Origin: [Leptolyngbya] sp. PCC 7376
Lineage (GTDB): Bacteria > Cyanobacteriota > Cyanobacteriia > Cyanobacteriales > MRBY01
Length of the DNA stretch: 64,000 bases
Direction of reading: 5' to 3'
NCBI RefSeq assembly: GCF_000316605.1
Contig: NC_019683.1
Span: forward strand, 2,340,036 to 2,404,035
Position numbers and translations under genes: made by a program. Numbering within the stretch: position 1 is the first letter of the stretch; each line of letters begins with the position of its first letter. Positions 1 to 64,000 of this stretch are shown here, one piece after another. The notes below the pieces were generated by a model. The model saw only the letters and a program-made list of their open reading frames with translations, made no database searches and was not told the DNA's origin.

Positions 1-43
1 TGGCTGTACCACCCAACAGAAAATACTATTGACATCCATCGAG

Positions 44-57
44 GTTGCATATACAAC
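44..57. promoter_or_regulatory. Candidate MarR operator 1
   Basis: The 14-mer GTTGCATATACAAC is a palindrome with one mismatch and nearly identical to the perfect palindrome at 549-562. It lies just upstream of the marR start codon and 9 bases downstream of a TTGACA hexamer (29-34), so a bound repressor would cover the -10 region. Autoregulation is inferred. Confidence 0.6.
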
Positions 58-63
58 TAATGT

Positions 64-528
64 ATGAGAAAAAAAGACAATCCCCAAGAAGCAATCCAGT
101 TTGCCCAGGTGATTGCATCAGATTGCATTGGTGCGAGAGTTCGTATCCTTAGTCGAGCTATCTCTCGCATCTACGATGACAGGATCCGACCCCATGGCAT
201 TAAGTTCTCTCAGATGAACATTCTGACCGTAGTCACCTTGCACGAACCCATTCAGCAAGTAGAAGTTGGACGGATGCTCTCGCTCGAAAAATCCACGCTT
301 AGTCGCAATGTCAACCTGATGAAATCCAAAGGTTGGCTCCAAAGTCAGTCTGACGAAGGCAGCAATCGCTTTTTAGTGGCGACACAAAAGGGGCATGAAC
401 TATTGGTAAAAGCAGCACCAGATTGGGTTAAAGCCCAAGAACAAGTGACTGCCATTCTTGGGGAACAAACTGCGATAGAGCTAAGGCAAGCAGCAGACCA
501 GCTCCAGCCAAAGGATGCCGGGGATTAA
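64..528 (+). CDS. MarR-family transcriptional regulator
   Basis: A 154-residue protein with a MarR-type winged helix. After an N-terminal dimerisation helix, the segment around residues 60-100 (VGRMLSLEKSTLSRNVNLMK) is the recognition helix, followed by the wing. The length is normal for the family. MarR proteins are dimers that bind short palindromes and usually repress themselves and a neighbour until a small ligand releases them. The next gene, an NmrA-like oxidoreductase on the same strand 52 bases away, is the likely target, because copies of the same palindrome precede both genes. The ligand is unknown. The start is only about 7 bases after the operator, so the mRNA may have a very short leader. 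Confidence 0.88.
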   Translation: MRKKDNPQEAIQFAQVIASDCIGARVRILSRAISRIYDDRIRPHGIKFSQMNILTVVTLHEPIQQVEVGRMLSLEKSTLSRNVNLMKSKGWLQSQSDEGSNRFLVATQKGHELLVKAAPDWVKAQEQVTAILGEQTAIELRQAADQLQPKDAGD

Positions 529-548
529 GAATTTTTTTTGCACTCAAA

Positions 549-562
549 GTTGTATATACAAC
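549..562. promoter_or_regulatory. Candidate MarR operator 2 (perfect palindrome)
   Basis: GTTGTATATACAAC is a perfect 14-bp inverted repeat in the 52-bp gap between marR and the oxidoreductase gene. It differs by one base from the site at 44-57. Pairing of the same palindrome before regulator and neighbour is typical of a MarR regulon. That MarR binds here is inferred. Confidence 0.65.
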
Positions 563-580
563 ATAAAATCACGGGGAATT

Positions 581-1684
581 ATGAAACCACGAATTCTTGT
601 TACTTCCGCTGTTGGTCATACAGGTTCAGTTGTTGTGAAACAGCTGCTAGAAAAAGGCTTCAAAGTTCGTGCCTTTGTGCGTCGTCAAGATGGTCGCTCT
701 AAAAAACTCAAGCAACTCGGTGCTGAAATTTTCGTTGGTGATTTGTTCGATTTTCGAGATCTCCAAAAGGCGCTGATTGGTGTGCAGCGTGCTTACTATT
801 GTTTCCCTTTTGCCCCAAATCTTTTGCATGGGTCGATGCTCTTTGCCCTTGCTGCGGAGGAAGCAAAGCTTGAGATGATGGTCGCTTTAACGGCTTGGAA
901 TCCACATCCAACCCACCCTTCGATTCACCAACGAGAACATTGGCTCGCGAACAATATCCATCAATGGATGCCGACGGTGGATGTGGTGCATATCAATCCG
1001 GGCATGTTCGCCTTTACCTATTTCTTTGGTCTGCCGCAAATCGTTCACTTTGGACAGTTGATGCTGCCATTTGGCGATGGATTGAATGCTCCGCCGTCCA
1101 ATGAAGATATTGCGGCGATCGCCGCTGGTGTTTTAGCGCAACCGGACAAGCATATCGGTAAGGTGTACCGTCCTACAGGCCCTCAGCTAATTTCTGGGTA
1201 CGATGTGGCGGATATTATGGGACGCATTCTCGATCGCCCTGTAACGTATCAGTCAGTCTCTATAGCAATGTTTGCGAAGGCCGCAAAAGCATTGGGGTTT
1301 TCTAATTTTGAGATCGCTCAAGTGCGCCATTATGCTCGGGAAGTTCGCCATGGTACTTATGCCATTAGCGCACCGACAGACCATATTCAACAGGTGTGCG
1401 ATCGCCCCCCAGAAGATTTTGAAACCACAGCCCGTCGCTATATCCAGAATCCCGCGTTGGTTTTTCCGAGACTACAGATTGGGAATCGCTGGTACGCACT
1501 TCAGCTTTTAGTGAAAACTATATTGACTCGTGTGCCGGATCTAGATCGCTGGGAATCAAAGCGTGATTATCCACTGCTGTCTAATTCGGCCTTAGCCCAT
1601 GAGAGTGATGAGTGGCGCGAAGTTGCCCAACAGAAGCAATTAGCCCTGATTCACTCAGGACATTTGTCGGGAAATTTGCGGTAA
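581..1684 (+). CDS. NmrA-like NAD(P)-binding oxidoreductase
   Basis: 367 residues starting at the ATG at 581, which has a GGGG-type ribosome site just upstream; a longer in-frame start at 515 would overlap marR and the operator. The N-terminus has the atypical SDR / NmrA dinucleotide fold: a beta strand, then a Gly-rich loop (TSAVGHTGS), then a helix, with an Arg-rich second strand end (FVRRQDG) that suggests NADP preference. The C-terminal half is the variable substrate domain. Members include quinone and flavonoid reductases and redox sensors without catalysis, so the substrate cannot be named. It is probably controlled by the upstream MarR, perhaps in response to an electrophile or quinone (inference). 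Confidence 0.8.
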   Translation: MKPRILVTSAVGHTGSVVVKQLLEKGFKVRAFVRRQDGRSKKLKQLGAEIFVGDLFDFRDLQKALIGVQRAYYCFPFAPNLLHGSMLFALAAEEAKLEMMVALTAWNPHPTHPSIHQREHWLANNIHQWMPTVDVVHINPGMFAFTYFFGLPQIVHFGQLMLPFGDGLNAPPSNEDIAAIAAGVLAQPDKHIGKVYRPTGPQLISGYDVADIMGRILDRPVTYQSVSIAMFAKAAKALGFSNFEIAQVRHYAREVRHGTYAISAPTDHIQQVCDRPPEDFETTARRYIQNPALVFPRLQIGNRWYALQLLVKTILTRVPDLDRWESKRDYPLLSNSALAHESDEWREVAQQKQLALIHSGHLSGNLR

Positions 1685-1783
1685 CAATCTGTCTGAAACT
1701 CCGTATCTCGGCGATCGCTGTGACAGTAAAAGAAGTATTTTCCAACATTAATTTTTTAATCTTTATTCAATGAGGTCATACCT

Positions 1784-2269
1784 ATGGATACGCTCACGAT
1801 TTTTGGTCTTCAATTCATCTTGAGCCTGATGGTTTTTAGCTTGCTCGCTAAGTGGTATCTCTTACCTCGATTGGCTCAATATTCAACGCCACAGGCACTC
1901 CTGCTACTCCTCATTCCCCATACCTTGCGCCATCTTGGTTTGGTTTTCTTGGTGCCAGGGTTAGTTGTGCAGCCGTTGCCCAGTAGTTTTGCCAATGCAG
2001 CTGCTTATGGTGATTTAATCAGTGGGTTACTCGCGTTGTTGGCGATGGTTGCGTTGCGTTCCCGTTGGGCGATCGCCCTAGGTTTGGTCTGGATATTTAA
2101 TATTGTCGGCACGGTAGATCTCTTAAATGCGTTGAGAAAAGTTGAGGTCGTTCCATATTTGGGGACAACTTGGTATATCCCAACTTTTGTAGTGCCAATT
2201 CTTTTGGTCACCCATGTCATGATTTTTGCTCAGGTATTTAAGACACGCAAGCAAGCACACTCCCATTAA
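1784..2269 (+). CDS. Hypothetical four-helix membrane protein
   Basis: 161 residues with about four hydrophobic helices (roughly residues 5-27, 38-62, 75-110 and 130-155) and a short basic, His-containing tail. I do not recognise a named family. It follows the oxidoreductase on the same strand after a 99-bp gap that contains a HIP1 site, so it may belong to the MarR-controlled group but could have its own promoter. No catalytic motif is visible. It is the last intact gene before the insertion-sequence cluster. Confidence 0.6.
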   Translation: MDTLTIFGLQFILSLMVFSLLAKWYLLPRLAQYSTPQALLLLLIPHTLRHLGLVFLVPGLVVQPLPSSFANAAAYGDLISGLLALLAMVALRSRWAIALGLVWIFNIVGTVDLLNALRKVEVVPYLGTTWYIPTFVVPILLVTHVMIFAQVFKTRKQAHSH

Positions 2270-2399
2270 CCTAAAATCGACACTCTAGCAGATGGACGGC
2301 GATCGCCTTATCTCATTTTTTGATTTTGTTGAATTAAAACGAATCCATATTTTGAAGTCATCTCTAGCAAACTTGTGCGGTAATATTCCACGTAAATTA

Positions 2400-3362
2400 A
2401 CGTGAGTTCTGGATAAGGAAAGAAAAGAAGAAAGCTCATATCGTGGCAGTTGAAACCAATCCACAGCTTTCTCCTATGCTTAGTTTAGACGCTTTATTTT
2501 GTGACGTTGACGATTTCTGCCAGGTCTTTGAACCTCAGTGGCATCAAGAATTACTGAGCTCTTGCAAAAGGTATCGTCACCGTTCTAGAAGCCTAAGCTT
2601 GAGTGAGGTGATGACGATACTGATTGCATTTCATCAATCTCACTATCGTAATTTCAAGCATTTCTATCTCCTGATGGTGCGACACTATTGGCAAAAAGCC
2701 TTTCCCAAAGCAGTGAGTTATCAACGCTTTGTGGCATGGATGCCCTCCAGCTTAGTGCCTCTATGTGCCTATTTATGTGACTGTTATGGAGATTGCACAG
2801 GCATTAGTTTCATTGATGCCACCAGTATCAAAGTTTGTCACAATCGCCGTATTGCCCAACATCGAGTCTTTAACGGTCATGCCGCTAGAGGCAAAACCTC
2901 TGTTGGGTGGTTCTTTGGCTTCAAACTCCATCTGGTCATTAATGACCGAGGAGAATTACTTCATGTACAAATCACTCCTGGCAATATTGATGACAGAAAG
3001 CCTGTCGTTGAACTGTTACGGAATTTATTCGGCAAAGTTTTTGGAGATAAGGGCTATGTGTCCCAAGCTCTGGCACAACATCTCAAAGAAGAACATGATG
3101 TGATGTTAATTGCTAAACCTCGCCGCAATATGGAGAATCGCTTGATGCTCTGGCAAGATACATTCATCGCTCGTAAACGAGCTTTGATTGAAACCGTGAT
3201 TGACCAACTGAAGAACATTTCTCAGATTGAGCACTCTAGACATCGTAGTCCAGCGAACTTCTGTGTCAATTTGCTGTGTGGCTTGATTGCCTATTGTCAT
3301 CAGCCTAAGAAACCTTCTCTCCAACTCAATTAGAGTCTCATTTCCTTATCCAGAACTCACGT
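2400..3362 (+). mobile_element. IS982-family element, copy 1 (left unit of tandem pair)
   Basis: A complete 963-bp element. Its ends are inverted repeats starting ACGTGAGTTCTGGATAAGGA at the left, with the exact complement at the right end 3343-3362. It carries one transposase gene. The 7 bases before it (TAAATTA, 2393-2399) are repeated not after this copy but after copy 2 (4276-4282), so copies 1 and 2 together occupy a single target-site duplication. The element has no HIP1 site, unlike the chromosome around it. Confidence 0.88.
2443..3333 (+). CDS. IS982-family transposase (copy 1)
   Basis: 296 residues, GTG start, full length for the family. Recognised by the N-terminal [13 protein letters not shown] segment and the catalytic core: first Asp in [11 protein letters not shown], second in [11 protein letters not shown], and the Glu in [16 protein letters not shown]982 transposases are DDE enzymes that cut at the 18-25 bp terminal repeats. 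The gene is intact and both of its own ends are present, so it may be active. It has clear amino-acid differences from the copies at 3389-4246 and 7111-8001, so the three are related isoforms and not recent duplicates. Confidence 0.92.
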
Positions 3363-4275
3363 TAATAAGCAATCCACCACTTTCTCCCATGACCAGTCTA
3401 GAACCTTTGTTTTGTTCCATTGATGATTTCTGCCAAGTCTTTGAACCTCAATGGCAACAACAATTACTGGCCTCGAAACAACGGCGGCGACGTCGCCCTA
3501 GAAGCCTTAGTCTCAGCGAGATAATGACGATATTGATTGCATTTCATCAATCTCACTATCGTAACTTCAAGTATTTCTATCTCATCAATGTGCGTCATCA
3601 CTGGCGAAGAGCTTTTCCCAGAGCCGTGAGTGACCAACGTTTTGTGGAGTGGATGCCTTCGACGTTAGTACCTCTATGTGTCTACCTACAGCACTGTTAT
3701 GGTCAATGCACAGGTATTAGTTTCATTGATGCCACCAGTATCAAGGTTTGTCACAATCGCCGCATCTCTCAACATCGCGTTTTTGAAGGTCATGCCGCTC
3801 GAGGTAAAACCTCTGTGGGTTGGTTCTTTGGTTTCAAACTACATCTGGTTATCAATGACCATGGCGAATTACTCAATGTTAAAATCACGCCTGGCAACAC
3901 CAATGATAGAAAGCCGGTAGTGGAGCTTTTGAAAGGGTTATCGGGAAAAGTCTTTGCCGATAAAGGTTACGTCTCTCAAGCTCTGGCACAGTATTTACAA
4001 GAAGAATATGATGTGAGGCTTCTAGCTAAGCCTCGTCGCAATATGAAGAATCACCTGATGCTTTGGCGTGACAAAGTGCTGGCTCGTAAGCGAGCTTTAA
4101 TTGAGACCGTCATTGACCAACTGAAGAATATTTCTCAGATTGAACACTCTCGCCATCGCAGTCCAGCGAACTTTTGTGTCAACTTGCTTTGCGGTCTCAT
4201 TGCCTACTGTCATCAGCCTAAGAAACCCTCTCTTCAGCTTGATTAGAACCTCATTTCCTTATCCCGAACTCACGT
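3363..4275 (+). mobile_element. IS982-family element, copy 2, missing its left end
   Basis: This unit begins directly at the right terminus of copy 1. About 50 bp including its own left inverted repeat and first codons are absent: homology with copy 1 resumes at AATCCAC (3370 onward). Its right inverted repeat (4256-4275) is present with one mismatch, and the 7 bases after it (TAAATTA, 4276-4282) match those before copy 1. Only the outer ends of the pair are flanked by the duplication, so the two units now form one composite of about 1.9 kb. Confidence 0.82.
3389..4246 (+). pseudogene. IS982-family transposase (copy 2), N-terminally truncated
   Basis: The frame encodes the complete DDE core ([33 protein letters not shown]), but the native start and about 10 codons are lost with the left end of the element. 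The first plausible start left is the ATG at 3389, giving about 285 residues against 296 for the sister copies. An apparent longer frame from 3287 reads through the 3' end of copy 1 and is not native. It might still be translated and act in trans on the shared ends. I class it as truncated because its promoter and start region are gone. Confidence 0.7.
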
Positions 4276-4367
4276 TAAATTAGGTGATGATTTTGCGCTT
4301 GCGGCATAACTCATCGTTAGCAGTCTTCAATGGCTCATACTCCATCAAGTATTCACAGACAGTAAAG

Positions 4368-4769
4368 ATGAAAGAAATTTCTGGAATTAATCACGTAGGC
4401 ATTCGGGTGGCCGACCTAGAAAAGGCGAGAAAATTTTACGAACAATTGGGCTTTGAATTTCTCATAGGACCCATTGGCCCGGAGCCTGTCGCAATTATGG
4501 AACATCCTTCGGGAGTAAATATCAACCTGATACTAAATGCAGACTCCGGTATTGCGGAAAACATACTGATGGATGTGCCCGAAAAACATCCCGGTTACAC
4601 CCACATCGCTTTAGATGTAACTGATATCGGAGCAGTTGAAATAGCCATAAAAGATTTAGGAATTGAGATTACAGAGAGGCCAATAACTTTACCCGATGGG
4701 GATGTAATGTTTTTTATCCGCGATCAAGATAGGAACGTGATCGAGTTTCATCAAAATTCAGGCTCATGA
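4368..4769 (+). CDS. VOC / glyoxalase-fold protein
   Basis: 133 residues from the ATG at 4368; an upstream in-frame ATG (4284) lies right at the IS982 target duplication and adds non-conserved sequence. The single vicinal-oxygen-chelate domain is clear: INHVGIRVADLEKARKFYEQLGF at the start, THIALDV in the middle and NVIEFHQ at the end, giving the usual His/Glu metal positions. The family includes glyoxalase I, dioxygenases and antibiotic-binding proteins, so the reaction cannot be assigned. It sits between IS982 and a DUF1499-like gene, and its original upstream context may have been lost to the insertion. Confidence 0.8.
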   Translation: MKEISGINHVGIRVADLEKARKFYEQLGFEFLIGPIGPEPVAIMEHPSGVNINLILNADSGIAENILMDVPEKHPGYTHIALDVTDIGAVEIAIKDLGIEITERPITLPDGDVMFFIRDQDRNVIEFHQNSGS

Positions 4770-4827
4770 CCACCAACGGTTGGAGTTTCTGGGTCTCATG
4801 GAGGATCACTACAGAGGAAAATGAGAC

Positions 4828-5523
4828 ATGCCATATTTCACTTTAGTACCGTACTTAATTATCCTCGCCGGAGTTGGGTTGAGTTATGTCGGTCTGCTGC
4901 CAGCGATGACAGGCTGGGTACTGTCTGCACTGGGTGTTCTATCCGGCCTCGGATTCGCGGTCACTGTGATGTTCTCCAGACAGGTGGATTTGTGGTGGGC
5001 TGCAGCGATCGCCGTCTTACCTTCAATGGTTGCAATCCCTATGGTCATGAACGATCTGCGTTACCCACGCATTAATGACGTGGCGACGAATGTTGAGGCT
5101 CCTCCGACGTTTGTTGCAGCGCTTCAGATTGCTCCAAATACGAGGCGTGACATGTCATTTCCTGAGAAGAACGGGCCAATTATACATAAGGCCTATCCAA
5201 ACATTCACCCGCTCATTTTGGATGAACCATTAGAACATGTCTTCCAACGTATCGAAACCCTCGCGAGGATTCAACCTGGCTGGGTAATCACTCGCCATGA
5301 CGCGATCACCTTTACTTTGGAGGGTGAAGCCACGACATCATTTTTCCGGTTCATTGATGATTTCATCATCCACGTTTCAGATTACGAAGGAAAGGCTCGG
5401 ATCGACATACGCTCAAAATCGCGCGACGGACTGGTTGATGCAGGCGCAAACGCAAAACGAATTCAGACGTTTTTTAAACAACTTGATAACTCCAAGGCGG
5501 AGGCAATGCATGTCGATAGTTAA
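4828..5523 (+). CDS. DUF1499-like membrane-anchored protein
   Basis: 231 residues. The first about 75 residues hold two or three hydrophobic helices (residues 5-25, 30-50, 55-72). The remainder is a soluble domain of the DUF1499 type, with its ending pattern DYEGKARIDIRSKSRDGLVDAGANAKRIQTFF. Function is unknown for this family. The last 14 bases overlap the start of the next gene (ATG at 5510), so the two were co-translated before an IS1 element landed immediately after this stop codon. The HIP1 site at about 5003 shows it is native DNA inside the IS cluster. Confidence 0.75.
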   Translation: MPYFTLVPYLIILAGVGLSYVGLLPAMTGWVLSALGVLSGLGFAVTVMFSRQVDLWWAAAIAVLPSMVAIPMVMNDLRYPRINDVATNVEAPPTFVAALQIAPNTRRDMSFPEKNGPIIHKAYPNIHPLILDEPLEHVFQRIETLARIQPGWVITRHDAITFTLEGEATTSFFRFIDDFIIHVSDYEGKARIDIRSKSRDGLVDAGANAKRIQTFFKQLDNSKAEAMHVDS

Positions 5524-5529
5524 GAAAAG

Positions 5530-6324
5530 GAGAGTTTCAAGAGAGTAATGTTAAACGCCAATTGCGCAGTAGCTCAATACTTCCATTCACTCTAAATTTC
5601 GCAAACAGTGCCATGCTCAAGTCCACCATGTGTTTTGATTTAGAGACGACCTTCGTCCTGCGATGAAACCGAGCAAACCAATGGCGATTGTCTGAGTTGT
5701 TTCTCTCAATTGCTATTGTCTCTTTCTTGCTAATGACATGAAAAGCATCTGGGTGATTCTCTAATAGCTGTTGATAGGGTTTCCAATTATCGGTGCAATA
5801 GACAGTGATTTGCCATTGCGAGAACCGCTCTAGTAAATGACCTAAAGTTCGACTATCACGACTTCCCAATTCCCAGTCAATGAGTCGCCCAGTATTACGG
5901 TCATATGCTTTCCAGACCCAAAGTTTGTTTTTTTCTCTTGGATAAAATGCCATAGCTCATCTAGCTCCACCACGACAGCAGACTCAGGAGTGGGCTTTTC
6001 ATAATTGGCTTCACCGAAATCTCTTACCCAATTGAGCACTGATTGAGCTGATACACCGAGAATCTTGGCTGTCGCATTCATGGACATACCACTCATATAC
6101 ATCAATACAGCTTCTAATTTCATCCAGAGAGGCTTGCCCCGCTCTTTAGAAAAGCTTGTAAATTGATAATTGCACTGCTTACACTTAAATCGTTGACGAT
6201 TTTTAGCGAATCCACTTTTGATGATGTCTTGAGCATTACATTGGGGACAGTGAATTGTCATAGCGAGACTTCCAAGGAAACGACTCACTCCATTTTGCTA
6301 TAGCATTACCTACTTGAAACTCTC
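5530..6324 (-). mobile_element. IS1-family element with 8-bp target duplication
   Basis: 795 bp. The ends are inverted repeats sharing GAGAGTTTCAAG and then, with mismatches, TAATG (5530-5550 and the complement at 6304-6324). AAGAAAAG flanks it on both sides (5522-5529 and 6325-6332), an 8-bp duplication as usual for IS1. It carries the two overlapping frames of an IS1 transposase joined by an A7C slippery run. Both ends and the duplication are undamaged, so the insertion looks recent. Confidence 0.9.
5537..6261 (-). CDS. IS1-family transposase made by -1 frameshift (InsA/InsB')
   Basis: The upstream frame starts at ATG 6261 after a GGAAG ribosome site. It encodes the zinc finger (CPQCNAQ, CKQC) and a helix-turn-helix up to VVELDELWHFIQEKK. 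The downstream frame, ending at 5537, continues with LWVWKAYDR, the second Asp in TDNWKPY and the Glu in IERNNSDN. The two join by a -1 shift at an A7C run (5928-5934 on the plus strand is T7), the class of slippery site used by IS1. The fused product is about 241 residues, close to the 232 of classical IS1. A simple frameshift mutation is possible but less likely given the site. Confidence 0.82.
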
Positions 6325-7081
6325 AAGAAAAGAACAGCATTTGAGGACGCTAGACAACAGATCACGTCACTTCCACGCCCCGTCCAAAATTGGATGCTGT
6401 GGTTGAACGTCGTTTTCCTAGCTGGTTTGTTGTTCATTTCCAATCATGGTGCTGTCCGCTGGGCGATCGCCGCATACTTGGTCTGTTTTCCAGTCGCGGT
6501 CCCTTTTTATCTCTACACCAGAGATATCGCGATGTCGGGTGTGCCTCACATTTTGTTTTGGACTCCGCTCTTGAGCTATAGCAGTGGTCAAAAGAGTTAA
6601 GACGTAGCAGAACGAAGAGTCATATCCATCGCATCTCTGAGAGATGGGCAGTGTTTGAGTTGCTTTCGAATGCGGCTTTTCAACCAAGACCAGCACCGCT
6701 CAATCTTGTTCAAATCTGGTGAATAAGGAGGTAGATACCATAGCTCACACTTCGCCTGTGCCAGAATGTCTGCGATTCTTCCCCCCTTATGAAAAGTAGC
6801 ATTATCCAAAATTAAGACCTGATGAGGTTTTAATTCTGGCAGTAAACAAGTCTCTGGCCACAGTTCAAACACATTACGGTTACAGGAGCCTTCTACTGTA
6901 AAGGGAGCAAACAGTTTGCCTTGACTCCATGCCGCAATCATATTGACTCTGCCGCGACGATTTCCGGACTTGAGGTCGTAGAGCCGTTCACCTTCGGGAC
7001 TATAGCCATAATCGTAGTTTCCATCTCGCTCATCCAATTCCCGACTCATCGCAATAAATAATTTGTTCTGGTCTTAAGTTA

Positions 7082-8044
7082 ACGTGAGTTCTGGATAAGG
7101 AATGATAGGTCTAATCAAGCTGTAAAGAAGGTTTTTTGGGTTGATGGCAGTAAGCAATCAGCCCACACAGCAAGTTCACACAAAAGTTTGTGGGACTGCG
7201 ATGTCGGGAATGTTCAATCTGTGAGATGTTCTTCAGTTGGTCAATAACTGTCTCAATCAAAGCCCGCTTACGAGCAAAAAGTTTATTTTGATAAACCATC
7301 AAATGATGCTTCATATTTCGACGAGGTTTAGCCATTAGGGTCACCTCATGTTCCTCTTGAAGATGCTGGGCTAAAGATTGTGAGACATAGCCTTTATCGG
7401 CAAAGACTTTACCCCATAAGTCTTGCCATAACTCCACTATAGGTTGGCGGTCATCGGTATTTCCGGGCGTCACTTGGACGTTGAGTAATTCTCCTCGCTC
7501 ATTGATGACCAGGTGTAGTTTGAAGCCGAAGAACCATCCCACCGAAGTCTTGCCCCTTGCCGCGCAACCTTCAAAAACACGGTGTTGAGAGATACGGCGA
7601 TTATGGCAAACCTTGATGCTGGTGGCATCAATGAAGCTAATACCAGTGTATTGTCCGAAGCATCGTCGCAGATATGTACAGAGAGGAATCAAGCTCGAAA
7701 GTATCCATGTCACAAAGCGTTGATAGCTCACAGCTAGAGGAAACTCTTGTTGCCAATCGCATTTCACCTTGATGAGATAGAAATGCTTGAAATTTCGATA
7801 GTGAGATTGATGGAAAGCAATGAGAATAGTCATCACCTCACTCAGACTGAGGCTTCTCTGACGGCGACGGTATTTTTTGCCAGAGCTGAGTAACGCTTGA
7901 TGCCATAAGGGTTCAAAGACTTGGCAGAAATCATCAACATGGCAAAACAGAGCCTCTAGACTGGACATGGGAGAAAGCCGTGGATTCGTTACAACTTCCA
8001 CGATATGGGCTTTCTCCTTTTCTTTCCTTATCCAGAACTCACGT
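7082..8044 (-). mobile_element. IS982-family element, copy 3, nested in IS630
   Basis: 963 bp, the same length as copy 1 and with the same terminal repeats (ACGTGAGTTCTGG... at 7082 and its complement ending at 8044). It is flanked by a 7-bp target duplication TAAGTTA (7075-7081 and 8045-8051). Together with TAAATTA at the tandem pair this suggests a preferred target like TAARTTA. It lies inside the IS630 transposase gene, so it arrived after IS630. Confidence 0.92.
7111..8001 (-). CDS. IS982-family transposase (copy 3)
   Basis: 296 residues with a GTG start, as in copy 1. The DDE core is complete: [22 protein letters not shown] and [14 protein letters not shown]. The conserved C-terminal block [16 protein letters not shown] is present. 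The element has both ends and a perfect target duplication, so it is structurally competent to move. Differences in the central region (for example the [19 protein letters not shown] segment) separate it from the other two copies. Confidence 0.92.
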   Translation of the reverse strand: MEVVTNPRLSPMSSLEALFCHVDDFCQVFEPLWHQALLSSGKKYRRRQRSLSLSEVMTILIAFHQSHYRNFKHFYLIKVKCDWQQEFPLAVSYQRFVTWILSSLIPLCTYLRRCFGQYTGISFIDATSIKVCHNRRISQHRVFEGCAARGKTSVGWFFGFKLHLVINERGELLNVQVTPGNTDDRQPIVELWQDLWGKVFADKGYVSQSLAQHLQEEHEVTLMAKPRRNMKHHLMVYQNKLFARKRALIETVIDQLKNISQIEHSRHRSPTNFCVNLLCGLIAYCHQPKKPSLQLD

Positions 8045-8648
8045 TAAGTTAGCAAGTTGTTGTCTGAATGCCTGTCGCTTCTGTTCATCCCTTTCGCGAT
8101 AGCCATAGGTCTTTTTTTCGAGTAAAACCTATCTTTTTCAGCATTCTGGAGATAGTGCGGCGGCTCACATCTTCTGGCCATAGTTCTGCCATCTCTGCCT
8201 GAGTTTTATCCGGGTGCTGTTGCACAAAGTTTTTGAATGCTGCTAAGTCTATGATTTTGTGACCATAGCCCTTTTGATAACCTGTTTTGGCGCTGTAGCT
8301 CCCTGTATGCCTTAGTCGCTGTATCCAGAGAGAAAGGCTGCTGCGGCTGATATTAAACATGTCACATACATCTTTTTTGGGAATGCCTCGCTCCACTGCT
8401 GCTAGAGCTTTACGGCGTAGGTCATCACTATAAGCAGCTGGCATTTCTTTACTTCACACAACATTCCCATACTACTGCCTAAGCCATCTGGCCATTGCTA
8501 TACCTTCCAGTTAAGGCAGCTGAAGACCTCAGTTTTTAGCCTCTTGAACTTATATGGAGTTTGGACAGTTCTGCTTTTACTCACCATTGCGATTTCTGTG
8601 GCTTTGGACATAAGGGCAGTGCTGAAATACTTCTCATCCAACACCTGA

Positions 8649-8984
8649 GATGGTGCGAGGAAATCTACTCCGACAACCAGATTCGGTATATCGAACAAAT
8701 TCAATACACGAATTTCCAAACTTTAATGTGGAATGCAAGTATTTTTCACTCTCTCCCAATGGCACTGGTATTTTTGATATGGGCGATCGCCTTTTCAATT
8801 GAAGAGCAATACAGCTAAGGAGGCATTGGGTGTCACTATGCAACCGTTGTGATAGGATGCCACCTGCATCAAATAATACTGCTACACCCATGAGATAGCG
8901 ACAAGTTACATACGTTAGCAATCAAAGTGGTGGAACAAGATCAGTCAATAATGAGATTGACATAATTTCTCAAGGGATAAGACT
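8649..8984. other. Gap between split gene and ectC
   Basis: 336 bp with no convincing gene. An 85-codon plus-strand frame (8561-8818) and a 95-codon minus-strand frame overlap here, but neither resembles a known protein and the first runs out of frame over the tail of the split gene. A HIP1 site at about 8783 marks native DNA. AAGGGA about 7 bases before the ectC start at 8985 is its ribosome site. Confidence 0.5.
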
Positions 8985-9365
8985 ATGCTCGTACGTGATT
9001 TGCAACAAATGATTGGGACTGAACGTGATGTCGCGTGGGGAAATGGTCAAAGCCGTCGATTTTTACTGGGAAATGATGGGATGGGGTATAGCCTGACAGA
9101 TACTGTAATTGATGCAGGCAGCGAATCCCTTTTGCAATATAACAATCATCTTGAAACCTGCTATTGCATTGAGGGTGAAGGTGAAGTTGAGAGTATGGAT
9201 GGAACAATCTATCCCATTAAACCTGGAACAATGTATGCCTTAGATAAGCATGACCAACATTATTTACGAGCCAAAACAACTATGCGTCTAGTTTGTGTCT
9301 TTGCTCCAGCTTTGAAGGGGGATGAAGCTCATGACCTGAACAGAGAGGATGGAAGTAGCTACTAG
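8985..9365 (+). CDS. ectC: Ectoine synthase, orphan
   Basis: 126 residues, near the usual 125-135. EctC closes N-gamma-acetyl-diaminobutyrate to the compatible solute ectoine in the cytoplasm. It is a cupin: the hallmark block NHLETCYCIEGEGEVE is followed by IYPIKPGTMYALDKHDQHYLRA. Glu57, Tyr84 and His92 line up with the iron ligands known for the family (Glu57, Tyr85 and His93 in the Paenibacillus enzyme). No ectA, ectB, ectD or ask_ect is nearby; upstream is IS debris and downstream, converging, is an ABC permease. Orphan ectC genes are known in some bacteria and may use an imported precursor, hydrolyse ectoine derivatives or have drifted to another substrate. Confidence 0.88.
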   Translation: MLVRDLQQMIGTERDVAWGNGQSRRFLLGNDGMGYSLTDTVIDAGSESLLQYNNHLETCYCIEGEGEVESMDGTIYPIKPGTMYALDKHDQHYLRAKTTMRLVCVFAPALKGDEAHDLNREDGSSY

Positions 9366-9454
9366 CAAACATGCACTATAAAATGATCTTTGTATAGTGA
9401 TTATTTTCGTATGAATCTTCGTTCGATCGCCTCAATCAATTATTACTTTTGATC

Positions 9455-9481
9455 TGTGATGACTCTGAATGAATCATCACA
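9455..9481. terminator. Palindrome between converging ectC and permease genes
   Basis: A perfect 8-bp stem TGTGATGA / TCATCACA with an 11-base loop. A weaker 7-bp stem (CACTATA / TATAGTG, 9374-9380 and 9393-9399) followed by a T-rich stretch lies nearer to ectC. Both sit in a convergent gap, so they probably end transcription of ectC and the permease gene. No long T-run follows, so this is tentative. Confidence 0.4.
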
Positions 9482-9503
9482 GTAATCACTCACAAAATTC
9501 AAC

Positions 9504-11873
9504 TTATTCTCGTGTTTTCAAGACGGCGATTAGATCGATGTTTTGTAGTTGGCGGTAAATAATTACGCTGGAAATGAAAGCCGCGATAATCACAGTAAAT
9601 GCGGTCAAACTGTAGGCAGAGGGAGTAATTACGAGGGGTAAGCGATAAAGTTCTGAGTCGTAGGCTTTCATTAACAATGCCGACAACCCAAAGCCTAAAG
9701 CTAACCCCACTGGAATAGCGGTGATCGCCAAGATGGTTTGTTCTCCGAGCAGGATGATCGCGATTTCGTTTTGGGTAAAGCCCATAATCCGGAGGCTGGC
9801 TAACTCTCGACCTCTTTCGGACAAGGCAATTCGGGCGGAATTGTAGACGACGCTAAAGGTAATAATGCAGGCAAAAATGACGATAATCCCCGTCATAATC
9901 TGGAGACTTTCACCGCTAATTTCTTCAAAGCTTTCGAGTAATGCCTCCCGGAAAGAAATACCTTCAATGGCTGGGGTTTGTTTAAGTTCTTGGTAGAGCT
10001 GATCTTTTGCATTGGCATCAATGGTTGCATAGGCTCCCGAAATGGTTTGGCCTTCTCCCATCAATCGATTGAGGGCATTGAGATCCATATAAACGGACAG
10101 TCCAATTAGTTCATCCACTAACCCGGTGACCTGGACTTGGCGTTTTGGTCGTGCCCCTTCTAATACTTCGAGATTGAGGCGATCGCCCGGTTGGACATGG
10201 AGAATTTCGGCGAGTTTGGTGGTGATGACAACGCCTTCTGGTGGCAATGGTACTCGATACTTATTGCGATCAATCAGTTGTCGTAAGTTGCCGTCGGGTT
10301 GCAATCCCGTAATGCCCAGCCGATATTGATAATGTTCGTGGCGCAATCGCACGGGCACAGAACGAAACACTTCTGTTTGCAGCATTCCCGGCAAATGGCG
10401 CAAATTATAACGACTGCGATAGGACAATGGTTGATTGAAAATGAGGGTCACATCTTCCCGCTGAATGGTTTGGAATTGCACCTCCATCAACTCCTGCATC
10501 GATTCGTATAAGGTAAAGCCCGTCAACAAAATCGCAGCGGCCATCGCAATCCCCAAAATCGAAAATCCGGCGCGGACGGGACGACGTTCGAGGTTCCGTA
10601 GAATGATGCGTCCTGCGGGTGAGAAAAACTGTTGTAATCCCAATCTTTCTAATAGGGTTTGGCGAAAAGTGGCGGGTGGTTCTGGTCGCATTCCTTGGGC
10701 TGGCGGCAAAATTACGGCTTGGCGCACAGACATTAATCCCCCAACAAAAGCGGCTCCTCCACTCACCAACAACGCAGACATTACCAAGGGAAATCCGGCT
10801 TCGTATCGCAAAATCGGAAAGTGAAAAAACTCGGTATAAAGTTGCGTCAAACCTTTCCCCAGCCATAACCCCAAAGCAACCCCGAGCATTGCCCCGGCGC
10901 TAAACACCACCAACATAAATTTCAGGTAATGCCAACCCACCTGAAAATCGCTATAGCCAAAGGCTTTGAGGACAGAGATTTGTTGCCGTTGGGTGGCGAT
11001 GAGGCGCGACAACAATGCTTGCAATAAAAACGCAGCGATCGCCAAAAAGATAGTGGGCAAAAAGGTCGCCGAAACTTCTAAACTTTTAATTTCATCATCA
11101 ATAATGCGGTGGGAAAACTGGTCATGTCGGGCATAGGCTCCCAAGCCGCCATAGCGTTCGAGCAAATCATCTAACTGGGCAATGACAGCGGTCTCATTCG
11201 CCCTCGGCATCAAGGTCAGCACCACGCTATTAAACGCACCATCGAGATCAAAAGCTTTTGCCAGCGCCTCCTGATTCATCCAAATAATGCCAAACCGTTT
11301 GTCGTCAGGGTAAAGATTACCGCCCGACACCGCGTAGATATATTCCGGCGTGAGTGCAATGCCCGTCACCCGCAGCTCCTGCCAACGACCATTGAGAATC
11401 GCACCGAGGTGATCGCCCACTTTGAGATTATTCGCGGTGGCAAAGGCTTCACTGATCAGGAGTTCTTCGGGACGTTGGGGGTCAGGATAATTCCCCGGAC
11501 TGCGCAGAAATAAGTCATTGAGCATCCCATCTCGGATTTGTGGCAATGAAATCAGCCGTCCCGTCGCAGGTTCATCTAATCCCGGCACATCGAGGGTCAC
11601 CCCCACCACAATTCGCGTTTGGGCTTGATTAACGCCATCGATACCTGCAATCTGGCTTTGCAAACTTTTGGGAGCACGTTTCAGCTCGGCAAAAACCTCA
11701 GCAAATCGAAATTGTTCGTAATAGGCATTTTGGGTCAGTGTCAATGAGTTGTAGGCACTCATCATCAACACAAAACAAGCAATCCCACAGGCCACCACCA
11801 GGGCGATCGCCAGCAATTGTCCCCACTGCTGCCAAAGCTCCCGAAATAATTTGCGATCCAGTGGTGCAAGCAT
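9504..11873 (-). CDS. ABC exporter permease with two FtsX domains
   Basis: 789 residues. One N-terminal helix (about 15-40) is followed by a large extracytoplasmic region. The first FtsX core (about 270-400, with the LIATQRQQISVLKAFGYS coupling segment) contains three helices. A short linker, another anchor helix, a second extracytoplasmic region and a second FtsX core (about 660-785, ALSERGRELASLRIMGF) complete it. This is the fused double-FtsX type that works with a LolD/MacB-like ATPase and a HlyD-type adaptor. Those two partners lie about 4 kb upstream on the same strand (15999-18148), so the exporter operon appears to have been split by inserted DNA. The substrate is unknown. Confidence 0.82.
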   Translation of the reverse strand: MLAPLDRKLFRELWQQWGQLLAIALVVACGIACFVLMMSAYNSLTLTQNAYYEQFRFAEVFAELKRAPKSLQSQIAGIDGVNQAQTRIVVGVTLDVPGLDEPATGRLISLPQIRDGMLNDLFLRSPGNYPDPQRPEELLISEAFATANNLKVGDHLGAILNGRWQELRVTGIALTPEYIYAVSGGNLYPDDKRFGIIWMNQEALAKAFDLDGAFNSVVLTLMPRANETAVIAQLDDLLERYGGLGAYARHDQFSHRIIDDEIKSLEVSATFLPTIFLAIAAFLLQALLSRLIATQRQQISVLKAFGYSDFQVGWHYLKFMLVVFSAGAMLGVALGLWLGKGLTQLYTEFFHFPILRYEAGFPLVMSALLVSGGAAFVGGLMSVRQAVILPPAQGMRPEPPATFRQTLLERLGLQQFFSPAGRIILRNLERRPVRAGFSILGIAMAAAILLTGFTLYESMQELMEVQFQTIQREDVTLIFNQPLSYRSRYNLRHLPGMLQTEVFRSVPVRLRHEHYQYRLGITGLQPDGNLRQLIDRNKYRVPLPPEGVVITTKLAEILHVQPGDRLNLEVLEGARPKRQVQVTGLVDELIGLSVYMDLNALNRLMGEGQTISGAYATIDANAKDQLYQELKQTPAIEGISFREALLESFEEISGESLQIMTGIIVIFACIITFSVVYNSARIALSERGRELASLRIMGFTQNEIAIILLGEQTILAITAIPVGLALGFGLSALLMKAYDSELYRLPLVITPSAYSLTAFTVIIAAFISSVIIYRQLQNIDLIAVLKTRE

Positions 11874-12001
11874 CGATTATCATGCCAATTCTTTCCTCAA
11901 TGGTGGCATAAGAGATGGGAGGAGGATAGATTAATTGAGTAAATATCCTATTTTCTATAAGTAAAAATTTTCAACCGCATTTTAAATGAAGTTATAAGGC
12001 T

Positions 12002-12685
12002 CTAAAACTTCCCTTCATTATTAAGATCATGGCGTATTTTCTCGATGGTTCGAGCAATATTTTTCTCCCCTATAAATATTCCCCAATTCCATTCCTTTGG
12101 TTTGCCTATAGAACCTGCCCATAATCTTCTAATATATTGAGATTTAATTGTTTCAGTAGCGACATATACAAATTTTTCTTCGAAGATATTCTCATAGAAA
12201 ATATAGGAAATATTAGCATTAGAAAACTTGCTTAATTCAAAGATATCGCTTATCTGTATTTCAGGGAAATCGATTTGAAGATGAGCTCGAAAATCAGTTT
12301 TACAAGGAATAGCATGTATGTGTGCATGATCAATACATCCTCCTGATAAGCTACAAGTCGACATTCCATGCTCAAAAAAAGCAACTTGCCCATATATTTT
12401 TTTGATCGAGTCCCCAATGATTTGCTTTACAGCAATGAATTCAGACATCAGCTTTTTGGGCAATCCTCCGACTGAAAGATAGTGATCTTTCGGAATTATA
12501 AGTACATATCCTTCTGTTAGAGCGCCAAAACCAGCGATAGCAAGACAATTATCGGTCTCTAATATTACATCTGAAAATTGTCCATATTCCTGCCCTATTT
12601 TAGACCAAGCGATTGCGTGAGTATGCAAAACATACTGGGCACAGAATGTACATTTATGAGATGTATAATGATTTGCTTTATTCAA
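12002..12685 (-). CDS. HIT-superfamily nucleotide hydrolase/transferase-like protein
   Basis: 227 residues. An N-terminal CTFC pair (Cys12, Cys15) resembles a zinc site. ALTEGYVLIIPKDHY and FFEHG are typical of HIT folds, and the triad DHAHIHAIP places His120, His122 and His124 as the HxHxH active site. The C-terminal YIRRLWAGSIGKPKEWNWG matches the tail seen in HIT proteins that act on dinucleoside polyphosphates. HIT enzymes use the middle His as nucleophile on nucleoside phosphates; the substrate here is not known. It is the last gene of an AT-rich three-gene operon, 13 bases after the membrane protein gene, and carries no HIP1 site. Confidence 0.72.
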   Translation of the reverse strand: MNKANHYTSHKCTFCAQYVLHTHAIAWSKIGQEYGQFSDVILETDNCLAIAGFGALTEGYVLIIPKDHYLSVGGLPKKLMSEFIAVKQIIGDSIKKIYGQVAFFEHGMSTCSLSGGCIDHAHIHAIPCKTDFRAHLQIDFPEIQISDIFELSKFSNANISYIFYENIFEEKFVYVATETIKSQYIRRLWAGSIGKPKEWNWGIFIGEKNIARTIEKIRHDLNNEGKF

Positions 12686-12698
12686 CTCAAACAGACCT

Positions 12699-13715
12699 CT
12701 AGCAGTTATTTTTTAATATGAAATTTGGAGATCTGTCTTGATAAGAGTCATAAAATCTAGCACCATTCTTATTCCATTCAAAAATGGTGAACTCATACTT
12801 GTATTCCTTAAAAATACTTTCAAAATTTTTTACACAATTATTAAACAGATCACTGCTTTTTGGGATTTGGTATAGAGGGCTTAAATTCGCTTTTTTTTCA
12901 AAGTCATAAATAGGACCCATTAAAAGAATTTCATTTTGCTGCTTTTCGCTCGAATCCTTATTCTCCGCCAAAGCTTTTTTGATATAAGTTATTGCTGAAT
13001 CAAATGGAGTATAAGAAAGAACTATCCTTAATTCATTTTCTGTGTCCCATAGTGCTGTATTTTCATATTGTTTTGCCAAATCAGATAACAAGTTAATATT
13101 ACACTCAATATCAGTTGAGCATGGCTGACTATTATCCTGAGTTCCCTCTTTATAATTTCGTATTTTTACAAATTCTGATTTTGGATGTGCCATTAGTATT
13201 TGGACATTACTATTATTGCCAATCTTAAGCATTTTTATCAAAGGATGTGCTTCTTGTTCTTCATATAAACGCCTTATCAAAGTGCCATTTGCAATGCCAG
13301 ATATTTTGACTTGATTTGCATTTTCAAAGTAATTATTATAATCAACGTCTACTTCATCTCTTCTTGAACTTATTAACGATAAACTTTTGTTTTGTACAAC
13401 ATCAAGGATCTTGGTTGTATCTTGCTTGTGATTTTCAAACTCCCTATCACGATATTCAATGAATTTATTTTTAGTTTCTGAAATTTCATTTAAACATTCT
13501 TGCATTATTTGATTTGCTCTTTTTAATTCATCTCGTTCAAATAATTTTTGCAGATAGTAAGATATTAGCCACCCTGCCAAACCTACTACTAAGCCTACAT
13601 ATATTTCTTCTGGTAGATTTAATATAGGTAACAAGAGGATGATCGTTACCACTATTACAACCATACTCCACATGATATTTTTGAAGATTTTTTCAACTTC
13701 ATTGTATCTTGACAT
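12699..13715 (-). CDS. Membrane-anchored protein with coiled coil and PLD-like sensor domain
   Basis: 338 residues. Two helices (about 14-32 and 37-56) make a membrane hairpin, followed by a charged, probably coiled-coil segment (57-110). A soluble domain from about residue 135 (VKISGIANGTLIRRLYEEQ ... NVQILMAHPKS) resembles the phospholipase-D-like fold found in signalling and defence proteins. No intact HKD motif is seen, so it is more likely a ligand sensor than a lipase. It lies 43 bases downstream of the DUF89-like gene and 13 bases upstream of the HIT-like gene, which implies one transcript. The family assignment of the C-terminal domain is tentative. Confidence 0.55.
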   Translation of the reverse strand: MSRYNEVEKIFKNIMWSMVVIVVTIILLLPILNLPEEIYVGLVVGLAGWLISYYLQKLFERDELKRANQIMQECLNEISETKNKFIEYRDREFENHKQDTTKILDVVQNKSLSLISSRRDEVDVDYNNYFENANQVKISGIANGTLIRRLYEEQEAHPLIKMLKIGNNSNVQILMAHPKSEFVKIRNYKEGTQDNSQPCSTDIECNINLLSDLAKQYENTALWDTENELRIVLSYTPFDSAITYIKKALAENKDSSEKQQNEILLMGPIYDFEKKANLSPLYQIPKSSDLFNNCVKNFESIFKEYKYEFTIFEWNKNGARFYDSYQDRSPNFILKNNC

Positions 13716-13758
13716 TTCATCCTCTCCTTTGGCTTATCAATAATGCTACTTTACTTTT

Positions 13759-15081
13759 TCATGTAAAAACATCAGATAAGGTAACTATTTTTGAATTGTC
13801 TTGGTCATGAATATATCCTTCTTGATCTTTTGGAATAAAGGAGAATACTGCATCAAAATTCTTTAACCCTGTATATAAACGAGATACATTCCCATAAACG
13901 ACAAAGGCGTGATAAGTATCCTTACTTTTTATTTGGCATGTTTCAAAAAAATTAAGTCCTTTAACATAGACGAAATCAGAGTTATCTATGACCTTCCAAG
14001 CATCTTGATTTAAAAGATTTGTTTGAAAAGAAATGAGTGGACACAAAGTCTCAAATACAAATAATTGTGTGTTGATTTTTTCTGCAAGTCCTGAAAAATG
14101 TTTGTTAGCCAAGACTTTTGTTAACATCAATGATGAAAAATTAATGCTGACTTGGGCTCTGTTTAGCAAGAGATTGACTCTAAAGTGCTTGCTCTGTTTC
14201 AAGAGTTGCTGTATCCAAAGCAGATCAAAAACTGTTTCTGAAGTATCGTCCAAAATAGCACACATAGATATACTGGCACCTTGACTTTCAGCAGATTGAA
14301 TTCGTTTAATCAAGTGTTCTCTATGATCTATTGCTAACGGAGTATCTATATACAAATTTGTTCGTTCTTCAACTACCATTTTGTTAGTGTATTCGGATAT
14401 TTTATTTCCAACTAAAAAACTCTCAGAGAATGTAACTCCACGACCTAAAGCCAGTGACATTTGTTGAATTACAGAAGTTGAAGTATAAGCATCAATTGAG
14501 TTCAGTGTTTGTTCTAAAGAGCGATTGACTAAAACTGTTTCCTGAGACTCACACTTGTAAATTTTTCTGCCCACTAAATTCTCTATAACATTAGAAACCA
14601 GATACATATTCAAGGTGTTACTAACATGCTTCATGATGAAGCCATTGTGTACTCTATAGATTTGACTTAACCTTAAACAAGCTTCGTCAAGAAGATCATC
14701 AATGTTATTCGCAGCTATGATATTTTGATTTGCCAAACTACTAAAAATTCGATAGAAAGCATTAGTCATATATGTCAAGTTTATTAATAAGTCACTTGGC
14801 GAGCACTCTTTCCAAATAAAAGGAGGATGATATATATTTTGACCAAAAGGAATGCTAAATCCAGATTGAAACTGCAGGCAAGATTTCTTAATAGAGAAAC
14901 CTGCAAGTTTGATCGTCAAATCTTGATTTCTATTGCTAGGAATGCTGTCCAGATTTCCAAAGATTTCAATACCTCTGTAAGGATTATGATAACTCTTTCC
15001 TTTTACTGATAAGGAATTTTGTCTTAGTTTATTAATGTCAACATCAATTTCATGGTCTATCCAAAATTCGATTCTGCTCAT
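13759..15081 (-). CDS. Divergent DUF89 / ARMT1-like protein
   Basis: 440 residues. The C-terminal part (about 270-410) has the order of motifs seen in the DUF89 damage-control phosphatase fold: CAILDDTSETVFDLL (Asp278, Asp279 in place of the usual Asp-Asn-x-Gly-Glu), then strand-helix units, then DNSDFVYVKGLNFFET (equivalent to the SKGxxNFE loop). The Asp usually found in the PxxNDVT loop appears replaced (QVSINFSS), so activity may be altered. The N-terminal about 250 residues match nothing I know. DUF89 enzymes remove phosphate from damaged metabolites. It is the first gene of the AT-rich operon; no convincing promoter was found upstream. Confidence 0.58.
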   Translation of the reverse strand: MSRIEFWIDHEIDVDINKLRQNSLSVKGKSYHNPYRGIEIFGNLDSIPSNRNQDLTIKLAGFSIKKSCLQFQSGFSIPFGQNIYHPPFIWKECSPSDLLINLTYMTNAFYRIFSSLANQNIIAANNIDDLLDEACLRLSQIYRVHNGFIMKHVSNTLNMYLVSNVIENLVGRKIYKCESQETVLVNRSLEQTLNSIDAYTSTSVIQQMSLALGRGVTFSESFLVGNKISEYTNKMVVEERTNLYIDTPLAIDHREHLIKRIQSAESQGASISMCAILDDTSETVFDLLWIQQLLKQSKHFRVNLLLNRAQVSINFSSLMLTKVLANKHFSGLAEKINTQLFVFETLCPLISFQTNLLNQDAWKVIDNSDFVYVKGLNFFETCQIKSKDTYHAFVVYGNVSRLYTGLKNFDAVFSFIPKDQEGYIHDQDNSKIVTLSDVFT

Positions 15082-15410
15082 TTTCAGATCTTCTTAAGTT
15101 TTGCTGATAGAGATTTGTGATGGCAATATAATCTAGTCAATAAATAGCCATTATCTTTTTTGATTATACGATTCGATTAGTTCCTTCTACAGTAGGAAAT
15201 GTTGGTCTTGGCTGAAAAGCCGTATTCGCAAGCAACTCAAACAGAATCTTTCTCTTAGAGCAGCTATGGATATGACCCTAAAAGCAACACCTTCTTAATC
15301 TTCTTGGTCATTGCGATAGTAATAGTACCCAAGGTGATTGCCCTAGACATTTGATGTATTGACTTAAGCAATAAACTACAATCGAACCAGAACGCAGAGA
15401 GTAGAGCTAT
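15082..15410. other. Divergent gap between the DUF89-like operon and Uma2 gene
   Basis: 329 bp, AT-rich, without HIP1 sites. It must hold the promoters of both divergent units. A minus-strand 63-codon frame extends into Uma2 and looks like a chance frame. I see no hairpin with a T-run and no clear attachment repeat. Confidence 0.4.
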
Positions 15411-15959
15411 ATGACTCTGGCAACCTACAGATGGACAGTGAAAAACTATCATCAAGCGATTGATGCAGGTCTATTTGCTGATGAGGCCGTTGAACTATTA
15501 CGGGGAAATTTAGTTGTTATGTCGCCAGAGCGTGAACCCCATGCTTATTACACTCGAAGTATTGGTCAGTATTTACAGAGACTACTAGGTCAGCGTGCTT
15601 TAGTTAGTGAAGCTCATCCCATCACATTGCCGAATAACTCTGAGCCAGAACCTGATGTGGCGATCGCCCAGCCTTTGGGACGAGAGTATTTGGAGCATCA
15701 CCCCTATCCCGGAAATATTTTTTGGCTCATTGAATGTTCTCAGGCGACCCTCACGAAAGATTTGACTGAAAAGAAAGACCTCTATGCCGAAGCAGGTATT
15801 AAGGAATATTGGGTGATTGATTTGCAGCATCACCAGTTAATCGTCTTTAAGGATCTCCAAAACGGTTCATATACCACCGAGAAAACGCTGACGGCGGGTA
15901 TTATTTCTCCTCTCAGTTTTCCAGATTTACCAGTATCTGTTGAGAAGCTTCTCCAATAA
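15411..15959 (+). CDS. Uma2-family (DUF820) putative endonuclease
   Basis: 182 residues, a normal length for this family, which is greatly expanded in cyanobacteria. The fold is a PD-(D/E)XK-like nuclease: LLRGNLVVMSPE near the start, PEPDVAIAQ (the conserved Pro-Asp), FWLIECSQATLTKDLTEKKDLYAEAGIKEYWVID as the E-x-S ... K core. Cellular roles are unproven; many copies are scattered and mobile. It is the only plus-strand gene between the separated parts of the exporter operon. A HIP1 site at about 15660 shows it is better adapted to this genome than the AT-rich operon next to it. Confidence 0.82.
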   Translation: MTLATYRWTVKNYHQAIDAGLFADEAVELLRGNLVVMSPEREPHAYYTRSIGQYLQRLLGQRALVSEAHPITLPNNSEPEPDVAIAQPLGREYLEHHPYPGNIFWLIECSQATLTKDLTEKKDLYAEAGIKEYWVIDLQHHQLIVFKDLQNGSYTTEKTLTAGIISPLSFPDLPVSVEKLLQ

Positions 15960-15998
15960 AAAAGCTTTGGTAAACATAGCTGAGATTGATGTAATAAA

Positions 15999-16757
15999 CT
16001 ACCATTCCAACTCGGCAGGTGATTTTTTCACGGTATTCTCTTCGATCTCCACAATCTCACCACTGCGCATGTGAATGACCCGATCTGCCATCGCCGCAAT
16101 ACCAGCATTGTGAGTGATCACGGCAACAGTCGTCCCAAATTCTCGGTTCACATGGTTGAGCACTTCCAGCACTCGTTTGCCTGTCTGGAAATCTAACGCT
16201 CCGGTCGGTTCATCACAAAATAAAACCTCTGGACGTTTGGCGATCGCCCGTGCAATGGCCACCCGCTGTTGTTCCCCTCCCGATAGCTGTGCGGGGAAAT
16301 GATCAAAACGTTCCTCCAATCCCACCAATGCCAACGCATCTTTGGGTTTCATGGAAGGACTCGCTAAATCTGTCACCAGAGCAACATTTTCTGCTGCCGT
16401 CAAACTAGGAATCAGATTATAAAACTGAAAAACAAAACCTACATGTTCCCGGCGATATTTTGTGAGTTGGGATTCATTTACTGCTGTGAGATTTCGCCCT
16501 CGAAAATACACATTTCCTGTCGTTGGAATATCCAATCCACCTAATATATTGAGCAAAGTTGATTTGCCGCTCCCGGATGCCCCCAGCAGCACTACAAATT
16601 CCCCTTCATACAGATTTAAATTAACAGTTTTTAATGCCTGAACTTGAACCTCACCCATCTGATAAGACTTTGAGACCTGTTCTGCCGAAAACAGCACAAT
16701 TTTTTCATGCTGAATTTCTGAATTAGAGGATATCGGAGAGCTAACCATAGCGATCAA
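15999..16757 (-). CDS. ABC exporter ATPase (DevA/LolD/MacB type)
   Basis: 252 residues. Walker [13 protein letters not shown], signature [16 protein letters not shown], Walker [13 protein letters not shown] and the H-loop ITHN are complete. The [17 protein letters not shown] pattern belongs to the MacB/LolD/DevA branch, which partners FtsX-type permeases to push substrates from the periplasmic side. It follows the HlyD adaptor gene by 41 bases on the same strand, and its permease is probably 9504-11873. The ATG at 16748 is an alternative start three codons in. Confidence 0.9.
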
Positions 16758-16798
16758 AATAGGGTTTATTAAGACATCAATTTAGGCAAAATTATTAA

Positions 16799-18148
16799 CT
16801 ATTGAATTTTGACCGAGCTACCATCTTGGATCTGTTCTGATGGGTAGATAATTACTTGATCATCAGCATTCAATCCCGATATTATCTGTGCGGCGATCGC
16901 CGTTTTTTGACCCAGTTCGATGGTCGTTCTCTGGGCTTGATTATTATCAACTCGGAATACGCACCAATCTTCCTCACACCGAAACAACGCACTAATCGGC
17001 ACTTGCAAAGCTTGCTCATCCTGCCACACGACAATGTGGGCTTCCACTCGATATTGATCCCCCAGATTTGGCGGAATCTCATTCAGTTCGACAATTACAT
17101 TCACTCGCTGCTCTTCTACCCCCAAAGCCGAAACTTTCGTAAATGCCGCTGGTTCAATGCGCTTAACCTTGCCATTTAAAGGGCGATCGCCACCCCATTG
17201 CTCAATAATCACCTCATTCCCGGTTTGTATCTGGGTCGCATCACTCGACAAAACATCAACTACCAGCTCCAAATCTTGCAATGTCCCTAATTCAAGGAGC
17301 GGCACACCCGCTTCGATATATTGCTGACTTTTGGTGTAGAGGCGTAACACTTGGCCAGAGGTTGGAGAAGTAATTTCTGTGCGACGGGCTTGATCAACAC
17401 GCTCTGCCAAATTCGCTTCCAAACTCCGGATTTGCGCATCATAAACACTCAGTAGATAGTCCGGGTCTTGCTGTTCTGCCGCTAACTGTTGCCGCAATGC
17501 CTTGGTCTGTTGCAATGCCGCTTGAAATTGCTTTTGCTCCTGTTGAGCTGTCTCTAATTGCTGAACAGTACCCGTTTCCAATAATTCGGCTGATTCCAAA
17601 GCTTGGTCGGAAATTGCCCCCGTCTCTTGCAAATATTCTGCCCGTTCCCGATCGGCGATCGCCTGTTTTAAGCGAGCCTCTAACTCAGCAATATTAGACA
17701 AGCTGCCCTGAATCGAAGCTTCCGCCGCCGCAATATCCGCATCCGCCTGCAATAACCGAGAATCCTTTGGGCGTAAAGTTTGCACTCCATCTTTCTCAGC
17801 TTGCAAAGCATCAATTTCTGCCAGTAACGATTGCACTTCGCTATCGATAGTAATCGGATCAATGCGGGCGATCGCCTGACCTTGCGTTATCGGGTCCCCT
17901 TCATCCCAAGCCAATCTTTGCAAATAACCCGCCACAGGCGACGAAACAACATGACGTTCCTGAATGCGCGTTCGTCCTTCTTCAATGACGGTGACCATCA
18001 ACTCTCCCTCTTCAACTGTCGCTGTTTCTACAACAATCGGTGCCGGGCGCAACAACACAAGCAAACCACCAAGCATGGCTACAAGACCCACACCTAATAA
18101 CACTGGTTTCGCTGGGAGTTTCATCGCTTTTAGGCTTAAGAGTGACAC
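16799..18148 (-). CDS. HlyD-type periplasmic adaptor (DevB-like)
   Basis: 449 residues. A single N-terminal helix (about 14-33) anchors it in the inner membrane. It is followed by a lipoyl half-motif (VSSPVAGYLQRLAWDEGDPITQGQAIARID), a long alpha-helical hairpin (about 95-250, Gln/Glu/Ala-rich), the second lipoyl half (EITSPTSGQVLRLYTKSQQYIEAG) and beta-barrel domains. Such adaptors connect an inner-membrane ABC exporter to an outer-membrane channel. It is the first gene of the exporter operon. Translation might instead begin at the Met nine codons in (18124), just before the hydrophobic helix. Confidence 0.88.
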   Translation of the reverse strand: MSLLSLKAMKLPAKPVLLGVGLVAMLGGLLVLLRPAPIVVETATVEEGELMVTVIEEGRTRIQERHVVSSPVAGYLQRLAWDEGDPITQGQAIARIDPITIDSEVQSLLAEIDALQAEKDGVQTLRPKDSRLLQADADIAAAEASIQGSLSNIAELEARLKQAIADRERAEYLQETGAISDQALESAELLETGTVQQLETAQQEQKQFQAALQQTKALRQQLAAEQQDPDYLLSVYDAQIRSLEANLAERVDQARRTEITSPTSGQVLRLYTKSQQYIEAGVPLLELGTLQDLELVVDVLSSDATQIQTGNEVIIEQWGGDRPLNGKVKRIEPAAFTKVSALGVEEQRVNVIVELNEIPPNLGDQYRVEAHIVVWQDEQALQVPISALFRCEEDWCVFRVDNNQAQRTTIELGQKTAIAAQIISGLNADDQVIIYPSEQIQDGSSVKIQ

Positions 18149-18300
18149 CTTAATTTTGAGCTGAATTTACCTATAACTATTGACAAAGTTAGAAGAAGTT
18201 ACCTTTCTCCCTCTCACTGGACAGAGTTATAGCGCTAGGCGATCGCTCTCAAATTACAACATTGCTCTAATTCCTAATTTATGACCAAATGCTAATATTT

Positions 18301-18317
18301 GATAATGATTCTCATTC
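18301..18317. promoter_or_regulatory. Zur/Fur-like box upstream of COG0523 gene
   Basis: GATAATGATTCTCATTC matches the site at 20266-20282 in 15 of 17 positions and resembles the metal-regulator consensus of Fur/Zur proteins. A second weaker match in the other orientation (GGATGAGAATC, 18331-18341) follows. The sites lie 40-80 bases before the start at 18379. COG0523 genes are classic Zur targets, so zinc control is likely but inferred. Confidence 0.65.
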
Positions 18318-18378
18318 TTGGTTGATTCAAGGATGAGAATCCTACATTATTCATGCTGCCAATGGGTCTTCCATTCTG

Positions 18379-19386
18379 ATGCTCTCTCAAAGTCCTGTGT
18401 CTCAAATAATGGATATGCCGAATCAAGGATTACCAGTCACGATTGTGACGGGGTTTCTGGGTAGTGGCAAAACCACATTGCTGAACCACATCTTGCAAAA
18501 CCAGAAAGGATTGAAAATTGCTGTGCTTGTCAATGAATTTGGCAACATTGATATCGATAGCCAACTCCTGATTTCAGCAGATCAAGATATGCTGCAACTC
18601 AGCAATGGTTGCATCTGTTGCAGTATTAATGAGGGATTAGTTGAGACGGTCTATGACATTCTGGAGCGGGAAGACAAAGTCGATTACTTGGTAGTAGAGA
18701 CAAGCGGCGTAGCCGATCCTTTGCCTTTAGCCCTTACGTTTGTCGGTACAGAACTGAAACAACTTACTCGACTCGATTCGATTTTGACCGTAGTTGATGC
18801 AGAAACATTTTCCCCGAAGTTTCTGAACAGTGAAGCGGCTCTAAACCAAGTTGCCTATGGCGATATTATTTTGCTCAATAAGGTAGATCTCATCCCTCCT
18901 GAACAGCTTGAAGCCGCAGAATCCCATATTCAACAAGTCAAAGATGGGGCAAGGATATTGCACTGTAGTCATGGAGCAGTACCGCTCGACATGATTTTAG
19001 ATATAGGACTTTCCTCCACAGAGCAACACGATGAATGGGAGCAAACATTAGAAGAATTAGCAAAAGAAAAGCAAGCTGGTTCCTCTAATCATCTAAAGAA
19101 TGATGGCTTTGACTCTTTATCTTTCAAAAGTACTCGCCCTTTTGATATACAAAGATTTGAGCACTTTCTAAGGGAGCAATTACCAGATAACATTTACCGG
19201 GCTAAGGGATTGCTTTGGTTACAAGGGGAAACTGGCCGATTCATTTTTCAACTGAGTGGCAAACGCTACAGCCTCGATCGTGATCAATGGCCTACAGAAC
19301 CATTGAATCAATTGGTTTTTATTGGCCGAAATCTAGATAAGCTAACACTGATGCAGCAACTCAATAACTGCCTGGGTCGTCAGTAA
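18379..19386 (+). CDS. COG0523 / CobW-family GTP-dependent metallochaperone
   Basis: 335 residues. The P-loop GFLGSGKTT (25-33), the metal-binding Cys motif GCICC (Cys78, Cys80, Cys81), the base-recognition NKVD and a CobW C-terminal domain ending in LMQQLNNCLGRQ are all present. G3E GTPases of this type load metals, mostly zinc, into client proteins when the metal is scarce. The gene converges on folE, and both have a Zur/Fur-like box. In Bacillus the COG0523 protein ZagA serves FolE, so a chaperone-client pair is a reasonable inference. Met11 or Met13 could also be the start. Confidence 0.88.
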   Translation: MLSQSPVSQIMDMPNQGLPVTIVTGFLGSGKTTLLNHILQNQKGLKIAVLVNEFGNIDIDSQLLISADQDMLQLSNGCICCSINEGLVETVYDILEREDKVDYLVVETSGVADPLPLALTFVGTELKQLTRLDSILTVVDAETFSPKFLNSEAALNQVAYGDIILLNKVDLIPPEQLEAAESHIQQVKDGARILHCSHGAVPLDMILDIGLSSTEQHDEWEQTLEELAKEKQAGSSNHLKNDGFDSLSFKSTRPFDIQRFEHFLREQLPDNIYRAKGLLWLQGETGRFIFQLSGKRYSLDRDQWPTEPLNQLVFIGRNLDKLTLMQQLNNCLGRQ

Positions 19387-19443
19387 TTATCTTTTGGAGA
19401 CTTATCGCTGAAATAGGCGTTGATTTGATAATGAGCATAAAAA

Positions 19444-19470
19444 AGGAGGTAGGAATTGACCAGACCTCCT
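19444..19470 (-). terminator. Rho-independent terminator of folE
   Basis: On the minus strand a 7-bp stem AGGAGGT / ACCTCCT with a 13-base loop is followed by a run of T (A-run at 19439-19444 on the plus strand). It lies about 20 bases after the folE stop. Confidence 0.75.
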
Positions 19471-19488
19471 CGGAGTAAGAAATTATTC

Positions 19489-20127
19489 TTAGTGCAAAGA
19501 TGGGTTGTGACGAATTAAATTCATAAACTCTTGGCGGGTACGGGCATTCTCCTTAAAAACACCTTGCATTGAACTAGTTACCGTCCAAGAACCTGGTTTT
19601 TGTACTCCCCGCATAACCATACACATATGGCTCGCTTCGATAACAACTGCCACCCCTTGAGGTTGCAAAAGACCTTGCAATGCATCGCCGATTTGTTGGG
19701 TTAGGCGTTCTTGTACTTGTAGACGACGGGCATACATTTCACAAATGCGGGCAATTTTGGATAGACCAATCACTTTGCCATTGGGAATGTAGGCGACATG
19801 GGCGCGTCCCAAAATTGGCAAGATATGATGTTCACAGGAACTAAACAAGTCAATGTCACGGACTAAAACCATCTCATTGGCATTTTCGTGAAAGACAGCT
19901 CCATTCAACAATTCATCTAGGGATTGGTTGTAGCCAGAGGTCAAAAACTTCAGGGCCTTAACAACTCGCTTGGGTGTGTCGCGCAGGCCTTCACGATCAG
20001 GGTCTTCACCTAGCCCTAAAAGTAAAGTGCGGACTGCTCGCTGCATTTCCTCATCAGACACAGGAGCTTGAGATTCAGTAACGATAGCTTTCTTGCGGAG
20101 ATCTTCGGGTGAAATAGATAAGGTCAT
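19489..20127 (-). CDS. folE: GTP cyclohydrolase I, zinc-dependent type IA
   Basis: 212 residues. FolE converts GTP to dihydroneopterin triphosphate, the first step of folate and pterin synthesis. The zinc site is visible as SSCEHH and EASHMCM (the Cys-His and Cys ligands), and [28 protein letters not shown] is the conserved active-site helix. It therefore needs zinc, unlike FolE2. It converges with the COG0523 gene and has a perfect Zur/Fur-like palindrome 140 bases upstream of its start (20268-20282). A Zur box at a zinc-dependent FolE is less usual than at the zinc-independent FolE2. Confidence 0.93.
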
Positions 20128-20265
20128 AGATAGAGTTCAGTCAGTTAAAGTATTTGTTGAACAACTCAGTCGTAATAATTCAGTCGTTTTTTTTGGGAAA
20201 AGTATTCGCTTGAATCCTTTGGAGTACGTATCACAGCATGATCCGCATCCTTCAATCCACAAAAC

Positions 20266-20282
20266 GAGAATGATTATCATTC
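20266..20282. promoter_or_regulatory. Zur/Fur-like box with perfect 15-bp palindrome
   Basis: GAATGATTATCATTC (20268-20282) is a perfect 7-1-7 palindrome, preceded by GA as in the site at 18301. It sits 140 bases upstream of folE and also upstream of the decayed COG0523 fragment on the plus strand, so it may originally have served either. The rest of the 450-bp gap (20128-20577) holds only that fragment and a HIP1 site. Confidence 0.65.
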
Positions 20283-20419
20283 CTGATGATCTTACACTAT
20301 ATTTTTATGATTTATTACGAATGCTGCATTTTTGTGAGCCATTAGGTGTATCGCATAGTAATCGATGGTGAAGGGAATGCATTTGCTCAGGGTAGAAGGT
20401 TGATATAGCCCACTAAGCT

Positions 20420-20515
20420 GCTTGATTAGTTGGCTTTTTCTTGGTCGAAAATCTAATCAAGTTGAAACTCATGCAGCAACTCAGTAACGTCTTGGGCTGT
20501 AAGAATCATCTTTTG
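20420..20515 (+). pseudogene. Decayed 3' end of a second COG0523 gene
   Basis: This stretch aligns with the last about 75 bases of the COG0523 gene and the bases after its stop (19306-19397), including an exact ATGCAGCAACTCA block and a shared ATCTTTTGG downstream of the stop. Small indels break the frame; one frame still reads KLMQQLSNVLGCK against TLMQQLNNCLGRQ. Nothing of the N-terminal GTPase domain remains. It indicates an ancestral duplication on both sides of folE. Confidence 0.7.
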
Positions 20516-20577
20516 GCGATCGCCCTTTCATACCAACTCACAGCGATAATAAGACAGCATCATTTGTCGCAAACTAT

Positions 20578-22791
20578 ATGGATCTGTTTGATCATCAAGC
20601 TGCTCAACGTCGCCAAACCCAAGCCCCTCTTGCGGATCGAATGCGTCCTAGAACTCTCGATGAGTATGTGGGACAGGAACATATCATTGCGCCGGGAAGA
20701 TTATTGCGCCGGGCGATCGCCCTTGACCAGATTTCGTCTCTCATTTTTTATGGGCCACCGGGAACAGGCAAAACAACTTTAGCCAGAATTATTGCGAACA
20801 CCACCGAATCCTATTTTGTAAGTTTGAATGCGGTGTTGGCGGGGATTAAGGATATCCGGGAGGCGATCGCCAAAGCCCAGGCTGAGTTTAAGTACTATCA
20901 AAAAAGTACGTTACTGTTTGTGGATGAGGTGCATCGGTTTAATAAATCTCAGCAGGATGCGCTGTTGCCATGGGTGGAAAATGGCACAGTGATTTTGATT
21001 GGGGCAACCACAGAAAATCCCTATTTCGAAGTTAATAAAGCTCTCGTTAGTCGCTCCCGAATTTTTCAGTTAACTTCTTTAGAATCTCGTCATTTAGAAC
21101 AGGTTTTAGCGCAAACATTAGATGATAATGCGCGGGGTTATGGGGAGCTACAAGTCACGATTGAAACAGCAGCAAAAGACCATTTAATTCAAGTTTCTAA
21201 TGGTGATGCTCGGACATTATTAAACGCATTGGAATTGGCTGTTGAAACCACAGAGCCTAAACTCGATGGCCGGATTTTAATTACGTTGGCGATCGCCGAA
21301 GATTCGATTCAGCAGCGAGCGGTGCTCTACGACAAAGAAGGGGATGCCCATTTCGATACGATTAGTGCGTTTATTAAAAGTGTGCGGGGTTCCGATCCCG
21401 ATGCGGCATTATATTGGCTCGCAAAAATGCTCTACGCCGGGGAAGAGCCGAGGTACATTTTTCGGCGGTTGTTGATTTTGGCCTGTGAGGATATTGGTTT
21501 AGCCGATCCGAGTGCCGTGACCATCGTCAATTCCTGCGCGGAGACCTTTGACCGTATTGGAATGCCAGAAGGTCGTTATCCCCTTGCTCAAGCAACACTT
21601 TATCTCGCCACCACCGATAAATCTAACAGCGTAATGGGCTTTTTCGATGCGATCGCCACGGTTGAGAAAGAGCAAGTTGCGGATGTGCCAAACCACCTTA
21701 AAGATCCTAATCGCGACAAGGAAGAATTTGGCCACGGCGCAGATTATCAATATCCCCATGCCTATCGCGAGCATTGGGTAGAGCAACAATATTTACCGGA
21801 TTTTTTGCAGGGAAAACAGTTTTACGATCCGTCCTCCCAAGGCTATGAAAAGCAAATTAAAGATCGGGTTTTACGGCGGCGAGAAGCACAATTAGCGGCA
21901 TTTTCTGGGGGGATGAATGATCATCGTCTCGATATTCTGACCTATGGCAAAACTGACGCAGTAACAGAACGTTGGTTACAACGAACCCTCTCGAAAACAG
22001 GACAACAACTCGGTAAGATCCGCGATCGCCTCTTTGCAGACATCACTATTCAACGCCATGATATTGTTCTCGATCTTAATGCCGGGAATGGTTTGCTCAC
22101 TTGGGAAGCGCTGCGACAAACTCCTGAAGGTGGGGTTTATAGCGTAGTGACTAGCATTAATGATGACAATAATTTGAATGGTCAAGCCATCAGCCTCGAT
22201 GAATTGCAACGACCGAAAATTATTCGTGGCGAATTAACTGAACTCACTGACTGTTTAAATCCTGATATTCAATTCGATAAGATTATTGGTCGCAATGTAT
22301 TGATGGCTTCTTCTGAGAAAAAGGCGATCGCCCAACAATTGAAGCAACTCTTACAACCTCAAACTCAATTGCGCATTGTCGAAACCATTCCCCGTGAGGG
22401 GCAACGACTTTATCAGTTATTGGATCTCAAAAATTTAGCGGCGGATATCCAGAAAAAACTGATTGCCGCGGAAGAAGCAATCTACACAAATCCCAATGAC
22501 GATATGGTGAATTGGGATGATAACGACTTACAGAAACTGTTTAAAAAGCTTGGTTTAGAGACGAATCTCCAAAAAGAAATTCAAACCACTCAGATTTTTA
22601 TTAGCCCGCAATTACTAAAGCGTTGGTTTACGTCTCAAAAGCCCCAACGTCCGTCCTATATCGATCATCTCCATGCCAAATTAGATGACGCAGAAATTCA
22701 ACTGATTCAACATCAATTCGAGCGGCAGTTACTCAACAAAGCTGTCCCATGGCAAAGCACAATTTTATGGATTACAGCATCGGGATCATAG
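20578..22791 (+). CDS. rarA: RarA/MgsA-type AAA+ ATPase fused to a methyltransferase-like domain
   Basis: 737 residues against about 430-450 for RarA alone. The N-terminal part (1-435) is RarA: YVGQEHI, Walker A GPPGTGKT, Walker B LFVDEVHRFN, sensor GATTENP and the MgsA C-terminal block ending near YEKQIKDRVLRRREA. RarA works at stalled replication forks. The C-terminal 290 residues resemble a Rossmann methyltransferase (DIVLDLNAGNGLLTWEAL as motif I), though key residues may be degenerate. The fusion is typical of cyanobacteria in my recollection; its function is not known. Two of the HIP1 sites lie in the coding region's AAA part. Confidence 0.85.
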   Translation: MDLFDHQAAQRRQTQAPLADRMRPRTLDEYVGQEHIIAPGRLLRRAIALDQISSLIFYGPPGTGKTTLARIIANTTESYFVSLNAVLAGIKDIREAIAKAQAEFKYYQKSTLLFVDEVHRFNKSQQDALLPWVENGTVILIGATTENPYFEVNKALVSRSRIFQLTSLESRHLEQVLAQTLDDNARGYGELQVTIETAAKDHLIQVSNGDARTLLNALELAVETTEPKLDGRILITLAIAEDSIQQRAVLYDKEGDAHFDTISAFIKSVRGSDPDAALYWLAKMLYAGEEPRYIFRRLLILACEDIGLADPSAVTIVNSCAETFDRIGMPEGRYPLAQATLYLATTDKSNSVMGFFDAIATVEKEQVADVPNHLKDPNRDKEEFGHGADYQYPHAYREHWVEQQYLPDFLQGKQFYDPSSQGYEKQIKDRVLRRREAQLAAFSGGMNDHRLDILTYGKTDAVTERWLQRTLSKTGQQLGKIRDRLFADITIQRHDIVLDLNAGNGLLTWEALRQTPEGGVYSVVTSINDDNNLNGQAISLDELQRPKIIRGELTELTDCLNPDIQFDKIIGRNVLMASSEKKAIAQQLKQLLQPQTQLRIVETIPREGQRLYQLLDLKNLAADIQKKLIAAEEAIYTNPNDDMVNWDDNDLQKLFKKLGLETNLQKEIQTTQIFISPQLLKRWFTSQKPQRPSYIDHLHAKLDDAEIQLIQHQFERQLLNKAVPWQSTILWITASGS

Positions 22792-22919
22792 AAATCACTA
22801 GGCGATCGCAGATTATCACTGACTTAGGAAATACAAATAGGTCAACCTCAGTAAAGGGATCATTTTGGTTTACTATTGTTTCGCATAGATTTTGAACTCC
22901 GAGTACGGGCAATCGACTG

Positions 22920-23669
22920 GTGAAAAAACTCATTCGTGGACTAGATCAATATAAGAAAGACTACGTTGCGAGTCATGTTGACCTGTTTGAACAGCTAAAG
23001 CATGGCCAAAAACCACGCGTTCTCTTCATCTGCTGTTCCGACTCCCGCGTTGATCCCGGACTCATTACCCACACTGACATCGGTGAGCTTTTCGTCATCC
23101 GCAATGCAGGTAATATCATTCCTCCATTTGGTGCAGCGAACGGCGGTGAAGGCGGTACCCTCGAATATGCCCTCGAAGGTTTAGACATCCGACAAATTAT
23201 TGTTTGTGGTCATTCTCACTGTGGCGCGATGAAAGGCTTACTGAAGCTCAATAAGCTGCAAGAAAGTATGCCATTAGTTTTTGACTGGCTTAAACAAGCT
23301 GAAGCAACTCGTCGTCTGGTGCAAGACACTTATCCTCATTGTCGTGGTGACGAGCTGGTCGAAACTCTCGTTGCAGAGAACGTTCTCGTTCAGATTGACA
23401 ATCTCAAGACTTATCCCGTAGTTCGCTCTCGTCTGCATCAAGGCAAGCTAAAAATTTATGGCTGGATTTACAATATCGAAAATGGTGAAGTCCTAGCCTA
23501 CGACGAATCGAATCACGCTTATACAAAGCCTGATTATGGCCTCATTGATGAAGGGCCATTAGAAGATCACGAACCTATTGAAGGTTGTCCACTCCCTAAT
23601 ACTATTTCTGCTGAAAGCGTTCAGAACTGGTACGGCAACAGCGACACTTTTTCTGTCAGCGGTAAGTAA
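22920..23669 (+). CDS. ccaA: Beta-carbonic anhydrase, CcaA type
   Basis: 249 residues, GTG start. Zinc ligands Cys39, His98 and Cys101 and the Asp41-Arg43 dyad fall at the same numbers as in Synechocystis CcaA, and similarity is close along the chain (ICCSDSRVDP, GHSHCGAMKGLLKLN, HGWIY-like GWIYNIENGEVLAYD). CcaA makes CO2 from bicarbonate inside beta-carboxysomes. The protein stops about 25 residues earlier than the Synechocystis enzyme, whose C-terminal extension contributes to CcmM contact; here it ends after a short tail. It stands alone with its own promoter region. Confidence 0.9.
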   Translation: MKKLIRGLDQYKKDYVASHVDLFEQLKHGQKPRVLFICCSDSRVDPGLITHTDIGELFVIRNAGNIIPPFGAANGGEGGTLEYALEGLDIRQIIVCGHSHCGAMKGLLKLNKLQESMPLVFDWLKQAEATRRLVQDTYPHCRGDELVETLVAENVLVQIDNLKTYPVVRSRLHQGKLKIYGWIYNIENGEVLAYDESNHAYTKPDYGLIDEGPLEDHEPIEGCPLPNTISAESVQNWYGNSDTFSVSGK

Positions 23670-23749
23670 ATAGCGACGCGGCGATCGCCAAATTGTGAAT
23701 TACCCTAAATCATAAAGTGGTGATTCTAATTGGGAGAGCAAGCGTAAAA

Positions 23750-24235
23750 ATGAAAGTAATATTAGGTTTGTCAGCGGCATTAGCTGTTGTAGGCATGAGT
23801 TTTTGTGGTGGTGAGGCGATCGCTCACAAAGTTAGATATGCCCATGAACATGAATCCGTAGAGCCACAAAACGAACAGGAAATCCTTGAACAAGAGGGCG
23901 AGAACGAATACAAGCTCAAGCCCGGCTCCAATGAAATGCTGCGCGCACCGATCTCAATGGCTGATGGTCTAGAGGTCATTGTTTCCGATGTGATTATTCC
24001 ACCAAATGCCACAGTGCCGCGGCATTTCCACCCCGGCGAAGAGTTTATTTATTTGATTGAAGGTTCTGTCGTAAATGTCGTAGAAGGATTACCCGATACG
24101 ATCATGCGAGCTGGAGAAACCTTTGTAATGCCTCCCGGAGTTGAGCATGCTCCCTACGCAACCGATGAAGGCGCAAGGGCGATCGTTTTTCGAGTCCATG
24201 TAGAAGGTCACCCCGAACGATACCTCGTCGAATAA
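23750..24235 (+). CDS. Secreted cupin-domain protein
   Basis: 161 residues from the ATG at 23750; a longer GTG start at 23717 would put extra residues in front of a clean signal peptide (MKVILGLSAALAVVGMSFCGG). The mature part is a single cupin barrel with metal ligands in RHFHPGEEFIYLIEG and GVEHAPY. Periplasmic location is inferred from the signal; a Cys near the cleavage region could allow a lipoprotein, but the lipobox is poor. The substrate is unknown. Confidence 0.78.
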   Translation: MKVILGLSAALAVVGMSFCGGEAIAHKVRYAHEHESVEPQNEQEILEQEGENEYKLKPGSNEMLRAPISMADGLEVIVSDVIIPPNATVPRHFHPGEEFIYLIEGSVVNVVEGLPDTIMRAGETFVMPPGVEHAPYATDEGARAIVFRVHVEGHPERYLVE

Positions 24236-24321
24236 AAGCAAGAAGAGTAAGAGTTGAATTAACTACTTAATTTAAAGATCTATTCCGAAAAACAAAATAG
24301 ATAAAAATATTAATTGAAATT

Positions 24322-25560
24322 TCAATTTGCTGACATGCTAACCGCAATCTCAACTGATTTCTGCAATTTACTTAACTTCTGTTGATCCTTAGGTAGATCT
24401 AGGAAGTCATTAATATCGCTAAGGCTTTCAAATTTACCAGCAACCCTAAGATGAAACATGACAAAACGACAAAAATAAAATTGTAGAAATCTTGCATATT
24501 GCTTGGCTGATTCGCTTTCTTCACCAGAATGAATACTTTGATTGCGATACTCACGAATAGATTCTAAAAGCTGTCTATGATATTCCCTTTCCTCAAAAAC
24601 AAATGAAACTCGGCGAATCAGAGCATCATAGTCTGCATAATTTCCGGTATTAGTTAATTGTTCCAAAGCTCCCCAGAGTTTCATAACTGCAATTGTAGGA
24701 TCTGGTTCATCTAGTGCTCTGACATATCGAATTAAAGCATCCTTCAATCGGCATTGGTACTTCGGTTCCAACTGTTTTATTTTCGCCCAGATCTTTGTCG
24801 TATTGTCATTAAATAAGTCAGATTCACTGGGTTTAAATAACTTTGCTTCAACAAAATTTGGCTCATACCAAATATACATTTGAGAAGCTTCACCATCACT
24901 TCCATGAATTGTGTGAACATGACCTAAACGAATTTGGTTGACTGGCTCTCTCGTTGTTTCTGGAGATTGAAATACTGCATAATGATTTAATAGCCATATC
25001 GAGCGTTGCAGATCTAATGCTCGCATTGCATGATGAAACGCCTGCTCTTCTGATTTTGCTTGAGTCTCAACTATTACTTTCCGGTACTCCTGAGGTGTCT
25101 TATCTGAAATGTGAGGCAATGCCCTCAATGCACGACCACTATCTTGAAAGCAGATTGGATATTCTCCTTCCAAAATCTTAATAGAACATTTTTCAATATT
25201 GAATATTCCAGGTAAATTCACCTCGCCGAGAGAAATACTAGTAAGTACATAAAAAGAGACAAGAGGTGTGGCAAGCTTTTTCCTGATAAGAAGCTTCAAT
25301 TCAGCAAGAAATCTCCCTGAGTCAATAACTTCCCTTTTTCTTAAAACTGCTTCAATTGCATCTCCTATTGTAGATATTTTCTCTGAATCATTGATGTCAG
25401 AAGGAAAATCCAACATATTTTTCAGTGCATAAGTTATCGGAATGATCTCCAAGCCATGCCACGAGATTTTTCCATCTTCTTTGACAGTTTTATCTGTCTC
25501 CTCTATCTTCTCAAAAATAACTTCTGGCTTAAATCTTTTACCTTTCCATTTCACTGCCAT
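24322..25560 (-). CDS. HEPN-domain protein, ApeA-like (possible defence RNase)
   Basis: 412 residues. The C-terminal region (about 280-385) looks like an all-helical HEPN domain with a complete R-x4-H motif in EYRNQSIHSGEE (Arg339, His344), the active site of HEPN RNases. The N-terminal region (1-270) is not one I recognise by name; its layout recalls ApeA-type proteins, where a sensor precedes the HEPN domain. ApeA is a known single-gene anti-phage protein. The gene is AT-rich and free of HIP1 sites, unlike its neighbours on both sides, which points to transfer. It has no partner antitoxin next to it. Confidence 0.62.
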   Translation of the reverse strand: MAVKWKGKRFKPEVIFEKIEETDKTVKEDGKISWHGLEIIPITYALKNMLDFPSDINDSEKISTIGDAIEAVLRKREVIDSGRFLAELKLLIRKKLATPLVSFYVLTSISLGEVNLPGIFNIEKCSIKILEGEYPICFQDSGRALRALPHISDKTPQEYRKVIVETQAKSEEQAFHHAMRALDLQRSIWLLNHYAVFQSPETTREPVNQIRLGHVHTIHGSDGEASQMYIWYEPNFVEAKLFKPSESDLFNDNTTKIWAKIKQLEPKYQCRLKDALIRYVRALDEPDPTIAVMKLWGALEQLTNTGNYADYDALIRRVSFVFEEREYHRQLLESIREYRNQSIHSGEESESAKQYARFLQFYFCRFVMFHLRVAGKFESLSDINDFLDLPKDQQKLSKLQKSVEIAVSMSAN

Positions 25561-25735
25561 ATTTTTCGCCTACTATTCTCTAAACACACAACAACATCTT
25601 GCTCGTACAACATCGTTTAGCTCCGGTCACCATACAACGAAATCTTAGCCTGTTTTCACTGGATATAAGTCCGTCACTAGAGCAGCTTGCTCCCCTGAAA
25701 TGTCTATAATGTAACCCTTGCAGTTTTTCTGATGG

Positions 25736-28147
25736 TTGCAGTTGACTCAGATCCAAACCGAAACCCTTAATCTTCTTGAATGGCAACGGCTTTGCCAACA
25801 TCTCTCGACTTTCGCTGCGACAAAACTTGGGGCGATCGCCGCGCGGAATTTAGTATTTCCGGGGAGTCAGGCGGAGAGTGAAATTTTATTGGCGCAGACG
25901 GTAGAAATCACTGAGTTAGATGCGGAGACAGAAGGCGGTATTTCCTTTGAAGGAATTGGCAATGTCAGCGAGTCGTTAGAACGAGCGACCATTGGTGGGA
26001 TCATTTCAGGGCAAGATTTACTGCTAATCGCAACGACATTAGCTGGTGTCCGAAAACTTCGCCGCTTGGTAGAAAACTCTGAGTTGGAATTGCCTCAGCT
26101 GCTATTTCTCGTTGAACAGTTGCGCACATATCCAGAACTCGAAAAAGAAATTCACCATTGCATCGATGATCGCGGTGATGTGACGGATCGCGCGAGCCCA
26201 AAATTGGCGGGGATTCGCGAGAAAATGAAAGGAGCGCGAGATGGCATTTACCAAACCCTTAATCGCATTATGCAGCGCCATGGCGGTTCGATTCAGGAGG
26301 CCGTGATTACGCAACGAGGTGATCGCTTTGTCCTCCCAGTAAAGGCGGGGCAAAAGGAACATATTCCCGGCATTGTTCACGATATTTCGAGTACAGGATC
26401 GACGTTTTATGTAGAACCAAAAGCGATTATTGATCTCGGCAATCGTCTCCGCCAAGCGACAAAACAAGAACAACGCGAAATCGAAATTATACTGCGACAA
26501 CTCACCGAAAAGGTTGCCGAAGTTGTTGAGGATTTAGAGAAATTATTGGCGATCGCCACAACCATTGATCTCGCAACGGCACGCTCCCGCTATAGCCATT
26601 GGTTAGAGGCAAATCCGCCGAAATTCACCAAGCCAGAACAGCCAACCATGTTGCGCAAACTTCACCATCCCTTATTGGTGTGGCAGCAGAAGCAGGAAGA
26701 AGGCGATGAGGTTGTGCCGATTAATGTGCAAATTCGCCCCGATATCAAGGTTGTGGCGATCACTGGCCCAAATACTGGAGGTAAAACTGTTACGCTCAAA
26801 ACCCTTGGGATGGCGGCACTGATGGCAAAAGTTGGACTATTTATTCCGGCGATTGCTCCAGTCGAATTACCTTGGTTTAATCATGTTCTCGCCGATATTG
26901 GTGATGAACAATCATTGCAGCAAAGCTTATCGACATTTTCAGGACATATCCGCCGTGTTGGTCGCATTATCGAAACTCTCCAAGCAGAGGATGAAAATAA
27001 TTTAGTCTTACTCGATGAAGTGGGCGCTGGAACCGATCCAACCGAAGGAAGTGCCTTGGCGATCGCCCTTTTAAAGTATTTGGCTGACCATGCCGCTTTG
27101 ACAGTTGCCACCACCCATTACGGCGAACTGAAAGCATTGAAATATGACGATGACCGCTTTGAAAATGCATCGGTAGAATTCGATGAATATTCTCTGCGTC
27201 CCACCTATAAATTGCTGTGGGGAATTCCCGGTCGGTCTAATGCATTGGCGATCGCAAAACGCTTAGGATTAGATGAACAGGTTATCGACGCGGCTCAAAG
27301 TTTACTCGGCAATTCCAATACAGATGTGAATGAAGTGATTGCCGCCCTTGAAGCCCAACGCCGCGAGCAAGAGCAAAAATCCCAGGAAGCCGAAGCTCTT
27401 CTTAAACAAACTGAGCGTTTCTACACTGAAGTTTCCTCAAAAGCAGCCGATCTCCAACGCCGCGAAACCGAACTTAAACAAGCCCAAGATCAACAAGTTC
27501 AAGAGGCGATCGCCGAGGCAAAATCAGAAATTGCGCAGGTCATCCGCACCCTCCAAAAAGGCAAACCATCAGCCCAAAAAGCCCAAAAAGCCACCAACGC
27601 CCTTGGAGAAATTGCCCAAGAAAAACTAGCTCAACCAAAAAAGAAAAAAGCGGGTTATCAACCAAAACTTGGCGAAAAAATCCGCATTTCTAAACTGGGT
27701 CAAACTGCCGAAGTTATCGAACTCAACGAAGAAAATAAAACTCTTGTCGCTCGTTTTGGCATTATGAAAATGTCATTGCAATGGACAGAAATCGAATCTC
27801 TCCAAGGTCAAAAAGTTGAAGCAGAACCGAAAAAAACAAAACAAAAAACTAAGAAAAAGCAGCAGCCAAAACAATCCCAAGAGGTTGTCACAGTTCGTAC
27901 CGATAGCAATACAATCGATATTCGCGGCCAACGAATCCACCAGGCTGAAAGTTCTCTCGAAGGGGCGATCGCCAGAGCCACAGCCCAAGGTTCCCAAGTA
28001 GTTTGGATCATTCATGGTAAAGGCACAGGTAAGCTCCGGGAAGGCGTTCATGAATTCCTCAAGCATCATCCCCAAATCAAAAAATATAATATCGCCGAAC
28101 AAAAAGAAGGTGGTTCCGGCGTAACGATTGCCTATTTGTCGAACTAG
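25736..28147 (+). CDS. mutS2: MutS2 ATPase/endonuclease
   Basis: 803 residues with the expected order: MutS-like clamp region, ATPase with Walker A GPNTGGKTVTLKT (about 341-353) and LLDEVGAGTDPTEGSALA, a charged coiled coil (about 535-640), a KOW-like segment, then a C-terminal Smr nuclease domain (about 728-803; IDIRGQRIHQAE, IIHGKGTGKLREGV). MutS2 acts on recombination intermediates or collided ribosomes, not in mismatch repair. The start is TTG at 25736 (or TTG at 25742); the nearby ATG at 25732 is in another frame. Confidence 0.93.
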   Translation: MQLTQIQTETLNLLEWQRLCQHLSTFAATKLGAIAARNLVFPGSQAESEILLAQTVEITELDAETEGGISFEGIGNVSESLERATIGGIISGQDLLLIATTLAGVRKLRRLVENSELELPQLLFLVEQLRTYPELEKEIHHCIDDRGDVTDRASPKLAGIREKMKGARDGIYQTLNRIMQRHGGSIQEAVITQRGDRFVLPVKAGQKEHIPGIVHDISSTGSTFYVEPKAIIDLGNRLRQATKQEQREIEIILRQLTEKVAEVVEDLEKLLAIATTIDLATARSRYSHWLEANPPKFTKPEQPTMLRKLHHPLLVWQQKQEEGDEVVPINVQIRPDIKVVAITGPNTGGKTVTLKTLGMAALMAKVGLFIPAIAPVELPWFNHVLADIGDEQSLQQSLSTFSGHIRRVGRIIETLQAEDENNLVLLDEVGAGTDPTEGSALAIALLKYLADHAALTVATTHYGELKALKYDDDRFENASVEFDEYSLRPTYKLLWGIPGRSNALAIAKRLGLDEQVIDAAQSLLGNSNTDVNEVIAALEAQRREQEQKSQEAEALLKQTERFYTEVSSKAADLQRRETELKQAQDQQVQEAIAEAKSEIAQVIRTLQKGKPSAQKAQKATNALGEIAQEKLAQPKKKKAGYQPKLGEKIRISKLGQTAEVIELNEENKTLVARFGIMKMSLQWTEIESLQGQKVEAEPKKTKQKTKKKQQPKQSQEVVTVRTDSNTIDIRGQRIHQAESSLEGAIARATAQGSQVVWIIHGKGTGKLREGVHEFLKHHPQIKKYNIAEQKEGGSGVTIAYLSN

Positions 28148-28155
28148 TTTTTTGT

Positions 28156-28178
28156 AGGGGCGTTTCGCGAAATGCCCT
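28156..28178. repeat. Short GC-rich palindrome downstream of mutS2
   Basis: AGGGGCGTTTCGCGAAATGCCCT forms an imperfect hairpin with a CGCG centre. Similar GTAGGGGCG...CGCCCCTAC palindromes are scattered between genes in many cyanobacteria. It sits between mutS2 and the endonuclease V gene and may also end the mutS2 transcript. Confidence 0.55.
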
Positions 28179-28230
28179 GCGATATGTGTATTAAATTCAT
28201 TAAATTTGGCCTGAAGTTTTTCAAAACATA

Positions 28231-28908
28231 ATGCTCAAGCTACATCATCAACACCCTTGGGATTTAACGACGGCAGAGGCGAAAGAAGTCCAAGAAAATC
28301 TTCGCCAATACGTTATTTGCCAAGACCAATTTCAGGAACCAATCAAATTAGTAGCAGGCGTTGATGCAGGCTTTGAAAATAAATTTGAGACCATTTGCGT
28401 TGCCGTCGCCGTTTTATCTTTTCCGGAATTAGAAGTTATTGAAACTAAAGTCATCCGTCGTCCTACAACTTTTCCCTATGTACCAGGCTATTTATCTTTC
28501 CGGGAATTACCCACCATTGTTGAGGCCTTAGGCGAAATCGAAAACTTTCCAGATTTAATTCTTTGTGATGGTCAAGGTTATGCCCACCCTCGTCGATTCG
28601 GATTGGCTTGTCATCTCGGCGTCCTACTAGATTGCCCGACCATCGGTGTCGCAAAATCACGCTACATCGGAGAACATGATGAACTCCCTCTTGAAAAGGG
28701 CGAATGGGTAAATCTAATGGACAAAGATGAACGCATCGGTGCAGTATTACGCAGCAGAAAAAAAGTTCGTCCTTTATATATTTCTGTTGGCCATCGCATT
28801 AGTCTCGAAACGGCGATCGCCTATGTCCTTGCTTGTACACCAAAATATCGATTACCCGAAACCACTCGCATTGCTGATCATCTCGCATCCCATGCCAAAG
28901 ATGTCTAG
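28231..28908 (+). CDS. nfi: Endonuclease V
   Basis: 225 residues, normal length. The enzyme nicks DNA (or RNA) one base 3' of deoxyinosine. The metal-binding Asp in VAGVDAGF, the VPGYLSFRELP block, the second acidic motif LILCDGQGYAHPRRFGLACHLG and GVAKSR are all present. It follows mutS2 by 83 bases on the same strand and may share its transcript, giving a small DNA-repair group, although a palindrome lies between. Confidence 0.92.
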   Translation: MLKLHHQHPWDLTTAEAKEVQENLRQYVICQDQFQEPIKLVAGVDAGFENKFETICVAVAVLSFPELEVIETKVIRRPTTFPYVPGYLSFRELPTIVEALGEIENFPDLILCDGQGYAHPRRFGLACHLGVLLDCPTIGVAKSRYIGEHDELPLEKGEWVNLMDKDERIGAVLRSRKKVRPLYISVGHRISLETAIAYVLACTPKYRLPETTRIADHLASHAKDV

Positions 28909-28944
28909 CCAATGGGAAGAAAACTAAGCCCATAAAAACAAAAG

Positions 28945-28973
28945 AGAGATGCCTCATTAAGAGAAGCATCCCT
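28945..28973 (-). terminator. Terminator between nfi and petF (convergent)
   Basis: Arms AGAGATGC (28945-28952) and GCATCCCT (28966-28973) pair with one G-U. On the minus strand the stem is followed by CTTTTGTTTTT, fitting the end of the ferredoxin gene. Confidence 0.55.
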
Positions 28974-29033
28974 GAATCAAAAAGCTATTCGCGCCAAACT
29001 AAATGTCGCTACTGAGTAAATCCATCACTCAAT

Positions 29034-29327
29034 TTAGTAAAGCTCTTCCTCTTGGTGAGTGATGATCTTAACGTCAGACTTAGGATAAGCAACACAAGTC
29101 AAAACGAAACCTTCTTCAACTTGATCATCATCTAAGAAAGACTGATCGCCTTGGTCAACTGTTCCGGACTCAACTTTACCTGCACAAGTAGAGCAAGCAC
29201 CAGCGCGACAAGACGCAGGAAGTTCATGACCTTCATCAGCCGCAGTATCTAGAATGTACTCGTCATCAGGAGCGTCAAAAGAAATTTCGCCTTCGGGAGT
29301 AACAAGAGTGACCTTATATGTAGCCAT
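29034..29327 (-). CDS. petF: [2Fe-2S] plant-type ferredoxin 1
   Basis: 97 residues, the standard length. CRAGACSTC and the later VLTC supply the four Cys ligands of the cluster. The conserved C-terminal EEELY and strong acidity are typical of photosynthetic ferredoxin, which accepts electrons from photosystem I and feeds FNR and other enzymes. A ribosome site lies in TTGAGG just before the ATG on the minus strand. A second ferredoxin gene lies upstream on the same strand, separated by 384 bp, so each probably has its own promoter. Which of the two is the major PetF cannot be told with certainty. Confidence 0.92.
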
Positions 29328-29711
29328 TAAAATTTCCTCAAGTAAAACAAGTGGGTTGACTAAAAATTTCTGTTTAGCATTCTATGGCGATCTATTCGAA
29401 CCCAAGAATGTTTTACGAAATTATTAAGTTATTTTTAGATCATAGGGTAAAAGAAAACCACGACCCCATTGCATTAAAAATGAAGTTAATGCGGAGAATT
29501 AAGATAAGACCAGCTTATGCATTTTAGGAGTGTAAAACAGGCTACAAAAAAATGGGTTTCCATCTAGGAAGCCCATAGTCTAAAGGTTATGTAGAGTATT
29601 TACCTTGGTTTTTGGCACAAATTATGCCTTGGTCAGACATTAACTAAATTTATACGTCTGTCAACTTATATAGAACAATTGAGTGAATTTCCTCTGTGTT
29701 CAGCGAAAAAC
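29328..29711. other. Gap between the two ferredoxin genes
   Basis: 384 bp that must hold the promoter of the first ferredoxin and the end of the second transcript. Apart from the terminator at 29553-29575 and AT-rich sequence I see no gene or recognisable site. Confidence 0.5.
29553..29575 (-). terminator. Rho-independent terminator of ferredoxin 2
   Basis: TGGGTTTCC / GGAAGCCCA forms a 9-bp stem with one G-U and a 5-base loop. On the minus strand seven T follow (A7 at 29546-29552). It lies about 140 bases downstream of the second ferredoxin gene. Confidence 0.75.
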
Positions 29712-30005
29712 CTAGTAAAGTTCGTCTTCTTTGTGAGTTTCGATAGAACAATCTGAGGTGGGATAAGCGACACAAGTCAAGACATATTTCGCAGCGACTT
29801 GCTCAGGTGATAGGAAATTTTGGTCACTCTGATCAACGGTGCCAGATACAAGTTTTCCTGTGCAACTAGAGCAAGCACCCGCTCGGCAGGAGTAAGGGAT
29901 GTCGAGGCCTTGGTTCTCTGCTTCGTCAAGAATATAAGCGTCTTCGGGTACGGAAATGGTGTGGTTGCCTTCGGAGGTAATAAGGGTAACTTGATAGCTT
30001 GCCAT
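29712..30005 (-). CDS. [2Fe-2S] plant-type ferredoxin 2
   Basis: 97 residues. Cluster ligands are in CRAGACSSC and VLTC, and the end KEDELY matches the family. It differs from ferredoxin 1 throughout (for example [20 protein letters not shown]), so this is an old paralogue pair. Additional ferredoxins in cyanobacteria often serve nitrogen, redox-stress or low-iron roles; nothing here decides which. An upstream gap of 345 bp separates it from the divergent bvdR. Confidence 0.9.
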
Positions 30006-30350
30006 AGGGTTAATAAGTGGATTTGGGATAACTAACTATTTTGAAAAGTATGGATGACCGTGATTGAGTTAGATCAATATTGCCAATCCTGAATATATTC
30101 ATCTACCAAAATTATTCTTGATTAGGTGGCGGTGGGCAAAGAGGAGAGTCCCATCGTTTCAAAAATTAGGATGAATAAGCAGAGTGTATATTACCAAAAC
30201 TTATATTCAAAGGAAATAGCTACGGGTTGAGCTGATAGTTATGAAGACTCAGAGGGTGGTGGCGATCGCCCTTCGGTGTAGAAGAGTTTAGACAAGGTTC
30301 GAGAATTTGGGCGAGAATAAGGAGCGAAATTTTTGGGTGGTTGAGACAGA
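30006..30350. other. Divergent gap between ferredoxin 2 and bvdR
   Basis: 345 bp carrying promoters in both directions. A HIP1 site lies at about 30261. No gene, hairpin with T-run or clear operator was found. Confidence 0.45.
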
Positions 30351-31304
30351 ATGACAGCACTTCGAGTCGGAATTGTCGGGACAGGCTACGCAGCAAAACG
30401 TCGAGCAGATGCGTTTCAACAGGAGCAAAGATCGCAATTAATAGCAGTTACTGGGCATCGAGAGTCGTCTCGCCAAAGTTTTGCGGCAATATATGGGATT
30501 GAGGCGATCGCCACTTGGCAGGAGTTGGTGCAGCGTCCGGATTTAGATATTGTTGTGGTTTGCAATATTAACCGTAAACATGGGGCGATCGCCCGAGCAG
30601 CTTTAGAAGCGGATAAACATGTGGTGGTGGAATATCCTCTGGCGCTCGATCCAACGGAAGCAGCGGAAATTGTCGAGCTGGCAAGGACAAAAAAGAAATT
30701 ATTACACGTCGAACATATTGAAATTTTGGGAGGTCTACACCAAACGATTCGCGAGTATCTACCAAAATTAGGCCAGATTTTTTTCGCCAAATACATGACC
30801 CTCGCGCCCAAACGTCATCCCCTTCCCCATTGGACATTTCACCACAAAGATTATGGTTTTCCGCTTGTGGCTGCATTATCACGGGTAAATCGTTTTATTG
30901 ATTTATTCGGTGAAGTCGACACAGTACAAGGAACTGCAGATTTTCTGCCTTCAGAATTTGAGGGGTATTACAAAAGTTGTCTCTGTGCAGCGCAATTCAA
31001 ATTTCAGAGTGGCGTTGTGGCCCATCTCACCTACGGTAAAGGTTCTCTCGTCACGACTGGCGATCGCCGATTTACGATTTATGGAGACAAAGGCACTCTC
31101 GAATTTAATGGCAGCCAAGGGACTTTAACCCAAGGTGAAACCACTACTCCTATTAAACTCGGAAGCCGACGAGGTGTTTTCCTGCGGGATACAACTGCAG
31201 TGCTGGACTACTTAATCGCAGGAAAACCCCTATATATTCAGCCTGAACAAAGTCTATATGCCCTAAAAATTGCCGACCAAATTCGCCATGATACGCTCAA
31301 ATAA
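30351..31304 (+). CDS. bvdR: Biliverdin reductase
   Basis: 317 residues. Close to Synechocystis BvdR along its length: Rossmann start VGIVGTGYAAKRRA, VEYPLALDPTEA, LLHVEHIEILGG, HHKDYGFPLVAALSR, and GSRRGVFLRDTTAVLDYL with GKPLYI near the end. BvdR reduces biliverdin IX-alpha to bilirubin with NAD(P)H and influences phycobilisome synthesis. It is a GFO/IDH/MocA-fold enzyme. No heme oxygenase gene is in the window. A lipoprotein gene follows on the same strand after 102 bases. Confidence 0.88.
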   Translation: MTALRVGIVGTGYAAKRRADAFQQEQRSQLIAVTGHRESSRQSFAAIYGIEAIATWQELVQRPDLDIVVVCNINRKHGAIARAALEADKHVVVEYPLALDPTEAAEIVELARTKKKLLHVEHIEILGGLHQTIREYLPKLGQIFFAKYMTLAPKRHPLPHWTFHHKDYGFPLVAALSRVNRFIDLFGEVDTVQGTADFLPSEFEGYYKSCLCAAQFKFQSGVVAHLTYGKGSLVTTGDRRFTIYGDKGTLEFNGSQGTLTQGETTTPIKLGSRRGVFLRDTTAVLDYLIAGKPLYIQPEQSLYALKIADQIRHDTLK

Positions 31305-31406
31305 TTAACTCAGTAGACGTTAATCTTTTGTGATCTTTCCCGGCAAACAAATAAGGCCTCGATAAAATAAGAAGAATTAGACCAGAATCCTGTAGGGGTA
31401 ACCTTT

Positions 31407-32351
31407 GTGAGGCTCAATCTTTCTTCTCGATTTACTGTTGTTTTTGTCACACTCGCCACGGCGATCGCCCTCGTTGGTTGCGGCGGCTCAGAACCCGAAG
31501 AGAGTGCACTCGACTCAGAAACCTCAACCCCAGCCATTCAGGGCGAACCCCTTGAAACATCACCCGATACTAAAACAGAAGACAAATTAGCACTTAATGC
31601 AGGTGCTTATTGTTACCGCACCGATGAACCAACTCTCCAGGCAACTGCTGAATTTCTAGTCGAACCAGACAACAGCGTCACAGGAACCCTTGAAGCAACC
31701 GTCACTGATGATGCCAACGCCTACTACACATCCTACGAACAAACCTTTGCCGGAGTTCTAGAAGGCGATACTTTTGAAGCAGCTATTACGACCAAAATTG
31801 AAGACGATCTCCAGCAAAGTAAAGAGACTTGGACATTAGACCAAAAACAATTGAGTAGTGACAGCGCCATTTTCCTGAAGCGCGTTGATTGCGAAGAAAT
31901 TATTGCTCTCAAAGCAACAGAAAAGGCTCCACCAAAAGCTGTCCCGACCCAAGTCCCAACTCCTACTCCCAAACCTCAAGCAGCTGCTCCGACCCCAAGC
32001 GCTCCCCTCACAACATCTACACCCAGTCCTCAAGCACCAGCACCATCCACATCTCCGATCCGCGTCGCCTTTAATAGTGGTTCAACCGAAAGCGTCGTTA
32101 AAGGCAGTCTTGCTGCTGACCAAAAGCAAGTCTATCTAATCAATGCTCAGGAGGGACAGGAGATGTATCTTGAAATCACGAATGGCAGTGGTGCAGCGAT
32201 TTTTGATGTGGAAGTGGACAATGGCGAAGTAATCCAAGAGGATTTACCAGAATTTATTGAGTTTACATCACCCTTCAGTGGTGATTACATTGTGACGGTA
32301 AAAGGTCAGGAGAATAACTCGAATTATGCTTTGTCCATAACGATTCAATAG
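31407..32351 (+). CDS. Lipoprotein with Pro-rich linker and pre-peptidase-like C-terminal domain
   Basis: 314 residues, GTG start. The signal peptide ends at a lipobox (ALVGC, Cys25). A soluble domain (about 60-175) contains one Cys pair and a repeated TWTL/EATV beta pattern. A Pro/Thr-rich linker follows (about 175-220). The C-terminal domain (about 225-314) has the pre-peptidase beta-sandwich pattern: KGSLAADQKQVYLINAQEGQEMYLEI and GDYIVTVKG. The product is probably tethered to a membrane facing the periplasm. Its function is unknown. Confidence 0.78.
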   Translation: MRLNLSSRFTVVFVTLATAIALVGCGGSEPEESALDSETSTPAIQGEPLETSPDTKTEDKLALNAGAYCYRTDEPTLQATAEFLVEPDNSVTGTLEATVTDDANAYYTSYEQTFAGVLEGDTFEAAITTKIEDDLQQSKETWTLDQKQLSSDSAIFLKRVDCEEIIALKATEKAPPKAVPTQVPTPTPKPQAAAPTPSAPLTTSTPSPQAPAPSTSPIRVAFNSGSTESVVKGSLAADQKQVYLINAQEGQEMYLEITNGSGAAIFDVEVDNGEVIQEDLPEFIEFTSPFSGDYIVTVKGQENNSNYALSITIQ

Positions 32352-32373
32352 ACCATATCAAATTGCTCTAGTC

Positions 32374-33075
32374 CTAACCCAAATAAGCAGCTTTGACTTG
32401 CTCATTATTGAGCAGGTCTTTCGCCTCGCCTGAAATTTTGAGGTAACCAGCTTCGAGTACATAGCCACGATCACTGCATTCGAGGGCAAGATTTGCATTT
32501 TGTTCGACAAGTAAAATCGTGGTGTCGTCAGCATGGAGCTGGCGAATTACTCTGAAAATATCTTTAACGATTTGAGGAGCGAGGCCCAGGCTTGGTTCAT
32601 CTAGCAAAAGTAATTTGGGACGACTCATCACTGCACGGGCGATCGCCAGCATTTGTTGCTCACCACCGCTTAAGGTTCCAGCAACTTGATCTTTACGCTC
32701 AGCAAGACGTGGAAAAATCACAAATTGCTTTTCAAGGTCTGACTTAATCCCCAATTTGTCGTTACGAACATAAGCCCCCAACTCTAAATTTGTGAGGACT
32801 GTTTGTTGAGCGAGAATGCGGCGACCTTCCGGACTGTGGGCAATGCCAACGCGCACAACATCATGGGCAGACATTTTCGTTAAATCTTTGCCGTTATATA
32901 GAATTTTGCCCTTAATGGGATTGACTAATCTCGAAATTGCACGCAGAGTGGTGGTTTTGCCTGCACCATTTGCTCCAATCAGGGTGACAATTTCTCCTTC
33001 GTTTACGGTGAGATGAATATCTTTGAGAGCTTCAATACCGCCATAATTCACCGATAAATCAATTAATTCCAGCAT
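32374..33075 (-). CDS. LivF/NatE-type amino-acid ABC ATPase
   Basis: 233 residues. Walker A GANGAGKTTTLR, signature LSGGEQQMLAIARAVM, Walker B LLLLDEPSLGLAP. The LGLAP-IV-KDIF pattern is characteristic of LivF, the second ATPase of branched-chain or neutral amino-acid importers (NatE of the cyanobacterial N-I system). Its start shares one base with the stop of the LivG-type gene (TAATG), so the two are translationally coupled. Permeases and binding protein are not in the window. Confidence 0.88.
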   Translation of the reverse strand: MLELIDLSVNYGGIEALKDIHLTVNEGEIVTLIGANGAGKTTTLRAISRLVNPIKGKILYNGKDLTKMSAHDVVRVGIAHSPEGRRILAQQTVLTNLELGAYVRNDKLGIKSDLEKQFVIFPRLAERKDQVAGTLSGGEQQMLAIARAVMSRPKLLLLDEPSLGLAPQIVKDIFRVIRQLHADDTTILLVEQNANLALECSDRGYVLEAGYLKISGEAKDLLNNEQVKAAYLG

Positions 33076-33872
33076 TATTCATCTCCCAAATACGCTTCAA
33101 TTACTGCTGGATCTTCCTTCACCACTTCCGGTATGCCAAGGGCAATTAGCTCCCCAAAATCCAACACAGCAATACGATCACAAAGTCCCATCACCAACGG
33201 AATATGATGCTCAATCAAAAGAACCGTTAAATCAAATTGCTCACGGATTTGCCGAATCAAATCGCTTAATGCACCTTTCTCATTAGGGTTCATACCAGCG
33301 GCGGGCTCATCCAAGAGCAACAAGTCTGGCTCTAGAGCGATCGCCCGTGCAATCTCTAAGCGACGTTGATCTCCATAGGAAAAGTTTTTAGCCTGTTGCC
33401 GATATTTTCCAGTTAAACCGACCAAATCCAACAATTCTTTAGCGCGCTCATAGGTTTCTTGCTCTGCCTTACGCGCCGAAGGTAATCCTAAAATTCCAGC
33501 GACAAGATTTGTTTTCTGGTGGCGATGGCGGGCGATCGCCACATTCTCTAAAGCTGATAAATTTCCAAACAAGCGTAAATTCTGAAATGTGCGCGCAATG
33601 CCACATTTAGCGATGCGATGAGGCGCAAACCCTTGAATTGCCTGACCTTGGTAAACAACAGTCCCCATTGAAGGTGGAATCATCCCAGTCAACATGTTAA
33701 AAAATGTCGTTTTCCCGGCACCATTCGGGCCAATCAACCCAAAAATCTCGCCGCGACTTACTCGAAACGACACATTATTAACAGCTATTAAACCCCCAAA
33801 ACGACGGGTGAGCTGTTTAACTTCAAGGATTGACGAAACCGAATTCGATGGAGCAGAAACCATTGACGACAA
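33075..33872 (-). CDS. LivG/NatA-type amino-acid ABC ATPase
   Basis: 265 residues. Walker A GPNGAGKTTFFN, then the long LivG insertion, signature FSYGDQRRLEIARAIA and Walker B LLLLDEPAAGMNPNEK, which is diagnostic of LivG/NatA. It would form a heterodimer with the LivF-type protein encoded immediately downstream. The first residues (MSSMVSAPSNSVS) are not conserved; Met4 is an alternative start. The gene is probably headed by the promoter in the 195-bp gap that separates it from the sigma-factor gene. Confidence 0.88.
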   Translation of the reverse strand: MSSMVSAPSNSVSSILEVKQLTRRFGGLIAVNNVSFRVSRGEIFGLIGPNGAGKTTFFNMLTGMIPPSMGTVVYQGQAIQGFAPHRIAKCGIARTFQNLRLFGNLSALENVAIARHRHQKTNLVAGILGLPSARKAEQETYERAKELLDLVGLTGKYRQQAKNFSYGDQRRLEIARAIALEPDLLLLDEPAAGMNPNEKGALSDLIRQIREQFDLTVLLIEHHIPLVMGLCDRIAVLDFGELIALGIPEVVKEDPAVIEAYLGDE

Positions 33873-34067
33873 ACATCCAGTACCAAAGTCAGACTAATTT
33901 TAGTCGTAACCTGGCTTTAAAAATAGCCCAGCTTTCCAATCTTTTACTCAGAGTCAGTTTTTAACTGTCTAGGCTATAGGCAATCACGGCGATCGCTGAA
34001 TTCGTGACGATTCAACCTTTCATCATCCACCACTAGAAACTCTAATCTCAAATCAAAGCTTGATCGA

Positions 34068-34874
34068 TTAATTCTTACCCAAAGTTTCTTCTTCGTTACC
34101 GCCTAAAATCTGCTTCAGCGAAGACAGTCCTTTTTTGAGGCGACGCGATACTGTAATCACGCTAACACCCATGATTTCTGCGGCTTCTTTTTGCGTTAAA
34201 TCCTGCAAAAAGACAAACTCTAAAACTTTGCGTGTTCGATCCTCAAGCTGGGCTAATCCTTGTTGTAAACGAATCTGGTCTTCCATCGCCAACTGGAAAC
34301 TCTTGTATTTAGGATCTGGTACAAGATCGCCAAGACAAGCAGATTCACTACTATCAGATGAGACAGCGAGATCAAGACTTAAAGGATCGCGATTTTGGTA
34401 AGCGAGCTTGACATCCTGCCATTCAGCGAGAGAAATCTCAAGGCTTTCCGCAATTTCTCGTGGCGATGGTTGACGATGATGCTCTGCCCGAAAAGCTTGA
34501 ATAAACTTGGTTGATTTACGACGCAACTGCAATATACGGCGCGGAATACGAACAGTCGTACTTCGGTCACGCAAATAATGCTGAATTTCGCCACGAATGT
34601 AGGGACTAGCGAAGGAGCTAAAGGCATTCCCTCTTTCTAGGGTAAATCTCTCAATCGCACGCAATAGACCAATACTGCCCACTTGCAGCAGATCATCAAA
34701 ACTCTCACTACACTGTTTCGTCCAATGATGTGCTTCTTTCCGTACGAGACCAATATTTAAATTAACGATCTTATTACGCAGAGAGACGTCACCAGTTTTT
34801 TGATACTGCTGTAACAATTGCAGAGTCTGCTGTTTGATTGTTTCACCCATTACGGTCGTCATGATAGTTCCCAT
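34068..34874 (-). CDS. sigF: Group 3 sigma factor, SigF-like
   Basis: 268 residues; Met5 or Met9 (34850) are possible shorter starts. Region 2 is clear (FDDLLQVGSIGLLRAIERFTLERGNAFSSFASPYIRGEIQHYLRD). Region 3 follows (RQPSPREIAESLEISLAEW). Region 4 has QKEAAEIMGVSVITVSRRLKKGLSSL. The set belongs to the SigB/F/G type without region 1. In cyanobacteria SigF governs motility, pilus and salt or surface-related genes. Similar proteins of subgroup SigH or SigG are possible. No anti-sigma gene is next to it. Confidence 0.82.
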   Translation of the reverse strand: MGTIMTTVMGETIKQQTLQLLQQYQKTGDVSLRNKIVNLNIGLVRKEAHHWTKQCSESFDDLLQVGSIGLLRAIERFTLERGNAFSSFASPYIRGEIQHYLRDRSTTVRIPRRILQLRRKSTKFIQAFRAEHHRQPSPREIAESLEISLAEWQDVKLAYQNRDPLSLDLAVSSDSSESACLGDLVPDPKYKSFQLAMEDQIRLQQGLAQLEDRTRKVLEFVFLQDLTQKEAAEIMGVSVITVSRRLKKGLSSLKQILGGNEEETLGKN

Positions 34875-35286
34875 GGCTTCTGGTTGGAGGCTGTAGATGC
34901 GACCTTTCTGCTATTTCAGACAGTGAGAGTACAGTACGATTGCCCAAGTGCTCGATGCGATCGCCTTAAAACTATAAATAGCAGAGACTATAAGAGAGAA
35001 AAGTTAATTAAAAATTAAACTAGGAAAGATTGAATAAAACGAGTCATTAAGAGTTATGCACATAGTAATGTTGACACATTTTGCTTCACATCACGAAAAA
35101 TTTAATATTGAATGATAAATTGGCCACTAATTCCAGTGAAAATACGTAAGCATATTGTTTTTATTGATGATTACTTACAACAAAAGTGCATTTGGACTAG
35201 CTGGAGCTCGTATAAAAAGAATACTTCCACAGCTTTCACGTAAGTATAAAAGTTCTCAATAACTTTAAATTCAAGCTATCACAAAA
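34875..35286. other. Gap upstream of the sigma-factor gene
   Basis: 412 bp, AT-rich. It lies between the 5' end of the sigF-like gene and the 3' end of tilS. One HIP1 site occurs at about 34957. No gene or recognisable structured RNA was found. Confidence 0.45.
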
Positions 35287-36261
35287 TCATTTTTTCATTT
35301 TGTCTAGGGGCACAATATATTCAGCATTGACGATGAATTTAATATCTCCTGAAAAACTCGATGTTTGACTCCGATTTGGAGCATAGATCAATTTACGACA
35401 AGCTTCTATTTGTTGAAAACTTGGTTGTTTAGGTAATAGCTGAATGAGATATTGCTTCAGAATGCGACGCTGTAATGCCGGATGAATTTGTCGGAGCGGC
35501 AAACGCTGAAGTGATAGATCAGCGGCAAAATATTTTGCGAAGTGTTCTGCGGCGATTGCCTCTAGATAGTCATTTTCAGCTTGGGAAATAATAGCAGTTT
35601 GGGCAAGATGTTGCTCAGCCTGGGAGTTTATGACTTTTAGTTCTGGAAGGACTTGTTGACGGAGTCGATTGCGAGAAAAGCGTAAATTGTGATTATAAGT
35701 ATCTTCATAAATAGGCAGATTAAAATCGGTGCAAAAAGCGGCCGTTTCATCACGATGGACTGTCAATAAAGGACGTACAAGCGAGACCTCCGAAGTTAGT
35801 GATCGTCGTTCTGTTAAAGCCCCCAGTCCTCCTAAACCAGACCCTCGGGCAAGATTGAAGAGTAATGTTTCTGCACGATCACTGAGAGTATGGCCTGTCA
35901 CCACAATGGAGAACTGTTCGGTGATCGCCACAGCGCCTAGTTCTTGATAACGCCATTGGCGCGCTGCGGCTTCAGTTTCTTTAATTGGTGTTTCAGCCGC
36001 ACATAAAAAAAAGGGCAGTTGCCAAGTTACTGCAATACGGCATACATGATCAGCGATTGCTTCATCCCCAGACCATCCATGATTGCAATGGGCGATCGCT
36101 AGTCGCCATTGCCAACGTCTACTCAGATCAAGCAAAAGCTGCCCTAAACATAAAGAATCTTGCCCACCGGACACAGCGACTAAAATTCGCTGACCAGTAG
36201 GCAATAATTGAGTCTCTTTTAAATGTTGATGAACACGGGCATGGAGAAGTGACCAGTTCAC
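35287..36261 (-). CDS. tilS: tRNA(Ile)-lysidine synthase
   Basis: 324 residues. The PP-loop ATP-binding motif SGGQDS appears near residue 31, with the family signatures AIAHCNHGWSG and GHTLSDRAETLLFNLARGSGLGGLGAL. TilS puts lysine on C34 of tRNA-Ile(CAU), changing decoding from AUG to AUA, and is essential. It lacks the C-terminal domains of the E. coli enzyme, as is common. It lies only 6 bases after the acidic KGK-domain gene, so the two share a transcript. Confidence 0.92.
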   Translation of the reverse strand: MNWSLLHARVHQHLKETQLLPTGQRILVAVSGGQDSLCLGQLLLDLSRRWQWRLAIAHCNHGWSGDEAIADHVCRIAVTWQLPFFLCAAETPIKETEAAARQWRYQELGAVAITEQFSIVVTGHTLSDRAETLLFNLARGSGLGGLGALTERRSLTSEVSLVRPLLTVHRDETAAFCTDFNLPIYEDTYNHNLRFSRNRLRQQVLPELKVINSQAEQHLAQTAIISQAENDYLEAIAAEHFAKYFAADLSLQRLPLRQIHPALQRRILKQYLIQLLPKQPSFQQIEACRKLIYAPNRSQTSSFSGDIKFIVNAEYIVPLDKMKK

Positions 36262-36267
36262 AGCAGA

Positions 36268-38205
36268 CTATTCCAAATCCCAAATATCCGCAGAGACCTC
36301 TTCCTCTTCGCCAGTGACAGCATCAAGAGGATCATCTCCATCATCTAAAGCAGCAAAGTCGAAATCACCGTCGCTGTCATCATCGTTCTCAAACAGCTCT
36401 CCGAGGCTAATGTCATCATCGTCATCATTATCAAAGACATTGCTATCGTCACCTAGTTCAAAAGGCGACTCGACTTCTTCATCTGTTGATTCTGCTGCTG
36501 GAGCTGTAGGCGGAGCAGCCGATGGTGACATCTTCTTCTTCATAATCGAAACATCGATAAACTCCCCAAGATCTTCTGTTGACCCAAAATCAATTTCGGG
36601 AGGTAGCTCATCAGCTGTTAAATCGTCTTCTTCGTCCTCTTCCTCGGACTCAAATAAGAGATCTGCGACTTCATCATCCACTGGAGCATCTAAGTCAGGC
36701 TCATCTTGCTCATCAAAAGCTTCAAAAGAAAATTCTTCTTCGTCTCCACCAAGATCAAAGTCAGCAGCCATTTCATCTGAAGGCTCTTCTTTTTTGTCAG
36801 CAGTGGTAATTTCAGTATCTTCTGCACTATCGAAGTCAATCAAATCATCTGTTGACGAATCATTTGTTGTTTCTGATTCTTCTGCGGCGATCGCCTCATC
36901 AAAAGGATTATCAAAGAGATCGCTTTCGGATTCTGAAGTATCTTCGTCAAATTCTGAAGTATCTTCGTCAAATAAATTATCTAGCTCAAGATCATCGTCA
37001 ACAGCAGCATCCGACGTAGAATCAGCATCATCTCCTAATGCGGAAGCAGGTTCATCTAAGTCATCTAAACCTAGATCATCGCCAGTGTCTTCCAACAACA
37101 AATCATCTAAGTCATCAGCATCATCTTCGGTCTCACCCATATCGGGAGAAAGTTTGGTCTCTGCAAACAGATCTTCAGCATCCCCAAATAGATCATCGCC
37201 ATCATCATCGGCGATCGCCTCAAGTTCAGCGCTAGGCTCACCATCGGCATCACCCAAATCAAAATCTAGCTCATCACCAGAAGAGTCATCACCAAGAGAT
37301 TCTAAATCAGTAAGTCCTGCGTCTTGTTCTGCCTCACCTGCGGCACCATCATTACTCTCATCACCAAAAAGACTGTCGTCATCGAAGAGCTCATCCAAGT
37401 TGTCGTCTTCATCAACAACAGCACTTGCGGTCTCCAACTCAGTATCTCCATCTGCATCGGCGATCACACTTGGATTACTTTCAGATTCACTATCTGCCAG
37501 CAAATCATCAAAGCCATCATCGATGTCCAGATCGAAATCATCGTCATCTAATGATTCTGGCGTGCTATCAGGAGCTGGAATCGCAATATCCTGAGTCTCT
37601 TCCTCCAGGGATTCATCAGCAAATAAATCATCGAAACCACTATCATCAGTTTCTTCGACCGTTTCACTTAGCTCTTCTTCCACGAAAAGATCATCAAAAC
37701 TCGCGTCATCTTCCTGGACGAACGTTTCTTGCGGATCGACCAAGGTATCAGAAGTGATTGGTGCTGGAGTAGTGGCCTCAGGAAAACTGAAGTCATCATC
37801 AGCTAAACCTAAATCCACATCATCAAATTCATCGAGGACAGGTTCAGAAGTGGAGGAAACAGCGGCAGCTACCGGAGCAAAGGACTCGATAGCTGCCTCA
37901 ATTTTTGGGTCTGGGCTTGCCTCCGAATCAGCGTCTTCTGCAAATTCTAGATGTAGGCGAACTTTTCCCTTCACCCAGCCATCGGAGCCGAACCGCAGCA
38001 CATCGCAATCAATTCCTTCAGCATTCAGCCAGTCGATAGTTTCGGAGGTCACACCACCAACGCTATTTTCAAGCATGAGCTTTTTCAAGGCAGCAGTGAA
38101 TTCACTGACCCGAAAGGTACTATGTCCAATCACAATTTGTGACTCATTACTGACAGACAAAACCTCGCCGCTGCTAAGTGGTTGAAAGTTTTTGCTCACG
38201 GTCAT
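36268..38205 (-). CDS. KGK-domain protein with a very long acidic, low-complexity tail
   Basis: 645 residues. The first 90 residues form a small domain ending WVKGKVRLHLEF, with Lys79-Gly80-Lys81 fitting the cyanobacterial KGK domain. The following 550 residues are dominated by Asp and Glu with Ser/Ala and almost no Lys, Arg or aromatic residues except a recurring [F/L]D[D/E]L[F/L] motif (FDDLFVEE, FDDLFADE, LDELFDDD and others). It ends SADIWDLE. This predicts a disordered polyanion. A Ser-rich frame on the other strand is a by-product of this composition. Cotranscribed with tilS. The role is unknown; binding a basic partner or acting as a scaffold is inference. Confidence 0.75.
   Translation of the reverse strand: MTVSKNFQPLSSGEVLSVSNESQIVIGHSTFRVSEFTAALKKLMLENSVGGVTSETIDWLNAEGIDCDVLRFGSDGWVKGKVRLHLEFAEDADSEASPDPKIEAAIESFAPVAAAVSSTSEPVLDEFDDVDLGLADDDFSFPEATTPAPITSDTLVDPQETFVQEDDASFDDLFVEEELSETVEETDDSGFDDLFADESLEEETQDIAIPAPDSTPESLDDDDFDLDIDDGFDDLLADSESESNPSVIADADGDTELETASAVVDEDDNLDELFDDDSLFGDESNDGAAGEAEQDAGLTDLESLGDDSSGDELDFDLGDADGEPSAELEAIADDDGDDLFGDAEDLFAETKLSPDMGETEDDADDLDDLLLEDTGDDLGLDDLDEPASALGDDADSTSDAAVDDDLELDNLFDEDTSEFDEDTSESESDLFDNPFDEAIAAEESETTNDSSTDDLIDFDSAEDTEITTADKKEEPSDEMAADFDLGGDEEEFSFEAFDEQDEPDLDAPVDDEVADLLFESEEEDEEDDLTADELPPEIDFGSTEDLGEFIDVSIMKKKMSPSAAPPTAPAAESTDEEVESPFELGDDSNVFDNDDDDDISLGELFENDDDSDGDFDFAALDDGDDPLDAVTGEEEEVSADIWDLE
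36930..36971. repeat. 21-bp tandem duplication inside the acidic tail
   Basis: ATTCTGAAGTATCTTCGTCA plus A is repeated exactly twice (36930-36950 and 36951-36971), adding seven codons in frame. It shows how the acidic tail grows by slippage and is likely to vary in length between strains. Confidence 0.85.
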
Positions 38206-38338
38206 ATCCCCACAATGTTCGAATACTAGGTAATAAAGGTTAAAGAGCGTTCTTAAATGATACGTAGTGTATCCCTTGAATCATTTTAGTCGGGATTTTC
38301 CAGTCGGAATGGCTTTTTTTTCCAAAATTCAAGTCTGT

Positions 38339-39358
38339 TTAGAAAAACCAACCGTAGGAATGTAATCCTTTGCCCAAAATATTGACGCCCAGATAACAGA
38401 TCCAAACGACAACAAATCCGGCTGCAGCTAGCAATGCAGGTTGTCTACCTTGCCAGCCACGGGTAATGCGGGCATGGAGATAAGCAGCAAATACAAGCCA
38501 TGTAATTAAGGCCCATGTTTCTTTGGGATCCCAGCTCCAATATGAACCCCATGCTTCATTTGCCCAAACTCCACCAGAAATAATGCCAATGGTTAAAAGT
38601 GGAAAACCTAGACCAATGATGCGATAGCTAATGTTATCTAAGGTGTCGGCAAGGTTCAACATTTGGGGACTGAGACTAGGTGCGACTGCCAAATTTTCGA
38701 GGGAAGGCTGGGTCAAGACCGCAGCATTACCATCAAAACTTGGTTGCTCTTTAGTGAACGCAACGGCAGTAACAGGCGACGTGTCGTCAGATTCTGGTTG
38801 ATCATTGCGGAGACGATAGGAACCGTTACCGACAGAACTACCACGCAATTCGATTTTTTGGCCTCTGGTGACAATCAAGAAGGCGATCGCCAACAAAGAG
38901 CCTACCAGCAGCGCAGAATAGCTGATCATCATGACGCTGACGTGCATCATTAACCAGTTAGATTTGAGGGCAGGTACGAGGGGAGCAGAGTTCTGCATTT
39001 CCTCGGGAAGAGACAGAGCAGCAAAGGCAGTAATGCCCATAGCTACCGGTGTTGTAATAGTTCCCACCCAACGACTCCGACTCATCTGCTCGGCAATGAG
39101 ATGCATTGTCGTGATGCCCCAAGCCAAGAAAAATAAGGATTCGTAGAGGTTACTCAGAGGGAAATAGCCTGCTTCCAACCAACGTGCCCCCAGGAGGGTT
39201 GCCATACAGAGATTAGCAACCACTACACCAATGGTGCCGAGCTTTTGCAAGGTAGTTAGATTCGGAAAGGCAGCACCACACCAGTAGATGAGCATGGTGA
39301 GAAATAAAACTAGAAATGAAGTGTTATCTAAAAGGCTTTGGAGTGCAACCAAATCCAT
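38339..39358 (-). CDS. ccsA: Cytochrome c biogenesis protein CcsA
   Basis: 339 residues with about eight membrane helices. The tryptophan-rich heme-handling motif [21 protein letters not shown] and the external His residues ([17 protein letters not shown]) identify the System II cytochrome c synthetase subunit CcsA (also called CcsB in TIGRFAM usage). With Ccs1 it carries heme to the thylakoid lumen side and attaches it to apocytochromes f, c6 and c550. A hydrophilic insert (about 170-230) separates the two halves. Ccs1 is not in this window. Confidence 0.92.
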
Positions 39359-39456
39359 TTTCGGTTCTCCTATCGGTAAGGGTCGATAAACGTCGAATAA
39401 AAAATTTTGTTATGGATTATCTAATAGTGTGCTGGAAAATGGGGATCCTTGTCACC

Positions 39457-40629
39457 TCAGCTCATCATAATTGGTAACTTTTCATCAGTGAGCGTTTCTG
39501 TAGCAATCGCAAAGTGGTACAGCGTGGTGCGCTCAGCAGAGGGTCTATTTTGACTAGCGATCGCATGTTGAAGCTGCTCAATGGTAAGGCAAGTACCTCC
39601 TTGCGCCCCGGCCATTGTGGTAATGTGCTCTTCCATTAGTGTTCCCCCAATATCATTACAACCCCACCGCAACGCTTCCGTTGCTCCATCTAAACCAAGT
39701 TTGACCCAACTGGGTTGGTGGTTAACAATCCATTTTCCAAGAAATAAACGAGAGACAGCCGTCAAATGCAATGTCAGATTTAAATCCGGTTGGTCGCGAC
39801 CAACTTTTTTGCGCAATACGGCGGGTGCATCCTGACCCACAAAAGGCAACAAAATAAATTCGCTGATTTTGGCAGAATAATTTTTTTCAACCGCATATTG
39901 TTGTAGCGATCGCATCTGCTCTAAATGACAAACTTGCTGCTCTAGGGTTTCGATATGGCCGCACAACATCGTACTAGTGGTCATTATGCCGAGAGAATGA
40001 GCCAGACTCACAATCTCTAACCAAGTGGCTGTATCGAGCTTTTCAGGGCAAATTTGACGACGAATTTGATCATCCAAAACTTCAGCTGCTGTGCCGGGGA
40101 AAGATCCTACTCCAACATCTTTGAGGGCTAGGATCACCTCAGCAAAAGTAAGCTCATCCTGACGAGCAATAAATTCAATTTCCTGTGGCGAAAAGGCGTG
40201 GATATGCAACTGCGGGAATTCAGTTTTCAGCGATCGCACCAAATCAAGATAATAGTCCAGCGATCGCCCATTAATTTTTGCTTCAGGATTGAGACCACCC
40301 TGCATACAAATTTCTGTTGCGCCACGTTGAACCGCATCTGCTGCTTTTTCAAGCAATTGGCCATTATCTAGCCAGAATGCCCCTTCATCGTCAGCATCTC
40401 GCCGAAATGCGCAGAAATGACAATGCTGTTCACAAATATTGGTGAAATTGAGGTTCCGATTAACCACATAGGTTACTGTCTCACCGCAGAGCGATCGCCG
40501 TAATTCATCTGCAGCCTGTCGAATTTCTTCAATGGCATCCGGTTGATATTGCTCTAGCAAAAAAATCCCTTCTGCCACCGAGAGATCCTGAAGCGCGATC
40601 GCCTTATCTAAAATTTCGGTAAGCTTCAT
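39457..40629 (-). CDS. cofH: CofH, FO synthase subunit 2
   Basis: 390 residues. A radical-SAM enzyme: cluster cysteines Cys66, Cys70 and Cys73 in CEQHCHFC, with [13 protein letters not shown] and [15 protein letters not shown] typical of CofH. It joins tyrosine-derived 4-hydroxybenzyl to 5-amino-6-ribitylaminouracil on the way to FO, the antenna flavin of some photolyases in cyanobacteria. CofG is not in the window. Its ATG overlaps the proC stop (ATGA, 4 bases), so the two are translationally coupled, although no pathway link is known. Confidence 0.9.
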
Positions 40630-41435
40630 CCTTTCCCTAGTTCTTCAGAACGCTGTTTTGCCGCTTTGACCGCTTCAATCACTGCCGAACGAAACCCATT
40701 TGCCTCCAATGTTGCCACACCTGTAATCGTTGTGCCGCCGGGACTAGTGACTCGATCCTTGAGCTGCGCTGGGTGTAAACCTGAATCTTGCAGGAGCTCA
40801 GCTGTCCCTTTAACAGTCTGTAACGCCAACTGCTGAGCAATCTGACGCGGTAACCCAGAAGCCACGCCACCATCCGCTAAAGCCTCAATCATCAAAGCCA
40901 CGAATGCAGGTCCCGAACCGGACAGCCCGGTTACGGCATCCATTAAATATTCTGGGACTTCAACGACCTGTCCCACTGCTGTAAAAATCTGTTTCGCTAA
41001 CTCCACCTGCTCTGGGGAGACTAAATCGCTTGGGGCGATCGCCGTCATCCCTTGACCGACAATGGCAGGCGTATTTGGCATCACCCTCACCACCGGATAG
41101 CCCACAAATCCCGTCTGCAATTTCTCTAATGTCACCCCTGCCAAAATTGATAAAACAAGAGGGCGTTCCATCAATTCTTTGGATTGCAATTCCGTCGCTA
41201 CTTTCTCGAAAATTTGGGGTTTAATCGCCAGCATCAGCACATCTGAGGCGATCGCCGCATCAGCATTATTTGCTGTCACTGCAATACCGTACTCCTGCTG
41301 TAGATATTCCCGTCGTGCCGCAACAGGATCGCTCACCACAACATCAGATGGCGCGTATAAACCTTGTTTTAATAAACGAGACAATAGAGCCTCACCCATT
41401 ACTCCGCCACCGATCATCCCAAATTTCACAGCCAT
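40626..41435 (-). CDS. proC: Pyrroline-5-carboxylate reductase
   Basis: 269 residues. ProC makes proline from pyrroline-5-carboxylate with NAD(P)H. The N-terminal Rossmann motif is [36 protein letters not shown] is diagnostic, and the C-terminal [27 protein letters not shown] and SPGGTTITG blocks complete the signature. In many cyanobacteria proC sits near sepF and pipX-pipY, as it does here. Confidence 0.94.
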
Positions 41436-41534
41436 AAGCCCTCAAATATTTCGCCCAGATATATTTCTCAGTACGAACATCTCATTTCAAAATATATTCA
41501 CCCATGACACCAAACGAAATCAACTCACAAAAAA

Positions 41535-41555
41535 AGAGACGACCAAGCCGTCCCT
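41535..41555 (-). terminator. Rho-independent terminator of sepF
   Basis: Arms AGAGACG (41535-41541) and CGTCCCT (41549-41555) form a 7-bp stem with one G-U; on the minus strand a T-run follows (A-run to 41535). It separates sepF from proC. Confidence 0.65.
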
Positions 41556-41638
41556 TATGGAAATGTATTTTTCGATCAACTGAGATACGAAGTCAAATCC
41601 GTCACAACTGACGAATCTGCTCGCTTCTAGCTAAATAA

Positions 41639-42238
41639 TTATTGTGCCTGCGCAACGGGAGCCATTTCTTCGTTCCAAGCAGGTGTGGGAGTTGCAGTAC
41701 GGGGAGCAGCGGGCTGTGCAGTCACAGGAGTCGCAGCTTCGTGGACAACACCAGTCTGATTAGTAACCTGAACACAATTAGGTGTGAAGAGGAAAATGCT
41801 ATCGCCAATGCGCTCTTGATGCCCATCAATTGCATAGGTACCACCAGCAACGAAGTCAACAGCACGTTGCGCTTCATCTGGGTCCATCATGTTGAGGTTG
41901 AGAACCACAGAGCGGCGATCCCTGAGAGATTGGATGACCTGAGGCATCTCTTCAAAAGAATGGGGCTCACAAACAACAACTTCAGATAAGCCATTGTTAA
42001 CGCCAGGCATACCAATGACATTATTACGGGGCGCGGAATTAGAATTCATGCCAAAATCAGAAGCTACAGTGGGGTTTTCACGGAGACGACGAGGGCGGGA
42101 CTTTTCTTCAACGAGGGGCGCAGGGCTATCGGCAGGATAGAGGGCTGCGTAATCGGTGTTATCCACCTCTTCTTCGTAATACTCCTCGAATTCCTCGGTC
42201 TCGTTAAAGCCCAAAAAATCACGTAACTTAGTAAACAT
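41639..42238 (-). CDS. sepF: SepF cell-division protein
   Basis: 199 residues. An N-terminal amphipathic membrane-targeting helix ([11 protein letters not shown]) comes first, then an acidic linker. The SepF core (about 85-165: [52 protein letters not shown]) and a Pro/Ala/Thr-rich tail follow. SepF (Cdv2) ties FtsZ filaments to the membrane, replacing FtsA, which cyanobacteria lack. Confidence 0.93.
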
Positions 42239-42636
42239 AGTGCGAAATATCCTTGATATTGATTGTCAGTTTAGTGTGCTTTGTTTGGCATGAGAAATAG
42301 TTTTTTCTAAATTCCCAGGAAGTCTAATGGGAGAAAGACTCAAGGATAGAAAGAGACTTTATCTAGACTTGATACTTCCTCAGCATATCTTATGTTTTTA
42401 TTTTGTCTAGAGTTTGGTCAGTTTTTTTTTGAGTTTTGGCAAATTAAATCCAAATTCCTAAATTACGCTTTATTCTGCCCCAAAATCCCTGCTTTGATGA
42501 AATCACCACCATAAACTTTTGTTAATCAAGAGTTTATGATGCAACAAGCTCCTTGAGAAGGGAATAATAGAAAGATTTTGTTCCTGTTAATAAGGGAAGA
42601 CCTCTCGGGGCGATCGCCACTTTTTCGTATCAAAAA
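42239..42636. other. Gap between pipY and sepF
   Basis: 398 bp containing the sepF promoter region. One HIP1 site (about 42610) and several T-rich runs are present. I find no gene or known motif. Confidence 0.45.
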
Positions 42637-43311
42637 TCAAGCGTAGCTACGCTGGCCAAAAATGGCACTACCGACCCTAATCATAGTGCTACCAGCCTGC
42701 ACTGCCAGCTCATAGTCACCAGACATACCCATAGATAATTCACTGAGTGCGAAAGGAAAGGCAGAATTTTCGTTGAGCTGCTCTTTTAGTTTTTGCACAG
42801 AGGTAAAGGCGGCTAGGATTTCATTCGAAGTTAGCCCCAATGGCAAAATTGTCATTAAACCCTGAATCTTTAGATGATTGCATGCCGCTAAGCCTGATAG
42901 GTCTTGCTGTAGCTGTTCAAAATCCCAGCCAAATTTATTGGGATCAGGCAAAGGCTTGACCTGAAGACAACATTTCGGCACAACAGCCATTGTCGCAGCG
43001 TAATTATTTAATTTCTTAGCCAGAGCAAGGCTGTCAATAGTGTGAATCCAGTCAAAGTGGGCGATCGCCTTTTTTGCCTTATTTTTTTGGAGATGACCAA
43101 TAAAGTGCCAACAAATATCTTTTAAATCCGCTAATTCTTTTTGCTTCGCTAAGGCTTCTTGGAGTCGATTTTCTGCAAAGTCTCGTACACCAACTTCATA
43201 CGCTGCCCGAATTTTCTCAACGCTGTGGGTTTTACTGACTGCAATCAATTTAGTAGTTGCAGGGAGCTGCTGCTGAAAAAAAGCGATCTGATTAGCAAGT
43301 TGGTCAGACAT
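42637..43311 (-). CDS. pipY: PLP-homeostasis protein (YggS/PipY)
   Basis: 224 residues from ATG 43311, 16 bases after the pipX stop; a frame from 43365 would overlap pipX by 38 bases and adds unconserved residues. The fold is a single alanine-racemase-like TIM barrel. The PLP lysine is in TKLIAVSKTHS, with FAENRLQEA, WHFIGHLQKNKAK and LSMGMSGDYELAVQAGSTMIRVGSAIFG as signatures. PipY buffers pyridoxal phosphate and amino acids and is co-expressed with PipX. Confidence 0.92.
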   Translation of the reverse strand: MSDQLANQIAFFQQQLPATTKLIAVSKTHSVEKIRAAYEVGVRDFAENRLQEALAKQKELADLKDICWHFIGHLQKNKAKKAIAHFDWIHTIDSLALAKKLNNYAATMAVVPKCCLQVKPLPDPNKFGWDFEQLQQDLSGLAACNHLKIQGLMTILPLGLTSNEILAAFTSVQKLKEQLNENSAFPFALSELSMGMSGDYELAVQAGSTMIRVGSAIFGQRSYA

Positions 43312-43327
43312 ATCAGCGAAAAACAAT

Positions 43328-43597
43328 TTACTGGAACGTACGCTTGTATAAAGCCTGTAATGCATCGAGTTGAGGTGAAGGGCCGAGGCGACGAACTTTG
43401 CGTAATCTCTGCTCTACTTTCATGCGAGCATCCATACGCGTGATGGGCTCGAAAACCATATTTTTTTTGTTCTGCTGCACCACGAAAAATAATCGTTGAG
43501 CATAAAGTGTCGTAAATAATTCTTCGTTATCTTCTAGCTCACAGATCAAGAAAAGCATCCCAAAAGTTGGGTGATTGAAATAGGACTCTGTATTCAT
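43328..43597 (-). CDS. pipX: PipX, PII-interacting coactivator of NtcA
   Basis: 89 residues, the standard length. The Tudor-like N-terminal domain (MNTESYFNHPTFGMLFLICELEDNEELFTTLYAQRLFF) and the helical C-terminus (MKVEQRLRKVRRLG) match PipX. It binds NtcA when 2-oxoglutarate is high and is held by PII when nitrogen is plentiful. It is the first gene of a pipX-pipY unit. An NtcA-type palindrome lies 107 bases upstream. Confidence 0.94.
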   Translation of the reverse strand: MNTESYFNHPTFGMLFLICELEDNEELFTTLYAQRLFFVVQQNKKNMVFEPITRMDARMKVEQRLRKVRRLGPSPQLDALQALYKRTFQ

Positions 43598-43970
43598 TCA
43601 AATTCTATGGGTTCCAAAAACTCAGTAACCGAACTGTGACGGGCTACAAATCGTTCAAAAAGTGGCGATGCTGATGCTTTGTTACCGAAATGCGTAGAAG
43701 ACGGTATCTTCAGATACATAAGCATCATCTGTTTAGTATATAGACGATAGGTCAGGAATGGGAAAATTTATTTGACTGAATGGTCTTTTACTCTACAGCC
43801 TTTTAAAAACATTTGTACTATATCTTAAAGGGTTTCTGTTCTACTAGTTGCGCCAGGCGATCGCCACAATTATCCAAGCTAACCGCAAAAATGCAACTAA
43901 ATGAAACACGGCTTGGTAAGATTAAGAATTGCTTTTTTGCACACCGCTATCAAACCTTATCCTGAAAACC
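43598..43970. other. Divergent gap between pipX and miaB
   Basis: 373 bp with promoters for both genes. It contains the NtcA-like palindrome at 43704-43717 and a HIP1 site at about 43857. No gene was seen. Confidence 0.5.
43704..43717. promoter_or_regulatory. NtcA-like box GTA-N8-TAC upstream of pipX
   Basis: GTATCTTCAGATAC fits the NtcA consensus GTA-N8-TAC and is fully palindromic apart from the two central bases. It lies 107 bases before the pipX start. I see no good TAN3T element at the usual 22-base distance, so class II activation is not supported; repression or chance remains possible. Confidence 0.5.
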
Positions 43971-45326
43971 ATGACTGAGTCTCGCCAATATCACATCACT
44001 ACCTTTGGTTGTCAGATGAATAAAGCTGACTCCGAACGTATGGCAGGTATTTTAGAAGGTATGGGTTACCTGTTTGCAGAGGACCCAAACGAGGCAGATT
44101 TAGTACTCTACAACACCTGTACTATTCGGGATAACGCAGAGCAAAAAGTTTATTCTTATCTCGGTCGTCAAGCAAAACGAAAGCATTCAAAGCCAGACTT
44201 AACACTCATCGTCGCAGGTTGTGTTGCCCAGCAAGAGGGAGAAAGTCTATTACGCCGCGTGCCCGAAGTTGATTTGATCATGGGGCCTCAGCACGCTAAT
44301 CGCCTCCAAGAACTTTTAGAGCAAGTCGATAGTGGCAGTCAGATTGTCGCCACTGAGCCAATTCATATCGTTGAAGACATCACCAAGCCCCGTCGCGACA
44401 GCTCGGTAACCGCTTGGGTTAACGTGATTTATGGCTGTAATGAGCACTGTACCTACTGTGTGGTCCCCGGTGTACGAGGCACGGAGCAGTCTCGTTATCC
44501 TGAAGCGATTTACGCAGAGATGGAAGAGTTGGGTCGCCAAGGTTTTAAGGAAGTCACGCTCCTTGGTCAAAATATTGATGCCTATGGCCGTGACTTGCCT
44601 GGTACAACACCCGAAGGACGCAATAAATATAATCTGACGGATCTTTTGTATTTTGTGCATGATGTGCCGGGTATTGAGCGCATCCGTTTTGCAACCAGTC
44701 ACCCTCGTTATTTCACGGAGCGTCTGATTAAAGCTTGTCACGAGCTACCAAAGATTTGTGAGCATTTTCATATTCCGTTTCAGTCCGGTGACAATGATGT
44801 CTTGAAGGCGATGCGCCGCGGTTATACTCACGAAAAATATCGTCGGATTATCGACAATGTCCGTAAATATATGCCGGATGCCTCTATTAGCGCGGATGCA
44901 ATTGTGGCTTTTCCTGGTGAAACAGAAGAACAATTCGAAAATACCCTCAAATTGGTTGAGGACATTGGTTTTGATCAACTAAATACAGCAGCTTATTCGC
45001 CTCGCCCTGGAACTCCTGCGGCAGTCTGGGAAGATCAATTGTCTGAAGAAGTGAAGAGCGATCGCCTCCAACGACTGAATCGCCTAGTCAATCAAAAAGC
45101 AGCGGAACGCTCTGAGCGCTATGCGGGAAGGGTTGAGGCAGTTTTGGTGGAGGGTCAAAACCCCAAAAATCCCAATCAGGTAATGGGGCGCACTAGTGGC
45201 AACCGTCTCACTTTCTTTGAGGGTGATATCAACGAACTTAAGGGAACAATTGTTTCGGTGAGAATTACTGAAGTTCGGCCATTTAGTCTCACTGGTGAAC
45301 CTATAGAAGCCCTCGTGACGGCTTAA
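43971..45326 (+). CDS. miaB: tRNA-2-methylthio-N6-dimethylallyladenosine synthase
   Basis: 451 residues from ATG 43971; an upstream start at 43929 adds unconserved sequence. The N-terminal UPF0004 domain has the three cluster Cys in [26 protein letters not shown] and GCVAQQEG. The radical-SAM triad is [11 protein letters not shown], and a C-terminal TRAM domain ends the protein. MiaB adds methylthio to A37 of tRNAs decoding UNN codons. The next gene starts 7 bases downstream. Confidence 0.94.
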
Positions 45327-45333
45327 TTTAGTC

Positions 45334-45807
45334 ATGACAAAACCGTGGCTAGAACCCGAGGCGATCGCCCAAGTCCAGCTCATTCTGGATAGTTATCGCC
45401 ATTGGTTCGGGGAAGATTTAATTGCGAGGGATGAGACTCCCGAAACTCAGGCAGACATTTTGTTTGAGGCACCGATGGTTGTTTTCTCCCATGGCACACA
45501 GACAGATCCGATTTATAACTACGGTTCTCGACTAGGCCTAAAACTTTGGGAACGAACTTGGGAAGAGCTTTTAGCCATGCCCTCGCGCGAATCAGCAGAA
45601 CCCAATGAAAAGGTGCAAACAGAGCGAAATCAGCTGTTAGCATCTAGTCGGGATTATGGTTTTAAAACGGGTTTTTCTGGGGTGCGAGTGACAAAAAACG
45701 GTAAACGCGTCCGAATCGAAGATGTTAAGCTTTGGGACTTACTCGATAAAGACGGAAATTATGGTGGTCAGGCTGCCGTATATTCTAAATGGACATTTTT
45801 AGATTAG
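45334..45807 (+). CDS. MEKHLA-domain protein
   Basis: 157 residues. The whole protein matches the MEKHLA domain, a PAS-related fold (LDSYRHWFGEDLI, YNYGSRLGLKLWERTWEELLAMPSRESAEP, YSKWTFLD). Functions are unproven; in plants the domain ends HD-ZIP III regulators and in bacteria it occurs alone. It is 7 bases after miaB and 4 bases before the next small gene, so all belong to one transcript. Confidence 0.85.
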   Translation: MTKPWLEPEAIAQVQLILDSYRHWFGEDLIARDETPETQADILFEAPMVVFSHGTQTDPIYNYGSRLGLKLWERTWEELLAMPSRESAEPNEKVQTERNQLLASSRDYGFKTGFSGVRVTKNGKRVRIEDVKLWDLLDKDGNYGGQAAVYSKWTFLD

Positions 45808-45811
45808 GTGA

Positions 45812-46069
45812 ATGAAAGAGCAGTTTACAGTGTGGTTAGATCGGTTTTTGGTAGCGGACGTTTTTGTGGTGCTGTTCGCGTTTTTTTGGTTTGCGATCGC
45901 CCTCATTGGGAAATCATCTGGCGTTAATCTCGGTTGGGATATTTGGTATTCACTCTGGGAACCCGTCTTTACGCCAGCAATTGGCATTTTGATGTTGGGT
46001 GCGATTTTAAGTTGGGTGGTCAAAAAGATTGGCACTTTCTTTCAGCCTAAATCCGACGAATTAGGTTAA
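45812..46069 (+). CDS. Small two-helix membrane protein
   Basis: 85 residues with two hydrophobic helices (about 15-33 and 48-68) and a charged C-terminus. It starts 4 bases after the MEKHLA gene and contains a HIP1 site, both arguing for a native, expressed gene. I do not recognise the family. Confidence 0.6.
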   Translation: MKEQFTVWLDRFLVADVFVVLFAFFWFAIALIGKSSGVNLGWDIWYSLWEPVFTPAIGILMLGAILSWVVKKIGTFFQPKSDELG

Positions 46070-46113
46070 ATTACAACCCGCTACGATCGAGCTATTGAAT
46101 TGCAGATCGAAAG

Positions 46114-46689
46114 ATGGAATTATCAGATCGATTTTCTGAAGCATTGGTTTTTGCCGAAAAGTTACATCGCCAACAAAGCCGCAAAGGTTCTGGTACACCT
46201 TATGTTGCTCATCTGCTGGGAGTTGCCAGCACTGTTTTGGAAGCAGGTGGGAACGAGGATGAGGCGATCGCCGCACTACTTCACGATGCTGTCGAGGATC
46301 AAGGGGGCTTGGCAACGAGAGATTTGATTCAAGAAAAATTTGGAGATCGCGTTACTGAAATTGTGATGGGCTGTTCCGATAGTGTTGAAGGCGAAATCAA
46401 ATTGCCGTGGCGAGAACGAAAAGTTGCTTATCTAGACCATCTTAAAACTGCTCCCAAATCTGTGCGTCTTGTGTCGATGGCCGACAAACTCTACAATCTT
46501 CAGTCCATCGTGCGAGATTATCGCTTGGTTGGTGAAGACTTGTGGTCTCGATTTCGCGGAAAAAAAGATGGCACCCTTTGGTATTACCAAGAACTAAGCA
46601 AAATATTCGATCCAGAGCATCCCTTAACTCAAGAATTTAAACGGGCGATCGCCACCCTCGACACCCTTATTTCAACCAAGTCGCCATAG
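46114..46689 (+). CDS. HD-domain phosphohydrolase (ppGpp-hydrolase-like)
   Basis: 191 residues. The RelA/SpoT-type HD metal site is present: RKGSGTPYVAHLLGVAS, then ALLHDAVED with His-Asp and Glu-Asp, then VSMADKLYNL. There is no synthetase or ACT domain, so it is a stand-alone hydrolase like MESH1 or SAH enzymes, probably acting on (p)ppGpp or a related nucleotide. It closes the miaB operon. Its last 23 bases overlap the end of the converging metallopeptidase gene. Confidence 0.82.
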   Translation: MELSDRFSEALVFAEKLHRQQSRKGSGTPYVAHLLGVASTVLEAGGNEDEAIAALLHDAVEDQGGLATRDLIQEKFGDRVTEIVMGCSDSVEGEIKLPWRERKVAYLDHLKTAPKSVRLVSMADKLYNLQSIVRDYRLVGEDLWSRFRGKKDGTLWYYQELSKIFDPEHPLTQEFKRAIATLDTLISTKSP

Positions 46690-47437
46690 ATTGTTGCTTC
46701 AGTAATGCTCGACGTATCTTCCAATCAGGCATACATTGCGTCACCAGACTCCAAAATCTTTTGCTGTGATTCATCTCGCGAAAATGACACAGCTCATGGA
46801 CAATCACATAGTCCAAACAATCCAACGACAATTGAATTAGCTGGAGATTGAGATTAATCCGGCCAAGGCTACTACAACTGCCCCATCGTGTTTTCATCGC
46901 TTTTACTCGCAACGGAATTTCCGTTTGCTCCAGTTGCAAAATTGGCCTTGTCTGCTCTAGCCAATAAGCCAATCGTTCTCGAAATAAAGTCTTCGCTTGC
47001 CGCTGATACCAACGCCGCATCAAAAATTGAATTTTATGGATATCATCTGGTTGATCAACACACACCCGAAAAACACCATTCTCGAATTCAAACATTGGGT
47101 GATCGCCACAAGAAATCTTTAACGGATAACCTTGCCCCAAATAATAATGAATTTCTCCTTCGATCCATTGGGGAATAAAACGCTTAGCAGCAGAGTCTTC
47201 TATTTTTTTGAGGTTTTTCCTAATCCACTCAAGACGTTTATCTAAAATATCTTCGAGTTGAGCCTTCGACACACTACGCGGAGTATGGAGAATAATCTCT
47301 CGCTCCTGATTAATTGAAATCTGAATCGTCCGGCGGTGATCGCTCCGTTTAAGAATGACGAGAAGAGTTCTACCATCAATAGAAATTTTGATTGTCTCAG
47401 AAGACCTCTTATTTATTTTCGTTGAATTAGCTGCCAA
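46667..47437 (-). CDS. YgjP-like (DUF45) zinc metallopeptidase
   Basis: 256 residues. The zinc motif IVHELCHFREMNHSKRFW (HExxH plus the downstream His) and the KTRWGSCSSLGRINLN block identify the YgjP/SprT-like DUF45 group. Substrates are unknown. It overlaps the glycosyltransferase gene by 25 bases at its start, so the two are co-translated, and overlaps the converging HD gene at its end. Confidence 0.85.
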   Translation of the reverse strand: MAANSTKINKRSSETIKISIDGRTLLVILKRSDHRRTIQISINQEREIILHTPRSVSKAQLEDILDKRLEWIRKNLKKIEDSAAKRFIPQWIEGEIHYYLGQGYPLKISCGDHPMFEFENGVFRVCVDQPDDIHKIQFLMRRWYQRQAKTLFRERLAYWLEQTRPILQLEQTEIPLRVKAMKTRWGSCSSLGRINLNLQLIQLSLDCLDYVIVHELCHFREMNHSKRFWSLVTQCMPDWKIRRALLKQQSMATWLK

Positions 47438-49014
47438 GATTTATACTCACCCACTACTTCATGCTGAATCCAATTTTTAGCCAAAAACTCAGATTTCACC
47501 CATGCAAAACCATCAATATTTACATCACTCAATTCTTTAGCCATATAGTTAACCTTAGGAGAATAAAATTTCAATAGCACTTGAGTTTTTCCACCACCAA
47601 ATAATGCTATCTGATGATTCTGTAAAACAGTTTGTATTTCAGGTTCTGAGATCATCATTTTTAGTTCAGGATTAACATCAGTAAGCAAACCAGATGCTAC
47701 TAAAAGAATAAAACTCAGCCACTGACCTAAAAGTAAACTAGCGATCCATTCTTGAGATGTTTTTTTCTGAAAAATCAGCCAAGCTAAATAAACCCAAGCA
47801 CATCCTAAGGGCAAAACAATATATGCAAATTCTAAGCCATCAAATTCAAAGAATAGCCAACTTTCTGGGACTTGAGCCAAGATATTCAGCAGAATAAATA
47901 AACTCCCCAAAAAGCCCAACATACAAGAAATAACCTTGATCAATAATTGTGGAGATCGCTCTTTCTCCCAGGACTCTATGAGCTCATGAATTCCTAGTGC
48001 GGCAAAGATTGCTAGAAATGGATAGAGGGGAAGCGCATAGTGAGAAAGACGAGTTTCATAAAAAGTGATCATTAAAAAAATACTGAGAGGAATGCCCAAT
48101 ATTAAAAAATGCTCTTTCTTCTTTTTTTTCCAGTAGGTGATCGCACCAATAATCGAAAAAAATATCCACGGAAAACATAATCCTAGAGTATTGATCACAT
48201 AATAAAAATATCCATTATTACGTCGTTGTTCTTGAGACAAACTCACAAACAAACTAAATAATGCACGAAAACTTTCTACTTCATATCTCTGAAAACTCAA
48301 ATAAAGCCATAAACCTAAAGGGATCAAACCTATGAAGATGCCAAGATAAAAATAGTTTTTCTGAAAATATTTAAATTTCCGTATCGACACACTCAAGTAT
48401 GGCAATAAGCTCAGGATTAGCATCCCAGCAAGAAAGCCACGGCACAAAATCATTAATGATAGACAACACCCAAAAAGTAATAGATAAAGATCTTTCGACA
48501 GTATTCCATATTCCAGATTTCCATGACTATTAGGAAACACAACTCGTCCACTGTATTTAATTAGACATAGAATAGCTGTCAGAAATATAAAAATAGTGAT
48601 GTAATCAGGGTTGCCTAAATAGCTATAACGTAGCCAGAGAAATTCAAGACTTAAAATAAAAGCGGATAATAATCCTATCTGTTTATCAAATAAATTTACT
48701 GCAATCTGATAGATCAACAAAAGACAGCCCAAAGACAATAATACACTGGGTAACCGTACAGCAATTTCATTAACACCTAGTAGCTGATAAAAACAAGCAA
48801 TCAGCCAATAGGGACCAGGTGTTTTATGGTGAGGATTTTCCCAAGGGTTAATCCAGTCTCCAGTTTCAAACATGATCTTTGCTCTAGTGGCATACAAACC
48901 TTCGTCATGGGCAAGGAGACTCTGATCAGCAAATAAACCAACGACTAAAATTGGCAATGCCCAAAAAACAATGCAGAGATGAGGAGACTGGTAGAGCCGG
49001 GAAAAGGTTTTCAT
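47413..49014 (-). CDS. ArnT-like membrane glycosyltransferase (GT-C fold)
   Basis: 533 residues with about eleven membrane helices. The first periplasmic loop shows the GT83/GT39 pattern, with acidic residues in LLAHDEGLYATRAKIM and the PHHKTPGPYWL segment. These enzymes move a sugar from a polyprenyl-phosphate donor onto lipid A or another envelope acceptor. The acceptor here is unknown. The gene is more AT-rich than its neighbours and has no HIP1 site. Confidence 0.82.
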   Translation of the reverse strand: MKTFSRLYQSPHLCIVFWALPILVVGLFADQSLLAHDEGLYATRAKIMFETGDWINPWENPHHKTPGPYWLIACFYQLLGVNEIAVRLPSVLLSLGCLLLIYQIAVNLFDKQIGLLSAFILSLEFLWLRYSYLGNPDYITIFIFLTAILCLIKYSGRVVFPNSHGNLEYGILSKDLYLLLFGCCLSLMILCRGFLAGMLILSLLPYLSVSIRKFKYFQKNYFYLGIFIGLIPLGLWLYLSFQRYEVESFRALFSLFVSLSQEQRRNNGYFYYVINTLGLCFPWIFFSIIGAITYWKKKKKEHFLILGIPLSIFLMITFYETRLSHYALPLYPFLAIFAALGIHELIESWEKERSPQLLIKVISCMLGFLGSLFILLNILAQVPESWLFFEFDGLEFAYIVLPLGCAWVYLAWLIFQKKTSQEWIASLLLGQWLSFILLVASGLLTDVNPELKMMISEPEIQTVLQNHQIALFGGGKTQVLLKFYSPKVNYMAKELSDVNIDGFAWVKSEFLAKNWIQHEVVGEYKSWQLIQRK

Positions 49015-49366
49015 TATGTCTCTTGAAGAGGTATGGAGAGCAATAGTTGGATAAATTTGATGGTGCTTTTCTGGCGATAAATCTGTGAATTTTGATGATT
49101 TTTATGGTGGCGATCACCTCACTTATTTTGTCATAGACCGATCAGAATCTCCTGACTCTCCCTAAGAGAATCACGCCACATCAGTGATTTCCCTCAGGCA
49201 ATTCCCGCCATAAGTTTGTTATTGTGAAGAAGTATTACGAAGATTGTTGTTTTAGAATTTTATCTAAACTTCATCAAAAATATGTGTGCTCGGCACAACA
49301 GATTTCCAAAAATTAATCATGCTAAAGGTGTAAAACACTTACCAAGTCACTTACTAAGAAAATCCT
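49015..49366. other. Divergent gap between glycosyltransferase and HAD genes
   Basis: 352 bp containing two promoter regions. Nothing recognisable was found apart from AT-rich sequence. Confidence 0.45.
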
Positions 49367-50203
49367 ATGGCCTTTACCAATTTTCTCAAAAAAGCGGCAG
49401 CTCCATTGCGAATGGCACAGCGAACGAATGGTAAACGACTTAATTTAACGTTGTTTTGCGACTTTGATGGTCCTTTAGTAGATGTTTCGACAAGGTATTA
49501 CAGTACCTACCAAACAGCACTACAGCACACCAAAAGGAGTTATGAGGAACAAGGTCAGCCCTTGCCAATCCGGTTATTGACGAAAGCTCAGTTTTGGCGG
49601 ATGAAGCGTCAACGGGTTAGCGATATTGAAATTGCAATGAAGTCAGGTCTGCAGGAAGAGCAAATTACATTTTTCTTGGATTACGTCGGAAAAATCGTCA
49701 ATGGGGCGAATCTACTCCATCTAGATGCAATGCAAAGTGGCATCAACTGGTCTTTGGGGCTCTTGCATTCTCACGGTGTGAAACTGGTTCTAGTGACTCT
49801 CCGCGAGGAGCAACAGGTACACCGGATGTTGGATTGTTACGGATTAAAACGATTATTCAACGGGATCTATGGCAGCGGCGATCGCCACACAGCCTACGAA
49901 AATAATATTGATGTAAAGACAGCTCTCCTTAAGGAAGCAATTACAGAGCAGGGCCAATTAAGTGATGACTGGCTAATGGTGGGAGATACCGAGGCGGATA
50001 TTGTAGCTGCACAACGGGTGAAAATTCCGGCGATCGCCCTAACTTGCGGCATTCGTGATGAGAATTATCTCAAAACCTATAGTCCTGACCACATTTGCAC
50101 GGATTTACTAGCGACTGCACACTATCTCATTGATCGCTATGACAATACTCCAAAAAATTTCCCGCTTAACCTCAATTACTGCCTATCCAACGCCCTAACC
50201 TGA
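49367..50203 (+). CDS. HAD-superfamily hydrolase
   Basis: 278 residues. Motif I is LTLFCDFDGPLVDVS (DxD), motif II is LVLVTLR (Thr), and motif III/IV is WLMVGDTEADIVAAQ, with a helical cap between. The group includes phosphoglycolate phosphatase-like enzymes; the substrate cannot be told. The first about 25 residues are basic and not part of the fold. The 3' end overlaps mreD by 28 bases, converging. Confidence 0.85.
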   Translation: MAFTNFLKKAAAPLRMAQRTNGKRLNLTLFCDFDGPLVDVSTRYYSTYQTALQHTKRSYEEQGQPLPIRLLTKAQFWRMKRQRVSDIEIAMKSGLQEEQITFFLDYVGKIVNGANLLHLDAMQSGINWSLGLLHSHGVKLVLVTLREEQQVHRMLDCYGLKRLFNGIYGSGDRHTAYENNIDVKTALLKEAITEQGQLSDDWLMVGDTEADIVAAQRVKIPAIALTCGIRDENYLKTYSPDHICTDLLATAHYLIDRYDNTPKNFPLNLNYCLSNALT

Positions 50204-50721
50204 TTCCACCATCGAACCAGAGGTGTACAAATTAATGGTGCCCAGAGGCTGCTTAAAACAGCAGAAGCAAGGGCAATTTGTTGATAATCGAGCCATATAT
50301 CACCAAAAGACCGGAACCCAAAAATCAGGTGTTGCAGAGCCATCACGGTCTCTGCCACGAAGGTCATAATAAAAACAATTAATGCCAGGGAAATGAAATC
50401 TTCCTGTAAATATCGCTGGTGACGCCAACTTGCTGTGAGCCAGGCCACAAGGACAAATCCCGGAATATGGCTAGGGAAAGCCGTCACCATTAAACTATCG
50501 TGGAGTAGCCCCACGGCGATCGCCACGAGGACAGCAATCGACACATTACGCTTAATACTCCATGCCACTAGCCACATCAATAACCACTGAGGGCTAAATC
50601 CGAGAATTGTCATCCCGGGTGTTCGCACCAGTAGTAGTAATGAACAAACGAGCAGTGACACAACAATCACAAAGCCGTTCAGCCAAGGGTTAGACGATCT
50701 AGGAAACTTCTTCTTCGACAT
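50176..50721 (-). CDS. mreD: Rod-shape protein MreD
   Basis: 181 residues from ATG 50721; a longer start at 50763 would overlap mreC by 65 bases. Five or six hydrophobic helices span the protein, and order and overlap with mreC support the name. MreD is an inner-membrane part of the elongasome. Confidence 0.82.
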   Translation of the reverse strand: MSKKKFPRSSNPWLNGFVIVVSLLVCSLLLLVRTPGMTILGFSPQWLLMWLVAWSIKRNVSIAVLVAIAVGLLHDSLMVTAFPSHIPGFVLVAWLTASWRHQRYLQEDFISLALIVFIMTFVAETVMALQHLIFGFRSFGDIWLDYQQIALASAVLSSLWAPLICTPLVRWWNQVRALDRQ

Positions 50722-51514
50722 TTTGTTCTGGTAACGGCTCAAAGTCCAAAGGCTTTTGCTCAAACGACGAAACCATCACCCACTCTAACACCGTGAAAGA
50801 TGCTGATAATTCGACTGTCGCAATCGGTGCAGGACCACCTTTTTTATCCACTTTGACTACCTTTCCAATGGGCACTCCAGGCGGGTACAAAACACTTAAA
50901 TTCGAAGTGGTCACCAAATCACCTTCCTCAACATCAGGGACTTTCTGATAAAAAGTCATCTGTGCCATTTGCTGATTATTTCGGTTACTCTGTCCCTTGA
51001 GATAAGCTTGGTGGCGGCTACGGGTGACCATCACCCCAATCTGCTGGTTAGCATCGCTAATGAGCATCACTCGACTACTATTTGGCGTCACTTGAGTAAC
51101 ACGGCCCACTAAACCGCCGATCCCTGACACGATATCTCCAACTTTTATCCCTTCGTTACTGCCTTTACCAATGGTGATTTGCTGCCACCAGGAATCAGCA
51201 CTACGGCCAATCACTGGTGCGGCGATCACCTCCATATCTAATTCTTTAGAGAAATCCAGCAATGATTTGAGCTGTTTATTTTGCTGTTCCAGCTCCTCCA
51301 CACGATTCTGTAGTTCTCGCAACTTACTATTTTGCAAGAGAATTTCTTCATCTACGGGAGCAGAAGCTGCACCACTTGTATTCGCAAGCAGTGCATAAAA
51401 CTCTTGGATAATCCCACCTTGAGTTTGACGCAGAAAAAATACAGCTGACAGACCGATGCCAACAAAAACAATCGTGAAACCGTTGCGTTGCCACCAACGG
51501 CTAAACATCACCAT
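50699..51514 (-). CDS. mreC: Rod-shape protein MreC
   Basis: 271 residues. One N-terminal helix (about 11-29) precedes a coiled coil (about 55-85, RELQNRVEELEQQNKQLKSL). The periplasmic beta domain follows (VGDIVSGIGGLVGRVTQVTPNSSRVMLISDANQQIGVMV). MreC links cytoplasmic MreB to the peptidoglycan synthases. It is 32 bases downstream of mreB and overlaps mreD. Confidence 0.93.
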   Translation of the reverse strand: MVMFSRWWQRNGFTIVFVGIGLSAVFFLRQTQGGIIQEFYALLANTSGAASAPVDEEILLQNSKLRELQNRVEELEQQNKQLKSLLDFSKELDMEVIAAPVIGRSADSWWQQITIGKGSNEGIKVGDIVSGIGGLVGRVTQVTPNSSRVMLISDANQQIGVMVTRSRHQAYLKGQSNRNNQQMAQMTFYQKVPDVEEGDLVTTSNLSVLYPPGVPIGKVVKVDKKGGPAPIATVELSASFTVLEWVMVSSFEQKPLDFEPLPEQNVEEEVS

Positions 51515-51546
51515 AAACCCAAAATAATCATGCTCTCTATCTTAGA

Positions 51547-52587
51547 TTATTCGTAACGAGCATAACTATTAGTTGCACGTTCTAGATCTTTGAAATTCTC
51601 AAGCACGCGGCCTGTACCCAAAACAACGCAGCTAAGGGGTTCAGATGCAACATGAGTAACAATACCTGTTTCATGACTAATCAAGGTATCTAAGCCAGAC
51701 AGTAAAGCACCACCACCAGCCAACATGATGCCTCGATCAATAATGTCTGCGGCAAGTTCGGGGGGCGTCCGTTCAAGGGTACGTTTTACCGCTTCAATAA
51801 TCACGGATAAAGGCTCAGACATACTCTCGCGAATTTCGGGGGCTTTAATGGTTACTGTTCTTGGTAAGCCAGAGAGGAGATGCAAACCACGTACTTCCAT
51901 AATTGGCTCATCTTCTTCGGTGGGATAAGCAGAACCCAATTGAATTTTGATATCCTCAGCTGTCCGCTCACCAATAACAAGGTTATGGACTTTCTTCATG
52001 TAGAGCATGATAGAGTCGCTCAGTTCATCGCCAGCAACTCGAACGGATTCACTCAACACTGTGCCATCCAAACTCAGAACGGCCACCTCAGTAGTACCGC
52101 CACCGATATCAATAATCATGTTTCCAGTCGGTTCAGACACTGGTAAACCTGCACCGATCGCTGCTGCCACAGGCTCATCAATCAAATAAACTTCACTGGC
52201 CCCAGCTTCTTTTGCGGCTTCTTCCACAGCACGACGTTCAACGCCAGTTACACCACTCGGAATACCAATCACCATACGGGGTCGAACAAGGGGATTTCGG
52301 CCATCATGAACGCGGCGAATAAAATGCTTCAGCATTAATTCTGCGGTATCAAAATCTGCGATAACACCATCTCTGAGGGGGCGAATGGCGACGACATTAT
52401 CAGGTGTGCGACCCAGCATTTTCTTTGCTTCGAGACCGACAGCACGAGGGCCTTTTTCTTTATCAATGGCAACGACGGAAGGTTCTTCAAGCACAACTCC
52501 CTTACCGGACACATAAACAAGGGTATTGGCTGTGCCGAGATCAATGCCCATGTCTCGTGAAAATGAAAGGCGACTAAATAAACCCAC
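51547..52587 (-). CDS. mreB: Actin-like rod-shape protein MreB
   Basis: 346 residues. Phosphate 1 motif DLGTANTLVYVSGKGVV, connect GVERRAVEEAAKEAGA, phosphate 2 IDIGGGTTEVAVLSL and adenosine motif MLAGGGALLSGLDTLI are complete. MreB filaments direct wall growth along the cell side, which fits a rod-shaped or filamentous host. First gene of mreBCD. Confidence 0.96.
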   Translation of the reverse strand: MGLFSRLSFSRDMGIDLGTANTLVYVSGKGVVLEEPSVVAIDKEKGPRAVGLEAKKMLGRTPDNVVAIRPLRDGVIADFDTAELMLKHFIRRVHDGRNPLVRPRMVIGIPSGVTGVERRAVEEAAKEAGASEVYLIDEPVAAAIGAGLPVSEPTGNMIIDIGGGTTEVAVLSLDGTVLSESVRVAGDELSDSIMLYMKKVHNLVIGERTAEDIKIQLGSAYPTEEDEPIMEVRGLHLLSGLPRTVTIKAPEIRESMSEPLSVIIEAVKRTLERTPPELAADIIDRGIMLAGGGALLSGLDTLISHETGIVTHVASEPLSCVVLGTGRVLENFKDLERATNSYARYE

Positions 52588-52810
52588 TGGTGCGCTAACC
52601 CCTAGTTTCGATAATGTGATTGATTTTGTTTTCTATCCTAGTCAACCTTTTTTAGAATTGGTGCTGGGATAAAGTTTTGCTTTTGGATTTTATTATGTTT
52701 CTTGTTTTGCGTCTAGCTAACTCTGGTATGGGATCCACGCTTGTTTGATCACAAGGCGATCGCCTCCTGACTCATTGGCTAGTCCGAATTAAACCACAAG
52801 ACATTTCTTA

Positions 52811-53080
52811 CTACTCCTGCCAAAAAGGTGCTTCCGGAGCAGCATTCATCTCTTCGAGAGTTTTCCAGCCCGCTTCCCACATTTCCTTATCTTTGAGCTG
52901 CTTAGCATTAATCCAAAACCTTGTAGTGGGGTCACAGGAGGAGACTAATTCCGCAAAAACCCATTTCCCTTCATTACGACGATTCACCACTTGAAAATGT
53001 CGCCATCCCCAGGTTTTCTGGGTTGCTGTCCATTTTGAGCCGAGGAGATGTGGGTATCGTTGCTTTGTTTTTTTTGCCAT
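52811..53080 (-). CDS. TIGR02450-family Trp-rich protein
   Basis: 89 residues with seven or more Trp. LLGSKWTATQKTWGWRHFQVVNRR and FWINAKQLKDKEMWEAGW match the small tryptophan-rich conserved family seen in cyanobacteria and marine bacteria. Function unknown. Confidence 0.82.
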   Translation of the reverse strand: MAKKTKQRYPHLLGSKWTATQKTWGWRHFQVVNRRNEGKWVFAELVSSCDPTTRFWINAKQLKDKEMWEAGWKTLEEMNAAPEAPFWQE

Positions 53081-53157
53081 AACGAACGGAAACGGTAAAT
53101 TAGCCTCAAAATACTAAGGTAATTGTTTTTCGTAAATAATCCGCAGAACCAAATTTT

Positions 53158-53712
53158 ATGCTTTTACTGCTGCCGATTAAGTGGTTAATCCTTCAATGTC
53201 TTATTTTTTTAGTGATGGTCGCCATTGAAGCTGCGGTTTTACATTTCATCGAAGGTATCGCCAAGAGAGATAGCATGATTTATTTATTTTTAGTGAATCT
53301 ATTCTCGTTTAATTTTGGTTGGCTTTTAGTCACATTGGCCTTCTATTTCGTTACAGGCAGCAATTTTCAGGATGATATTTTGGGCTACATGCTTCTAGGC
53401 ATCGTCAGTGAAAAGCTTTTAGTCACCTTATTTGTGAATCCTTTTTCCAATCCACTGTTGCTGGCAATGGTGCTTTATTTCGGGGCAGTATGCTATTTCG
53501 AGCTAAAAATGTTGACCTTGCTAAAAGTCTTTGTTTTACCAACCGGAGAGAAAAAAGAAGAGGAAGAAATTGATCTGAAGCTGTCACCCTGGGCAGATCG
53601 ATTGTTAGTCATCTTTTTATCAAAAGATTTTCGCTTGGTAGTGACTGTTTTTATTGCAAATTTCGTGAGCCACACGGTAGTTGGAGGACTCATTTTTCTC
53701 ACTCAAGCCTAG
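53158..53712 (+). CDS. Hypothetical membrane protein
   Basis: 184 residues with four or five hydrophobic helices and an acidic loop (EKKEEEEIDLKLS) near residue 140. I do not recognise a family. It converges with the DppC-like gene, leaving only 4 bases between the two stops. Confidence 0.6.
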   Translation: MLLLLPIKWLILQCLIFLVMVAIEAAVLHFIEGIAKRDSMIYLFLVNLFSFNFGWLLVTLAFYFVTGSNFQDDILGYMLLGIVSEKLLVTLFVNPFSNPLLLAMVLYFGAVCYFELKMLTLLKVFVLPTGEKKEEEEIDLKLSPWADRLLVIFLSKDFRLVVTVFIANFVSHTVVGGLIFLTQA

Positions 53713-53716
53713 GTGA

Positions 53717-54592
53717 TCAAGTTTTTGGGTCAAAGGCATCTCTTAAGCCATCTCCCAGGTAATTGAGGCTAAGCACCGTCAAAAAAATTGCCAGCCCCGG
53801 GAAAAGCGCCATATGAGGGGCAGAGGTTAAAAAGTTCTGGGCATCATAGAGCATTCGGCCCCAAGTCGGTACATCTGGGGGAAAGCCGAGACCGAGAAAG
53901 CTGAGAGTTGATTCGGTGATAATCGCATTGCCAACAGATAGAGTGGCGGCAACAATAATCAGACTAATCAGGTTGGGCAGAATATGGACTTGCAGGATTC
54001 GGAATGGGTTAGCGCCGATCGCCCTCGCAGCTGAAACGAATTCTAATGTCTTGAGACTGAGGCATTTGGAACGGACGAGACGGGCAACGGACATCCAATT
54101 CAAACTGCCAATCACTATCACAACAAGGATAAAAGTACCCCACTCAGCTCCGGCGATCGCTCGCAATTTTTCGCGAAAAAGATAGACCACCAGTAATAAA
54201 ACAGGCAGTTGTGGCAAAGACAAAAATAAATCAGTCAGGCGCATCAGCAGTTGATCAATCCAGCCGCCATAAAATCCAGCGATCGCCCCAATCGTTGTCC
54301 CGAGGGTAATCGCAACCATCATGGCTGCTAAACCAACACTCAGGGAAATTTTGCCGCCGAATAAAACCCGCGCGAGTTGATCCTGCCCTAGATCGTCTGT
54401 GCCAAAGGGATGGGAAAAACTGGGCGGAAGAGAGCCCCGCGTAAAATCAATCGCATCAATGGGCACTCGATAGAGAAATGGCAATAAAAAAATACTGAGG
54501 GCGATCGCCCCAAGGACAACCCCACCCAGTATTGCTGTTTTATTTTGCCGGAACCGTCGCCAAGCTCCCGAGCTTGCACTAGATATCATCAT
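53717..54592 (-). CDS. DppC/OppC-type ABC permease
   Basis: 291 residues with six helices. The EAA coupling motif (AARAIGANPFRILQVHILPNL) and the N-terminal HPFGTDDLGQDQLARVLFGG block identify the second permease of peptide or nickel importers. DppB-, DppD- and binding-protein genes are not adjacent, so it must pair with subunits encoded elsewhere. Its start overlaps the end of the secreted-protein gene by 14 bases. A start at Met2 is possible. Confidence 0.86.
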   Translation of the reverse strand: MMISSASSGAWRRFRQNKTAILGGVVLGAIALSIFLLPFLYRVPIDAIDFTRGSLPPSFSHPFGTDDLGQDQLARVLFGGKISLSVGLAAMMVAITLGTTIGAIAGFYGGWIDQLLMRLTDLFLSLPQLPVLLLVVYLFREKLRAIAGAEWGTFILVVIVIGSLNWMSVARLVRSKCLSLKTLEFVSAARAIGANPFRILQVHILPNLISLIIVAATLSVGNAIITESTLSFLGLGFPPDVPTWGRMLYDAQNFLTSAPHMALFPGLAIFLTVLSLNYLGDGLRDAFDPKT

Positions 54593-55034
54593 TGTCGTAA
54601 TAAAAAGGACGAACCTGGGATGTAAAACCAGACGCTTTAAATTGCTTTAGCTCTAGCGGTTCTGGCTGATTCGCCGCCACAGAAACCGGAATTTCAAAAT
54701 CACTCACGCCAGGCGGCACTTCCATAATCGTGCCAACACGACCACGGTTTTCAAAAGTCGGCGAACCATTGCCGTCATAAATACGACCAAACACATCCGC
54801 ATCAACGATCAATTTATTGGTCATATTTTTCGCCTTGCCCTTAATCAAATAGCAAGTAGCACCACGATTTGAGCCACTCGTTACAATCCCTTGCATTTCT
54901 GCTGGACATTTTTCGTAGCTGAGATCGTAGATTTTAATCGGTGTTAGTGCTTCTGCTTGACTGAAGGGCAACCAACTCAACAAACACCACAAACAACCCG
55001 CAACAAAACTAACCAGTAAACCCTGTCGTCGCAT
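54579..55034 (-). CDS. Hypothetical secreted protein
   Basis: 151 residues with a signal peptide (about 1-29, LVSFVAGCLWCLLSWLPFSQAEA). The mature domain has two Cys (MQGIVTSGSNRGATCYLIKG) and looks like a small beta sandwich with DADVFGRIYDGNGSP. No family recognised. It overlaps the DppC-like gene by 14 bases and is transcribed away from obg. Confidence 0.65.
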   Translation of the reverse strand: MRRQGLLVSFVAGCLWCLLSWLPFSQAEALTPIKIYDLSYEKCPAEMQGIVTSGSNRGATCYLIKGKAKNMTNKLIVDADVFGRIYDGNGSPTFENRGRVGTIMEVPPGVSDFEIPVSVAANQPEPLELKQFKASGFTSQVRPFYYDNDDI

Positions 55035-55134
55035 CAGTTTCCATTCTCAAACGCATCTTCAATAGGATAACAGTTGTCCTCTGCTAGCCTAAGGCCAACG
55101 TATGCTCTCCGAAATTCTTAACAGCAACATAGTA

Positions 55135-55365
55135 TTTGACAGCTGATCAAAAAAATAATTCTCAATTTAGCGGAACAGGAGATAATGCAATCTATGTACT
55201 TTTCACTGGAAGAGTTTCTTGGGTGATTGTGTGAGATCGCATGCTAATTGGCTTCTTAGAGTCTTCTGGGAAAGTTTTTTGAAGCGAATGTCAAAGGCTC
55301 TAAACGTGAAAAACGCATAGATGGGTACGTGCTCTTGAAGCTCGCCCATCTATGCGTTTTTTATA
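55135..55365 (+). ncRNA. Candidate small RNA ending in a strong hairpin
   Basis: Within the 466-bp divergent gap (55035-55500), arms AAAAACGCATAGATGGGT (55309-55326) and GCCCATCTATGCGTTTTT (55344-55361) form an 18-bp stem with one G-U, followed by T. A terminator is not expected between divergent genes unless something is transcribed there. TTGACA at 55136-55141 could be its -35 element. The A-run on the 5' side means it could also stop minus-strand transcription. RNA class unknown. Confidence 0.5.
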
Positions 55366-55500
55366 TTCTAGCTTACTTTTTCTGTTCTTGACGGTATGTG
55401 TTCGCTCTGCTTGCTAACTGATTTAATCACCTAATTTTGAGAAATTACGACTATAATGGCAGATTGCCGAAATGCCCAGTGAGAAGCGTAGAAAACAGCC

Positions 55501-56601
55501 ATGCAATTTATTGACCAAGCCGAAGTAGAAGTTGTCGCCGGAAAAGGAGGCGATGGCATAGTGGCATTTCGTCGGGAAAAATATGTACCTGCGGGTGGGC
55601 CTGCTGGAGGCAACGGTGGCTGGGGTGGCTCCGTAATTTTTCGAGCCGAGCAGAATTTACAAACCCTTCTGGATTTTCGCTATGCACGCGTCTTTAAAGC
55701 GCCGGATGGTCAAAAGGGTGGCAACAACAATTGCACAGGAGCATCAGGTGATGATCTGATTGTTGATGTACCCTGCGGAACAGTCGTTTACGACAAAGAA
55801 ACGGGTGAGGAAATTGGTGATCTGATTACCCATGGCCAAACGTTTTGCGTAGCAGCTGGCGGCAAAGGTGGCCTAGGCAACAAACACTTTTTGAGTAATA
55901 AAAATCGAGCACCCGAACATGCCCTGCCTGGTCTAGAAGGAGAGATTAAACAAATTCGTCTGGAACTAAAATTACTGGCAGAAGTGGGATTAATTGGCTT
56001 ACCGAATGCAGGTAAATCAACGCTTATTTCGGCTTTGTCGGCAGCACGTCCAAAGATTGGGGATTATCCGTTTACAACTTTAATTCCAAATTTGGGAGTT
56101 GTGCGTCGTCCCACTGGGGATGGCAATGTGTTTGCAGATATTCCCGGTTTGATTGAAGGAGCACACCAAGGGGTTGGTCTCGGCCATGAGTTTTTACGTC
56201 ACATCGAACGGACAAGAGTTTTGGTGCATGTGGTTGATCTAAACGCAGAAGATCCCATTCAAGATTATGTGACGATTCAGCAGGAATTGATTGCTTACGG
56301 TCGGGGTTTGCCGGAACTGCCGCAAATTGTCGCACTTAATAAAGCGGATACGGGCGATCGCGAATTTGCAGATTTCATTACCGAGGAACTGCAACAGATT
56401 ACAGACTACGAAATTATGACTATTTCGGCAGTATCTCGGGCAGGTCTAGACCAATTGCTGCAGCGGGTTTGGGAGATTTTGGATGAGATTAATGCCCGGG
56501 AAGCGGAACAAAAACGCATTGAGCTAGAGGAAGCACGACGGGCTGAAGCAGCATTATTGTTGACAGCGACTCCCACTGAACTCGAATCTTTATCTGAATA
56601 G
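55501..56601 (+). CDS. obgE: Obg-family GTPase
   Basis: 366 residues. The Gly-rich Obg fold fills residues 1-158 (GGDGIVAFRREKYVPAGGP, GGKGGLGNKHF). The G domain has G1 GLPNAGKST, G3 DIPGLIEG, G4 NKAD and G5 SA. ObgE is an essential GTPase of large-subunit ribosome assembly. The C-terminal tail is short and charged. Confidence 0.95.
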   Translation: MQFIDQAEVEVVAGKGGDGIVAFRREKYVPAGGPAGGNGGWGGSVIFRAEQNLQTLLDFRYARVFKAPDGQKGGNNNCTGASGDDLIVDVPCGTVVYDKETGEEIGDLITHGQTFCVAAGGKGGLGNKHFLSNKNRAPEHALPGLEGEIKQIRLELKLLAEVGLIGLPNAGKSTLISALSAARPKIGDYPFTTLIPNLGVVRRPTGDGNVFADIPGLIEGAHQGVGLGHEFLRHIERTRVLVHVVDLNAEDPIQDYVTIQQELIAYGRGLPELPQIVALNKADTGDREFADFITEELQQITDYEIMTISAVSRAGLDQLLQRVWEILDEINAREAEQKRIELEEARRAEAALLLTATPTELESLSE

Positions 56602-56680
56602 AGGGGGCAATCGTTGCCTAAACTCTGAAAAGAGACGCTGCGCTCTATAATGTATGCCGATGTTTTAGGGACTGGCAGCA

Positions 56681-57733
56681 ATGATGAAGCAACGAGTTGG
56701 GTTACTTTTCGGTGGGAAATCTGGTGAACATGAGGTTTCCATTGTCTCAGCTCAGGCGATCGCCAGTGCATTCCAAATGGGCGAAAACCCCGGCAAATAT
56801 GACCTTATCCCCTTCTACATCGATAAAGGCGGCATTTGGCACAACCCAGAATTTTCCCAAGGCATTTTAGACTCCGGCAAATCTTTCGACCCAGAAACAA
56901 TTGATGCAGCTGCCCGCTGGCAATTTCCCGATGCGGCCTCAACGGTTGGTGTGTGGTTCCCAATTATCCACGGCCCCAATGGTGAAGACGGCACATTGCA
57001 AGGGCTATTAACTCTGATGGAAAAGCCTTTTGTTGGCAGTAATGTTCTCGGCTCATCCGCTGGCATGGACAAACTTTCCATGAAAATGATCTTTGCTCAG
57101 GCAGGATTGGCGCAAGTGGACTACGTTGGCGTGTTGCGTTCCGAAGTCTGGTCTAGCCCCTGTGTCTTTCCGAAAGTATGTGACGACGTTGAAGCAAAAC
57201 TGAACTATCCAATGTTCGTAAAACCGGCCAATCTTGGTTCTTCCGTCGGTATTAGTAAAGTGCGTACGCGCGATGAATTGGAAGCAGCATTAGATCTAGC
57301 GGCTAAATACGACCGTCGCATTATTGTCGAAGCTGGCGTAATTGCACGCGAAGTGGAATGTGCGGTGCTCGGCAACGATAACCCGAAAGCGTCTGTGGTG
57401 GGCGAAATCAGCTTTGAAAGCGATTTTTATGACTACGAAACAAAATATACCGATGGCCAATCAAGTATGAATATTCCCGCTGATCTCCCGGCAGAGATTG
57501 TCGAGAAAATCCAAGAGGGGGCGATCGCCGCATTCCAGGCACTTGATTGTGCAGGTATTGGTCGAGTTGACTTTTTCTACGTCGAAGAAACAGGCGAGGT
57601 ACTCATTAATGAAATTAATACACTCCCCGGATTTACATCTCTGAGCATGTATCCACAACTCTGGAAAAATACAGGAATCCCGTTTGATAACCTCGTCGAT
57701 CAACTCATTCAATTAGCTCTAGAAGATCGCTAG
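56681..57733 (+). CDS. ddl: D-alanine--D-alanine ligase
   Basis: 350 residues; the second Met (56684) is an equal start. ATP-grasp enzyme making the D-Ala-D-Ala end of peptidoglycan precursors: [42 protein letters not shown] and [15 protein letters not shown] are diagnostic. It is 79 bases downstream of obgE on the same strand. Confidence 0.95.
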
Positions 57734-57780
57734 ACCCATTTCACAAATAGGATTTCAGGGTCTTCTTTATCCGTAATAAC

Positions 57781-57817
57781 ACCTAAACTTCTCTAAATCA
57801 AAACAGAGTGTTTAGGT
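57781..57817 (+). terminator. Terminator after ddl
   Basis: ACCTAAAC (57781-57788) and GTTTAGGT (57810-57817) pair perfectly, with an inner CTCT/AGAG extension, and CTTTT follows. It lies 48 bases after the ddl stop. The rest of the gap to 58008 holds no gene. Confidence 0.6.
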
Positions 57818-58007
57818 AACCTTTTAATAGGGAAACAGCATCTGAGATAAAATTAAATCGACTGGTTCATATCAAAACTAATTGAAATGTTTGAAAGACA
57901 TCCCGATTGATTAGATACGACTTAGCTCAATGCATCAGTTTTTTCTCTGATTACTTTATTTATCCCCATTCTCTCTAGGTTCAGTTAACCCGAATCTTTT
58001 TTCAATC

Positions 58008-58625
58008 ATGGCAAGCCTTGATAAAACAGCCCTCATCTTAATTGGATTTCAGAACGACTATTTTTGTAAAGATGGCATCTTAAATAGTGTTATTGAGGAA
58101 TCTATCAAGGCAACAAAAGCCGTTGATAACACGGTGGCACTGCTCAATCAAGTTGTTGAAACGCCTCTGCACATCATCACAACACCGATTATCTTCACAC
58201 CAACTTATGAAGAGCTTTCTGAACCAGTCGGAATCCTCAAAACTATTAAAGAAGTAAAAGCATTTCAGTCAGGGACAAATGGAGCACAAACGATTCCTGA
58301 ACTATCAGCCTTTGGCGATCGCATCCAAGAAATTCCAGGTAAAAGAGGCTTTAATGCCTTTATCGGTACCAGCCTTGAGAGTTATCTACAAGCCCATAAA
58401 ATTGAGCATGTCATCCTAGCCGGAGCTGTCACCTCAATTTGTATCGACTCCACAGGCCGCTCAGCCCACGAAAAAAATTATCAAGTAACCATCCTGTCCG
58501 ACTGTATTTCCGCTCGTACAGTCTTTGAACAAGAGTTTTATTTAGAAAATGTTTTTCCGCTCTATGCCCAAACCTTATCCTCTAAAGAGTTAGTGCGTAG
58601 CTTAGAGATGACCAATGTCCGATGA
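58008..58625 (+). CDS. Isochorismatase-family cysteine hydrolase
   Basis: 205 residues. The catalytic triad is visible: Asp17 in LIGFQNDYF, a Lys in PGKRGFNAFIGT, and the nucleophile Cys in GAVTSICIDSTGRSAHE. Members include nicotinamidase-like and N-carbamoyl hydrolases; the substrate is unknown. The last 11 bases overlap the start of a histidine kinase gene. Confidence 0.85.
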   Translation: MASLDKTALILIGFQNDYFCKDGILNSVIEESIKATKAVDNTVALLNQVVETPLHIITTPIIFTPTYEELSEPVGILKTIKEVKAFQSGTNGAQTIPELSAFGDRIQEIPGKRGFNAFIGTSLESYLQAHKIEHVILAGAVTSICIDSTGRSAHEKNYQVTILSDCISARTVFEQEFYLENVFPLYAQTLSSKELVRSLEMTNVR

Positions 58626-59955
58626 AAATCTCCAAAACGAACTAAATACCCAAATCCAATACCGTCTGACTGAGAAACTGGCACAATCGGAGAGATTTCA
58701 TCGCAATTTAATCCAGAGTCTCAAAGAAATCATCTTTGAATGCGATACCTCTGGAAACTTTATCTTTTTAAACCAAGCTTGGGAAAAGACCTTAGGCTAT
58801 CCAGTAAAAAATGTAATCGGCAACTCGATTCTTGATTATGTTGAACCTAACGATAAAGAACTAGTAGCAGATATATTTCGCCAAACAACTCCTTCTACAC
58901 AGCCTAGCTTAGAAGTCCGTTTTTTAAATAGTGAAAAAGAAATAGTTTGGTTAGAAATGTCTTTTAGAGAGAATTACAACCATCAATTTTCAGGATCATT
59001 AGTCAACATTACAGACCGTAAGAATACAGAGATTCTACAACAAAAACTCAACGAAGACTTAGAGAATCGTGTCCAAGAAAGAACAAATGAATTAACCCAG
59101 AGTAATCAAGAGCTCAGGCTCACACTTGATAGATTACAAAAAACACAATTGCAATTAATTCAAGCAGAAAAAATGTCTAGTTTAGGGCAGCTTGTCGCAG
59201 GTATTGCCCATGAAATCAATAATCCAATTAGCTTTGTCCACGGCAACCTTAATTTCATCAAAGATTACTCTCAAGAATTATTAGATGGAATCGATCTATT
59301 TGAAAAATGTTATCCAGAGTCTCACTCAAAAATTATTGAATGGCAGAAAGAAGTTGATTTTGAGTTTCTCAAAGAAGATCTACCCAAAACATTAGAGTCA
59401 GTTAGTTTAGGTACTCGGAGAGTTCAAGAAATTGTCCTTTCTCTCAAAAGTTTTTCCCGCACAGATGAACAAGGTTTCAAAAAAGTTGATATCCACAAAG
59501 GTATTGACGATACATTATTGATTTTGCAAAATCGACTGCGAGATCACCCAGATATCAAGATCATCAAAGATTACAATTTCAAACAAAATATTGAATGTTA
59601 TCCAGGACAACTCAATCAAGTATTCATGAATATTTTAGCTAATGCTATTGATGCTTTAGAAAGCTCATCTCAAGTTAATAAAGCTAAAGAAATCACGATT
59701 GAAACAAGCCTGATCAAAAAAGATAAATGGGTAAGTATTTGTATTTCAGACAATGGTGATGGAGTACCATCAGCAATGAGAACAAGAATTTTTGACCCAT
59801 TTTTTACAACCAAGCCTATTGGTAAAGGCACAGGGATGGGAATGGCAATTAGTTATCAAATCATCACAGAAAAACATGGCGGAAGTTTAGGCTGCTTTTC
59901 TCAAGAGATGCAAGGGACAAAATTCATCATCAAAATTCCAGTCTCTCATAAATAA
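58615..59955 (+). CDS. PAS-domain sensor histidine kinase
   Basis: 446 residues, no membrane helix. A PAS domain (about 27-137) leads through a coiled coil (140-185) to HisKA with the phospho-acceptor His199 in LGQLVAGIAHEINNP. The HATPase has N-box MNILANAIDAL, SDNGDGVPSAM and GKGTGMGMAISYQI. No response regulator is adjacent, so its partner lies elsewhere. Overlap with the hydrolase gene suggests coupled production. Confidence 0.9.
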   Translation: MSDENLQNELNTQIQYRLTEKLAQSERFHRNLIQSLKEIIFECDTSGNFIFLNQAWEKTLGYPVKNVIGNSILDYVEPNDKELVADIFRQTTPSTQPSLEVRFLNSEKEIVWLEMSFRENYNHQFSGSLVNITDRKNTEILQQKLNEDLENRVQERTNELTQSNQELRLTLDRLQKTQLQLIQAEKMSSLGQLVAGIAHEINNPISFVHGNLNFIKDYSQELLDGIDLFEKCYPESHSKIIEWQKEVDFEFLKEDLPKTLESVSLGTRRVQEIVLSLKSFSRTDEQGFKKVDIHKGIDDTLLILQNRLRDHPDIKIIKDYNFKQNIECYPGQLNQVFMNILANAIDALESSSQVNKAKEITIETSLIKKDKWVSICISDNGDGVPSAMRTRIFDPFFTTKPIGKGTGMGMAISYQIITEKHGGSLGCFSQEMQGTKFIIKIPVSHK

Positions 59956-59988
59956 TCATCTCGATTAATAAATAAAAAATTATTATTA

Positions 59989-61161
59989 TTAGACTGAGTT
60001 AATAGCTTCAATGACTAAAGTTTTATAGAAAAATATTTGGCTAGATTGGTAAAGTTCTTCAGACAATACAGATAAAGGCTGAATCTGCTTAGAAAAATAT
60101 TCTGGCCTTTGGCGTGACACTAAAAGATTCCAATACATTAAACGACTATTGTATTGGCTTGATTTGATCAATTTTCTTAATAAGAGATGGTATTCTTCCT
60201 CGGAGATCCATTCAAAAATATTGCTTAGATTAAATCGATCAACTATTTGAGATGGATATTTTTTTAAATAGCTATTGAGTCCTAAGCAATGTATTTCTAA
60301 GCTATCCAGATGATTACGAATCGAGTTGAAATTCTCAGGTCGTAAAGCATAAGGTAGAGCAGTTTGATAATCGCCAGTAGCAATCCATTGTAAATAAGAA
60401 TTTTTCTGGGGATTATGATGTACTAGAGCAAAATTTGCCCGCTCTAAAATAGAATTAGCAACATTTCCTTCGACATATTTAAAAAAACTAGGATCTCGCC
60501 CTAGTTTCCCCATCACAAATCGAGAAAAAAAGATTCGAAAAATCCACTGCCATCGCCATGTGTTCCAGTTTTGCTCAAACCATTTTTCTCTCTCTTGGCG
60601 ATCGCCCTGCTGGAATAACTCATCAAGAATTTTTGGGGAATGAATCAGAGGCAAGACACGCTGACGAAATAGAGTCAGATATCGCTCGAATTTGCCGCCA
60701 GACATTAAGCCATTCTTAATAACAGATAGGCGATCGCCCCAGAAATTTTTTACCGCAGGCGATAGGTCAGCATGGCAACGGTAATATAAGTCCAACCGTA
60801 ATTTAGGCTCCACTCCAGTTTTGGATGTAACCAATAAGAGCATTTCGGGATGACTTAAATTTCGATAGGCTGCAGCACGCAATTCGAGACAAGCAATCTG
60901 TGCCAAACTAAAATCTATCGCAATCACTTTTTTGGGTTGGCGACTCAGTAAAGCAAGGGTATTATCACCACCCGAAGCGATTGAGAGACAAGTATGAAAA
61001 GGCTGCACGTCAAGGGCAGCAAGCATTACATCAGTATCTTCCCAAGACTGTGCATATCGAATCTCAGAAAATTTCTTAGGATGTGTGGTCGGCGATCGCC
61101 TCTGTTTCGAGCTTATAGATTTTACCTGTGCTGCCATCAATTTCGACCCAATCACCATCAT
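59989..61161 (-). CDS. DUF3419 / BtaA-like 3-amino-3-carboxypropyl transferase
   Basis: 390 residues; Met9 (61137) is an alternative start. The conserved DUF3419 order is present: YAQSWEDTDVMLAAL, then the SAM-binding LSIASGGDNTLALLSRQPKKVIAIDFS, FWGDRLSVIKNGLMSGGKFERYL and LSNIFEWIS near the end. BtaA transfers the aminocarboxypropyl group of SAM to diacylglycerol in betaine-lipid synthesis; related proteins may use other acceptors. The start overlaps the end of the PEP-utilising gene by 62-86 bases, a strong sign of coupled translation. Confidence 0.82.
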   Translation of the reverse strand: MMVIGSKLMAAQVKSISSKQRRSPTTHPKKFSEIRYAQSWEDTDVMLAALDVQPFHTCLSIASGGDNTLALLSRQPKKVIAIDFSLAQIACLELRAAAYRNLSHPEMLLLVTSKTGVEPKLRLDLYYRCHADLSPAVKNFWGDRLSVIKNGLMSGGKFERYLTLFRQRVLPLIHSPKILDELFQQGDRQEREKWFEQNWNTWRWQWIFRIFFSRFVMGKLGRDPSFFKYVEGNVANSILERANFALVHHNPQKNSYLQWIATGDYQTALPYALRPENFNSIRNHLDSLEIHCLGLNSYLKKYPSQIVDRFNLSNIFEWISEEEYHLLLRKLIKSSQYNSRLMYWNLLVSRQRPEYFSKQIQPLSVLSEELYQSSQIFFYKTLVIEAINSV

Positions 61162-63670
61162 TTAGCCACTGCGTAATCCCCGACAAATCCGTAATCATTG
61201 GCAGTCCCAATTCACGACAGACAATTGCCACATGGGACAGCACACTACCGCGCTCCACCAACAAACCCATCGCATGGGGAAAGAGTAAAATCCAACCAGG
61301 ATCAGTGGACTCTGCTACCAGAATATAGCTGTAATCTGAGTTTTGCCTGTTTTGCTGCAAGAATTTTTGAGGATCTCGCACGATACAAACTTGTCCTTTG
61401 ACTCGCCCGACAGCACAACTCTTGCCTTGTCGAAACGTCGTCATTTCTTGAAAATCAGATATTTGAATCGACTGAAATTGATTACCTTGGTACACCATCC
61501 CTTTCGTTGAAAAGCGATCGCCTGGTGCTGACTCTATCTTGTATTTTTGGAATTCAACTCGTCGCAAATCGACTAATCCTTGTAAGTTCTGGCAAGTAGA
61601 AGTACCACCAAAAAAGCTCATAATTTCTTCGACTTCCAAGTAGAAAATATCTTCTGCGGTATTTAGCTTCTGGACTTGAGCTAACTGTCGGCCAAGCTGC
61701 ATAAAAATTCGACGAGCTAATCCAAACACTCTAGTTCTTTCAAAGCGAAGGTTTTCACGATTGCGAATTAAGCGACGAGTGTTATTTAAAATCCATCGAA
61801 AAATAATTTGTTTCAATGGCTTTTTTTTCAAAGCAATAAAAGCTTTTTTTTCAGCATCTTGTCGTAATTGATTATTTGATTCCTTTTCCACTGGAGCAAC
61901 CTGAGATATTTGGGAAATAGAACGAAAAAGCAGCAATGGCTGATCATGTAGTGTCGGACTTTCTAATTTCAATTCAGCCAGACAGCGATCGCCAAATTTC
62001 TCTAAATAAGCTTGATACTGTCGAGCAAAATTGGGTTGAGTTTGTAGCCATCGCTTAATTTCTCGTAGATTTCCTTGAGCTAAAAGTTTCACATCTTCTT
62101 CATTTAGTTCGGATGCCATCTTTCTCATTAAGATAAGAGGCTCAGCACTAATGACATCGCCTTCAGCCGAGATTAAAGCATTATGGAGAGAGTCTGTTTG
62201 ATCACCACACCATTTTTCGGTTAAACGATGCAACAATCCATAAAAAATCATGGCAAAAAAGTCATTAATTAATGGTGCATCCCAATGAGCTAGCAAATTA
62301 GTTTCAACAGATCGATAATAAGCAACTAATTCATCTACTCGCCAAAGGTTCATATTAGATGGAGTAGTTTCAGTTTCTCTAAGTACTAAAGCCTCATTAA
62401 CACGCTGATAATACTTTTTAATTCGTCGCTCCAGAGTTAAAAAATTAAGAATCAAACTAAAAATAACTTTTCGAGCTTGCCAATCTTCTCGCCAATTTTT
62501 CGGCTGTGTTGAGGCTTGAATTTCAGCAATAATATCTTCAGGTAATTCTTCTTTAACTCCCATCATTTGCTCCATAAAATGAGCATTTATTTTCGCAGCT
62601 GGGAGCATTGCTAATATTCGATACCAATTCAGCAAATTATAATAAATTCTGCCTTGAATAAAGCCAATCATATTGCGAAAGATCGCTTGATTTTGCAATA
62701 CTTGCGGTTTTGACACACCCATAAATCGACAAAACTGTTGATAAACTTTGGTATAGGCTTTACGCGCAAAAGAAAACGTCAGTGGCGTCGTTACTCCGCT
62801 ATAACTTTCAACAATGTTGCTGTTATCCCAAAGTTGAAAAACACCATCTGGGTCTGGCAAATCTTTTAATGTTGTAATCGGACGAGCCTGTAATAAATAA
62901 AGCTTGTTATCGGCGATCGCCCACTCTATATCCTGCGGTTGCCCAAAATATCTCTCAACTTGTCGAACAAGCTCTGTAATTCGTAAAAGTTGCTCATCGC
63001 TTAGTATTGCGTCTTCTGCAGATCGTGAGGTGACTTGCCCAAATCGATTTACGGTATAGCTTTGTCCAGTCACTTCCCCAGACATGAGGCGATCGCCTAA
63101 GCCTTCCACTACATTAATGACAACATTACGCTGCCCGGAAATTGGATCTACACTAAACGCAACACCAGCTAATTCTGCTACGATCATCGGCTGAATTAAA
63201 ATAGCCATTGATTGAGACGATGACTGAATTTTTTGGGCTTTCTGATAGCTGGATACGGATTTATTTTGTGCTGATTTCCAAACTTCAATAACAGCATCTT
63301 CAATATTTTGAGAGCTGACATTTAAAAAGCTTTTAAATTGTCCGGCAAAAGAAAGTAGTTGTCCATCCTCGGAAGTTGCTGATGAACGAATAGCCACAAA
63401 TTTATTATTTGACTCAAGTTTATGAAAAGCTTTTTCTAGAAATAACTTGTCTTCTGCTCGCAGCTTGCATATCACACCATCCTTTTCTTTTTGAATGGTA
63501 GAGTTTATAGTGACTAGCTGTTTTAGTTCAATATCAAAACTAAGATCTGTTACGACAAATCCATTTGGCACAGAAAATCCAGCTTGTAATAATTGGGCGA
63601 TCGCCTTCGCTTTGCCACCAACTTCATTTTGATGCTCTTCAATATCCTGTAGCCAAATAATTTTTGTCAT
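61076..63670 (-). CDS. PEP-synthase-like phosphotransferase (RPH-type architecture)
   Basis: 864 residues. An ATP-grasp domain (about 1-270; VGGKAKAIAQLL, VAIRSSATSEDG, FSVDPISGQRNVV, DIEWAIADNKLYLLQARPIT) comes first. A long helical middle (about 290-720) follows, then a C-terminal phosphohistidine domain (about 760-850) with catalytic His813 in GSVLSHVAIVCRELGLP. There is no PEP/pyruvate barrel. This is the layout of rifampin phosphotransferase-like enzymes, which move beta-phosphate from ATP through the His to an acceptor in the middle domain. The acceptor is unknown. It is coupled to the BtaA-like gene. Confidence 0.85.
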   Translation of the reverse strand: MTKIIWLQDIEEHQNEVGGKAKAIAQLLQAGFSVPNGFVVTDLSFDIELKQLVTINSTIQKEKDGVICKLRAEDKLFLEKAFHKLESNNKFVAIRSSATSEDGQLLSFAGQFKSFLNVSSQNIEDAVIEVWKSAQNKSVSSYQKAQKIQSSSQSMAILIQPMIVAELAGVAFSVDPISGQRNVVINVVEGLGDRLMSGEVTGQSYTVNRFGQVTSRSAEDAILSDEQLLRITELVRQVERYFGQPQDIEWAIADNKLYLLQARPITTLKDLPDPDGVFQLWDNSNIVESYSGVTTPLTFSFARKAYTKVYQQFCRFMGVSKPQVLQNQAIFRNMIGFIQGRIYYNLLNWYRILAMLPAAKINAHFMEQMMGVKEELPEDIIAEIQASTQPKNWREDWQARKVIFSLILNFLTLERRIKKYYQRVNEALVLRETETTPSNMNLWRVDELVAYYRSVETNLLAHWDAPLINDFFAMIFYGLLHRLTEKWCGDQTDSLHNALISAEGDVISAEPLILMRKMASELNEEDVKLLAQGNLREIKRWLQTQPNFARQYQAYLEKFGDRCLAELKLESPTLHDQPLLLFRSISQISQVAPVEKESNNQLRQDAEKKAFIALKKKPLKQIIFRWILNNTRRLIRNRENLRFERTRVFGLARRIFMQLGRQLAQVQKLNTAEDIFYLEVEEIMSFFGGTSTCQNLQGLVDLRRVEFQKYKIESAPGDRFSTKGMVYQGNQFQSIQISDFQEMTTFRQGKSCAVGRVKGQVCIVRDPQKFLQQNRQNSDYSYILVAESTDPGWILLFPHAMGLLVERGSVLSHVAIVCRELGLPMITDLSGITQWLNDGDWVEIDGSTGKIYKLETEAIADHTS

Positions 63671-63725
63671 TTTCAGAGCTGCTCTTGTATATAGTATTAA
63701 AGCTTTTTATGGATTTAGTTTCAGG

Positions 63726-64000
63726 TCATGACGATAGCCATAAAGGTAATAATCCCAAACTAAAATAAAGAACGATTGTCCAAATACCAGACATACGATC
63801 GATCCATTTTGCAGATTTGCGATCAAGTTTTTTTATAAACCACCAACTAATTGAAATTGTAGGACTTAAGCAAACACATAAAGCAATTGATAATTGCCAA
63901 CCAAATCCAATCTGAGTAGCAGTCCAAATTGCAGTAACTGTGGTCAAAAATATTGATATTAACCAAACAAGAGCAGCGTTTTTTGGTTGCCAAATAGAAC
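63726..64000 (-). CDS. Membrane protein, partial (N-terminus outside the window)
   Basis: The frame stays open to the window edge, so at least 91 codons are present and the start lies beyond 64000; a TTG at 63947 is unlikely to be the true start. At least three hydrophobic helices are visible. It lies 55 bases upstream of the PEP-synthase-like gene on the same strand, so it probably belongs to the same operon. Family not recognised. Confidence 0.6.
   Translation of the reverse strand, partial: SIWQPKNAALVWLISIFLTTVTAIWTATQIGFGWQLSIALCVCLSPTISISWWFIKKLDRKSAKWIDRMSGIWTIVLYFSLGLLPLWLSS

Follow-up and report, generated by a model that had tools for sequence, protein, structure and literature searches.

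A Rare, Mobile HIT-DUF89 Gene Pair Inserted into an Exporter Operon of [Leptolyngbya] sp. PCC 7376, with a Possible Role in Biological Conflict

In [Leptolyngbya] sp. PCC 7376, an ABC exporter operon is split by an acquired segment that carries genes for a HIT-family protein and for a divergent protein whose C-terminal half is predicted to adopt the DUF89 fold, together with a gene for a two-helix membrane (TM) protein. The HIT and DUF89 genes are linked at all three loci that we know to contain them, and a TIR gene is present at two of the three, the exception being the cyanobacterial operon. Because the pair is rare and mobile and because TIR genes occur at both other loci, we consider the likeliest interpretation, which we advance tentatively, to be that the two enzymes form a mobile core that operates with an interchangeable effector-type gene, probably as a conflict module based on a nucleotide or sugar phosphate. 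The window, that is, the whole stretch of DNA analyzed, comprises 64,000 nucleotides of contig NC_019683.1; features of the window and of the related loci are listed in Table 1.

Table 1. Positions of the genes and segments discussed in the text
Locus	Feature	Position	Strand	Basis or remark
Window	FtsX/MacB-type ABC exporter permease gene (host operon, downstream of insert)	9504..11873	-	Pfam, synteny
Window	Inserted segment, 4,125 bp	11874..15998		ABC ATPase stop to permease start; missing in two exporter-holding congeners
Window	HIT protein gene	12002..12685	-	ORF, 227 aa, TTG
Window	Membrane (TM) protein gene	12699..13715	-	ORF, 338 aa, ATG
Window	DUF89-fold protein gene	13759..15081	-	ORF, 440 aa, ATG
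Window	Uma2-family gene	15411..15959	+	Pfam Uma2, E 2.6e-29; within inserted segment, strand opposite to operon
Window	ABC exporter ATPase gene (host operon, upstream of insert)	15999..16757	-	Pfam, synteny
L002 (Chloroflexi)	TIR-FGE fusion gene	4508-5722		Starts same-strand run
L002	Methyltransferase gene 1	5846-7165		Same strand
L002	Methyltransferase gene 2	7159-9279		Same strand
L002	HIT gene	9276-9932		Same strand
L002	DUF89 gene	From 9941		Same strand; start chosen by us
L003 (Bryobacterales)	HIT gene	Contig start to 541
L003	DUF89 gene	544-1962
L003	TIR gene	1959-2963		Start overlapped by DUF89 stop
L006 (plasmid)	HIT gene, same subfamily	7944-8588
L007 (plasmid)	HIT gene, same subfamily	7992-8618
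L008 (plasmid)	HIT gene, same subfamily	8010-8519
L009 (plasmid)	HIT gene, same subfamily	7932-8558
L010 (plasmid)	HIT gene, same subfamily	7977-8654

RESULTS

Acquisition and composition of the inserted segment

The segment, which contains a Uma2 gene and the three-gene operon, splits the exporter operon between its permease and ATPase genes; an HlyD-type gene recognized by Pfam lies upstream of the latter. A search for the permease at an E value of ≤1e-100 found it in 6 of 30 related genomes, its own included, and among the five congeners searched, two possess it and three lack it. In the two that do (L014 and L015, about 73% identity), the HlyD, ATPase, and permease genes are contiguous, with 2 nt between the ATPase stop and the permease ATG and no insert, and in the more distant relatives L016 and L018 the ATPase gene still adjoins the permease gene; in L017, no ATPase gene was seen in the stretch examined, and HlyD is matched on the opposite side and strand. 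Since the exporter genes are contiguous in two congeners and lie 4,125 bp apart here, the segment was acquired, arriving after the split from L014 and L015; clean loss in both is less likely. A repeat scan returned short families of two copies each but did not reveal a duplication at either end of the insert. The permease and ATPase genes that flank the insert contain an imperfect inverted pair of 23 nt (78%) with a HIP1 site in each arm, which was taken to be a chance product of HIP1. Transposase genes (DDE_Tnp_1_3 twice, IS1, and DDE_3) are found at 2443 to 8001 of the window, about 4 to 9 kb from the insert, and an ectoine-synthase-like gene (8985 to 9365; Pfam E value of 2.5e-47) adjoins the exporter operon.

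The three minus-strand ORFs between 15081 and 12002 are likely to constitute one operon, with gaps of 43 bp from the DUF89 gene to the TM gene and 13 bp from the TM gene to the HIT gene. The GC content of the block is 32.5%, against 43.1% for the whole window, and the lowest-GC stretch of 3,080 bp in the window (start at 12121) overlaps it. HIP1 (GCGATCGC) occurs at 84 sites in the window, compared with 0.75 expected from shuffles, and the longest HIP1-free gap (11803 to 15660) spans the block; the count of zero sites within these 3,080 bp, where approximately four would be expected (Poisson P of about 0.018), is on its own only modest evidence. The original prediction, made from the letters of the sequence, of three minus-strand genes with gaps of these lengths in an AT-rich, HIP1-free, and acquired block that differs from its flanks is thus upheld, the acquisition by the two congeners in which the site is present and the operon absent. 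In a site scan, promoter-like sites (17 versus 18.5) and terminator-like sites (3 versus 2.5) were at chance level.

The Uma2 gene, with a host-like GC content of 44% and a HIP1 site at 15660, perhaps represents an insertion separate from that of the operon. Uma2 genes on cyanobacterial plasmids are 65 to 69% alike over part of its length, and its product matches the PADLOC candidate PDC-S03 (E value of 4.4e-18). Elsewhere in the window, a second AT-rich, HIP1-free stretch (47001 to 49000; GC content of 36 to 37%) carries a PMT_2-type membrane protein, and a 412-aa ORF (24322 to 25560) has no Pfam match at an E value of ≤1e-4.

Linkage of the HIT and DUF89 genes

The DUF89 protein is seldom encountered. 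When one genome from each of 84,980 species was scanned with seeds, an approach that sees close relatives only, 14 stretches matched a seed and two relatives emerged from these, in a Chloroflexi metagenome-assembled genome (MAG) (45% identity) and in a Bryobacterales MAG (39 to 40%). Searches of two overlapping draws of cyanobacterial genomes (386 and 373) found the protein only in its own genome, those in the other two phyla (301 and 297 genomes) found a relative only in the source genome, and none was found in viral contigs, in the plasmid collection, or in phages.

At both additional loci, a HIT gene of the same subfamily and strand lies directly 5' of the DUF89 gene; it ends 8 nt before the chosen DUF89 start in the Chloroflexi locus and 2 nt before the start in the Bryobacterales locus. 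The sample is therefore one of three loci, two of them on MAG contigs, of which one is only 11 kb long. In the Chloroflexi locus, two methyltransferase genes separate the TIR gene from the HIT-DUF89 pair, and the run is flanked by ORFs that by eye are transposase-like and integrase-like. The products of these two genes are S-adenosylmethionine (SAM) methyltransferases with long unassigned N-terminal parts; they match mad2 of MADS over the methyltransferase part only (E values of 7.9e-15 and 3.8e-13). The TIR domain of the Bryobacterales protein covers only 76 of the 122 positions of its model and seems truncated. Both TIR proteins are hit, over the TIR part only, by PADLOC models containing such a domain; these matches, like those to mad2, are to common domains. 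As to whether all three genes recur together, the HIT-DUF89 pair does so at three of three loci and the TM gene, which has no significant relative, does not.

The DUF89-fold protein

Modeling gives good support to a DUF89 fold for the C-terminal half. An AlphaFold model of moderate confidence, built from the three-sequence alignment, has a pLDDT of 60.6, with ten-residue means of 64 to 91 across residues 261 to 370, and a Foldseek comparison with the PDB returned 2g8l as the best match (E value of 7.6e-9). Among ranks 1 to 20, all at an E value of ≤7.9e-4 and with TM-scores of only 0.29 to 0.65, 13 are titled DUF89, and the other seven (chains of 1xfi, 7u1x, 7t7k, 7u1v, and 7t7n) we take to be DUF89 proteins as well; rank 21 is unrelated (E value of 3.6e-3). 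NF040824 matches residues 237 to 383 with an E value of 1.5e-4 and a score of 21.4 bits, far under its cutoff of 440, and no fold was assigned to the 250 N-terminal residues. The divergent DUF89 protein that had been proposed from the motifs DDTSE and KGLNFFET is therefore backed by the Foldseek ranking and the NF040824 match.

In sequence, the protein stands well apart from the DUF89/ARMT1-like metal-dependent phosphatases (PF01937 and NF040824). It shares with them the predicted fold, a length close to those of the solved yeast and human members, and, by eye, the D..E and KG..N..E motifs in the same order (DDTSE at residue 278 and KGLNFFE at residue 374), but it has no match to PF01937 at an E value of ≤1 in Pfam. 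A search of 79 cyanobacterial genomes found canonical PF01937 proteins in 6, and none was found in the window's own genome at an E value of ≤0.001. Residues D278, D279, E282, N314, K374, N377, and E380 are invariant in all three sequences of the alignment, which comprises the window protein and its Chloroflexi and Bryobacterales relatives and holds one residue preceding the chosen start of the Chloroflexi protein. The metal ligands of DUF89 proteins are an Asp-Asn pair and a third Asp; compared by eye with the cyanobacterial DUF89 proteins and with this motif, the window protein reads D-D (D278-D279) in place of D-N, and its candidate third ligand is an Asn, probably N314. A profile alignment of low probability places S317 at that position instead: hhalign comparison of the three sequences with six cyanobacterial DUF89 proteins, one of them (L022) shortened by the choice of first Met, gave a probability of 0.3 to 0.4%, and its local alignment agrees by eye with the KG motif. 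The same three-sequence query matched no DUF89 protein among solved structures by sequence, the best match being to an unrelated one (E value of 0.26). Because the metal motif is altered, it is not certain that this protein would act as a phosphatase.

The HIT protein and its subfamily

Assignment to the HIT family is solid: PF01230 matches with an E value of 1.6e-7 and 32.3 bits, over its cutoff of 21.5, and the full HxHxH triad that had been read as DHAHIHAIP is present, HAHIH starting at residue 120. Within the family the protein falls into a subfamily of its own, in which an alignment of eight members shows an invariant HxHxH triad (8 of 8), a common EHG motif, and a C-terminal extension with invariant Y161, Q183, R186, and A190; an N-terminal CxxC is present in six of the seven members that reach far enough upstream. 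There is a weak resemblance to CwfJ/Cwf19-like HIT-like domains, and phrog_23000 matches residues 38 to 216 (E value of 5.3e-13). Searches with the HIT protein found no match in phages or viral contigs, and the profile at an E value of ≤1e-12 found only its own genome among 194.

On plasmids, eight records matched. We examined six neighborhoods (L006 to L011), the first five of which belong to Lactococcus, Streptomyces, and Rhizobium hosts. An annotated gene for a class V aminotransferase/cysteine desulfurase lies beside the HIT gene or one gene away in four of the six (L006, L007, L008, and L009), a neighbor of this type was recognized by eye in the unannotated record L010, and L011 has none near its HIT gene. 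In the Streptomyces plasmid L007, a DCD (dCTP-deaminase-like) gene identified by Pfam precedes the HIT gene, and a PRA-PH/MazG-like gene lies about 3 kb away. None of the five annotated plasmid stretches contains an annotated DUF89 gene; the HIT subfamily thus occurs without this DUF89 protein, and the mark of the system is the pair and not HIT alone.

The membrane protein

Hydropathy shows two peaks, one at residue 14 (19-residue mean of 2.86) and one at residue 38 (1.49), and AlphaFold2 (AF2) places helices at residues 4 to 32 and 36 to 59, followed by a long helix at 63 to 108. The C-terminal domain of about 220 aa is modeled with a pLDDT of about 30 (41 for the whole protein). Of the membrane-bound, PLD-like protein lacking HKD that the original prediction described, the two-helix anchor and the absence of an HxKx4D motif stand; the PLD-like fold, a plausible reading by eye, was not confirmed by any tool, and no PLD profile appears among the Pfam, NCBIfam, and solved-structure matches. 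Pfam matches are weak and below cutoff, NCBIfam gives none, solved structures give nothing below an E value of 0.1 by sequence, and PADLOC gives a weak match to PDC-M40B over the helices (residues 18 to 81; E value of 6.1e-5). Neither the protein nor its domain has a relative in plasmids, in viral contigs, or, at an E value of ≤0.1, in 318 other cyanobacterial genomes.

The domain aligns with the first 232 residues of the Bryobacterales TIR protein. BLASTP of the whole proteins, as a single pair, gave an E value of 0.001, and none of 2,000 shuffles reached the score of the domains. Genome-wide searches, whichever of the two served as the query, gave nothing at an E value of ≤10, and the N-terminal part of the TIR protein was not found in plasmids. 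In a comparison of the domain with a set of 205 ORFs taken from eight sources, with self included, this TIR protein scored 60, a Chloroflexi methyltransferase scored 63, and an unrelated window ORF scored 54. The score of 63, to a 439-aa protein, was discounted: the match falls within the methyltransferase region, and 3 of 1,000 shuffles reach it. As a sign of effector exchange, the similarity to the TIR protein may serve as a lead only.

DISCUSSION

We suggest that the core of the system would be a HIT-family nucleotide hydrolase or transferase and a divergent DUF89-fold phosphatase, which would most likely make or clear a phosphorylated small molecule derived from a nucleotide or a sugar. 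The effector-type partner would vary with the host, being a two-helix membrane protein in the cyanobacterium and TIR-domain proteins in the Chloroflexi and Bryobacterales loci, and an upset of the balance would lead this partner to act on the cell in the manner of conflict or defense systems. Thoeris, CBASS, and other defense systems with TIR or membrane effectors similarly link an effector-type gene to nucleotide-handling enzymes and are mobile and patchy, but the operon in the window has no TIR gene, and the four genes of the segment match none of the models of these systems. No PADLOC model matches the DUF89 or the HIT protein at an E value of ≤1, ten other genes among the 65 window ORFs of at least 120 aa have no PADLOC match at an E value of ≤1e-4, and a search of a viral fold library returned nothing at an E value of ≤0.001. 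The suggestion that the operon is an undescribed defense or nucleotide-signal system is supported in part: the TIR genes at both other loci fit a conflict-type role, and defense and nucleotide signaling themselves are inferred. A stronger form, in which HIT and DUF89 would control a phosphorylated nucleotide signal within an undescribed mobile immune system and the same sensor domain would be mounted on a membrane anchor in the cyanobacterium or on TIR in Bryobacterales, we regard as unlikely.

DUF89 enzymes are damage-control phosphatases and HIT enzymes act on nucleotides, and the pair might simply clear phosphorylated metabolites or salvage nucleotides, with the membrane and TIR neighbors incidental. 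The occurrence of the HIT subfamily elsewhere near dCTP-deaminase-like, PRA-PH/MazG-like, and PRPP-synthetase-like genes is in keeping with such a function, but a housekeeping pair would sit poorly with an extremely sparse and mobile distribution over three phyla and with TIR genes at two of two other loci, and we judge this explanation less likely than the conflict module but a serious rival to it. Still less probable, though also a serious rival, is a role in the biosynthesis of a modified nucleotide or some other small product, with the enzymes as tailoring steps and the TM and methyltransferase genes as part of the pathway; the two SAM methyltransferases and the FGE domain of the Chloroflexi run and the aminotransferase/desulfurase genes near plasmid HIT genes point in that direction, whereas the window operon consists of the pair and the membrane protein only, and no biosynthetic neighbors were recognized on the short Bryobacterales contig. 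That HIT and DUF89 function alone and that the window TM gene, which has no significant relative beside the pair elsewhere, came to lie between them as a passenger of no related function is the least probable of these explanations, given that this gene lies between the two on one strand, with gaps of just 43 and 13 bp and the same low GC content.

In full-text searches of open-access papers, we found none that pairs DUF89 with a HIT domain, with or without TIR, and none that joins ARMT1 with conflict systems. A term search found no mention of DUF89 in PMC9503650 or PMC7159879; an apparent match in PMC2701414 is to DUF891, which is unrelated, and PMC8669784 is one of the papers that mention both DUF89 and an operon.

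Should the tentative reading of the HIT-DUF89 pair as the core of a conflict module prove correct, a mobile, divergent DUF89 protein with HIT and with TIR or membrane partners would bring the DUF89 fold into bacterial conflict, and the module would point to a new signal molecule.
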